A stretch of DNA of 41,123 nucleotides from an uncultured Adlercreutzia sp. (GCA_947426355.1 CANEDU010000003.1:1-41123); one strand, 5' to 3'; shown: positions 1 through 41,123, counted from the first letter of the stretch. Numbers and translations: made by a program. Notes: generated from the letters alone by a model not told the origin.

Positions 1-58
1 TAGCGTAACCTCCGCCTGCCCCGGTTGCGGCGCTGCGCGAGTGTGTTCGAGCGCGGGA

Positions 59-75
59 CCCCCCCACCCCCCCCC
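59..75. repeat. Poly-C tract (C7-A-C9)
   Basis: Seven Cs, one A and nine Cs lie about 50 bases upstream of the first YhgE/Pip gene. Long homopolymeric C runs are prone to slipped-strand mispairing. At this position a length change would alter spacing in the promoter or leader rather than a reading frame. No clear -35/-10 pair is visible around it, so a regulatory role is only a possibility. Confidence 0.7.
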
Positions 76-125
76 GACCGGACAAGCCGCAACGAAACGA
101 GTAGGGCGGAAGGGCGACCGGGCAA

Positions 126-2702
126 GTGCCGATGCTGAAACGAGCGCTGACATATTTGGGCGTGATCTTCGCCATCTTTCTGCGCGACGTGAAGCGCATC
201 GTGCGCAATCCCGTTGCGCTCATTTTGACCCTGGGCATCTGCGTCATGCCCTCGGCCTACGCCTGGTACTGCATCGAAGCGAACTGGGATCCTTACCAGA
301 ACACCGGCAACATGAAAGTAGCCGTGGCCAACGCCGATAAAGGTTTCGAAAGCGACGAGACCGGAACCATCAACGTGGGCAACGAGGTGGTGGCGAAGCT
401 CAAGGACAACCACCAGCTCGACTGGGTGTTCACCGACGAGAAAGACGCGGTGGACGGCGTGTACTCGGGCGCGTACTGGGCGGCCTTGGTGATGCCCGAG
501 AACTTCAGCCGCGATTTCGCCAGCGTGCTCACGGGAGACTTCACCAAACCCCAGCTGGACTATTACGTCAACGAGAAAATCTCTTCCTCGGCACCGGAAA
601 TCACCAGCACCGGGGCGCAGACCGTGCAAAACGCCATCAACGACGCCTTCGTGGGCACCGTCTCGAAAAAGGTGGCGACCGCTACCCAAACGATGGGCGC
701 GGCGGCCCAGCAGAAGGGCGATGCTTCGGAATCAGCGCTCACCAGCGGCGTCGATAAGGCCCGCAAGGCCATCGGCCAAACCCGGCAAACCCTGAGCGAG
801 CTGCAAACCACCATGGAAACCGCCGCCACCTCCGTGCAGGCCGCAGCCGATTCCCTGGCCTCCCTCGATGCCGAAGTGCCCCAGCTCACCGACTCCATCG
901 CTACCGCGCGCAAGCTTTTGGAAGATACCCGCGCCGCCGTGAACAGCCAGAGCGCCTCTTTCACCAAGAACGCCACCGATGCGGCGCTCTCCGTAAGCTC
1001 CGCCGCCGCTTCGGCCCAGCGGGCCCTGGGCACCGTATCGGGCAACGTGTCGCAGGCGGAGTCCGACACCGCGGCGGCCCTCGCGGGAGCCCAACGACTT
1101 CTGAAGACCAACCAGCAGCTCATCGACACGCTGCGCGCCCAAGGCGCCACCGATCCCACTATCCGCGACGCGCTGGACACCCTGGAAGGCTACAACCAAG
1201 ACCTTACCAACACCACAAGCGCCCTTACCACGCTTTCCGAAGACCTTACTTCCACGGCAAGCGCCCTTGAGCAAGCTGCCTCAACGCTGAACACCACAGC
1301 CGAAAACGGCTCATCGGCCGCGCAAAAGGGAGCCGACACCTTCCAAACCACCGTGGTCCCCTCGGTCGACCAAAGCCTCGACGCCTTCGCCGATGCCTGC
1401 GGAACCCTTCAAGGCGCCCTTGCCGGCCTCACCCCCACCCTTCACGAGGCCCAGGCCCAGCTCGCCTCGCTCAAGGAGACCATCACCTCGTCAACCGAAG
1501 CCCTCAAGACCACCTCCAACTCGCTCGCCACCACCGAAGAGAACCTCAGCAACACCCTCACCGACCTGACCGCGCTGCAAAGCTCCGACACCGTGAAAAA
1601 GCTGGCCGACTACCTGAAGACGAGCCCCGACGACATCGGCTCGTTCATGGCCGCTCCGGTCACGCTGAAAACCGTCGATGTATACCCCGTGCGCAACTAC
1701 GGCAGCGGCGTAGCGCCCTTCTTCACGAACCTCGGCCTGTGGGCCGGCGGTTTCGTGCTCATCGCCATCGTGCGCGTGCGCGTTGACCCCACGGGCCTTC
1801 CGCGCTTCACCGCCGTGCAGGGCTACTTCGGCCGCTGGCTGTTCTACGTGGTCACGGGGCTTCTGCAGGCGCTCGTGGTCTGCGGGGGCGATTTGCTGCT
1901 CGGCATTCAGTGCGAAAGCCCCGCCGCCTTCCTTGGCGCGGGCCTGTTCGCCGCCTTCGTGGACATGAACCTCATCTACGCGCTGTTCTACGCCTTCCGC
2001 CATATCGGGAAAGCCCTGGCTGTCATCATCCTCATCATGCAGATTCCCGGGTCATCGGGCATGTATCCCGTGGAAATGATGCCGACCTTCTTCCAAATCA
2101 TCAATCCGCTTCTGCCTTTTACCTATTCCATCGACGCCATGCGCGAGGCCATCGGAGGCTTCTACGGCCTTCATTACCTGGAATACCTGCTGAAGCTGAG
2201 TCTTTTCATCCCCGCGGGACTTGCCATCGGGCTGGGCATCGGACTGCGGGCCGGCGGTCTGAACTACCTGTTCGATAAGAAGCTAGGGCAGACAAGCCTG
2301 CTGCTTACCGAAGACGCACCGCAGGACGCGCCCGTACTGCGCAGTCGCATGCTGCTGCACGCGCTTTTAGACACGCCGACTTACCACGAGCGCATCATCG
2401 TCCGCGCCCAGCGCTTCCTGGCGCGCTACAAACCGCTTGAACGCATCGGCTGGGTGGTCCTGTTCGCCCAGCCGGCCATCACCATGGCCGTCATGGTGCT
2501 TTTGCGCGCCGACGTGGATACGAAAATCCTGCTCATCGGCATTATGGTAGTGGGCATCATCGTCGTGGACGCCTACCTGATCATCATCAGCTACCTGAAG
2601 ATTCGCGCCGAGCGCGTGCTTTCTATGGCCCAGCTCTCCCCTGACGATTTGGCGTCGCAGCTATGCGACCAAATGGCGGGGCCCAAGGGAGGTGCCGCAT
2701 GA
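126..2702 (+). CDS. YhgE/Pip family membrane protein (long paralogue)
   Basis: An 858-aa YhgE/Pip-type protein related to ABC-2 membrane components. It has an N-terminal membrane segment (about residues 10-32), then the family-typical block with SAYAWYCIEANWDPY and VAVANADKGFE. A long Ala/Ser/Thr-rich, coiled-coil-like extracellular region covers about 160-510. A C-terminal bundle of membrane helices follows (about 535-720), including KALAVIILIMQIPGSSG. Compared with its neighbour it has roughly 130 extra C-terminal residues with two more membrane helices (about 775-835). Known members include phage-infection protein Pip and the YueB/EsaA type VII secretion components, but this subgroup's role is not established. 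The GTG start at 126 sits 11 bases after GGAAGGG; an ATG at 132 is the alternative. The stop overlaps the next start (ATGA), so the two are probably translationally coupled. Confidence 0.9.
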   Translation: MPMLKRALTYLGVIFAIFLRDVKRIVRNPVALILTLGICVMPSAYAWYCIEANWDPYQNTGNMKVAVANADKGFESDETGTINVGNEVVAKLKDNHQLDWVFTDEKDAVDGVYSGAYWAALVMPENFSRDFASVLTGDFTKPQLDYYVNEKISSSAPEITSTGAQTVQNAINDAFVGTVSKKVATATQTMGAAAQQKGDASESALTSGVDKARKAIGQTRQTLSELQTTMETAATSVQAAADSLASLDAEVPQLTDSIATARKLLEDTRAAVNSQSASFTKNATDAALSVSSAAASAQRALGTVSGNVSQAESDTAAALAGAQRLLKTNQQLIDTLRAQGATDPTIRDALDTLEGYNQDLTNTTSALTTLSEDLTSTASALEQAASTLNTTAENGSSAAQKGADTFQTTVVPSVDQSLDAFADACGTLQGALAGLTPTLHEAQAQLASLKETITSSTEALKTTSNSLATTEENLSNTLTDLTALQSSDTVKKLADYLKTSPDDIGSFMAAPVTLKTVDVYPVRNYGSGVAPFFTNLGLWAGGFVLIAIVRVRVDPTGLPRFTAVQGYFGRWLFYVVTGLLQALVVCGGDLLLGIQCESPAAFLGAGLFAAFVDMNLIYALFYAFRHIGKALAVIILIMQIPGSSGMYPVEMMPTFFQIINPLLPFTYSIDAMREAIGGFYGLHYLEYLLKLSLFIPAGLAIGLGIGLRAGGLNYLFDKKLGQTSLLLTEDAPQDAPVLRSRMLLHALLDTPTYHERIIVRAQRFLARYKPLERIGWVVLFAQPAITMAVMVLLRADVDTKILLIGIMVVGIIVVDAYLIIISYLKIRAERVLSMAQLSPDDLASQLCDQMAGPKGGAA

Positions 2703-4879
2703 AAGCCATCTGGAGCATCTTCGTGAACGACGTGCGCGACCTGTTCCGCAACGTTATCTCGGCCATCGTTGTTGTGGGCATTGTGCTCGTGCCGGCTTTG
2801 TACGCCTGGTTCAACACCCTGGGCTTTTGGGATCCGGACAGTTCCACAGGTGGCGTGTCCGTAGCCGTAGCCAATGCCGATGAGGGCTACGCCTCCGACC
2901 TTCTGCCCATGCGCATCAACGCCGGCGACCAGGTGGTGAACGCACTGCGGGCCAACGACCAGTTCCATTGGGTGTTCGTCAGCGAAGACGAGGCCGTGGA
3001 AGGGGTGAAATCCGGCGCCTACTTCGCGGCCGTGGTCATCCCCTCGTCGTTCTCGGCCGACCTGATGACCGTCTTTTCCCCGGACATCAAGCACGCCGAT
3101 ATCGTCTACTACAGCAACCAGAAGGTGAACGCCATCGCGCCGCACATCACCTCCATCGGTGCGTCCACAGTGCAAAGCTCCATCGACGAGACCTTCACTG
3201 CCACCATCGCCGAGGTGGCGTTAGGCACCACGTCGAATTTGGCTGGCTACATGAACGGCGAGGGCATTGCCACTTACGCAGGACATCTGGTAGACCAGCT
3301 GGGCGAAGCCACCGATGAGATGCGCTCGGCCAGCGAACAGGCTCGCGCCTACGGCGAGCTGCTCGGCGCCACGGCATCGCTCGTGAAAGCCACGTCGAAC
3401 GTGCTGGACGAGGCCGCCGCCGCGCCGAACGACACGGCCGCGCTCATCGGCGAAGCGCAAAGTGGCCTGGGTAGCGCCGATAAGGCCCTAGGGAATACGA
3501 CAAGCCTCATGGATCAGGCGTTACGCGACGCGCAAACGGGAGGCCAGAACGTTTCGAACGCTGTCAACGATGTCTTCACCGCCGCCAGCAAAGACCCTGC
3601 CGCGGCTCAAAAGACCCTCGCGTCGCTGGAGGGCGACGTGGCCGCGATGAAGTCCGCCTACGAAACCTTGGGCAGCCGCCTTGAGGCCGTGGACCCCAAC
3701 GGAACGATTCGCAGCGACGTGAACGCTATTGTGGGCGAGCTCGCCTCACTGGAGCGGAGCCTGCAGTCGGCAAGCCAAGCGATAGCCCAGGGCACCGACG
3801 CCGTGGGAAAGGACCGCGCCGCGGCCCAAGAGGCAGCTTCCCGAGCTACGGCGGCCATTGATGCCATGAAAAGCGACTACAACGACACGCTGAAGGGCGA
3901 CCTCGAGCAGCTTGAAAACACGCTAGGGTCAATCAGTAGCGACACCAAAGCCCTCTCCGACAAGCTGCAATCTACCGCCAAGGACGTGGGCGCCACCACC
4001 GGCTCGCTCGCCCAGAGCCTAACCGAGGCCCAGGCCTCGCTCTCTGACACCGCCGACACCATCGCCGCTTCCACCGACGAACTCGCAAAATCCGGCGATG
4101 CCCTGAAGGAAGCTCTCGCCACGGGCGACCTCGACAAGGTGCGCCACATCATCGGCAACGATCCGGCAGCCGTGTCCCACTTCCTTGCCGCGCCCACCGA
4201 CCTGGTGCGCCATGCGGTATACCCCATCGCCAACAACGGCAGCGCCATGAGTCCGTTCTACACGTCGCTCGCCCTGTGGATTGGCGCCATCTTCCTGGTG
4301 GCCCTCATGTCGGTAGTCGTGCCCGAAAGCCGCATCCGCGCCGCCACGGCCGCCGCGGGACGCCCGCCCACGCAAAACGAGCTGTTCATCGGCCGCTACG
4401 GCGTGTACCTCTTGCTCGCACTCATTCAAGCCATCATCGTATGCGCCGGCGACGTGTTCTTCCTCGGTGTGCAATGTGATAACTTCGGATTGTTCCTGCT
4501 CACGGGCCTCGTGGGTTCCTTCGTGTTCTCGAGCCTCATCTACACCCTGGCCGCCTCTTTCGGCGAAGTGGGAAAAGCCATCGCCGTCATCATCCTCATC
4601 ATGCAAATCGGCGGGTCGGGCGGCGAGCTGCCGGTGCAGCTTTCGGCCCCCATCTTCCAGGACATTTACCCGTGGCTGCCCTTCTCCCATTCCATGGAAG
4701 CCTTCCGCGCCTGCATCGCCGGCGCCTACGGCGACCAGTACTGGGTGTCTCTCGGGCTTCTAGCCTCGCTGTTTTTGGTATCGCTCGTACTCGGATTAGT
4801 GCTGCGCCGCCCCATCATCCGCCTTAACAACTGGGTCGATGCCATGATGGACAAGGCCAAGATCTTCCAGCGCGAGTAA
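2699..4879 (+). CDS. YhgE/Pip family membrane protein (short paralogue)
   Basis: A 726-aa paralogue of the preceding gene. It has an N-terminal membrane helix (about 10-32), the block VPALYAWFNTLGFWDPD with VAVANADEGYA, a long helical Ala-rich ectodomain (about 150-500), then five or so C-terminal membrane helices including KAIAVIILIMQIGGSGGELP. It lacks the extra C-terminal helix pair of its neighbour. The start is the ATG that overlaps the upstream TGA, preceded by a strong AAGGGAGG ribosome binding site. Matching topology, shared motifs and coupling suggest a heterodimeric membrane complex. The substrate is unknown; transport or secretion of an envelope component is a family-level guess. 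Confidence 0.92.
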   Translation: MKAIWSIFVNDVRDLFRNVISAIVVVGIVLVPALYAWFNTLGFWDPDSSTGGVSVAVANADEGYASDLLPMRINAGDQVVNALRANDQFHWVFVSEDEAVEGVKSGAYFAAVVIPSSFSADLMTVFSPDIKHADIVYYSNQKVNAIAPHITSIGASTVQSSIDETFTATIAEVALGTTSNLAGYMNGEGIATYAGHLVDQLGEATDEMRSASEQARAYGELLGATASLVKATSNVLDEAAAAPNDTAALIGEAQSGLGSADKALGNTTSLMDQALRDAQTGGQNVSNAVNDVFTAASKDPAAAQKTLASLEGDVAAMKSAYETLGSRLEAVDPNGTIRSDVNAIVGELASLERSLQSASQAIAQGTDAVGKDRAAAQEAASRATAAIDAMKSDYNDTLKGDLEQLENTLGSISSDTKALSDKLQSTAKDVGATTGSLAQSLTEAQASLSDTADTIAASTDELAKSGDALKEALATGDLDKVRHIIGNDPAAVSHFLAAPTDLVRHAVYPIANNGSAMSPFYTSLALWIGAIFLVALMSVVVPESRIRAATAAAGRPPTQNELFIGRYGVYLLLALIQAIIVCAGDVFFLGVQCDNFGLFLLTGLVGSFVFSSLIYTLAASFGEVGKAIAVIILIMQIGGSGGELPVQLSAPIFQDIYPWLPFSHSMEAFRACIAGAYGDQYWVSLGLLASLFLVSLVLGLVLRRPIIRLNNWVDAMMDKAKIFQRE

Positions 4880-4900
4880 AGGGCGGCACAGGCAAAGAGA

Positions 4901-4924
4901 AAGGCCACCCGTAAGGGCGGCCTT
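4901..4924 (-). terminator. Terminator of the 65-aa membrane protein gene
   Basis: A ten-base-pair stem with a four-base loop. As minus-strand RNA the single irregular pair becomes a G-U wobble, and the stem is followed by TTTCTCTTTG. That fits a leftward intrinsic terminator better than a rightward one. It may still help stop read-through from the YhgE genes. Confidence 0.65.
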
Positions 4925-4985
4925 AAGCTCTGCCGATATTTGATTACCACGAGCGCGGTGCCGCTCGCTGCATGCGATGAGCTTA

Positions 4986-5183
4986 TTAGGCGCGGCGGCT
5001 GCTGAAGGGGTCGGTGACGGCAAGGGCGCCAAAGCCGGCGAGCGCGAGGGCAAGCCAGCCCATAGCGCCTGCGGCCACGATGGCGTCGCCGGCGGTACCA
5101 AGACCCAGAGCCTGCCACACGCCCAGCATCACGGCGGCGATGGCGACAATGGTGATTGCGATGATCCAGAGATTCTTCTTCAT
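4986..5183 (-). CDS. Small two-helix membrane protein, unknown function
   Basis: A 65-aa protein with two hydrophobic helices (about residues 5-25 and 34-57) joined by a short Gly/Ala-rich turn, with a short tail ending in SSRRA. The start is well supported by AAGGAGGG eight bases upstream, and a leftward hairpin follows the gene, so it looks like an independent short transcription unit. I do not recognise the family. A small membrane modulator is possible, but nothing in the sequence fixes a function. Confidence 0.7.
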   Translation of the reverse strand: MKKNLWIIAITIVAIAAVMLGVWQALGLGTAGDAIVAAGAMGWLALALAGFGALAVTDPFSSRRA

Positions 5184-5277
5184 GGTCTTACCCTCCTTTG
5201 GTAAGTCGGTTGCATGGCTGCGCCCTCAAACGCAGAATGTTGATAATATTCATCCACGTTTAGCCGTCAACACACAA

Positions 5278-5301
5278 GAAGGCCCTGTTCGCAGGGCCTT
5301 C
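5278..5301 (-). terminator. Terminator downstream of the serine acetyltransferase gene
   Basis: A perfect ten-base-pair stem (GAAGGCCCTG and its complement) with a TTCG loop. On the minus strand it is followed by the T-rich CTTGTGTGTT. It lies about 85 bases downstream of the serine acetyltransferase stop and upstream of the 65-aa gene, separating the two leftward units. Confidence 0.75.
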
Positions 5302-5384
5302 AAACTTCTTAGGGTGTAGATTGGGTTTAGCCGTCCGCTCGCACGTTTGCAGCTTCCGTCCGCCGCTTAAGCGCCGCGACGGCG

Positions 5385-6326
5385 CTAGTCGCGCTCGCCG
5401 GGTTGGCGGACGCGAATCTCTTGCTCCTTCACGGAAACGCGGGAGTGGGGCGGCACCGAGAACGTGACGAAGGTGGAGCCGGCAATGACCGAGCCCTCGC
5501 CGATAATCGTCTCGCCACCGAGCACCGAGGCGTTCGAGTAGATGGTAACGTTGTCCTCGATGGTGGGGTGGCGCTTCACGCCGGCCAGGCGCTGACCGCC
5601 GCGGGTGGAAAGGGCGCCCAAGGTAACGCCCTGGTAGAGCTTCACGTGCTCGCCGATGATGGTGGTCTCGCCGATGACCACACCGGTGCCGTGGTCGATG
5701 AAGAAGTAGTCGCCGATCTGCGCGCCGGCGCCGATGTCGATGCCCGTGGACGAGTGAGCAATTTCAGTCATGACGCGCGGAATGATGGGCACACCCAACT
5801 CGTAGAGCACGTGCGCAATGCGATACACGTAGATGGCGTACAGGCCCGGGTAGGTGAAGATGACCTCCTCCTTGGAACCCGCCGCCGGATCGCCATCGTA
5901 GAGCGCCTGCACATCGGTGAGCAGAGTGCGCTGAATGCCGGGCAGCGCGTCGAAGAACGCGGTGCAGATATCGGCCGTTTGCTGACAGACGCTGTCGGAA
6001 GTGCAGCCTCCGCATAGGTGGTTGCCGCTGCCAATAAGGTCGTCACGCTCTTCGGAGGTATAGGTGAGCGCCAAGATAAGCTGCTCGCGCAACACCGACT
6101 CAATTTCGATGAGCGACTGACCGATGAAGTAGGCCGGGCTCGTGGAAGGCGAGAGCATCTCGGGACCGAAATAGCCCGGGAACATGACGCGACGCAGCTC
6201 GGTGATAAGCCCTTCAATGGCCGTACGGCTGGGGAAGCGACGCCCCGGCTTCGTGAAGAAAATCTCGTCGGCCTCGTAGTTCTTCTCGATGGCCGCGACG
6301 ATGCGCTCCAGATTGTCTCCGAACAT
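5385..6326 (-). CDS. cysE: Serine O-acetyltransferase (EpsC-like CysE)
   Basis: A 313-aa enzyme that transfers an acetyl group from acetyl-CoA to L-serine, the first committed step of cysteine synthesis in the cytoplasm. The N-terminal helical half carries a cysteine-containing segment (CGGC near residues 109-112). The C-terminal part is a left-handed beta-helix of hexapeptide repeats with IGAGAQIGDYFFIDHGTG, IGETTIIGEHVKLYQGVTLG and KRHPTIEDNVTI. The histidines in DHGTG and KRHPTI match the catalytic and CoA-site histidines of CysE. The length fits the longer EpsC-type enzymes rather than E. coli CysE. The ATG at 6326 has an AGGAAAGGAA site. An in-frame extension upstream is low-complexity and unlike the family, so I rejected it. 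No cysK lies next to it, so it appears to be transcribed alone. Confidence 0.93.
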   Translation of the reverse strand: MFGDNLERIVAAIEKNYEADEIFFTKPGRRFPSRTAIEGLITELRRVMFPGYFGPEMLSPSTSPAYFIGQSLIEIESVLREQLILALTYTSEERDDLIGSGNHLCGGCTSDSVCQQTADICTAFFDALPGIQRTLLTDVQALYDGDPAAGSKEEVIFTYPGLYAIYVYRIAHVLYELGVPIIPRVMTEIAHSSTGIDIGAGAQIGDYFFIDHGTGVVIGETTIIGEHVKLYQGVTLGALSTRGGQRLAGVKRHPTIEDNVTIYSNASVLGGETIIGEGSVIAGSTFVTFSVPPHSRVSVKEQEIRVRQPGERD

Positions 6327-6529
6327 GGCGTTCCTTTCCTCGGAGAGGCGGCTTAAGGTGCAGCGCGCCTCACGTAAGCAGGACGGTCGTCCGCGGTGCA
6401 GCGTGCCGCGTGTTTCGCCTAGTTTAGCAGTTCGAAGGCCGACCGATACGCTCTCTATGCCCAAAGGCCACCCCACGAAGAATCTTGCAGCCCCTGAAGG
6501 CAATCACTTCATCTTCTTGCCAGATGCTC

Positions 6530-6558
6530 CTGACTAAAACGACATACACGACTATAAT
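6530..6558 (+). promoter_or_regulatory. Promoter for the YidC-TagF fusion operon
   Basis: A perfect TATAAT (6553-6558) with CTGACT, a four-of-six match to the -35 consensus, 17 bases upstream. Transcription would start near 6565. An AGAAGGAG site (6575-6582) precedes the ATG at 6597 with a rather long 14-base gap. The 270 bases between the divergent cysE start and this gene contain no other recognisable feature. Confidence 0.6.
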
Positions 6559-6596
6559 TTCCGACAGACATCTCAGAAGGAGCACCGCGACAACCT

Positions 6597-8513
6597 ATGG
6601 AAGCATTGGCCGACCTTTTCTCTCCCGTTGTGCAAGCCTGTTACGACTTGAGTCACAACTGGTGGATTGCCATTCTGCTGTTCACCCTTATCATCAAAGT
6701 AGTACTTATGCCCATGGCGCTTTGGGTGCAGAAGAACTCTATCGTCATGGTACAAGTTATGCCGGCACTGAACCGGCTGAAAGTTAAGTACTACGGCGAT
6801 GCGGAAACCATAGGCGAAAAGCAAACCGCCCTTTACAAGGAGCAGCATTATCACCCGATGCTCTCCCTGGTTCCCCTCGCCCTTCAAGTGCTCATCCTCT
6901 TCGGTCTGGTGGATGTCATCCACCGCATCACCGACAACGGCGCTCCCGGCACCGAGTTTTTAGGACTTGTGCCCGTGGAAGCGGGCGGCATCACCTGGAT
7001 TATGCCCGTGCTTGCGGGGCTGTCGGCCGTAGCGCTGGGCTGCGCCCAGAATCGCATCAACCCCCTGCAGCGCGAACAATCGCGCGCCGAGAAGAACACC
7101 ACCAACGGGCTTTCCATTGCCCTATCGTTTTTCCTTGGCATGTTCGTGGCCACCGGCATGGCTTTCTACTGGATTTGCTCGAACCTGTTGGCCATCCTGG
7201 TGCAGGTGCTCTGCAATATTATCGTGAAGCCGTCTAGGTACATTAACTACGAGGAACTTGAGGCCAGTCGCGCGGAGCTCGCCGGCATTGAGGCTCTTTC
7301 CACCGAGCGCCGCCGCCGTTTCAACGATCCCCTCGCCCGACGGGAGAAGGCCGACTTCAAGCGCTTCTTCGCCATCGCCGACAAGCATATCGTCTTCTAT
7401 TCCGAGGGAAGCGGGTTTTACAAATACTTTCGCGGTGCCGTGGAATGGCTTTTGGAACACTCGGACATCACCATTCACTACGTGACCAACGACCCCGAGG
7501 ACAAGATCTTCGAGCTAGCCGAGCAGCACCCGCGCGTGTTTCCCTACTACATCGGCGAGAAGAAGGCCATCACCCTCATGATGAAGATGGACGCCGATGT
7601 GGTGGTGACCACGCTGGGCGACTTGGATAACTTCTATATCAAGCGCTCCTATGTGCGCAAGGACATCGAATATGTGTACATGTTCCACCACATGACTTCG
7701 ATGGACATGACCTCTACCGTGGGCGAATACGATAATTACGACACCCTGTTGTGCACCGGGCCGCACCAAATAGCCGAGATGAAGATCATTGAGGATTTGC
7801 GCGGCATTCGTCACAAGAACCTCGTCCCGTGCGGCTACGACCTGCTCGATCGCGACCTGGCCGACTACGCGGCTCGCCGCGATGCCATCGAGGCCGCCAA
7901 AACGCGGCCGAACATTGTGCTAGCCCCCAGCTGGCAAGACGACAACCTGCTGGATTGCTGTATTGATGACCTTATCCAGCCGCTGCTCGGCCGCGGCTGG
8001 CGCATCGTCGTGCGCCCACACCCTGAATACACCAAGCGCTATCGTCCGCGTTGGGAGGCGCTGCAGGCCCGCTACGCCGATGCCTCTTCCGAAGAACTCG
8101 TCTTCGAGCAGGACTTTTCCTCTAACGACACCATTCTCACCGCTGACGTCATCGTCACCGACTGGTCAAGCGTTTTTTGCGAATTTTGCTTCACCACCCT
8201 GCGGCCAGCAGTGTTCATCGACACGCCTCCGAAGGTGCGCAACCCCAACTGGCGCGACTTCGGACTCGACTCCACGGACATCAACCTGCGCAACCGCCTG
8301 GGCAAATCCCTCGCCTTGAACGAGCTGGACCAGTTCGCCGACGCCATTGCCGACATGCTGGCCCACAAAGAGGCGTGGCACGATCGCATCCGCGACATTC
8401 GCGACGGATTCGTGTTCAATCTCGGCCATGGCGGCGAGGCTGCGGGAGAATACCTTTTGAAAGCCGTGCTTGAAAAACAGCAGGCGAAAGAAGGTGAGCG
8501 CAGCCATGCATAA
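6597..8513 (+). CDS. YidC/Oxa1-like membrane domain fused to CDP-glycerol glycerophosphotransferase
   Basis: A 638-aa two-part protein. Residues 1 to about 215 form a five-helix YidC/Oxa1-like domain: helix 1 (about 22-42) reads LLFTLIIKVVLMPMALWVQ, followed by a cytoplasmic loop with LNRLKVKYYGDAE, as in insertases. The conserved helix-1 Arg of YidC is Lys34 here. From about residue 255 the protein is a TagB/TagF-type glycerophosphotransferase with FYSEGSG, VVRPHPEY (about 474) and the hallmark DVIVTDWSSVFCEF (about 518-531). Such enzymes move glycerol phosphate from CDP-glycerol onto a membrane-linked polymer. The membrane domain may anchor the enzyme or place its acceptor; true insertase activity is unproven. 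The next gene overlaps it by eight bases and encodes an LtaS/sulfatase-like enzyme, which supports a joint role in a glycerol-phosphate envelope polymer. Confidence 0.9.
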   Translation: MEALADLFSPVVQACYDLSHNWWIAILLFTLIIKVVLMPMALWVQKNSIVMVQVMPALNRLKVKYYGDAETIGEKQTALYKEQHYHPMLSLVPLALQVLILFGLVDVIHRITDNGAPGTEFLGLVPVEAGGITWIMPVLAGLSAVALGCAQNRINPLQREQSRAEKNTTNGLSIALSFFLGMFVATGMAFYWICSNLLAILVQVLCNIIVKPSRYINYEELEASRAELAGIEALSTERRRRFNDPLARREKADFKRFFAIADKHIVFYSEGSGFYKYFRGAVEWLLEHSDITIHYVTNDPEDKIFELAEQHPRVFPYYIGEKKAITLMMKMDADVVVTTLGDLDNFYIKRSYVRKDIEYVYMFHHMTSMDMTSTVGEYDNYDTLLCTGPHQIAEMKIIEDLRGIRHKNLVPCGYDLLDRDLADYAARRDAIEAAKTRPNIVLAPSWQDDNLLDCCIDDLIQPLLGRGWRIVVRPHPEYTKRYRPRWEALQARYADASSEELVFEQDFSSNDTILTADVIVTDWSSVFCEFCFTTLRPAVFIDTPPKVRNPNWRDFGLDSTDINLRNRLGKSLALNELDQFADAIADMLAHKEAWHDRIRDIRDGFVFNLGHGGEAAGEYLLKAVLEKQQAKEGERSHA

Positions 8514-10593
8514 GAACGTATCCTTGTGCGCGAGACTTTTGAAGCGAGCTGTTCTTGGAGCGCACGATCTTATGGGCTGTACGGTAATAGCCCTCGTGCT
8601 TGCGGTCGGCTTCCCCCGTGCGGCCTGGGCCTACGTAGACCCGTCGGTCATGACCTACGCCATCCAGGCCCTGGCCGGCGTGGCCGTGGCCTTGAGCGCG
8701 GTCATCGGCGTGGCCTTTCGCCGCAGCCGCCGCGTGATCATGCGCTTGCTGCACATTGACGAGAACGCGGGCAAAATCACGGAAGGCCCCGTACATCCTC
8801 TAAACCCTAACGACCCCGATGCTGCCTCTGCCTTCGCTGAGGCCGATGCGAAAGCCCGCGCGCGCCGCGGCGCCCTGAAGGCCCAGCGAACAGCCAAACC
8901 CTTGAGTTGGCTCCAGCGTTTCGTGCGCGCCCTGGTGGCAAGCTTATTCGCCCTGGGAACGCTTTTCGTTCTTCCCTCCATCGAGGTAGTAGGCGGAAGC
9001 ACTTCCGGCCTCATCTTCAATCTCTTCGATGTGCTGCCGCTCATTTTGATAGCGGGCGGCATCGCCATCGTTGTCGTGGCCTTGGTGCTCTCGGCGCTGC
9101 GCGGACGAGCCTTCGATATTGCCGTGGCCCTGGTGGTGGCCTTGGGTCTGGCGGGCTACGCCCAGGCCCTGTTCATGAACGGATCGCTTCCCGTGGCCGA
9201 CGGCAGCGCTCTTAACCTGGAGCAGTTCGTTCCCATCACGATTATCAGCACCGTCGTGTGGCTCGCGCTCCTAGCCGGCGCCGTTGTACTCGCCCTGCGC
9301 CAGGTGCGCATCGAGCGCATCGCCGCTCTTGTCATCAGCCTCGTGCTTGTTGTGGTGCAAACCGCCGGCGCCCTGAGCCTTTTGGCCGACTACGACCCCT
9401 CTGCCAGCCGCAGCCGCGACACCATTGCGGCAACACGCGAAGGGCTCTACACCCTGTCGGCCCACGACAACGTTGTGGTGTTCGTGCTTGATACCTACGA
9501 TGCGCGGTTTTTGAACCAGGTGCTTGAAGATGACCCCGAAGCGCTTTCCGAATTCACCGGCTTCACCTACTTCCGCAATGCAACGCCCTCTATGGTGCCC
9601 ACCCGCTATGGCATTCCCTTCCTGCTCACCGGCCGCATGCCCGACGGCACCCAAACTTTCACCGACTTCACGCAAACCTGGTTCGAGAAGAGCACCTTCC
9701 TCGCCGACATTCAGAACGCCGGCTACACCCTGGGCGTTTATTCGGACAGCATGGGAACCAACGTGGTAAAGGCCGCGCCCTACGTGATGAACATCCACGA
9801 GCGCCGAGCTTCGTCCATGAACCGCGAGGAAATGCTTTCCGTGCTTGAGCGCGTCGCCCTGTATCGCGAGGCGCCTTGGGCGCTTAAGCCGCTATTCTGG
9901 TTCTCGACCGATGATTTGAACCGCGCGTTCTCATCGGGCGGCCCTGAAGAGGAGCGGCCCTTCACGGTAGATGATGCGAAATTTGCCGAAGGGCTCGACG
10001 GGCAGCGACTGTCGCTGAACGACGAAGAGAAGAGCTTTCGCTTCATTCATATGCTCGGCCCCCACGCCCCTTACACTATGGACGCCGAAGGGCGTACTAC
10101 CGATGGCGAAACCACTTTGGAGGAACAGGCGCGCGGCACCCTGGTCATCGTGAGCGATTATCTGCGCCAGATGAAGGAGCTCGGACTGTACGACAACGCC
10201 ACCATCATTGTGACCGCCGATCACGGCAAGTGGCAAAACGGCCCCGATGGCATTGACGAGGTAACCTCGGTCATTATGCTGGTGAAGCCGCCAGAGACCG
10301 CTGAAGAGGCCGCATCGCCGCTGAAAACCTCGGATGTTCCCACTGGGCACCTCGACTACGCCGCCACGATCATCGATGCCGTGGGCGGCGATGCGTCGAA
10401 GTACGGCACGCCTATCTTCGAAGTGCCCGAAGGCGAGCGTCCGCGCGTGTACTGGAGCACCACCACCGACTACCATGAGGATATGGACTGGACGCAGTTC
10501 GAAATTGACGGCGATGTGCTGAATTGGGACGACTGGAAGCCCACGGGCGAGAAGATTCTCATTCCCAACAAGAACCGGCCGCTGGACGAGTAG
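8506..10593 (+). CDS. LtaS/sulfatase-like membrane phosphotransferase
   Basis: A 695-aa protein of the alkaline-phosphatase/sulfatase superfamily. About six membrane segments fill residues 20-300, with a charged cytoplasmic loop near 95-145. The extracellular catalytic domain begins at VVVFVLDTYDARFL, where Asp is a likely metal ligand. It continues with ATPSMVPTRYGIPFLLTG, where the Thr is a likely nucleophile, as in lipoteichoic acid synthase-like enzymes. FIHMLGPHAPYT and ATIIVTADHGKW (the DHG metal site) complete the pattern. Likely reactions are transfer of a phosphoglycerol or similar head group, or its hydrolysis, on an envelope glycopolymer. The ATG at 8506 overlaps the upstream gene and has GAAGGTGAG before it; an earlier TTG is less likely. 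The substrate cannot be told from sequence. Confidence 0.88.
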   Translation: MHKNVSLCARLLKRAVLGAHDLMGCTVIALVLAVGFPRAAWAYVDPSVMTYAIQALAGVAVALSAVIGVAFRRSRRVIMRLLHIDENAGKITEGPVHPLNPNDPDAASAFAEADAKARARRGALKAQRTAKPLSWLQRFVRALVASLFALGTLFVLPSIEVVGGSTSGLIFNLFDVLPLILIAGGIAIVVVALVLSALRGRAFDIAVALVVALGLAGYAQALFMNGSLPVADGSALNLEQFVPITIISTVVWLALLAGAVVLALRQVRIERIAALVISLVLVVVQTAGALSLLADYDPSASRSRDTIAATREGLYTLSAHDNVVVFVLDTYDARFLNQVLEDDPEALSEFTGFTYFRNATPSMVPTRYGIPFLLTGRMPDGTQTFTDFTQTWFEKSTFLADIQNAGYTLGVYSDSMGTNVVKAAPYVMNIHERRASSMNREEMLSVLERVALYREAPWALKPLFWFSTDDLNRAFSSGGPEEERPFTVDDAKFAEGLDGQRLSLNDEEKSFRFIHMLGPHAPYTMDAEGRTTDGETTLEEQARGTLVIVSDYLRQMKELGLYDNATIIVTADHGKWQNGPDGIDEVTSVIMLVKPPETAEEAASPLKTSDVPTGHLDYAATIIDAVGGDASKYGTPIFEVPEGERPRVYWSTTTDYHEDMDWTQFEIDGDVLNWDDWKPTGEKILIPNKNRPLDE

Positions 10594-10600
10594 GAAACGT

Positions 10601-12556
10601 CTATTTGGGCTCTTCTTCCACGCACTCTTCCTGACCGTCGGGACCAGGGCCGCAGTAGACGGCACGCTCGGGATGGTCGGCCAGGTAGGCGGCCATGGAG
10701 TATTGGGTGATGTCGCTGCGGTTGATGACGCCGACGATGTGGCCGTCCTCCAGCACCGGCACTTTCTTCAGGTGGTTCTCGGCCAGCACACGGCACACGT
10801 TGGTCAGATCGGCGTGCACGCTCACGCAGATGGGATTCGCCGCGCCAATCTCGCTGGCGCGCATCTGCATGACCTTCGCCAGCTTCTCGGCATAGCCCTC
10901 GTCGTCCATGACCGTGCGGTTAATGAGCACCACCGGATCGGTGAACGAATTGCTGCGCGGGCTCAGCCGCTTCAAAATGTCGCCGTCGGAAATGAAGCCC
11001 ACCGGCTCGCCCGACTCGTCCACAATGGGCGCGGCCGAGATGTTCTTCTCCACGAACAGGCGCATGGCCTCTTCCACCGTGGCGTCATGGCTGAGCGAGT
11101 ACACGTCGGTCTTCATGATGGAGGTCAGCAGCGACTTGCGGGTGTTCCCCTCGTCTACCGCGGCCTCCTCGCCAGGCTTGTCCTTCACAAGCGCAATGGT
11201 CATGACCAGCCCGATCAGGCACAGCGCCGTGCACACGAGGAAGGCGGCGTTAATGCCAAGCATGGTGCCCTCGGTGGCGCCCAAGCCCGGCGAGGCGATG
11301 CTTTGCACCTGGGTGCTCACGGCGATGATGATGGCAGTACCGAGCGAGCCCGCCACCTGACGCAGGGTGTTGTTCACCGAGGTGCCGTGGTTCATCACCT
11401 TGTTGTCCAGCGCGTTCATGCCCCAGGTGGTGATAGGCATATTCACCAGCGTCATAGAGAACATGCGGATGGTGTACACCACGGTAAGGTACACGATGCT
11501 CGTCTCGGTGTTCAGCAGCGCGAAGGCGAAGGTGGTCAGCGTCAGCAAGGTCATACCCACGATGGCCATGCGGCGCGGGCCGTGGCGATCGAACCACTTG
11601 CCGGCGATGGGGTTCATCACGCCCATGAGGATGGCGCCGGGCATGAGCACCAGGCCCGACACCGTGGCCGACAGCCCGTGCAGCGACTGAATGTAGATGG
11701 GCATGAGAATGCCGGCTGCCAGCAGGGCGCCCTGCACGAGCATGCCGATGATGGTGCCCACGAGAAAGCGACGGTTCTTCAGCACATCGACCCGCAGCAT
11801 GGGGCGCGGCAGGCGCGTCTGGCGGATGAAGAACCACACCACGCCCACGATGCCCACGCCGGTGGTGAGCATCGGCACCAGCGTGAATCCCGCCGAGCCC
11901 AGGGCCGAGAAGCCGTAGAGCATAAGGCCGAAGCCCAGAGTGGAGAGGACCAGCGACAGCGGATCGAGCACCGAGTCTCCCCTGTTCGTGGGCGCCTTGT
12001 CATCCACAAGGAACAGCGATGCCGCGATGATAACGAGTGTCAGCCCGAAGATGATGTAGAACAGGATGTGCCAGTCAGCCTGGTCGATGACAAAGCCTGC
12101 CACGGTGGGGCCGATGGCCGGCGCAAAGGCGATAACGAGGCCGAAGATGCCCATGGCCGAGCCACGCCGGTCGACGGGAAAGACCAGCATGAGCACCGTC
12201 ATGGTCACCGGCATGAGGATGCCGGCGCCCGCCGCCTGCACGAGACGACCGCCCAGCAGCACGGGGAAGTTCAGACCGATGGCCGCCAGCAGCGTGCCCA
12301 AGGCGAACATGCCCATGGAAAACACGAACAGGTGCCGCGTGGAGAACCGGTCCTGCAGATACGCCGTAATAGGAATCATGATGGCGTTCACCAGCGTGAA
12401 GCCCGTGGTAAGCCACTGGGCCGTCGACTGGTCGACCGACATCTCCTCCATGATGGACGGCAGCGCCGGCGTGACCAGCGTCTGGTTCAGCACCGTCACG
12501 AACGCGCCGAACACCAGCACGGTCAGCATCATCCATTGTTTGCGGGTCAACTTCAT
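10601..12556 (-). CDS. MFS (DHA2-type) transporter with C-terminal CBS pair
   Basis: A 651-aa protein. Residues 1 to about 490 form a 14-helix major facilitator of the EmrB/QacA drug:H+ antiporter group: NQTLVTPALPSI in helix 1, YLQDRFSTRHLF at the motif A position, and GGRLVQAAGAGILMP resembling motif C. About residues 510-635 form two CBS domains, the first with VEEAMRLFVEKNISAAPIV and GFISDGDILKRL, the second with CRVLAENHLKKVPVL and GVINRSDI. CBS pairs usually bind adenine nucleotides and regulate the attached domain, so transport may respond to energy state. That role is inferred. The ATG at 12556 follows GAGGTG; the longer upstream frame has no family resemblance. The gene lies tail-to-tail with the sulfatase-like gene, seven bases apart. 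The exported compound is unknown. Confidence 0.9.
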   Translation of the reverse strand: MKLTRKQWMMLTVLVFGAFVTVLNQTLVTPALPSIMEEMSVDQSTAQWLTTGFTLVNAIMIPITAYLQDRFSTRHLFVFSMGMFALGTLLAAIGLNFPVLLGGRLVQAAGAGILMPVTMTVLMLVFPVDRRGSAMGIFGLVIAFAPAIGPTVAGFVIDQADWHILFYIIFGLTLVIIAASLFLVDDKAPTNRGDSVLDPLSLVLSTLGFGLMLYGFSALGSAGFTLVPMLTTGVGIVGVVWFFIRQTRLPRPMLRVDVLKNRRFLVGTIIGMLVQGALLAAGILMPIYIQSLHGLSATVSGLVLMPGAILMGVMNPIAGKWFDRHGPRRMAIVGMTLLTLTTFAFALLNTETSIVYLTVVYTIRMFSMTLVNMPITTWGMNALDNKVMNHGTSVNNTLRQVAGSLGTAIIIAVSTQVQSIASPGLGATEGTMLGINAAFLVCTALCLIGLVMTIALVKDKPGEEAAVDEGNTRKSLLTSIMKTDVYSLSHDATVEEAMRLFVEKNISAAPIVDESGEPVGFISDGDILKRLSPRSNSFTDPVVLINRTVMDDEGYAEKLAKVMQMRASEIGAANPICVSVHADLTNVCRVLAENHLKKVPVLEDGHIVGVINRSDITQYSMAAYLADHPERAVYCGPGPDGQEECVEEEPK

Positions 12557-12910
12557 GCGCAACACCTCATTCGCCTGGCCGACTCTTCTCCCACCGAGCC
12601 GGCTCGCTTGTTTTATGCTTGATGGAAACTGGCCTACTCTACCACCGCCGCTTGCGCGCAACCCCGTGCGTCGGCCAAACCGTCGACAACGCGTAGGAAC
12701 GGCGGCGGCGAACCGCAACAGGCATAAATTCGCGGGTAAGCGGGCCGGGGGAACCAGAGCGCGTGGCATCAGCGAGGTATCCAGTCGTAATAATATGATG
12801 GCAGTTTCATCACCTGCGATGGCGCAGGACGAAAATCGCCTAGGATATATCTCGCTTATTTTCATCGAGACGAGGCGGCCGCGCCGCTTCGCGAAGGGGT
12901 GTTTCTTTTT
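12557..12910. other. Divergent intergenic region between MFS-CBS and CNNM-type genes
   Basis: No gene is supported here. It holds the leader regions of two divergent genes. A short inverted repeat, CCTGCG-ATGG-CGCAGG (12813-12828), lies about 85 bases before the rightward start and could be an operator or an RNA hairpin. TAGGATATAT near 12840 is a weak -10-like sequence. Nothing else stands out. Confidence 0.5.
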
Positions 12911-14227
12911 ATGCAAACCGCCGTTTGCCTGCTATTGGTTGTGTTCTTCCTGCTGATGAACGCATTCTTCGTTATCGCGGAGTTCGCGCTGGTACGCGTA
13001 CGCAAGAGCCAGATCGACATGGCCGTCGCCGAGAAACGCCGCGGCGCCGAGGCCGCGCGCGATGTGACCACCCACATCAACGCGTACCTGTCCGCCTGCC
13101 AGCTGGGCATCACCCTGGCCTCGCTGGCCATCGGCTGGCTGGGCGAGCCGGCCGTGTCGGCCGTCCTGGAAGGGCCGCTGCTAGCGCTTGGCCTGCCCGA
13201 GGCCGCCATCCATCCCATCTGCGTGGCTGTGGGCTTTTTCATCGTAACCACCCTGCACGTAGTGGTGGGCGAACTCATCCCGAAGTCCTTCGCCATCTTC
13301 GCCACCGAGAAATATGCCCTGCACACCGCCGGTCCGCTGCGCGTGTTCTACCGCATCACCTACCCGGTCATGGTCATTTTCAACGGCATCACCAACGGCG
13401 TTATGCGCCTGTTCGGCCATGACCCGGCCGACGAGCACGAGGTGTACACCGGCGAAGAGATTAAGCTGCTCATCGACGAGTCCACGGAAAGCGGCCTCAT
13501 CGATCCGGAGCAAAACGAGTTCGTGGACAACATCTTCGACTTGGGTGACAAGGACGCCGAGGGCATCATGACCCCGCGCACCGACGTCATCTGTCTGGAT
13601 TTGGAAGACACGCTGGACGAGAATTGGGAAGTGGTGCGCCAGTACAAGTACACGCGCTACCCGGTGTGCGACGGGTCGAAGGACCGCATCGTCGGCTTCG
13701 TGCACACCAAGGATTTGGTGGACGTGCCCAAGGATGCTCCCATGAGCGATTGGAAGATTCGCGAGCTGCCGCCGGTTCCCGAAGGCGCGCCCATTGCGAA
13801 GCTTCTGCAGGCCATGCAGGAGGGTCGCACCGAGATGTGCGTCGTCGTGGACGAGCACGGCGGCACGGCGGGCATCGTCACCATGAGCGATATCATGGAA
13901 CAGATCGTCGGCCGCATCGATGACGAGTACGTGCACGACACCGACGACGATATTGAAGAGCTGCCCGACGGCACCTATCAGGTTAACGGCACCCTGGCCA
14001 TTGACGACCTCACCGAGCTGCTCGGCTTCGAGCCCGAAGAGGCCGATGATGTGGAAACTGCCGGCGGCCTTTTGCTGTCGCTGTTCGACCGCATCCCAAA
14101 GGAAGGCGACGTGGCGGTGCTTGAGAACCGCGGCACCAAGGTGACCTTCACCGTACTGGCCATGGATCGCCTGCGCATCGACCGCATCCTCGTCGTCATC
14201 GACCGACCCGCTGCGGAAGAGGAGTAG
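12911..14227 (+). CDS. CNNM/CorC-type hemolysin-family CBS membrane protein
   Basis: A 438-aa protein of the HlyC/CorC (CNNM) family. A DUF21 membrane domain spans residues 1 to about 185, including LSACQLGITLASLAIGWLGEP and HVVVGELIPKSFAIF. A CBS pair follows (about 205-335: GIMTPRTDVICLDLED, then CVVVDEHGGTAGIVTMSD). It ends with a CorC_HlyC transporter-associated domain (about 350-430: YQVNGTLAIDDLTELLG). Family members are linked to Mg2+/Co2+ or Na+/Mg2+ transport; 'hemolysin' is a historical name. ATG 12911 is preceded by GAAGGGGTG; a GTG four codons upstream is also possible. The gene stands alone, divergent from the MFS-CBS gene. Confidence 0.93.
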   Translation: MQTAVCLLLVVFFLLMNAFFVIAEFALVRVRKSQIDMAVAEKRRGAEAARDVTTHINAYLSACQLGITLASLAIGWLGEPAVSAVLEGPLLALGLPEAAIHPICVAVGFFIVTTLHVVVGELIPKSFAIFATEKYALHTAGPLRVFYRITYPVMVIFNGITNGVMRLFGHDPADEHEVYTGEEIKLLIDESTESGLIDPEQNEFVDNIFDLGDKDAEGIMTPRTDVICLDLEDTLDENWEVVRQYKYTRYPVCDGSKDRIVGFVHTKDLVDVPKDAPMSDWKIRELPPVPEGAPIAKLLQAMQEGRTEMCVVVDEHGGTAGIVTMSDIMEQIVGRIDDEYVHDTDDDIEELPDGTYQVNGTLAIDDLTELLGFEPEEADDVETAGGLLLSLFDRIPKEGDVAVLENRGTKVTFTVLAMDRLRIDRILVVIDRPAAEEE

Positions 14228-14233
14228 CGGCTC

Positions 14234-15043
14234 TCACAAAAGCGGAGTGTGGGGCAATTCCCCAGCGATGAAGCGCTGGGCGTTTTTCCAGGTGATGGCC
14301 TCGAACTCGTCTTCCGTGAAGGGCATAGCGGCAAGCATGTTGTATTCGTTGACAGGGCTCCACATGGGGAAGTCGCTGCCGAACATGACGCGGTCGGGGC
14401 CGTAGGCGCGCACCAGCTCTACAGTGCGGCGGGGCCCGAGGAACTCCAGGGCGCTCGAGGTGTCCACGAAGCAGTTCTCGTGCTCCAGGTACTCGAGGGC
14501 GTAGTCGTAGATGGACCAGCCGCCGAAGTGCGCCGCATCTACCACCAGATTCGGGAAGGCGCGCAGGATCCTCTTCAGGCGGCGCGGATGCGAGTAATCG
14601 TAGCGGTAGTCGCCCGTGTGAATAACGATGGGCAGTCGGCCCTCGATAATCTCGTACAAGCGCATGAGCCGCGGGTCATCCATGTTCACCATTTGAGTGT
14701 CGGGGTGAATCTTCACGCCCTTCAAACCCAGCTGAATCGCTCGATCAATTTCGCCTTCCATATCGACAAAGTCTTGGTGCATGGTGGCAAATCCGATAAA
14801 GTTCTCATGCATGAAGCACTGGTCGGCAATGAAGTTGTTGATGGTCTCAACCTGGTCGGGCCGCGTGGCAACCGAGTGCACCAGATGATGCGTGATGGGC
14901 GTGCCCTCGCAAACCGCCAGCAGCGACGAGGCAGAGGCGTTTTTCGCGCTCATATCCACACCATAGAACTCCCCTACCGCCGATGAGGCCTTGCAGGCGA
15001 TTTTGTCGGGATAAATATGGGAATGAGCGTCGATGACGGGCAT
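14234..15043 (-). CDS. Amidohydrolase-family metal-dependent hydrolase
   Basis: A 269-aa TIM-barrel enzyme of the amidohydrolase_2 superfamily. Visible metal-site motifs in order are DAHSHIYP at the N-terminus (HxH), GLKGVKIHPD, IVIHTGDY (metal His), VVDAAHFGGWS and RVMFGSDFPMW (metal Asp). The family contains decarboxylases and hydrolases of cyclic or aromatic carboxylates, so the substrate cannot be named. The ATG at 15043 is preceded by AGAAGGAAC; upstream in-frame sequence does not look like protein. It is tail-to-tail with the CNNM-type gene, six bases apart, and its own promoter is not obvious. Confidence 0.88.
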   Translation of the reverse strand: MPVIDAHSHIYPDKIACKASSAVGEFYGVDMSAKNASASSLLAVCEGTPITHHLVHSVATRPDQVETINNFIADQCFMHENFIGFATMHQDFVDMEGEIDRAIQLGLKGVKIHPDTQMVNMDDPRLMRLYEIIEGRLPIVIHTGDYRYDYSHPRRLKRILRAFPNLVVDAAHFGGWSIYDYALEYLEHENCFVDTSSALEFLGPRRTVELVRAYGPDRVMFGSDFPMWSPVNEYNMLAAMPFTEDEFEAITWKNAQRFIAGELPHTPLL

Positions 15044-15177
15044 GGCAGTTCCTTCTGACGTGCGGTTTTTGCCTATTGTACGCGAGCGGACGGGGGAAGA
15101 ACGCCGACAAACGCCACTGGATGGGCAACAGGCGTTAGAATCTTCGGCGAGCAATCGCGGCCACATGAAAAAATCTC

Positions 15178-15206
15178 TTGAGACGGCGGCGGGGCTGCGC
15201 TATACT
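15178..15206 (+). promoter_or_regulatory. Promoter of the tRNA-Ser genes
   Basis: TTGAGA (15178-15183) and TATACT (15201-15206) are separated by exactly 17 bases. This is a near-consensus sigma-70-type promoter placed about 37 bases before the first tRNA-Ser gene. Confidence 0.7.
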
Positions 15207-15243
15207 TCTAAGACGCTTCACTTCGGTGGGGCAGACGCTACGC

Positions 15244-15335
15244 GGAGAGATGTCCGAGCTGGCCGAAGGAGCACGATTGGAAATCGTGTATGCCCCAAAA
15301 GGGTATCTGGGGTTCGAATCCCCATCTCTCCGCCA
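15244..15335 (+). tRNA. tRNA-Ser (anticodon GGA)
   Basis: A class II tRNA of 92 bases with an encoded CCA end. The acceptor GGAGAGA pairs with TCTCTCC and the discriminator base is G. The anticodon stem CACGA/TCGTG encloses loop TTGGAAA, giving anticodon GGA, which reads UCC and UCU. A long variable arm (about 15290-15308) and a GGTTCGAATCC T-arm confirm serine type. Confidence 0.95.
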
Positions 15336-15444
15336 GACTAATTCCGCGAGCCGTTAAGGCTCGCTTTGATATGGCGCCCCATCGTGGTGCCGCATGCCGG
15401 TCTTTAGCCGGCGAATGAGCGCCTGCGCGGCGCATCGCCCCTGC

Positions 15445-15537
15445 GGAGGGGTGGCAGAGTGGTTGAATGCGGCGGTCTCGAAAACCGTTTCACCGGTGCT
15501 CCCGGTGACGAGGGTTCGAATCCCTCCTCCTCCGCCA
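15445..15537 (+). tRNA. tRNA-Ser (anticodon CGA)
   Basis: A second class II tRNA of 93 bases with encoded CCA. The acceptor GGAGGGG pairs with CTCCTCC through one G-U pair. The anticodon loop CTCGAAA gives CGA, which reads UCG. It has the long variable arm typical of serine tRNAs (CACCGG..CCGGTG) and a GGTTCGAATCC T-arm. It lies 109 bases after the first tRNA-Ser and may share its transcript. Confidence 0.95.
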
Positions 15538-15549
15538 GTTTTCTTCTTG

Positions 15550-15633
15550 CGCTCGTACTATTTTTGCGTTCGCTCGTATTGCTTCCGTGCTCACTTGTGC
15601 TGTTTCCGCATTCGCTCGTGCTACTTCTGTAGT
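15550..15633. repeat. Four imperfect 21-base tandem repeats
   Basis: Four consecutive 21-base units at 15550, 15571, 15592 and 15613, each starting CGCTCGT or CACTTGT and continuing with a T-rich stretch. They begin just after the second tRNA-Ser gene. Because 21 is a multiple of three, every frame shows a seven-residue repeat, but no supported gene covers it. Confidence 0.8.
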
Positions 15634-15638
15634 GAGTG

Positions 15639-15868
15639 TGTCCATATCGACATTATTTGCCAGCTCGCCCGAAAAACTGGCCAAATAAGCGGGATATGGA
15701 CAATTTTTCTCGAGCAATCTTTCGCTGTTAACCAAAGGGCAATACGCTGAACTGGGGTTTTACGAAAGCGCCTACGACATGGTGATGACATATCCACTTC
15801 TTGGTGTCCATATCCCGTTTATTTGGCAGAAATTGGGTTTTGGACGTTCGTCTTCCGTTTATTTGCCA
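15639..15868. repeat. Cluster of TGTCCATATCCCGTTTATTTGCCA-like motifs
   Basis: Four versions of one 24-base motif occur within 230 bases. The forward copy at 15639-15662 is diverged in the middle. An inverted copy lies at 15680-15702. A forward copy is at 15805-15828, and a fourth at 15840-15868 shares only the second half. The inverted copy and the 15805 copy match at about 22 of 24 positions and face each other about 100 bases apart. No gene is supported between 15538 and 15979, so this spacer consists essentially of these repeats plus the 21-base units. Confidence 0.75.
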
Positions 15869-15908
15869 TGAATTGTTTCAGGCTGGCAGATTTTAGTCGC
15901 AGAAATGC

Positions 15909-15939
15909 GGAAGCGCCCGCGGGAGGTGCGGGCGCTTCC
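15909..15939 (-). terminator. Terminator of the PrsA-type foldase gene
   Basis: A perfect 12-base-pair GC-rich stem (GGAAGCGCCCGC and its complement) with a seven-base loop, 40 bases after the foldase stop. The T-tract on the minus strand is weak, while the plus side has CCTTCTCTCTCC, so it may work in both directions. Confidence 0.65.
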
Positions 15940-15979
15940 TTCTCTCTCCACTCGCAAGGTAACCCTCGCGGCTTAGTAC

Positions 15980-17314
15980 TTACTCGGCAGCGCCTTCGGC
16001 AGGCTGCTCGCCCTCGGTGTTGGCAGCTTCAGCGCCCTCAGCGTCCTCGCCTTCCACGGCGGCCTCGGCTTCGCCAGCAGCATCGGCGGCTTCGCCCTCG
16101 GCACCCTCAGCGCTCTCATCGACGCCCCCAGCCACCGGCTCGCCCTCGGCACCCTCGGCATCGGTGCCCTCGACCACTTGGCCGTTGCTGTCCAGCGTCA
16201 CGGGGTTGCCATCGGCATCGACGCCCATCACCTTAGCGCCATCATCAGCAGACTCGTCCTTCGGGAAGTTCGCCATATCAACGTAGTAGGGCAGGCCCTC
16301 GGGCATATCGTTAATCACGATATCGGCGGCGGTACGCTGCTCTTCAAGCCACGTGTAATAGGCGTTGGACTGGTTGGAAGAGGTGAGCATCGCGCGGACG
16401 GACTCCTGGAATTCTACGGGCAGCTGGTCAAGGCTCGTCAGCTCTTCGGGAGCTTCGAACACATCGGTGCACTGGATGATGTGAATGCCGTAGGTGCTGG
16501 TCACCAAATCGCTCACGTCGCCCTTGTTCAAATCGCCCAGAGCCGTGGAGTACTCAGTCACGAGGTTCGAGAGGCGATCCCAGCCCACGTTGCCGCCATC
16601 AGCTGCAGAAGCGGTGTCTTTGGAATAGGACTCGGCCGCCGTGGCGAAATCGAGCTCGCCGGCCTTAATCTTGTCGAGCACTTCCCGAGCCTGAGCCTCA
16701 TCGGAGGCCTCAAACAGAATATGGGACGACTTCTTGGCACCGTCATAGGACGTCACGTACGTCTGGGCGCTTTCGAGCACTTCCTCATCGGTAGGCTCCT
16801 GAGCATCGGAGCCAACCTGCTCCTGCAGCTGCTGGGAGACAAGCGACAGCTCGATATTCTCGCGATACTCGTCCTCGGTCAGGCCCACGGCTTCCAGAGC
16901 CTCGGCCCACGCTTCGTCGGAATCGTAGTGGCCCTTCATCGAGTCAACATACTGCTGAACCTCAGCGGAATCGGCGTTGATGCCGAGGGCCTCGCTGCCC
17001 TGCTTCACCAGCTCCTGGTCGACATAGGAGTTGACAATCTCTTCGCGCACGGTTTCGGGGGTGTAGTCGTTCTCGGCAAGCCACTCGCCCCAAGACTGCT
17101 CGTCGGTGAGGCCCATCTGGCTGCGGATATCCTCAATAGCCTTGGTGACCTTGTCCTCGGGAATTTCCACACCGTTGACGGTGGCCGCAATGCCGCCCGT
17201 GTAAGAGGGGGCCTCGTCGCCCTCGCTGCCCTCGGAACAGCCGGCAAAGCCAAAAGCGCACACGGTGGCCAGCCCGATGGAAGCAAGCGATTTCGCAAGA
17301 GACAGCTTCTTCAT
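15980..17314 (-). CDS. PrsA/SurA-type peptidyl-prolyl isomerase lipoprotein
   Basis: A 444-aa extracytoplasmic foldase anchored as a lipoprotein: the signal peptide ends in the lipobox GFAGC with Cys26. An N-terminal SurA-like helical domain (about 45-185: VNGVEIPEDKVTKAIEDIR) is followed by a parvulin PPIC domain (about 190-290: SSHILFEASDEAQAREVLDK, GGNVGWDR, STYGIHIIQCTD). From about residue 350 the protein becomes a long, acidic Ala/Glu/Gly-rich tail to the end, which is not part of known PrsA folds. It probably helps secreted proteins fold outside the membrane; this window encodes several large ones. Start ATG 17314 follows AGAAAGG; a longer in-frame extension upstream lacks a signal peptide and is rejected. 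Confidence 0.9.
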   Translation of the reverse strand: MKKLSLAKSLASIGLATVCAFGFAGCSEGSEGDEAPSYTGGIAATVNGVEIPEDKVTKAIEDIRSQMGLTDEQSWGEWLAENDYTPETVREEIVNSYVDQELVKQGSEALGINADSAEVQQYVDSMKGHYDSDEAWAEALEAVGLTEDEYRENIELSLVSQQLQEQVGSDAQEPTDEEVLESAQTYVTSYDGAKKSSHILFEASDEAQAREVLDKIKAGELDFATAAESYSKDTASAADGGNVGWDRLSNLVTEYSTALGDLNKGDVSDLVTSTYGIHIIQCTDVFEAPEELTSLDQLPVEFQESVRAMLTSSNQSNAYYTWLEEQRTAADIVINDMPEGLPYYVDMANFPKDESADDGAKVMGVDADGNPVTLDSNGQVVEGTDAEGAEGEPVAGGVDESAEGAEGEAADAAGEAEAAVEGEDAEGAEAANTEGEQPAEGAAE

Positions 17315-17628
17315 AAGTACCTTTCTCACAGGTGACGGGGCTGCCAGTTTCAATTCACGGTTGCGTTTTGAGACAGTCCCCGATGATTTCAAAGTGCATT
17401 GTCCCACGCATGACGGCACGGTAACAACCGCCGCACAATTTGACCACTTTTGATTCACGGTACGTTGATGAGCCTTTGGAAGAAACCCCATGTCAGCGCT
17501 AAGGAAGATGCTCAACTTATGAATAATTCGCCCGTCAGTTTTGGGGAAAGAGAAAGGGGCGACTGACGTCGCCCCCTACGGATGAAGATGAAACCCTTGC
17601 GGGTTGGGTGATGACCGAAGCTGCGCGG
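17315..17628. other. Intergenic region upstream of the foldase gene
   Basis: No gene is supported. It contains the TypA terminator (17555-17574) and the leader of the foldase gene. Two direct repeats, CAATTCACGGTTGCGTT (17351-17367) and TGATTCACGGTACGTT (17451-17466), lie 100 bases apart and could be protein-binding sites. No strong promoter is visible. Confidence 0.5.
17555..17574 (-). terminator. Terminator of typA
   Basis: A stem GGGGCGAC/GTCGCCCC with loop TGAC. On the minus strand it is followed by CCTTTCTCTTTCCCC, a good T-rich tail, 55 bases after the typA stop. Confidence 0.8.
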
Positions 17629-19443
<1,815 letters not shown>

Positions 19444-19476
19444 GAATCTTCTTTCGGGTCGTTTTTGGGCGCAGAG

Positions 19477-19482
19477 ATTATA
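19477..19482 (-). promoter_or_regulatory. Promoter -10 box of typA
   Basis: A perfect TATAAT on the minus strand, 34 bases before the typA start, placing transcription start about 27 bases upstream of the ATG. No convincing -35 is visible. Confidence 0.5.
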
Positions 19483-19589
19483 ACGCTTGCCTGGGCGTTC
19501 GCAGGTTCGAGTAAGCGAGCGCGTTGGTTTTTCGTTGGGGACGGACGGAGGGGCTTCCCGAGCGGGCGGGAGGCGGAGCGACAGGGCGC

Positions 19590-20219
19590 CTACTCATCGA
19601 GCAGCGCCTCGTATTCGCGGCGCTCTTCGGCGAGCTTCGCCAGGTGGTCGTTCAGCGTGTTCAGGTTGCGCTGGGCTCCCAGGAACTGAATGATGCCCCA
19701 CACCGTGGCGGTTCCGGCCACGGCGGCAATCATGCCCAGGATGCCGAAGGGGCGGCGGATGGTGAGCAGCGTGGCGATGGCGCCGATGGCGGCCATGGCC
19801 AGGCCGTTGCGACGCTCGTCGGACACCATGTCGCGCTGGGCCACGAGCTGGGCGCGGGCAGCGGCGATACCGGCAAGGCGCGCCTTAATCTCGGCCTCGG
19901 TAAGGTACTCCACTTCCACGCCGTCTTCCACTTCGGTCCAGGAACGGGCCGCGCGGGAACCGGTGCTGCCCGCTGCGGCACCCGTGGAGCCCGAGCGCGC
20001 GCTGCGACCGCCGCGGCCGCCGCCCGTGCTTGTGGACAGCAGGTCGTAAGCCTCTTGCAGGCGTTTGAACTGCTCGGTAGCGCGGTTCTGCAGCTTCTCG
20101 TTGCCCGCGAACTTGTCGGGATGCAGAATCTGCACCGTTTCGCGGTAGGCGATTTTGATGTCGTCGGCCGTGGCGCCATCGTCCAGGCCGAGTATATGCA
20201 AGGCTTCTGTTCTGTTCAT
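19590..20219 (-). CDS. Membrane-anchored J-domain protein
   Basis: A 209-aa protein starting with a J domain (residues 1-65) that contains the HPD triad at 33-35, needed to stimulate DnaK-type ATPases. A Gly/Ser/Ala-rich linker (about 66-95) and a charged helical stretch follow. Two membrane helices (about 137-182) and a coiled C-terminal tail with LNTLNDHLAKLAEERREYEAL complete it. It lacks the zinc and client-binding domains of DnaJ, so it probably recruits Hsp70 to the membrane rather than acting as a general co-chaperone. ATG 20219 has TAGGAT upstream. The partner is unknown. Confidence 0.85.
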   Translation of the reverse strand: MNRTEALHILGLDDGATADDIKIAYRETVQILHPDKFAGNEKLQNRATEQFKRLQEAYDLLSTSTGGGRGGRSARSGSTGAAAGSTGSRAARSWTEVEDGVEVEYLTEAEIKARLAGIAAARAQLVAQRDMVSDERRNGLAMAAIGAIATLLTIRRPFGILGMIAAVAGTATVWGIIQFLGAQRNLNTLNDHLAKLAEERREYEALLDE

Positions 20220-20413
20220 GCGAGAATCCTAGCATGATTTGCAGGAAAACGCGGTTTGTTTGCAGTTACCCGAATCACAAAAGCACTTTTTCAGTCTTCG
20301 GAGCAAGCTGCCTCGCATCGAAATAAGCCTCGTATGAAAGTTTTCCCTGGTCAGCGAAATGCTTATTGATCAACTCATCTTTCAGGGAGCAGACTCGCTG
20401 TTTCGCCCCTATT
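20220..20413. other. AT-rich spacer between the J-domain and CPBP genes
   Basis: This stretch is more AT-rich than its neighbours. A leftward open frame (20275-20478) overlaps the end of the CPBP gene but has only a TTG start, no ribosome binding site and no recognisable family. I see no supported gene or clear terminator. Confidence 0.4.
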
Positions 20414-21136
20414 TCAAAAGTGCAAACAATCGCCTTTTTTCGACGAAAAATCGGACAAAACTTTACTGGATGGAACAAACCTTCTCCCTGCCAGCAGAGC
20501 CGCCAATCCGAGCAGCGCCGTCACCGCGGCAAGGGGGATAAGCTCAGCGGCATCTCCTGTCAGATAGGTTGAAGGCAGGGTGCCGCCCGACAGCAAAAGC
20601 GGCCCCCAATACAGCAAATCGAAGAGACTATGGAAGGCAATGGGCATTGCCAGCGCAAAGGAGCGGCACGGCTGGGGCAATCTGTCGAAGGGGCTGCGCA
20701 GCACGAGCATGGCCATAACCAGACCGAAAAGCGTCGACTGCGCAACCTTCAGCAGCGCCTGAACAGCCGCTATACCGACATCGGCGCCTGATTGCAGAAG
20801 AGGTCCGTCGGGAAGAAGATGGAAGAGGCCGAACACCAGGGAGCTGGCCACCATTGCAAAGCGGGCCGGATTCCGGAAAAGGGCGCATGAGGCTTCCCGC
20901 TGGGAAAAGGATCGCGCCCAAGACAGGCAGCTCCACAGCAGCACCCCACGGAAGAGTATCTCCTCGACAAACCCCGCCTCCAAAGCGGCAGCTATAAGCT
21001 CGCCCAGGCGGCTAAAGTCCCAAACTGTTGAGCCCCCTTCAGCCCACCCCTGGCCCACACCGCCCACCACTGCGGCTAGCAGCACAACTACAAGGGGCAA
21101 GCCGAGGCCGGCCGGTATGATTTTGGCGTTTCCCAT
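20414..21136 (-). CDS. CPBP-family intramembrane glutamic protease
   Basis: A 240-aa polytopic protein with the CPBP/CAAX protease signature: EEILFR (Glu58, Glu59 and Arg63), the FGLFH motif with His106, and a last conserved motif around His169 and Asp173 (AFHSLFDLL). Members cleave within or near the membrane. In Gram-positives they often process or confer immunity to small peptides, but no peptide gene is obvious here. The ATG at 21136 has almost no ribosome binding site, and a TATAAT lies only eight bases upstream, suggesting a leaderless message. The last 20 residues are charged and lie in an AT-rich stretch. Confidence 0.85.
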   Translation of the reverse strand: MGNAKIIPAGLGLPLVVVLLAAVVGGVGQGWAEGGSTVWDFSRLGELIAAALEAGFVEEILFRGVLLWSCLSWARSFSQREASCALFRNPARFAMVASSLVFGLFHLLPDGPLLQSGADVGIAAVQALLKVAQSTLFGLVMAMLVLRSPFDRLPQPCRSFALAMPIAFHSLFDLLYWGPLLLSGGTLPSTYLTGDAAELIPLAAVTALLGLAALLAGRRFVPSSKVLSDFSSKKGDCLHF

Positions 21137-21144
21137 GGGCCATC

Positions 21145-21152
21145 ATTATAAT
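21145..21152. promoter_or_regulatory. Palindromic ATTATAAT, possible bidirectional -10
   Basis: The palindrome gives TATAAT on both strands. Leftward, transcription would begin almost at the CPBP start codon. Rightward, TTGGCG 18 bases upstream makes a plausible promoter for the TraX-like gene, with a leader of about 230 bases. Confidence 0.5.
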
Positions 21153-21386
21153 AGGTACGCTCATACGCGCTACAGGTCCTCATCGAAGGCGGTGCGGATG
21201 AGCGATGCCGGCACCGCTGAGCCCATGCCACGCGCCTGCGCGACTATTTTGGCGCCGGTGCATCGAGGCCGCCTGCTCGAACGTCGACGACGGCAACGGC
21301 GCGGGTAGTGCCCGCCCGAGCAGAGACCAAAGCGCTGCTGAGGCCAACTGCCTGCCCTGACGGTCGTTCCCTGCGAAAGGATTCCC
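21153..21386 (+). other. Structured leader region of the TraX-like gene
   Basis: No coding frame is supported here. The DNA can fold into nested stems: outer CTGCTCG (21273-21279) with CGAGCAG (21317-21323), and inner GCGGG (21301-21305) with CCCGC (21311-21315). If transcription starts at the upstream TATAAT this would be a long structured 5' leader. I do not recognise a riboswitch class. Confidence 0.35.
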
Positions 21387-22085
21387 GTGACCCGCTTGCC
21401 CTCTGTTTCCGCATTCTCCTTGAAAGTAGCGGCTATCGTGGGAATGACATGCAATCACGTGGCGAACGTGTTTGGCGGCGCGCTGCCTGGCGAGGCCATG
21501 GTGGCACTGTATGCTTTGGGCGGTCTCACCTTTCCCATCATGGCGTATCTGCTGTGCGAGGGCTATCGACACACATCCAGCGTGCGTCGCTATGCCGAAC
21601 GGCTCGGCGTGTTTGCGGCCATCTCTCAAGTGCCCTATTCGCTGCTGTTCGGGGCGACGGGCAATGTGCTCATCACCCTGCTTATCGGGCTGGGAATGCT
21701 ATGGACACTTGACCGCGTGAGAAACCGCGTGCTCTGCGCGCTGGTGATGCTCGCGGGGCTTGTGGCGAGCGGCCTTTGCGACTGGGGCGTTATTGGACCG
21801 GTGATGATTCTGCTGTTCTGGCATCTGCACGATCGCCCGCGCGGGGTAGCGCTGGCGATGCTTGTGCCGATGGTCGCCTTTGGGCTGCCAGCGCTTTCGT
21901 GGGCTCTTTCCGAGACAACGCCGCTGAGCCTTGGCGCACTGGGCTACTACACCGTTGGGTTCGGCTTGGCCACGATGCTCATGCTGAACTACAACGGCCG
22001 GCGAGGCCGGCCGTTGAAATGGTTCTTCTACGTGTATTATCCCGCACACCTCATGGTACTGTGGGGGCTTACGCTGTTCTCCTAG
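21387..22085 (+). CDS. TraX-family membrane acyltransferase-like protein
   Basis: A 232-aa polytopic protein of the TraX family (F-pilin acetylase relatives). It has about eight hydrophobic helices and family landmarks such as LKVAAIVGMTCNHVAN at the N-terminus, LTFPIMAYLLCEGYRHT, RLGVFAAISQVPYSLLF and, at the end, KWFFYVYYPAHLMVLW. TraX acetylates pilin, but most chromosomal copies lie outside conjugation loci and their targets are unknown. No conjugation gene is near. The GTG start follows GAAAGGAT. The stop shares the palindrome CTAG with the stop of the convergent gene. A perfect GC-rich inverted repeat (21993-22015) sits inside the 3' end. Confidence 0.85.
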   Translation: MTRLPSVSAFSLKVAAIVGMTCNHVANVFGGALPGEAMVALYALGGLTFPIMAYLLCEGYRHTSSVRRYAERLGVFAAISQVPYSLLFGATGNVLITLLIGLGMLWTLDRVRNRVLCALVMLAGLVASGLCDWGVIGPVMILLFWHLHDRPRGVALAMLVPMVAFGLPALSWALSETTPLSLGALGYYTVGFGLATMLMLNYNGRRGRPLKWFFYVYYPAHLMVLWGLTLFS

Positions 22086-23260
22086 AACGTCTGCTGCGCG
22101 TTCGGCGCAACGACCGTTTCAGCTTCGGACGCCGTGTTGCCGAGCACCTGGCTCTCGAACGACGCGAGCTTCTGGGTCATGATCAGGCGACGGCGAACCG
22201 CAACCACGCCCCACAGAGCCGTGCCGATTGCGCCCATGCCTGCAACCCACGGAGCCGGATCCACCGGAGCATCGAAAGCGCCCAGGGGCACCTCTTCCTC
22301 TTCGATGGACGCATTACTGCGAGCAGCCATGGGAACGGCGTCGTTGTCAATCGTTGAGGTAGGGGCAACAGGCTCAGACGCTTCCTCGAGCTCGGGCGCA
22401 GGGGCAGCGTCCGGCTCGGGCTCTGAAACGATGGTGCGCTCACCGGCGGCAAAGCCACCGTCTGGCGTGTTATTGTCGTTCGGTGCGGCAGGCGTCTGCG
22501 AATTTGCCTGAGGCTGATTGGGACGCTGCGGCGTGGGAACAGTCACGCTGGGGACCGTAATCGAGCCCGGATTCTCAGGTTCGGGCACCGTCGGACGCTG
22601 CGGCTCGTTGGGGCCGTTGTTTTCGGGGGTGTTGTTGCCGCCCTGGTTTTCGTCGCCCTCGTGAGAACCATCGTCGGGATTACCCGGAGCCGGCTTTTTG
22701 ACAACCTTGCCGTCAAGATGCCAGGTCCACGCGTCTGCCGCTTCAAGATAATCGTTTGCGCCACGCTCTGCCTTTAGGTGCATCCATTCAACCTGGGACA
22801 AATCGATTTCTCTACCATCTAAGAACTCGATGTCTTTCAGGGCTTCGCCGATCTTCTCCTGCATCTCGCTGCTGATGGCAAACGTTCTCTCGGCTTCGGC
22901 CTTGTCCTCGTAGGCAGTGGCAGGATCGATTTCCAGCTGAATCACACCAACGGTGATCCACCCGGAACTGTTAACGATTCCGTCTCGCTTTGCCTGCTCA
23001 AGCTCATCACCCGTAAGGCCGGAATCCAGATACACGTAAACGTTCTGAGGCTCCTTCTGAACCTCAGTGCCCTTGTCGTCATCTGCGGACGCGCCAGGCC
23101 ACTCGACAATGGCCCCTTTGCCCTCATCGGCGAAGGCAAAGCCTGGCTGCAGTGCGCTATTCAATGAAACAGCCAGCAGCGCTGCCAAAGCTAGTGCTGC
23201 AAGCTTCCCAAAAATGGTTTTATCCGTTTTGGCAAACCGTGTGATGTCGGTCAAGATCAT
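22082..23260 (-). CDS. Secreted, membrane-anchored protein with PLGAFD C-terminal module
   Basis: A 392-aa surface protein of unknown function. The signal peptide runs to about residue 43 (LAALALAALLAVSLNSA, AFA). A compact extracellular domain (about 55-195) has NVYVYLDSGLTGDELEQAK and WTWHLDGKVVKKP. A long Pro/Asn/Glu-rich stalk covers about 200-320. The C-terminus carries two copies of an acidic motif (STIDNDAVPMAA and SIEEEEVPLGAFD). The second runs into a membrane helix (about 333-355), RRRL (356-359) and a conserved tail with VLG. The same C-terminal module ends the two LRR proteins to the right. ATG 23260 has GGAAGGAAG before it; a TTG six codons upstream is possible. Confidence 0.8.
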   Translation of the reverse strand: MILTDITRFAKTDKTIFGKLAALALAALLAVSLNSALQPGFAFADEGKGAIVEWPGASADDDKGTEVQKEPQNVYVYLDSGLTGDELEQAKRDGIVNSSGWITVGVIQLEIDPATAYEDKAEAERTFAISSEMQEKIGEALKDIEFLDGREIDLSQVEWMHLKAERGANDYLEAADAWTWHLDGKVVKKPAPGNPDDGSHEGDENQGGNNTPENNGPNEPQRPTVPEPENPGSITVPSVTVPTPQRPNQPQANSQTPAAPNDNNTPDGGFAAGERTIVSEPEPDAAPAPELEEASEPVAPTSTIDNDAVPMAARSNASIEEEEVPLGAFDAPVDPAPWVAGMGAIGTALWGVVAVRRRLIMTQKLASFESQVLGNTASEAETVVAPNAQQTF

Positions 23261-23526
23261 CACCCGCTTCCTTCCCAAATTCTTACTTTGACAAAGATTG
23301 TTTCAGTTTACCAAAAGTTGACGATTTTTCAGCCTTTCAACAGCGTTTTTCGGCATTTTTTGAAGGAACTTTCACATAAGTCTTCCCCGCGTGATGCCTA
23401 TATTTACTTTGACTAATCCTTAGCGAACAGTGCCATAAGCGCCATCACTTTTCCCTGGCCCCGGACGAGCCCCCGGATGCTTTCAAAGGGACAGAAAACC
23501 TAATGAGGATTTTGGAACGCAAGACT

Positions 23527-23736
23527 CTACTTCTGGCCCAGCTCTCGAAGGAGCTCCTCGCGGTAATCCGCATCGGTCGCGGCGCGGCGGGCGTCCTCGA
23601 AGCGGCCGGCATCTTCGGTTGCTATGTACCGAAGTAAACCACGAAGCTGCCCATCAGGCAACTCCTCCCAAGCAGAGGCATTCAAAACCGACCACATGAA
23701 CCCGTGCCCTAGCTCAACACCGCCGCTTTCTTCCAT
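23527..23736 (-). pseudogene. Possible gene remnant, unknown family
   Basis: The last part of a leftward frame reads like real protein (WEELPDGQLRGLLRYIATED, then DADYREELLRELGQK). Upstream sequence does not read like protein, and no ribosome binding site precedes either ATG (23736 or 23697). It may be the C-terminal remnant of a helical protein. I do not recognise the family, and chance coding in GC-rich DNA is possible. Confidence 0.25.
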
Positions 23737-23887
23737 CCGAGTCGCAGAAATGACGGCGGGAGGTCCCGCTTTGCACCTCCCCCCGCGCCTCAAAGATGTC
23801 GCTTGACTAGCCTCAACGAGTCTCCCGCAAGCCTCCTTGTGAGACAATTGCCCAGCCGCCGCACGATGGAGATGTTTGAAAAGAAAG

Positions 23888-23915
23888 GACGGGCCGCGCG
23901 TTGGCGTGGCCCGTC
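23888..23915 (-). terminator. Terminator of the left LRR-VWA gene
   Basis: A stem GACGGGCC/GGCCCGTC with extra pairing in the loop. On the minus strand it is followed by CTTTCTTTTC. A near copy, including about 50 bases of flank, lies at 27969-27998. Confidence 0.75.
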
Positions 23916-23941
23916 TGATTGGTTGGCTCTGTCGCGGGCTC

Positions 23942-24052
23942 GAAAAGCCCGCTTGTGAGGTTGACCCCCCCTGGGGCACAGGCCCGGAAGGCCCGCTGGT
24001 GGGGCTGACCCCTGGGACGCAAGTCCGAAAGGTCCGCGCGGAGGCTACCCGC
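23942..24052. repeat. Imperfect tandem repeats of about 44 bases
   Basis: Two clear units begin at about 23942 and 23986, sharing GCCCGCT-GTG-GG-TGACCCC followed by TGGG and a CCG-AAG tail. A third, partial unit starts near 24028. They lie between the terminator and the stop of the left LRR gene. Confidence 0.6.
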
Positions 24053-24075
24053 CAGCCGCGCCCTCGCGGCGAGTC

Positions 24076-27000
24076 CTACAGGGCCTGACGGCTCGCTGCC
24101 GTCATGGGCTCGGCGGCAGACTCCTCAACACCGAGAACGTATTTCTCCATGTCCTCGAGCTCATCCTTCATACCAAGACGACGCCTCACTACAGCAACAC
24201 CGTAGATAACGGTAAGCAGAACGCCTATCAGAGCGACCCAGTGCACCCAGCAGTGCGGCTCGTCAAAAGCACCCATGGGCGTCTCGTCCTCGGAGATGGA
24301 CTCAGGCTCGTTGGCCTCACGCAGCATCGACGTAGCGACTGCTTGCGGTGTGGCGTTGTCCTCAATCTCCTCAGCTTCGGGCGTCACGACGGGAGCCGCT
24401 GCCGGAATCGCCGCAGGAGCCACCGTCACAACGGTGGTGGGAGTGGTGGTCGCGGCAGGCGTGGTAGTCGGCGCGGGCGTAGTCGGATTCGCCGGCGTCG
24501 TAGGCTGAGCAGGGCCAGGGACATTCGGAACCGAAGGCGTGGTAGGCTGCGAAGGAGCAGCAGGGTCATTAACCGTACGAGACAGCATGAGGTTAATGCC
24601 GACGGAAGCGCCGCCCTTGCCAAACGTTGCGTTACCACCATTGTTAATTCGATAGCTGTTCGTTCCTACCTGGTTCAGCAGATCATCCTTAAGCGCCATC
24701 GTGTATGTAAGCGTATGCTGAGCGAAAGGCATGTCCTCAAGCGTCCAGACAATGATTCCATTGTTCTCATCATATTGGACGGAGCCAGCCGAGGCGCTTA
24801 TGTTTCCCATATTGAACTGCGCCGCGTTTACGGGAACCGTAACGGTGTTCGTGCCATACACGGCAGCGAACGCGGCATTCATCGCCTTGCCGAACTGCTC
24901 GGTGTTGGTTGACTCGTAGACATTCTCCTTATCGCCGCACACGCCCTTCATTGCATCCATAGCCGTATCGCGGCTTCCGCTAGCGGGCGAATGCAGAACA
25001 CCGTAGATGGGCACACCAGCTGCCTTGATCTTTGCAGCCGCGTCGGTGCCGTACTGATCTCCGCTACCGTTGGCAGTAGGATAGCCATCGGACAAGAACA
25101 CCAGTGCCGTATTGCGGCCTTTGTGACCTTGGATTAGTTTAAGGGCTTCTTTAAGACCCAGACCGTAATCGGTGTTCTCGTTGAGCGGCTCCAGCGCCTT
25201 GATGTAGCTTTCTGCATCGTTAGCATCCTGAGTGAAGTCAAGCGAAGAGCACGTTTGAGTATCGTTGTGCAAGCCACCAAAAGTGACAAGCGCTACTTGG
25301 CAATCGTAGCCCGGAGTATTCAGCAGCGAACCAGTCATGTCCAGCAGCTTAGACTGCATGTCATAGAAACGTGCGTTTTCATCCTTGGGGTTGCCCAACT
25401 GCGCCATAGAGGCAGACAGATCGGCAACAAAGATGTAGTCCATCTGCTTCTCGCCCGTGTAGTACGCATCTACCTTGACTTCGGCCACGCCCGAATTGAC
25501 GTCCTGCCAGCGCGCCTGCTCCATAAGCTGCGTGCCGTTGTCATACTGGTTCCAGTTGTCGCTCTGGTCCAGCGCACCAGCAATCCAGTAATTCCTGTCA
25601 CCAAGGGTCAATGCTTCAATTTTTTCCGCACTGTCCATCTTGAACTTGCCAGCCAGGATGTTCTGCATGCGCTCCATCATTTCGATGCTGCCGTTATATC
25701 CCATCTTAGTCATGTCTTCGACAGTCAAACCCTTAAGGTTCTTGCAGCCATAGAACGCGAAGCCACCAATACGATCACTCACGTTGCGCAAGCTATCAAC
25801 CGTGCTCAAATTGGAGCAATTCCAGAAGGCGTACTGCTCAATGACATCAATGTTGTTGATTGTCGCAGTGGTCAGCCCCGTGCAATCCTTGAAGGCATAC
25901 TGACCGATCGATTTAACGTTACTAATCGTTGCGGTAGTCAGCCCGGCACAGCCAGAAAACGCATAACCTCCAAGGTCGCTATCCTTAACAGTAAGGGTCA
26001 TTCCCTTGGTTCCAGCAGCCTTGAATGGCGGGTAAAAAATCCCTTTTTCTGCGTCGTAGATGTCCGCCTGATCGAACGTCACATTGGTCAAATCCACTTC
26101 TTTCAGGTTAGTGCATTTGTAGAAAGCATTTTTGCCAATATGGTCTACATTCGTCATCTTCAACGTAGCTAACGACGTACATGCCGGCAATACATTGTCG
26201 CCATAAACCGAGAAGGCCATGTTGCCAATCGTCTCAACATCGCTAATCTCGACCGTCTCAAGACCCGTACAGCCAGTAAATGCCTGCGACCCAACAGACT
26301 GAATATTCTTTAACACTACTTTGGTAATTCCAGTACAACCATAAAACGCCGTGTTGCCAACTTCAACGCCGTCAATGTTAATCTCGCTCAGCGATTTGCA
26401 CCCTAAAAACGCTGACGTTCCAATTGCGCTTACTTTTCCTGACAGAACGAGTTTGCCGAGTTTGCTGCAATTCATAAAAGCCTGAAACCCGATGGTTCCA
26501 ACGTTATCAAAAGACAGCTCAGTTAGCTCGCTGTGATCCTTAAAAGCTTGGTCAGCGATATTCGTTACGTTAGCAAGAGAAACCTTATTTAGCTTAGTTG
26601 CGCCGCCGTATACATTGAAGGCGTTCTTCCCAATCTCTTCAACGTTGCTAATTGCGACTTCTTCAAGATTTGCTGGATTATAAAAGGCGAACTGGTCAAT
26701 TGTGCCTACGCCGTCTATTTCAAGGCACTTTAAAGCAGTGCAGCTACGGAATGAATACCCAATATGCTTGACATTTTTAATCGTGGCGCTTTCTATTTTA
26801 AATTCGGCGAAAGCCTCTTTAGAAATGGAGCCAATGTCCTCAAGAACAAGTTCTTTGGCCGTTCTTTTCCATTGAGACACGTCACTGGAATCAATTACGT
26901 CCTTGTTCTTGATAGTTAAGACTCCTGTAGCTTCGTCGAAAGTTACCAGGTCTTTTGTGGGGTTTTCTTCTGTTTGCTCGGTTGACTGGGGAGTAATATC

Positions 27001-27288
27001 AGTATCTTTTTGCTGATTACTGCGCTGGCTTGCAAAAGCCGAAGCATCGCTTGCTTTGTCTTCAGCCTCATTGTCGGCCAACTCTTCCGCTGTCGTGTCA
27101 GCAATTTGATTTTCCAACTGAGAAACTTCGACTTCCTTGAGAGCGTCTTCGCCTTCAGCTGCTCCCGCAAAGTCTGTGAACATAGATACGTTCAAAAACG
27201 AAAAAGTTAGTAGAGCTGATAGGAGGATGGAAACGCCCTTACCCTCTTTGGCGTTTCGCGCGTCTAAGAAACGTGCACCTAATTGCAT
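24076..27288 (-). CDS. BspA-type LRR and VWA surface protein with PMGAFD anchor
   Basis: A 1070-aa secreted surface protein. The unusual signal peptide (residues 1-42) has FLDARNAKEGK, LLSALLTFSF and MFTDFA. An acidic low-complexity segment follows, then BspA/TpLRR-type leucine-rich repeats (about 110-560) of the form IG-AF-C-L-V-I. A von Willebrand A domain (about 612-795) carries an intact MIDAS motif DLSASM and FLSDGYP. A beta-sandwich-like region (about 800-905) precedes a Pro/Thr/Ala-rich stalk and the acidic motif IEDNATPQA. The C-terminus is PMGAFDEP (from 1004), a membrane helix, RRRL (1035) and a 36-residue tail. LRR and VWA domains usually bind ligands, so an adhesin is likely. ATG 27288 follows AAAGGAAAAG. 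The LRR part is more AT-rich than the ends. It is a paralogue of the gene at 28574-32125. Confidence 0.9.
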   Translation of the reverse strand: MQLGARFLDARNAKEGKGVSILLSALLTFSFLNVSMFTDFAGAAEGEDALKEVEVSQLENQIADTTAEELADNEAEDKASDASAFASQRSNQQKDTDITPQSTEQTEENPTKDLVTFDEATGVLTIKNKDVIDSSDVSQWKRTAKELVLEDIGSISKEAFAEFKIESATIKNVKHIGYSFRSCTALKCLEIDGVGTIDQFAFYNPANLEEVAISNVEEIGKNAFNVYGGATKLNKVSLANVTNIADQAFKDHSELTELSFDNVGTIGFQAFMNCSKLGKLVLSGKVSAIGTSAFLGCKSLSEINIDGVEVGNTAFYGCTGITKVVLKNIQSVGSQAFTGCTGLETVEISDVETIGNMAFSVYGDNVLPACTSLATLKMTNVDHIGKNAFYKCTNLKEVDLTNVTFDQADIYDAEKGIFYPPFKAAGTKGMTLTVKDSDLGGYAFSGCAGLTTATISNVKSIGQYAFKDCTGLTTATINNIDVIEQYAFWNCSNLSTVDSLRNVSDRIGGFAFYGCKNLKGLTVEDMTKMGYNGSIEMMERMQNILAGKFKMDSAEKIEALTLGDRNYWIAGALDQSDNWNQYDNGTQLMEQARWQDVNSGVAEVKVDAYYTGEKQMDYIFVADLSASMAQLGNPKDENARFYDMQSKLLDMTGSLLNTPGYDCQVALVTFGGLHNDTQTCSSLDFTQDANDAESYIKALEPLNENTDYGLGLKEALKLIQGHKGRNTALVFLSDGYPTANGSGDQYGTDAAAKIKAAGVPIYGVLHSPASGSRDTAMDAMKGVCGDKENVYESTNTEQFGKAMNAAFAAVYGTNTVTVPVNAAQFNMGNISASAGSVQYDENNGIIVWTLEDMPFAQHTLTYTMALKDDLLNQVGTNSYRINNGGNATFGKGGASVGINLMLSRTVNDPAAPSQPTTPSVPNVPGPAQPTTPANPTTPAPTTTPAATTTPTTVVTVAPAAIPAAAPVVTPEAEEIEDNATPQAVATSMLREANEPESISEDETPMGAFDEPHCWVHWVALIGVLLTVIYGVAVVRRRLGMKDELEDMEKYVLGVEESAAEPMTAASRQAL

Positions 27289-27708
27289 GTCTCTTTTCCT
27301 TTCTCTCTCTGGCTTTTATCGCATGACCTTGCGGCCTTGGTTGCTTTTGCCCTCTTTTTCTGTTACCAGTGGTGCACTTTACTGTAATTGATTTGAAAGA
27401 AATTGATAGCGACTCTCGAAGTGCTATTCCGAGCAGAAGAAGCCGAATCTGATACTCTTTTTGCTTTTTGACCTTGGGTTTTGTTCTTTGCTAATAGGCC
27501 TTTGGGGGAATTTAAGTTGAAAGGTCACTGATAGGGTATCGCTAGGCTTAATAAGCCCTTCGCTCTCTTTGCTGGCACAATCCCTGTTGCCAAAATGACT
27601 CTTGTATACCCAATCGCCAGTTCGGCATAGGTGAGACAACGAAAAGGTGTGTTCTGTAACCTAGAAAGCGACACTTGGGGGTGCTGACGTTTTCCAACCC
27701 AAAACATC
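27289..27708. other. AT-rich leader of the left LRR-VWA gene
   Basis: No gene is supported. The sequence is AT-rich and presumably holds the promoter, but I see no convincing -35/-10 pair. It ends at the IS3-family transposase remnant. Confidence 0.45.
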
Positions 27709-27960
27709 TTATGCGGCAAGCCCCAGCGATTTTCTGTATTGCATGGGACTCATGCCTCCCGATGACGGCTTTACTCTCTTCTCGCTCGTGGGCGTGGATA
27801 TCTTCCTTGACGGGGTTGGCCATATGCTCCCGATGCCAGTTGCAGAGCGATCCTCTGAAAGGGTACCCCAGCTCGTTGATGACGGACTGCGGACTGAAGT
27901 CGAACTTGACGAATAGCTCGATTGGCCTAAACGCGCCTCGCGTAAACCGCAGGCGAGAGA
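27709..27960 (-). pseudogene. Decayed IS3-family transposase (OrfA start joined to OrfB end)
   Basis: Read leftward in one frame, the fragment starts with an OrfA-like helix-turn-helix (PIELFVKFDFSPQSVINELG, then YPFRGSLCNWHREHM). It then passes straight into the typical OrfB C-terminus (EKRVKPSSGGMSPMQYRKSL) and a stop. Intact IS3 elements have about 350 codons between these parts, including the DDE catalytic residues, which are all missing. So this is an internally deleted, inactive relic. No terminal inverted repeats were identified. It marks past insertion-sequence activity inside the surface-protein island. Confidence 0.75.
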
Positions 27961-27968
27961 AAAGAAAG

Positions 27969-27998
27969 GACGGGTCGCGCGTCGTCGCGGCCCGTCCG
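27969..27998 (-). terminator. Terminator of the 164-aa membrane protein gene
   Basis: A stem GGACGGG/CCCGTCC extended by CGCG pairing, followed on the minus strand by TTTCTTTTCTC. It closely resembles the terminator at 23888-23915, including flanking bases. Confidence 0.7.
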
Positions 27999-28021
27999 GT
28001 CGGTCGGTTATGTCGTAAGCC

Positions 28022-28516
28022 CTAAGCAACCAACAGGGCGGCCAGGTCCTCGCGGGAGGAGAAGGGGCGCGGCTCGGCGTCCGGGTCGTGGACGGGGAGC
28101 ACCTCGCCCTCCCACACCTCGCCGTTGCGCTCGAACTTGTGCGAGCGAACGACCCACAGGAACGAGGGGCGCACCCGATCGTCCAGGTCGGCCACTTCAT
28201 CGGGGAAGGCCTGACCGGACAAGGTGCGCTCGAGCGCTCCCAGCGCGGTCTCGCCAGCATCGGGCATGACGACGCCCGCCTCGGGGTTGTACACAACGCC
28301 CTCGCCAACAAAGGCAAGGCGCATGCGCTCGCGGCGCTTGTTCTCGGCCCAGTAGATGGCACCGATCACAGCAGCCACGGCAACCCACCATACTACAGCC
28401 ACGATTAGGTCAAGCGGGTCGTCCACATGGTTGAATCCCAGGGCGAACCATGCCCACAGCAGAATCCCGCAGGCGACAGCCGCGACTGCCGTGATGATCC
28501 AGTTGGATATTCTCAT
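28022..28516 (-). CDS. Two-helix membrane protein of unknown function beside the LRR gene
   Basis: A 164-aa protein with two N-terminal membrane helices (about 6-28 and 36-58) followed by the basic stop-transfer KRRERMR. A soluble, probably cytoplasmic domain (about 65-164) carries DRVRPSFLWVVRSHKFERNG and VLPVHDPDAEPRPFSSREDL. I do not recognise the family. The start has a strong AAAGGAGAG. It lies 57 bases downstream of the large LRR-VWA gene in the same direction, so it could be co-transcribed, with a hairpin between. A helper or regulator of the surface protein is a guess from position only. Confidence 0.7.
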   Translation of the reverse strand: MRISNWIITAVAAVACGILLWAWFALGFNHVDDPLDLIVAVVWWVAVAAVIGAIYWAENKRRERMRLAFVGEGVVYNPEAGVVMPDAGETALGALERTLSGQAFPDEVADLDDRVRPSFLWVVRSHKFERNGEVWEGEVLPVHDPDAEPRPFSSREDLAALLVA

Positions 28517-28538
28517 CTCAGTCTCTCCTTTCAGGGAA

Positions 28539-28562
28539 GGGGATGCGGCCTCGCCGCACCCC
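28539..28562 (-). terminator. Hairpin between the right LRR gene and the 164-aa gene
   Basis: On the minus strand, GGGGTGCGGC-GAG-GCCGCA-CCCC with one bulged T. It has no real T-tract and is followed directly by the next gene's ribosome binding site. It may be a partial terminator or an RNA-stabilising hairpin rather than a full stop. Confidence 0.45.
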
Positions 28563-28573
28563 CGCGGCTTTTC

Positions 28574-31500
28574 TTACAGGGCCTGATGGCCAGCGACGGC
28601 CACAGTCTCGGTCTCGGCATCCTCGACGCCGAGGACCTGCTTTTCCATGTCGTCAATTTCGTTGGTCAGACCAAGGCGACGACGGACAACAACGATTCCG
28701 TACACGGCGGTGAGCAGGATGCCGATGAGCATCACCCAGTGCACCCAGCAGTGCGGCTCGTCGAAGGCGCCCATGGGCGTGCCCTCGTCCTCGATCTGCT
28801 CGGGAGCCTCGGCACGCGGCGTGGCAGCCTGCGGCGTCGCGTCGTCGGCGATGGCCTCAGCAGCCGGAGCGGCCGGGGCCGGCGTGGTGGTCACTACCGT
28901 CGGCGCGGCTGCAGGTGTCGGTGCAGGCGCCGGTGCAGGTGTCGGTGCAGGCGTCGGATTCGTAGTCGGGTTCGTAGCCGGCGTCGGGTTCGTAAAGGTG
29001 CGATAGTAGCGCAGAGTTACTGCATCATTTTTGCCTTCCGCTACCGTCAAAGAGCCATTAGCCTGAGTGAGAACGTAATTAGAACCATTATATGAAGGAT
29101 GTCCGACCATGTCCGCCGCACGAACGGCAGTGCCAACAGCTGCCGTGCGAGTCTCAGTGTACGTACCATCAAGCACACCGTTGGTATAGTACTCATGAAC
29201 GACTCGATAAGATCCCATTACAACAGGTGCTGTCACCGTACGGGAGAGCTTCGGAGTAACGACACTTGCTCCTCCGAAATCAAACGAAGCATTGCCGTGG
29301 TTGACATCGAAGATAGAAGTTCCGATTATCTCAGCATTTTCTACTGTAAGGCTCATCTCGTAGGTAAGGGTGTGCTTAGTGAACGGCATGCCCTGAATTG
29401 CCCACGTGATGGTGTGGCTATCGGAATCGTAGCTTGCCTCGCCGGCACTAGCAGAAACCTCCAAGTTGGCTACATTTTCAAATGCTTCATTCACTGGGAT
29501 AGTAATAGTACGTGCTCCATACACAGCAGTAAACGCCTCGTTCATTGCCTTGCCAAAGGACTGAGTGTCCGTGGACTCGTATACAGCGTACTCGCCGCAT
29601 ACGTTTTGCATAGCCGTAAGCGCCGCGTCATGAGCAGATCCCGGTGAGTGCAAGACGCCATAAATCGGAACATTTAAATCACGGATAACTTGAGCAGCTG
29701 CGGTGCCAGCCATATCGCCAGACCCGCTCTGATTCGGCTGGCCGTCCGAAAGGAAGACCACTACCGTGTTTCTGTCAACATTGCTTTGGGCCAGACTACT
29801 GGCTGCCTGCATTCCCAGCCCATAATCAGTGTTCTCGTAAAGAGGCTCAAGGCCGCTTATGTGAGCTCTTACTGCCGCCAAATCGCTCGTAAACGCTAGC
29901 GTCTTGCTCGTGCCGGGCGTACTTGCGTCCAAAGCACCGCCAAAAGTGACAACGGCTATGCGGCAATCATACCCCTTGGAGCCAAGCAGGTTGTTTGCCA
30001 TGTCTAACAGTTTAGATTGCATGTCATAAAAACGAGAGTTTTTATCTGCAGCATTTCCAAGCTGCGCCATTGAGGCTGAAAGATCTGCGACGAAGATATA
30101 GTCCATCTGCTTTTCGGCAGTGTAGTACGCATCGACCTTTACTTGAGCAACCGATTTGCCTTCGTCGATCCAGCGAGCCTGCTCAACAAGCTGAGTACCA
30201 TTCTGGTAAGTGTTCCAGTTTTCCGACTTCGCAACGTTGCCGCTGTCCCAGCCGGACTCAATTTGCAGCTCTTTAATCCCAGGCGCGGCATCGAGCTTGA
30301 ATGTACCCTTTAGAATAGATTCAACACGGCCCATGACGTCGCCGTAATTTCCGTTGAAACCCATCTTCGTGATGTCTTCAACCGTCAAGCCCGTAAGGCT
30401 CTCGCAACCGTAAAATGCAAAACCGTCGATTCTCCCAACATTTTCCAAACTATGAATTGACTCCAGATTGGTACAGTGCTGAAAAGCATAGGTGCCAATA
30501 GTACCAACCCTGTCAAGCGTTACTTCATTTAAACCGACGCAATAAAAGAAGGCCTGATTACCAATAATGCCAATGTTCTTAAGACTGACGTCTTTCAGGT
30601 TTTGACAATATATAAAGGCCTGCGTTCCGATAGTCTCCGTACCATCGATATGGAGCGTTTCTAGCTCAGAGTACGTGCCATTTGAACCATAGCCATAAAA
30701 AGCTTGTTCCCCTATGGTTGTAACATTCGTAAGATCTACTGTTTTTAGGGCAGCAGCCTCCCAGAATGCTAGTTTTCCGATCGATTTGGTCTCGTTTATG
30801 CTCACTTCTTCCAACGCAGAGCAACGCCAAAATGCTCGATCGCCGATAACCCCGACGTTGGACGCGTTCACCTTCTTGAGACTGTCGCAGCAGAATGCTT
30901 GCCTCGCTATCGTGTCTATGTTTTCAAGCGTCAAGCACCCAATGACAGAATCTGCAGTGCTAGTGGTGAAATCGTCATCGAACACGCTTGTCTCAACCAA
31001 CCCAATATTCCGCAAGACGACATTTACAGCATTGCTCTTTGCATCATCGCCAACTCCTCTACCTATTTTAGAAAGCGCAGACGAGCCCAGCGTCTCAACA
31101 CCATCAATAATGACCGTCTTGATGTTCGGGCATTCGTACAAGAGGTTGGCATATATTACTTTGGTTTCTTTACCTTGGTCGCTTACCAGCTCAAAGCTCT
31201 CCAGATTTGAACAAGATTGAAAAGCTCCACTCCAGATTTCTTTGACGTTGTGCAGCTTTACTGTCTTCATCGCTTTGCAGTGTGCGAATGCGCCGGAGCC
31301 TATAAAGTCGCCCTCAAAATTCAGCTCCTCGAACGCAGCACCCAGAAAAGCGTACGCATCAATATGGGAGACATTCTCTAAGTCAATATCTTTCAGTTTT
31401 GGGCAGCGCATGAATGTTGAGTTGCCAATCCAAGTAACCCCTCCTATCTCGACTTTCTCTAGATTGTCGCATCCTTCAAAAGTGGCCTTACCCAGAGAGG

Positions 31501-32125
31501 TGACAGTGTCGCTCAAGACCAGGCTCTTAATGTCCTTTTTTATCGCGTAAAAAATTGTGTCCCAATTTTCTTTCACCTGGTGAACTTTATTCTCTTGCAA
31601 AAATTCTATGGTGATTTCACCCTCGAAGTTGATGGTCAAGGTACCTGTTGCTGAGTCGTACACCATCACTTGCTCGTCTTTTTTTGCATCTGCGGACTCT
31701 TCAATTTGCTTGTCGGCTTGCGCTTCTTGATTTATCGCCTCTTCCGACGCCTTATCTCCGATAGAGCCCGTTACTTCATTAGCACCGGAAAAGCTCTCAC
31801 TCGTTTCGGAAGTTCCAGCCTGGTCGACCTTTACATCCTCGACGGTTTCATTCGCCTTGAATCCCCTATTAGCCGAATCGTCGTTTCCAGTTTCGACCAA
31901 ATCATCCTGTCCAGCCGAATCGTCAACCCTAACACCGTGATCGACTGATTCGCTAATAAATTCGATGCCCGTCGTCTCGCCCGTCGTCTCTTCCGCGGCG
32001 TTGGCGAAGTCCGTGAACATGGTCACGTTCAGGAACGAGAACACCAGCAGCGCCGACAGCAAGACAGAGATGAACTTGCCCTCGGCGGTGTTTCTCGCGT
32101 CCATGAACCGCGCGATGGTCCGCAT
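28574..32125 (-). CDS. BspA-type LRR, VWA and MucBP-like surface protein with PMGAFD anchor
   Basis: An 1183-aa paralogue of the gene at 24076-27288. It shares the signal peptide type (FMDARNTAEGK, LLSALLVFSF, MFTDFA). A longer acidic, Ser/Glu-rich segment (about 45-165) precedes BspA-type leucine-rich repeats (about 190-610). A von Willebrand A domain with DLSASM (about 670-850) is nearly the same as in the paralogue. A MucBP-like domain (about 973-1040: YRVVHEYYTNGVLDGTY and LRYYRTF) is absent from the paralogue. A Pro/Thr stalk, IADDATPQA, then PMGAFDEP (from 1117), a membrane helix, RRRL (1148) and the 36-residue tail complete it. It is probably an adhesin. ATG 32125 follows AGAAGG; a GTG three codons upstream is less likely. 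The ends are GC-rich and the LRR core AT-rich. Confidence 0.9.
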   Translation of the reverse strand: MRTIARFMDARNTAEGKFISVLLSALLVFSFLNVTMFTDFANAAEETTGETTGIEFISESVDHGVRVDDSAGQDDLVETGNDDSANRGFKANETVEDVKVDQAGTSETSESFSGANEVTGSIGDKASEEAINQEAQADKQIEESADAKKDEQVMVYDSATGTLTINFEGEITIEFLQENKVHQVKENWDTIFYAIKKDIKSLVLSDTVTSLGKATFEGCDNLEKVEIGGVTWIGNSTFMRCPKLKDIDLENVSHIDAYAFLGAAFEELNFEGDFIGSGAFAHCKAMKTVKLHNVKEIWSGAFQSCSNLESFELVSDQGKETKVIYANLLYECPNIKTVIIDGVETLGSSALSKIGRGVGDDAKSNAVNVVLRNIGLVETSVFDDDFTTSTADSVIGCLTLENIDTIARQAFCCDSLKKVNASNVGVIGDRAFWRCSALEEVSINETKSIGKLAFWEAAALKTVDLTNVTTIGEQAFYGYGSNGTYSELETLHIDGTETIGTQAFIYCQNLKDVSLKNIGIIGNQAFFYCVGLNEVTLDRVGTIGTYAFQHCTNLESIHSLENVGRIDGFAFYGCESLTGLTVEDITKMGFNGNYGDVMGRVESILKGTFKLDAAPGIKELQIESGWDSGNVAKSENWNTYQNGTQLVEQARWIDEGKSVAQVKVDAYYTAEKQMDYIFVADLSASMAQLGNAADKNSRFYDMQSKLLDMANNLLGSKGYDCRIAVVTFGGALDASTPGTSKTLAFTSDLAAVRAHISGLEPLYENTDYGLGMQAASSLAQSNVDRNTVVVFLSDGQPNQSGSGDMAGTAAAQVIRDLNVPIYGVLHSPGSAHDAALTAMQNVCGEYAVYESTDTQSFGKAMNEAFTAVYGARTITIPVNEAFENVANLEVSASAGEASYDSDSHTITWAIQGMPFTKHTLTYEMSLTVENAEIIGTSIFDVNHGNASFDFGGASVVTPKLSRTVTAPVVMGSYRVVHEYYTNGVLDGTYTETRTAAVGTAVRAADMVGHPSYNGSNYVLTQANGSLTVAEGKNDAVTLRYYRTFTNPTPATNPTTNPTPAPTPAPAPAPTPAAAPTVVTTTPAPAAPAAEAIADDATPQAATPRAEAPEQIEDEGTPMGAFDEPHCWVHWVMLIGILLTAVYGIVVVRRRLGLTNEIDDMEKQVLGVEDAETETVAVAGHQAL

Positions 32126-32726
32126 ACCCCACACCTTCTTTCTCTACTACGTTTGCTTCTACGACTCTTTAAATACCGTCTGCTCATCAGCCGGATATTT
32201 AACGTACGTACTGACAGGGTTCCGCCCTGCCGGCGGGAGACGGGCACTGAAGCGCCGCGCTCAATGGCTTCCTGGGCTAACCATAAATTGGTTAGCCGTT
32301 AGAAAAGCGTTTCGTTTGGGCCCTTTCGTTGCCTTCGCGTCACGCGTCGTACACCCGCGCGTTACGAGTGACTAGAACCACTTTATCTATCTGGGAAAAC
32401 TTTTCCATTAACGATATTAGTGTTTTAGTCAACAATAAGTAGCCTTCTTACAATTTCAAGGCTGTGAACTGGTCTTTTACAGGCAAAGTTCTGATATAGC
32501 AGAATTTTTTAGACATGCTAATGACAGGGCAAAGAACGGAGTAAAAAAGCCCTAAACGAACTAAACCAAAGCGCAACGATAGTTTTGAAGGGGTGAACGG
32601 TTTTGATTTTGTAAGGTTTTTGGGGATAACTTGAAGCGAGAACACCCCACCGCAGCTAGGCGCCGAGACAGTCAGTAAGAAGATAAAGACACCTCATCCG
32701 ACCCAGGCGCTTCGCAGCGCAGCGGG
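32126..32726. other. Intergenic region between the LRR island and the SipW operon
   Basis: Six hundred bases without a supported gene, strongly AT-rich in 32370-32640. It must hold the promoter of the right LRR gene and the end of the SipW operon. TTGACT occurs on the minus strand near 32430, but no good -10 lies at standard spacing. The perfect inverted repeat GGCTAACC-ATAAATT-GGTTAGCC (32275-32297) could be an operator. No strong terminator for the SipW operon is visible. Confidence 0.5.
32275..32297. promoter_or_regulatory. Inverted repeat upstream of the right LRR gene
   Basis: Two perfect 8-base arms with a 7-base AT-rich spacer, about 150 bases upstream of the LRR gene start. There is no T-tract beside it, so it fits a dimeric repressor or activator site better than a terminator. 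No regulator gene is nearby. Confidence 0.4.
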
Positions 32727-33302
32727 CTACGATTTGCGAGCGGAAAGACCGGAAAGGACAGAACCTATGGCACAGAAGGCGGCGGCCATGAGGACGATCC
32801 AGCCGAGGAGGAGCTTACCCGGCGTGCTGGCAAGCGCCATAAGGAAGTAGCCTAGGTAGGGAATATGGAAGGTGACGCGGCCCAAAACGTTGGCGTAGGG
32901 GACGGGGCGCACGTCGAGGTCTTCGTTGGCGTCGCCTTTGGTGACAAGCTCGGCGCGCTCGGCATCGACGGCTTCCACGCGGTGCACGATGACATCCTGG
33001 TCGCGCCAAAAGGCGGCCACATCGCCCGGGGCCAAGTCGGCACCGCCGACGGGCTCAGCGTAGACAAGGCTGCCCGTAGGATAAGCCGGTTCCATAGATC
33101 CGGAAATGATAGCGTAGGACTGCAGGCCCATGATACGCGGGGCCACCGACGCAGTGATAGCCACAGCGGCCAGCGCCACCAAGACAAGCGCGCCTAAAGT
33201 TGTGAATAGGCGCGCAAGGGCGCGATAACGAGCAAGCCGCCGCTCGACACCATGGGAGAAGGCGTCGGCGGCGGCTTGGGTTTCAGAGGCGGGTGTTTGC
33301 AT
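32727..33302 (-). CDS. sipW: SipW-type signal peptidase I (Ser-His, ER/archaeal class)
   Basis: A 191-aa membrane peptidase. The N-terminal membrane helix (about 36-55) precedes the catalytic box ISGSMEPAYPTGSLVY (Ser69). VIVHRVEAV follows with His107 where ordinary bacterial signal peptidases have Lys, then TKGDANEDLD. A C-terminal hydrophobic segment (about 150-183) ends the protein. The Ser-His form is that of Bacillus SipW, which processes TasA and TapA. Two genes upstream in the same operon encode proteins with matching N-termini, so they are the likely substrates. It is the last gene of the leftward operon, 26 bases after its neighbour. ATG 33302 has a weak ribosome site; a GTG at 33320, 11 bases after GAGGAG, is a serious alternative. 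Confidence 0.9.
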   Translation of the reverse strand: MQTPASETQAAADAFSHGVERRLARYRALARLFTTLGALVLVALAAVAITASVAPRIMGLQSYAIISGSMEPAYPTGSLVYAEPVGGADLAPGDVAAFWRDQDVIVHRVEAVDAERAELVTKGDANEDLDVRPVPYANVLGRVTFHIPYLGYFLMALASTPGKLLLGWIVLMAAAFCAIGSVLSGLSARKS

Positions 33303-33328
33303 GGGGCTATTGTCCCACACTTTCCGCG

Positions 33329-34498
33329 TTACTCCTCGGCCGCGGGCTTGTTGTTGCGGCGGGCGATTACAAGGATGATAGCGATAAGCGCGGCAATGAC
33401 ACCAGCGGCAATGGCCCAGGGGATCCACGCGGTGTTGGCCGCCGGCACCTGGCTGCCGAGCTGCTCGCCAGCGGACAAGGCATTCTCGTTGTCATCAATA
33501 CGCTCAACGCCGGGGGCGGCCAGAGGCGTACCGTCGGCAGCGAGAAGCTCTTCGCCATCGGGGGTGACAAGGCCCGCGCCGGGCTCGCGCACGCCGCCGT
33601 CTGCCGCACCGGCTTCGGCGCCGTCAGCTGCGCCGGGCGTGACGACCGTAGTGTAGGCGCCGGAAATGGTGTTACCGGTGCCCGCGCCCTGACCGTCTCC
33701 CGTGCCCTGCGGCGGGTTCACGGTGATGTTCACCGTGCCGTCGGGCTGCAGCTCGGTAGAGGCGTTGTCGGCCAGGCGGGTATAGCGGAACTCCACCACA
33801 TTAGCGGACTCGTCCTCACTGAGCGTGAGCAACACAAGCGTCGCCTGGGGCAGATAGTTCTCAATGTAGCGCGGCGCGGTGGCCGGGGTGTCGCCGATGT
33901 CACCGAAGAACGTCTCGGACTCGCGCAGCGTCTCGCCCGTTTCCGCATCCACGTAGTTCACCGTGTAGGCGACGCGGTTGGCCATGATGCCGTAGGCGAC
34001 GACGAAGTCCATGTCCTCGGTGATGGCAATACCGGGAGCGGGCACGCCGTCAACCAGGGTGTCCTGCTGGTCAACCATGACGCCATCGGCGTTGGGGCGC
34101 GCGTAGTAGATGGTCTCCTCGCCAATTTTCGTGGCGCCATCGCGATTCTTGTCGGAGCGCACGTTGTCCAGCGCGGCCAAGCGAATGCCCTTAGCGTAGT
34201 ACTTGCTGTCTTCGGGGACCTCGATGGAGATGCCGTCGAAGGAAAACGCCGTGCCGGGCGCGACGTCGGCAAACGTGAGCTGGGTCTGGCCCGCCTCGGT
34301 GCCCTGGGCCAGCGTGCCCTGGTTGCCGCTGAACACCGACACCGTGTAGGTAGTGCCCGCGTAGGCCTTGGCCGGGGCCGGCTGCACATCGCTCTTGCTC
34401 TCAGAATCGGCAAACGCCGCGGGAGCGGCCAGCGAGACGGCCATCATAGTGGCGCACAGCACCGCCAGGGCGCGGCGGCCGAGGTTCATCTTCTTCAT
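33329..34498 (-). CDS. Surface protein with MucBP-like domain and C-terminal membrane anchor
   Basis: A 389-aa protein with an Ala-rich signal peptide (cleavage probably after AFA, about residue 30). An N-terminal beta-rich domain has YTVSVFSGNQGTLAQGT and FSFDGISIEVPEDSKYYAKG. A MucBP-like domain (about 180-260) has VAYTVNYVDAETGETL and VVEFRYTRL. A Gly/Ala/Glu-rich stalk, the acidic motif RIDDNENALSA, and a C-terminal helix (about 360-380) with short tail RRNNKP end it. There is no LPxTG-like motif, so it probably stays membrane-bound. It overlaps the upstream stop (ATGA) and has GGAGGG before it. Position suggests it anchors or supports the fibre proteins encoded upstream. Confidence 0.82.
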   Translation of the reverse strand: MKKMNLGRRALAVLCATMMAVSLAAPAAFADSESKSDVQPAPAKAYAGTTYTVSVFSGNQGTLAQGTEAGQTQLTFADVAPGTAFSFDGISIEVPEDSKYYAKGIRLAALDNVRSDKNRDGATKIGEETIYYARPNADGVMVDQQDTLVDGVPAPGIAITEDMDFVVAYGIMANRVAYTVNYVDAETGETLRESETFFGDIGDTPATAPRYIENYLPQATLVLLTLSEDESANVVEFRYTRLADNASTELQPDGTVNITVNPPQGTGDGQGAGTGNTISGAYTTVVTPGAADGAEAGAADGGVREPGAGLVTPDGEELLAADGTPLAAPGVERIDDNENALSAGEQLGSQVPAANTAWIPWAIAAGVIAALIAIILVIARRNNKPAAEE

Positions 34499-35307
34499 CG
34501 GGCCTCGCCCTCCTCAATCTCGTTCTTACGGCGACGCACTGCAGCCACCACCAGCATGGCACCCGCGACGATAACCACAGCGGCGATGATACCGATGGGC
34601 AGCATGTCGCCAGTTTGAGCCAGTCGCTCAAGCAGCGAAGGTTTTTTGTTGGTGTTAGAACTCTCGTTATCCTCTGGATTCTGCGGATCACCGGAGCCGG
34701 AGGTGCCCGGTTCGTCGGTGGGCTCGGCAGCGAAGGACAGCTTGATAACCGCCTCGGAATCGAAGTAGGTGTTGCCGTGGGTCTCTCCATCGAGGGCCAC
34801 GTCAAGCTGCATAGAAGCCTGGGCGCCTGCGGCCAGCGTATCCAGGAAGAACCATTCGGTCGTGCCCGAAGTGGCGTCCTTCAGGCCCTCGGTGGAGCCC
34901 GTGTTCGCATCGCCGGAAACCACGTCGTTGGTGAGGATGACCTTCTTCTCGCCGGCCGGGGTGATGAACGTGAGGCGGTAGCTGTAGGAGCCGCCCGAGG
35001 CGTTCACCTTTTCGAAAGTCTCTTCCATGGTGGCGAGCACTTCGTTGCACATGTACCAATCGGCAGCCGTGGGCGCGCTTTCCTTCAGCGTAATGGTGAA
35101 CTGTGCGGCATCGCCCGGCTGCAGGCCCGCGATGGTTTTGGTGATGTTCGCGGAGTTGTTGTCGATCATCTTGTCGCCGGTGAACTCGACGGTCCAGTCT
35201 TTGGCGTAGGTTTTCGCAAAGGCCGGCGTGGCGGTGATGGCGACGCAGGTAAGCGCCAGGACGATGGCCGCGAACACAGCGAAGGCGCGGCGCATGGTGG
35301 TAGTCAT
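34495..35307 (-). CDS. LAQTGD-anchored surface protein of the SipW operon
   Basis: A 270-aa secreted protein. The signal peptide has a cleavage-like AFAKTYAKDW. An immunoglobulin-like beta domain (about 35-205) resembles TasA/camelysin-type ectodomains in length and pattern (AGLQPGDAAQFTITLKES). A Ser/Asn-rich stalk leads to the sortase-type signal LAQTGD, a membrane helix (about 239-258) and RRRK tail. LAxTG is a common actinobacterial variant of LPxTG, so cell-wall attachment by a sortase encoded elsewhere is likely. No sortase lies in this window. Start ATG 35307 follows AGGGGG, nine bases after the upstream stop. Likely role: wall-linked base or component of a fibre. Confidence 0.83.
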   Translation of the reverse strand: MTTTMRRAFAVFAAIVLALTCVAITATPAFAKTYAKDWTVEFTGDKMIDNNSANITKTIAGLQPGDAAQFTITLKESAPTAADWYMCNEVLATMEETFEKVNASGGSYSYRLTFITPAGEKKVILTNDVVSGDANTGSTEGLKDATSGTTEWFFLDTLAAGAQASMQLDVALDGETHGNTYFDSEAVIKLSFAAEPTDEPGTSGSGDPQNPEDNESSNTNKKPSLLERLAQTGDMLPIGIIAAVVIVAGAMLVVAAVRRRKNEIEEGEAR

Positions 35308-35316
35308 CGCGACCCC

Positions 35317-36108
35317 CTATTCCTCGCCGGACCAGTCAAGGCCCTCGTCAGCGAACTGGGTGACATCGATGCCCCACGCACTTTTTGCGGCGGCGACGGC
35401 GTTGTTCACCTGCACGGAATCAACCTGGGCATCCAGAGTGAGCCAGCAGGAGGCGTAACTTTCCACGGTGTTCTTAATGCGGTCGCTCACCCTGATAGCG
35501 GTGACAGCCGGCTGCGCGGCTGCCTCGCCGGGGGCGAGCACCGTTTTGTAGTAGAACACCTCGCGCTCCGGCGTGCACTCGGCCTCGGAGCGGACCCAGT
35601 ACTTGGCGGACTCGGCGTCGAAGACGAGCTCGATGAGCGACGGATCGAGGGAGAACGTCTTCGTTGCGGAATCTGCGCTTTCCCCTTCGGACCAGTACTT
35701 GCGCACGGTGAGGCGCACGTACTCGGGCATGCCCTCGGCGGCGGTGCCTTCGGCGGTTGCTACATCTTCGGAGATGTTCTTCACGGACAGCAGCTCGGTG
35801 TAGGCCTTGCCAGGGATAAGAGAGGTTCCCTCGGTTTCCGCGTCTTGCTTGGCGATTTCTTCAACTACCTTGTCGAGCTTCAAATCGCCCACGCCGCTGC
35901 GGATGTTTTCGTTCTCGGTTCCATTCTCGGTGAGGGCGACGCCGATGTGGGTCTGCGCGATTTCGGCCTCGTACTCAGGGCTGAAGTAGGTGAGCGCCGA
36001 GCGAGCCGGGGTGGCGGCCATCATAGCCAGGCAGCCCACCAAGGCCGCCGCCAACACGATAAGCGTGACGCGCTGCGTTTGGTTGAGGTTCTTGAACGTC
36101 TTCAGCAT
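35317..36108 (-). CDS. TasA/CalY-like protein with SipW-type signal peptide (B)
   Basis: A 263-aa secreted protein. The N-terminus (VTLIVLAAALVGCLAMMA, then ARSALTYFSPEYEAEI) follows the SipW-dependent pattern: hydrophobic helix, Ala-rich site, then an aromatic strand leading to IGVALTENG. The rest is a beta-sandwich-like domain with VSDRIKNTVESYASCWLTLD and repeated ISEDVA-type strands, as in TasA/camelysin relatives. It ends without an anchor. TasA proteins polymerise into biofilm fibres, so a fibre subunit is likely. It begins three bases after the upstream stop, with GGACGGTGAG as ribosome site. Confidence 0.8.
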   Translation of the reverse strand: MLKTFKNLNQTQRVTLIVLAAALVGCLAMMAATPARSALTYFSPEYEAEIAQTHIGVALTENGTENENIRSGVGDLKLDKVVEEIAKQDAETEGTSLIPGKAYTELLSVKNISEDVATAEGTAAEGMPEYVRLTVRKYWSEGESADSATKTFSLDPSLIELVFDAESAKYWVRSEAECTPEREVFYYKTVLAPGEAAAQPAVTAIRVSDRIKNTVESYASCWLTLDAQVDSVQVNNAVAAAKSAWGIDVTQFADEGLDWSGEE

Positions 36109-36111
36109 GGG

Positions 36112-36723
36112 CTACTCACCGTCCTGGTTCTGCGCGGCGGTATCGTCGAAGGCGACGGCGCCGATGAGTCTCTTCTCGCCCTCGGCGAACTTGCCCAGCT
36201 TCAGGCCGCCAGGCGTGTAGAGCTCGGTCGAAGTGCACTGCTGCACAACGACGATGTCGAAGGCGGGAACGTCCTTGCTCTCATCGATGCTCACATCCAC
36301 CTTGAGCTTTGAGGTAAAAGCACCGGGAACGATGGGGCTTGTGTAATACCACCAGCCCTCTTTGTTGCCCTCTACCGACTGAGTCCAGCCCGACCCGGTT
36401 TCAATTGCGGTTTCACCGTCATCGGCGACGGGGAAAATTCCGACCGTAACGCCATCGATGGTAGGCACGAAGATCTTCACGCGCACCATGGCGTCCACCT
36501 CACCGGTGTTCTTTACCGAGATGATCTTGCTCAGATTGTCTTCGTCTTTTTCTTCTTCTATTTCCGTCGAGGGAGGATTGGGATAGTTGAAGGCAATCAT
36601 GCCGCTCGCGCGGTTCGTATCGGTGTAGTAAGCCCAGGCCGTGCCTGCGGCGGCTCCCATGGAGACCACCAGAGCCACTGCCAGCGCTGCCGCCATTCGA
36701 CGTCCAAAATGCTTGCGCGCCAT
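36112..36723 (-). CDS. TasA/CalY-like protein with SipW-type signal peptide (A)
   Basis: A 203-aa secreted protein with a very clear SipW-type N-terminus: RRMAAALAVALVVSMGAAAG, then TAWAYYTDTNRASGMIAFNY. The AYYTD strand after the cleavage site is the hallmark of TasA and CalY. The mature part is beta-rich with SVKNTGEVDAMVRVKIFVP, the typical TasA/camelysin core strand, and GWWYYTSPIVPGAFTSKLK. It has no C-terminal anchor. It is likely the main or minor fibre subunit, processed by the SipW peptidase at the end of the operon. It starts two bases after the adhesin stop with GGGAGG upstream. Confidence 0.87.
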   Translation of the reverse strand: MARKHFGRRMAAALAVALVVSMGAAAGTAWAYYTDTNRASGMIAFNYPNPPSTEIEEEKDEDNLSKIISVKNTGEVDAMVRVKIFVPTIDGVTVGIFPVADDGETAIETGSGWTQSVEGNKEGWWYYTSPIVPGAFTSKLKVDVSIDESKDVPAFDIVVVQQCTSTELYTPGGLKLGKFAEGEKRLIGAVAFDDTAAQNQDGE

Positions 36724-36725
36724 GG

Positions 36726-39700
36726 CTACCTCCCCTCTTCCGTCGTCAGTTCATCCCAACGGTCAGCGTAGTTGGTGTCTGGCGTGTAGGAGAACTCGCC
36801 TTTCTCGTTCTCTGCATAGTGATTCACCACGCCCGTACCATAGTGAGTCCCTTCGGAGTAGTTTTTGAATTCGACCGGATTCTTCTTGGCGTTTTCGAGG
36901 GCGTCTTCCTTCGCCTTTTCGAGGGCTTTTTTGCGTGCTTCCTCCAAAGCCTCAGGCGTAGACTCAGTCTTGCCGGCCTCAATAGCCACCGTCTCGCGCT
37001 TCACCTGGACAATGCGCTTGTTAGCAGCAACCTGCTCGTCCTTGAAATTGTCGCCGCTATAGGAAATCTCCTCAATAACGTACCAGCCTTCGGGAATGTC
37101 CTCGAGAATACGCGACACCGAAGACTCCTCCCCTGCCTTAAAGGTGAAGCCCACGATATTGCGATAGATCTCAAGATCTTTCACCTCGCGCTTAGCCGCG
37201 TCTTCATCACGGTAGCCGACCACATTGAACACTGCCGTAGCGGAGCCATTGGCCTTGTTGAAGCCCTCAAGACTCTTGTTAATCTGCAGGGCTGCAAAAC
37301 TGGTAGAGCTAGGCTCCTTGGAATCGTCCTGGTTTCCCGGAGCCTGGAAGTCGTAGCCCACAGCGATGCGATCGTTGCTCGTGATACCCGCTCCGTTGGT
37401 GTTGGAGTAGTTGCCGGTGAAGAACAAACGGGCCTCAGCATAAGCAGCGGCAATGGCGTCGGGATTGGGATGCGCCGCAAGAGCTAAGTGGCGAGAAGCC
37501 TTCACGTAGGCCGCGTTCTCAGGAGCGAGCTCGCCCGGCTCGATTACGCTCACCTCAAACTCGCGCTGGTCCTTGAACGCCTTGATTTTTCGGGTTTGGT
37601 TTTTCTTGAGGCCGGTAGAGGGGAGAGTCTCATCAGAAAGAATGATGAGATACTCGTTGTAGCTACTGTCGGTTTCTCGGACATATTCAATATCTTCGAT
37701 GACCGCAGTGCCCGATGGCGAATCTTCATTATCCCCCATCGAGAAAACTATCCCGTAACCCTTAACAGTTTTCAATTGATTTGAAAGGCTCTTAGGCGCA
37801 TGGAGAGTGATTGTGTTTTTGCCTTCCTTTTCTGAGTTGTTTGGTGTGTAGAGCATGTTCAAGAAACGTTCATTCACTGAACCGTTAATGTTTATGATAT
37901 TTATGGTATTGCCAGGGTCTTTATATTTAACTCTCTTGCAGACAATCATGCCCTTGCTGATGTCCCCATCGGTGTGACCGGTCCAGTTGTAGGCGCCTCC
38001 GCCGAGCATAGACCCAAAGACCGTAGCATCCTGCGCACAGTAGAAATCGGCAGACTCGGAAGGCTCCGTGATAAGGTAGTTGTCCTCTGTCCATTCCGGA
38101 TGTCCCCAGCTCTCGAGAAGCTTTTCTTTCTTCTCAGTGCCGTAGTCTTTCTCGTACTTTGTAAGGTTGAAGTTCCACTTGTCGCCGTACTCGTTGGGGT
38201 TAGTCGTGACGTTTTCTCCCAAGGCCGTGTTACCGAAGACGGCCGCATCGGAAGAAAGGACAGCGCCATTCGTGCAAACACCGACTCCGCCGCCAAAACC
38301 ACGCGCCGTATTTTTAGTGACAAGCGGGTGGTAGACGAGAATGCCCGTCGTGCAGGCCAGAGGCTTCGATGAATCCCACATGGCGTGCTCGAGGAAGAGG
38401 CCGCCTCCACCGTAATCGAATTCGGTAGCCGTCATGTTGTTGGTCACGTAGCCACTCTTCACATAACTATTGTCTTTGAGCGCGCGGCCCGGCTTGTAAG
38501 AGGTACGCGCGAAGATGCCGCCGCCCTCGCTTGTACCCGCAAAGTTCGAAGAAATCGTAGCCGATTCAATCTGAAGAAGCGGCTCAACATATCCGTACTT
38601 GAAGTAAGTCACCATCAGACCGCCGCCGCCATCGGCAGCAAAGTTGCCGGTGATAGTAGCACCATCGACCGTTACTTTGTCGCCCGAGAACACAGCTCCT
38701 CCACCACCGCGGCCAGCTTTCTTTATTTCCCCAGCTATATGGCTAGCGCTTTTGTCATTGTCTGCACGGTTGTTAGTGAGCATCACATTCTCGGCGAGAA
38801 CGAGCGTATTTTGGTTGTAATCCGTGTTCAATCTGTCGGGCAAGCAAATTGCGCCGCCGTTGCCACCGGCCACATTGCCTGAGAACACGCTGTTGCCCTG
38901 AGCGGTAACGGTGCTTCCGTTTTCGGCGTAGATGGCGCCGCCAAGACAAGTGCTGTCAAAGCTTGTCTCATTAAAGGTTTTCAGGGCCGCCTTTCCCGCT
39001 TTGTTGCCAGCGAGCAGCGCCTCACCTTCGATGGTTACTTTGGATTTGCTTGCGTAGATGGCGCCGCCGTTGTTGTTGTCGTCGTCGTCGCCTGCGGCCG
39101 TGTTGCCCGCAATAATCGCGTCGCCCTTGACGGCGATATCTGCCTTGGTGGCATTGATAGCGGCACCGTTTTTACCGCGGCTGCCAACGAGGAAGCCACC
39201 GCTTACGACAACGTTACCTTCGTTGACCTTAATAGCGCTTTCGCCGTCTGTCTGCGTAAGGCGGCCGCCTTCAATGTTCAGCGTGCCGTTCTTCTGCACG
39301 TCAACAAGGTTCGAGGTGCCTGTGGCCTCAATAGCGCCCTTCGCAGGCAGCTTGAGAGTGTATTCATAGATGTACTCTTTAGTTTGACCCTTGGCGGGCA
39401 TATCAGGATAGGAGAACGTCTTGTAGTAGTTCAGGAGCAGGTCGCCATTCTCGTCGACTCCATATGTAGCAGTCTTGCCGACCATAGCTTCGAACTCGTC
39501 TGGCTTTTCTGCAGGACTGGGCAGCGGCTTGCCGTCAAGCGTGGATTCTTCCTTGTCTGCATTTTTAGGCTTGTTGGGAACTGTTACCGCCTTGGCTCCT
39601 TCGCGGCTGTCGGTGATGGTAAAGATTGCGCCATCCCCGACCGTGAAAAGACTTCCCGTGCTTTCAACCTTGATATTGTGACCATTGAGGTCGAGCGTCT

Positions 39701-40634
39701 TGGTCCCAACAATCGCAATAGTGCCCGCGGCCACCTTGATATCCTCATGCAAGACAGCCTCGTCAGTGTCGACCTTCCCAGTCAGGATATTGACGAGGTC
39801 CTCCCAGTTGCTCACATTCCCCTGCTTGGAATCGGTAGTGGCGAGAGTTACCACCACGAGGGCGTTGTCGGCGCCGGCCTGCTGAAGAACGGCCTTTTCG
39901 ATAGTGTAAGTTCCATTCTCAGCAACGATAGCGGCAGCGTGAACCGTAGCCTGCTGGTTCTCATCGTCAGCTTCTACGGAATCGATGCCGGAAGCCATAG
40001 GCGTAGCGTCCTCTTCGACGACCTCCTCTTCGGCGTTCTGGGTTGCCGGAGCATGTTTCTCGTCATTCACAGCTTCCTGCTCATGCTTCTTCCGAAGAGC
40101 CGCCGCGGCCTCGGGAATGGGGGCACCAGCTCCTTCAAGGTAGATAATTCCCTCTTCCGTAGTGGTCGGCTCCGATTCGGCCGAATCGTCTGCCGAATCT
40201 CCCTCGGTAAGGTCATCAGAAGTTTCCTCTTCGCTGATTTCGCTCTCCTCCGTCGTAACGAGGCCGGAACCGGGCTGCTTGGAGCCCATGGTCTGAGCCT
40301 CGGGCGCTGTTGCAGCTGCTTCGGTGACGTAGCTCACGGCAAATTCGGTGTCGGGGCTTTCCGCCTTGATGGTGAAGTTCAAGTCCGAGCTCGTGGACGC
40401 CTGATAGGACTCCTTGGTTTGCGACGTGAATTTCTTGTCGCCCACCATGACCTCCACATTGTCCTGAGCAATTTCGAAACGCACTTCCACCGTGGTGTCG
40501 TCGGCCACAGCCTGGGGCGCACCCCACAGGTGGAAGTAGCTCATAGAGGCAACAAGGGCCGCTGCCACAGAACAGGCAACGACCTTCTTGGCCATAGATG
40601 TACTGCTTGCGAAGCTTCGGCTGAACGCGTTCAT
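36726..40634 (-). CDS. Giant beta-helix adhesin-like secreted protein
   Basis: A 1302-aa secreted protein, first gene of the SipW operon. The signal peptide (about 1-45, MAKKVVACSVAAALVASMSY, VADD) is followed by a beta domain (about 48-110), then an acidic Ser/Glu/Thr segment that includes VVEEDATPMASG near residue 205. From about 270 to 780 the protein looks like a right-handed beta-helix with PMP-like repeats (GGAIYA, GGAICL, GGAVFSGDKV, GGGGLMV and FSGN). A further beta region follows. Near 1115-1215 lies a CnaB/SpaA-like domain (INKSLEGFNKANGSATAVF, GWYVIEEISYSGDNF). A Lys/Glu/Ala-rich helix and a short tail end it, with no anchor. It probably rides on or caps the fibre made by the next genes. 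The start has GAGGAGACGGTGAG. Confidence 0.85.
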   Translation of the reverse strand: MNAFSRSFASSTSMAKKVVACSVAAALVASMSYFHLWGAPQAVADDTTVEVRFEIAQDNVEVMVGDKKFTSQTKESYQASTSSDLNFTIKAESPDTEFAVSYVTEAAATAPEAQTMGSKQPGSGLVTTEESEISEEETSDDLTEGDSADDSAESEPTTTEEGIIYLEGAGAPIPEAAAALRKKHEQEAVNDEKHAPATQNAEEEVVEEDATPMASGIDSVEADDENQQATVHAAAIVAENGTYTIEKAVLQQAGADNALVVVTLATTDSKQGNVSNWEDLVNILTGKVDTDEAVLHEDIKVAAGTIAIVGTKTLDLNGHNIKVESTGSLFTVGDGAIFTITDSREGAKAVTVPNKPKNADKEESTLDGKPLPSPAEKPDEFEAMVGKTATYGVDENGDLLLNYYKTFSYPDMPAKGQTKEYIYEYTLKLPAKGAIEATGTSNLVDVQKNGTLNIEGGRLTQTDGESAIKVNEGNVVVSGGFLVGSRGKNGAAINATKADIAVKGDAIIAGNTAAGDDDDNNNGGAIYASKSKVTIEGEALLAGNKAGKAALKTFNETSFDSTCLGGAIYAENGSTVTAQGNSVFSGNVAGGNGGAICLPDRLNTDYNQNTLVLAENVMLTNNRADNDKSASHIAGEIKKAGRGGGGAVFSGDKVTVDGATITGNFAADGGGGLMVTYFKYGYVEPLLQIESATISSNFAGTSEGGGIFARTSYKPGRALKDNSYVKSGYVTNNMTATEFDYGGGGLFLEHAMWDSSKPLACTTGILVYHPLVTKNTARGFGGGVGVCTNGAVLSSDAAVFGNTALGENVTTNPNEYGDKWNFNLTKYEKDYGTEKKEKLLESWGHPEWTEDNYLITEPSESADFYCAQDATVFGSMLGGGAYNWTGHTDGDISKGMIVCKRVKYKDPGNTINIININGSVNERFLNMLYTPNNSEKEGKNTITLHAPKSLSNQLKTVKGYGIVFSMGDNEDSPSGTAVIEDIEYVRETDSSYNEYLIILSDETLPSTGLKKNQTRKIKAFKDQREFEVSVIEPGELAPENAAYVKASRHLALAAHPNPDAIAAAYAEARLFFTGNYSNTNGAGITSNDRIAVGYDFQAPGNQDDSKEPSSTSFAALQINKSLEGFNKANGSATAVFNVVGYRDEDAAKREVKDLEIYRNIVGFTFKAGEESSVSRILEDIPEGWYVIEEISYSGDNFKDEQVAANKRIVQVKRETVAIEAGKTESTPEALEEARKKALEKAKEDALENAKKNPVEFKNYSEGTHYGTGVVNHYAENEKGEFSYTPDTNYADRWDELTTEEGR

Positions 40635-41055
40635 GTGCTCACCGTCTCCTCGTCGCTCCTCGTTTGGCCGCCCCTTTGCGACCAGTTTTCCTCATCTCTC
40701 CAGTGCCTGGCCTCGCGAAGTGCTTGACAGACACGTATACGCGCGCGAACTCTCTCACTTTCGCGCGCTTCGGAAGGTTTCTTTAAAAGAGAACTCAGGT
40801 CGACCCCTCTAAGGTATGACCTGCTCTTTCCTCCTTGTATGATGAAGGCTATTCTAACCTTCGCGACGAACTATTGTCTAGTCGTCAACAGAAGGTCGGT
40901 TGTTCTTTTCTGAAGGAACCTTCTGAGGTCGAGAATAAGATATATGTGAGCGAATGTCATTATTTGAAGGGTATTTGACTGCCATATGCTAGGGTATCGA
41001 GAGGTTATTATTTTGAAATTATGCCGCTCGGCGATCTTGAGTGGCTAAAAAACAA
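40635..41055 (-). promoter_or_regulatory. Upstream region of the SipW operon
   Basis: About 420 bases without a gene, AT-rich between 40830 and 41050. It should contain the operon promoter. A weak candidate on the minus strand is TAGACA and TAGAAT separated by 18 bases (about 40848-40877). GAAGGAACCTTCTGA (around 40913-40927) is partly palindromic; a related GAAGGAACTTTC lies near 23361 in the leader of another surface-protein gene. A shared regulator is possible but unproven. Confidence 0.4.
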
Positions 41056-41079
41056 GGCGAACACCCGAAGGTGTTCGCC
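41056..41079 (-). terminator. Terminator after the leftward tRNA gene
   Basis: A perfect ten-base-pair stem GGCGAACACC/GGTGTTCGCC with a four-base loop. On the minus strand it is followed by TTGTTTTTTAG, a strong T-tract. It ends the tRNA transcript 12 bases after the CCA. Confidence 0.88.
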
Positions 41080-41090
41080 TAATTCTTCTA

Positions 41091-41123
41091 TGGTGGAGCG
41101 TAGGGGGATCGAACCCCTGACCT
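41091..41123 (-). tRNA. 3' end of a leftward tRNA gene (cut by window edge)
   Basis: The minus strand shows a T-arm AGGGG-TTCGATC-CCCCT, acceptor half ACGCTCC, discriminator A and encoded CCA. The anticodon lies outside the window. U at position 70 and A73 would allow a G3-U70 pair, the mark of tRNA-Ala, but identity cannot be decided here. Confidence 0.88.

Follow-up and report, generated by a model that had tools for sequence, protein, structure and literature searches.

The window analysed here is a stretch of 41,123 nucleotides, contig C3 of a MAG (79.6% complete) of an uncultured Adlercreutzia sp. It harbours on the minus strand three genes for surface proteins with the same C-terminal module (M1, M2 and M3) and one gene for a small protein with two transmembrane (TM) helices (P). 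The source genome contains three clear module copies, all of which are located in the window. The features are:

28574-32134, minus strand: M3, a 1186 aa surface protein with LRR_5 repeats, VWA_2 and the C-terminal module, directly adjoining P
31991-32125, minus strand: extended N-terminal signal of M3, RFMDARNTAEGKFISVLLSALLVFSFLN, E 8.8e-23 to the M-specific profile A7
28577-28795, minus strand: C-terminal module of M3, IEDEGTPMGAFDEPH-CWVHW-TM-VRRRL-tail
28736-28750, minus strand: CWVHW motif of M3, with CxxH predicted to be extracytoplasmic by the positive-inside rule
28025-28516, minus strand: P, 164 aa, two TM helices and a C-terminal domain of ~100 aa, 57 bp downstream of M3
28409-28423, minus strand: DxxxD of P (Asp32, Asp36) in the inter-helix loop, covarying with CxxH of M
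24076-27288, minus strand: M2, a 1070 aa paralogue of M3 with LRR_5, VWA_2, module and extended signal
27154-27288, minus strand: extended N-terminal signal of M2, E 2.6e-19 to A7
24079-24297, minus strand: C-terminal module of M2, CWVHW at about 24238-24252
22082-23278, minus strand: M1, 398 aa, with an unrelated ectodomain and a Cys-less module variant (PLGAFDAPVDPAPWV)
22085-22306, minus strand: C-terminal module of M1, without CxxH

Comparison of the ORFs and their sequences confirmed that the three minus-strand ORFs share one C-terminal module, as a sequence-only reading of this DNA had proposed, and the distance from PxGAFD to RRRL is indeed exactly 31 residues in all three. The tails following RRRL, given there as 36, 36 and 37 residues, are 33, 32 and 32 residues long; 37, 36 and 36 are obtained only if RRRL is counted. 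The description of the three proteins as otherwise different fits M1 only, which matches M2 and M3 (E 1e-14 and 8e-16) solely in the last ~90-100 residues, whereas M2 and M3 are full-length paralogues (41% identity) that both contain LRR_5 and VWA_2 according to Pfam. M1 has an orthologue in A. hattorii (L039:5751-7235), and its module contains neither the Cys nor the His. The similarity between the three modules is far beyond chance; the module is homologous in the three M proteins and not, as had been assumed, a product of convergence.

A profile made from the three window modules identified further copies in Adlercreutzia and relatives, and an enlarged profile was used to search 138 Eggerthellaceae genomes. 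The module was found in 58 of these, usually in one gene each. It caps different ectodomains in ORFs of about 400-5,500 aa; Pfam detects LRR_5 with VWA_2, MBG_2, Flg_new repeats, Big_2 and beta-helix domains upstream of it. The core found across the Coriobacteriales consists of IxDDxTPLA, a short variable stretch, C[W]VH[W/Y], a membrane helix with LGIxxTxxY, RR and the tail. In an alignment of 41 diverse modules, columns I1, D3, P7, C16, W17, H19, G25 and Y32 are conserved to at least 90% and R40 is invariant. CxxH is present in 77 of the 79 modules adjoining a P gene, and 46 of the 79 have more than one IxDDxTPLA stretch ahead of the Cys. Judged from these alignments, PxGAFD is a genus-level variant, and the edges of the module had been misplaced. 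Part of the proposed exact spacing holds for the whole family, since the first basic pair follows the Cys after 22-24 residues (23 in 63/77, 22 in 9/77 and 24 in 5/77); the length of the tail is not fixed and ranges from 17 to 45 residues, counted from Cys+26. No model in Pfam or NCBIfam covers the module and nothing sensible scored above the cut-off. Together, the results support the view that the module is a portable C-terminal element which is neither an LPXTG signal nor confined to recent duplicates, both as anticipated, and that no named anchor family covers it.

C-terminal helices followed by basic residues are also found in the LPXTG and 'doubled motif' anchors of Gram-positive surface proteins (TIGR01167, NF033073), and the latter share with the module similar repeated I-x-D/E-x-x-P-L-A stretches. 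The module might therefore be a degenerate wall anchor derived from 'doubled motif' LPXTG proteins and used by a housekeeping sortase, with P next to it by chance or for structural reasons. The repeated IxDDxTPLA stretches ahead of the Cys do resemble NF033073 (LPXTG_double), which gave sub-threshold matches in 5 of 25 modules (best E 1.6e-5), and sortases are encoded in nearly all these genomes. However, every match is below the curated cut-off (M1 scored 13.3 bits against a cut-off of 48), no LPXTG-like motif was seen before the TM helix in the aligned modules, and the tails are long. In addition, tracking with a sortase, which had been proposed as a check, is not supported: PF04203 is present in 133 of 138 Eggerthellaceae genomes regardless of the module (subclasses pooled). 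A sortase anchor also gives no reason for the close link with P and type IV pili (T4P) described below, and we regard it as very improbable. The CAAX-type protease encoded next to the M cluster of the window (20414-21136; PF02517, Rce1-like) was likewise a candidate for a dedicated enzyme that the module would track with. Only two other genomes were found to have a homologue next to module genes, and the protease was set aside because it is not conserved there.

The N-termini of M2 and M3 carry an extended signal, and the N-terminus of M1 shows a weak partial match to A7 (E 0.037). Many module proteins of the Eggerthellaceae start with the pattern MxxLxRxxDARNTxEGK followed by a hydrophobic run. 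With A7, 13 matches with E <1e-16 were obtained in 11 genomes; 12 of them lie at the start of module ORFs, and the 13th (in G062) opens an ORF that continues into a module ORF in a different frame. The other matches are weak and nearly all span only the hydrophobic half; one of them (E 3.5e-8) is located upstream of an A. hattorii module gene that is probably broken. Within the Eggerthellaceae the N-terminal signal is thus M-specific; it was not seen in other Coriobacteriales families. The signals of staphylococci and streptococci known as YSIRK/GxxS similarly extend the n-region of the signal peptide in one class of surface proteins, but the M signal has DxxNTxEGK instead and is restricted to module proteins of the Eggerthellaceae. 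A prepilin-type N-terminus was rejected on reading the sequences, because EGK precedes the hydrophobic run but the class III motif G↓F-x4-E is absent.

Clustering of the genes located around module genes revealed one dominant family, the small two-TM protein P. Altogether, 79 M genes have a P gene no more than 1.2 kb away on their own strand, downstream in 73 cases and upstream in six. Adjacent M-P pairs are known from four Coriobacteriales families: the 20 loci fetched from the three other families all contain both genes, and in almost every locus fetched the P profile gave a match adjoining the module gene. The C-terminal domain of P is conserved and has invariant residues. P gave no sensible match above the cut-off in Pfam or NCBIfam and no match to a protease family, including LspA and the GxGD aspartic membrane proteases; it was not seen outside the Coriobacteriales when 296 Actinomycetota genomes were sampled, and was absent from phage and plasmid collections. 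AlphaFold2 predicts a helix pair and a mixed alpha-beta domain. The search with the cytosolic domain used a model with pLDDT 85.8 and pTM 0.79, and neither this domain (best Foldseek E 0.85, best VIA Z 3.2) nor full-length P gave a usable fold match to solved structures. The TM hairpin is arranged like that of an accessory chain of the eukaryotic signal peptidase complex (7p2p_C; VIA Z 7.3, rmsd 2.8, 58 residues), a match that is within the chance range for helix pairs and without sequence similarity. Module and P are two undescribed protein families; no description of either, or of T4P in the Eggerthellaceae, was found in the open-licence literature.

Among the 138 Eggerthellaceae genomes, 56 contain M and P, 13 only P, 68 neither and a single one only M, the latter being 63% complete (Fisher p 9e-25). 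The observed overlap was never reached in within-genus permutations (0/20,000). The two families also diverged together. Adlercreutzia has two types of M-P pairs, A and B, and the mean identities within A, within B and between A and B are 65, 61 and 45% for the module and 66, 68 and 42% for P. Since A and B pairs are equally far apart even inside one genome, each P travelled with its own module. For 20 loci, M and P distances remain correlated when PilC is taken into account (partial correlation 0.63); the correlation of the distances alone (0.755) was given no weight, because it is confounded by the species tree. Finally, specific residues of the two proteins covary: next to a module with CxxH, P has DxxxD in 76 of 77 cases and DxxD in the remaining one, whereas DxxxD was found in none of the nine P proteins next to a Cys-less module (seven of these pairs were read by hand, and the nine come from only about four lineages). 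According to the positive-inside rule, the two motifs would both be located on the outer side of the membrane.

The P family occurs almost only in genomes that carry T4P. In the Eggerthellaceae, P and PilC are found together in 65 genomes, P only in four, PilC only in 11 and neither in 58 (p 1e-22; within-genus permutation 0/20,000). In the other families PilC is present in 24 of 24 P genomes compared to 40 of 287 genomes overall (p 1e-24). Altogether, 27 T4P genomes had no detected P and four P genomes no PilC. The link is visible in the gene order, with PilC at most 25 kb away in 34 of 66 Eggerthellaceae genomes (15 genera) and 11 of 24 genomes from other families (45/90 in total). At many loci a divergent operon begins just upstream of the module gene; it comprises genes for a transglutaminase-like protein and PilC as well as small ORFs resembling prepilins, at one locus also a PilT-type ATPase and a DUF4860 ORF. 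In the genome studied here PilC is encoded on contig C1, away from the window.

The synteny of M-P with T4P and their joint loss may in part go back to a single ancestral locus that disappeared in single events; this explanation falls short because the two were not found close together in about half of the genomes. A related possibility is that the module is a plain stop-transfer anchor kept by descent and that its link to P and T4P stems from an old gene cluster whose members do not depend on each other functionally; the T4P synteny, clear and common to many loci, would speak for this. However, M and P stay paired even where T4P genes are distant, paralogous pairs have diverged together inside one genome, CxxH covaries with DxxxD, and the within-genus permutations never reached the observed overlap, all of which makes a mere anchor hardly credible.

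We lean, with modest confidence, towards a pilus-associated surface-protein system in which P holds the C-terminal anchor of M, with CxxH and DxxxD as a contact or composite site. M would be a large adhesin-like protein, exported via Sec with an extended signal peptide of its own, then halted in the membrane by the C-terminal module, with CxxH outside, the helix across the membrane, and RR and the tail inside. P would be the dedicated partner of the module, its TM hairpin presenting the DxxxD loop to CxxH, so that both motifs perhaps form a composite binding or metal site, and its C-terminal domain would be placed beside the M tail inside the cell. By holding, stabilizing or positioning M, P would enable it to work with the pilus, for instance as a pilus-associated adhesin or tether. 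We infer the topology, the contact between M and P, the absence of cleavage and the role at the pilus. M resembles PilY1 and other T4P-associated adhesins, which are also large and adhesin-like, in some cases contain a VWA domain and co-occur with T4P. M differs from PilY1 in its membrane-anchored C-terminus, its two-TM partner and its monoderm hosts, and Pfam found no PilC/PilY1 beta-propeller in the three window M proteins or nine others. The earlier suggestion of a membrane anchor with a cytoplasmic recognition tail comes close to this reading; it did not foresee the two-TM partner or the T4P.

The module could instead be a processing signal that is cut at or near CWVH, with P as the enzyme or an obligate cofactor that releases M or anchors it to lipid. 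Asp32 and Asp36 near the outer face would then act on a Cys substrate in the manner of LspA or myxosortase without being homologous to them. In the MYXO-CTERM signal, too, the Cys hardly ever varies and is followed by a TM helix and basic residues (PMC11980579); varied surface proteins carry this and other Cys-containing C-terminal sorting signals. The covariation of CxxH with two conserved Asp of P on the same membrane face would fit such a reaction, and one P serves one or few M proteins, as in many-to-one sorting systems (the window has three M genes and one local P). On the other hand, P has only two TM helices and gave no match to a protease family, and the Asp residues of Asp-type membrane proteases normally come from separate helices. 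In addition, a conserved cytosolic domain of ~100 aa and a long tail are unexpected for a simple cleavage signal, and Cys-less modules still keep a (divergent) P. We consider processing rather unlikely. An LspA-like motif (FNxxD) in P was set aside as a sign of homology because Asn29 varies and homology is lacking, and is kept only as part of the processing model.

Compared to the myxosortase system (MrtX, CPBP family), the module differs further in its tail of 17-45 residues versus a short Arg-rich end, in CxxH versus a GCGC-type motif, and in having the dedicated partner P and no conserved CPBP neighbour, with usually one substrate per genome. We class the module among the C-terminal anchors of surface proteins, with a real, if minor, chance that the M-P-pilus unit represents a new kind of system. 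In this new kind of system, a surface-display machine, CxxH of a giant adhesin and the DxxxD loop of P would form a single composite site, metal-binding or catalytic, on the outer side of the membrane, and the complex would couple the adhesin to T4P in monoderms. To our knowledge, type IV pili have been little studied in Eggerthella, Adlercreutzia and relatives. The two undescribed families of this important gut order are tied to each other and to T4P. Giant surface proteins annotated as 'hypothetical' thereby become a defined class, with a partner that can be tested and particular residues to target, and the pair may reveal how a monoderm displays adhesins beside its pili without an LPXTG signal.

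A sensory function of the pair, in which M is a receptor at the cell surface and its tail signals together with the cytosolic domain of P to gene expression or the pilus, appears improbable. It would account for the conservation and the invariant residues of this domain and for VWA_2 in M2 and M3, which recalls the VWA domain of PilY1 and surface contact; among the three window and nine other M proteins analysed with Pfam, VWA_2 is limited to M2, M3 and L082. Putative regulators of the LytTR type, recognized by eye, are also encoded near P, but they adjoin only a divergent P subgroup. Moreover, P contains no known signalling domain and the ectodomains of M are very variable.

Divergent P proteins are found in some of the 13 P-only genomes and as second copies in three more genomes. 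At seven loci (L105, L108, L109, L110 and L112-L114) the divergent P adjoins a Cys-less surface protein that keeps the TM-tail layout and mostly also the DxxPL stretch. Divergent P copies are flanked by ORFs that read by eye like LytTR regulators. At four loci (L099, L100, L117 and L118) P is encoded alone, without M, next to hypE-like genes.

Two genes of the window adjoin the genes for module proteins, the surface proteins that end in the CxxH/membrane helix/RR/tail anchor, and a third lies nearby.
20414-21136 (-), Rce1/CAAX-type intramembrane protease (PF02517), adjoining the module-gene cluster
21387-22085 (+), multi-TM protein, TraX-like by eye
33329-34498 (-), MucBP/InlJ-like protein of 389 aa with the C-terminal end WIPWAIAAGVIAALIAIILVIARRNN
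Elsewhere in the genus, the multi-TM gene recurs next to module genes in four genomes (G001, G002, G004, G006), and module-adjacent homologues of the protease were found only in G003 and G005. The end WIPWAIAAGVIAALIAIILVIARRNN is a weak match to the module profile (24.9 bits, E 2.9e-5).

A signal peptidase is encoded in a cluster of the window.
32727-40634 (-), cluster of signal peptidase I, several small exported proteins and a 1302-aa surface protein
36112-36723, 35317-36108 and 34495-35307 (all -), its small exported proteins
The enzyme is of the SipW/archaeal type (TIGR02228, 85.8 bits; cut-off 51.85), and by eye it and the three small genes resemble a SipW-TasA or pilin-like operon.

The partner-adjacent module gene appears to be split in A. 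hattorii and in genome G062, with the N-terminal signal located upstream of the module ORF in another frame or ORF.
L039:5751-13401 and G005:C1:137757-137834, A. hattorii
G062:C1 around 2904008-2910254
Two giant open frames match the signal profile weakly, one of 22,237 residues (G057:C1 near 534488) and one of 12,742 (G001:C1 near 2479397).

At many type IV pilus loci a transglutaminase-like gene (PF01841; for example L045:1769-2797 and L049:15583-16782) is located between PilC and the module gene. The partner, a small two-TM protein, also occurs as solitary copies with hypE-like genes alongside and without an adjoining module gene.
G000:C11:28499-28984 (locus L099)
L100:7024-7599
L117:7722-8300
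L118:7648-8175
Divergent partners adjoin a small (~165 aa) Cys-less module protein at L105, L108 and L110. ORFs that read as LytTR-type regulators flank divergent partners at L105-L108, L110, L111 and L115, several of them close to a type IV pilus operon.
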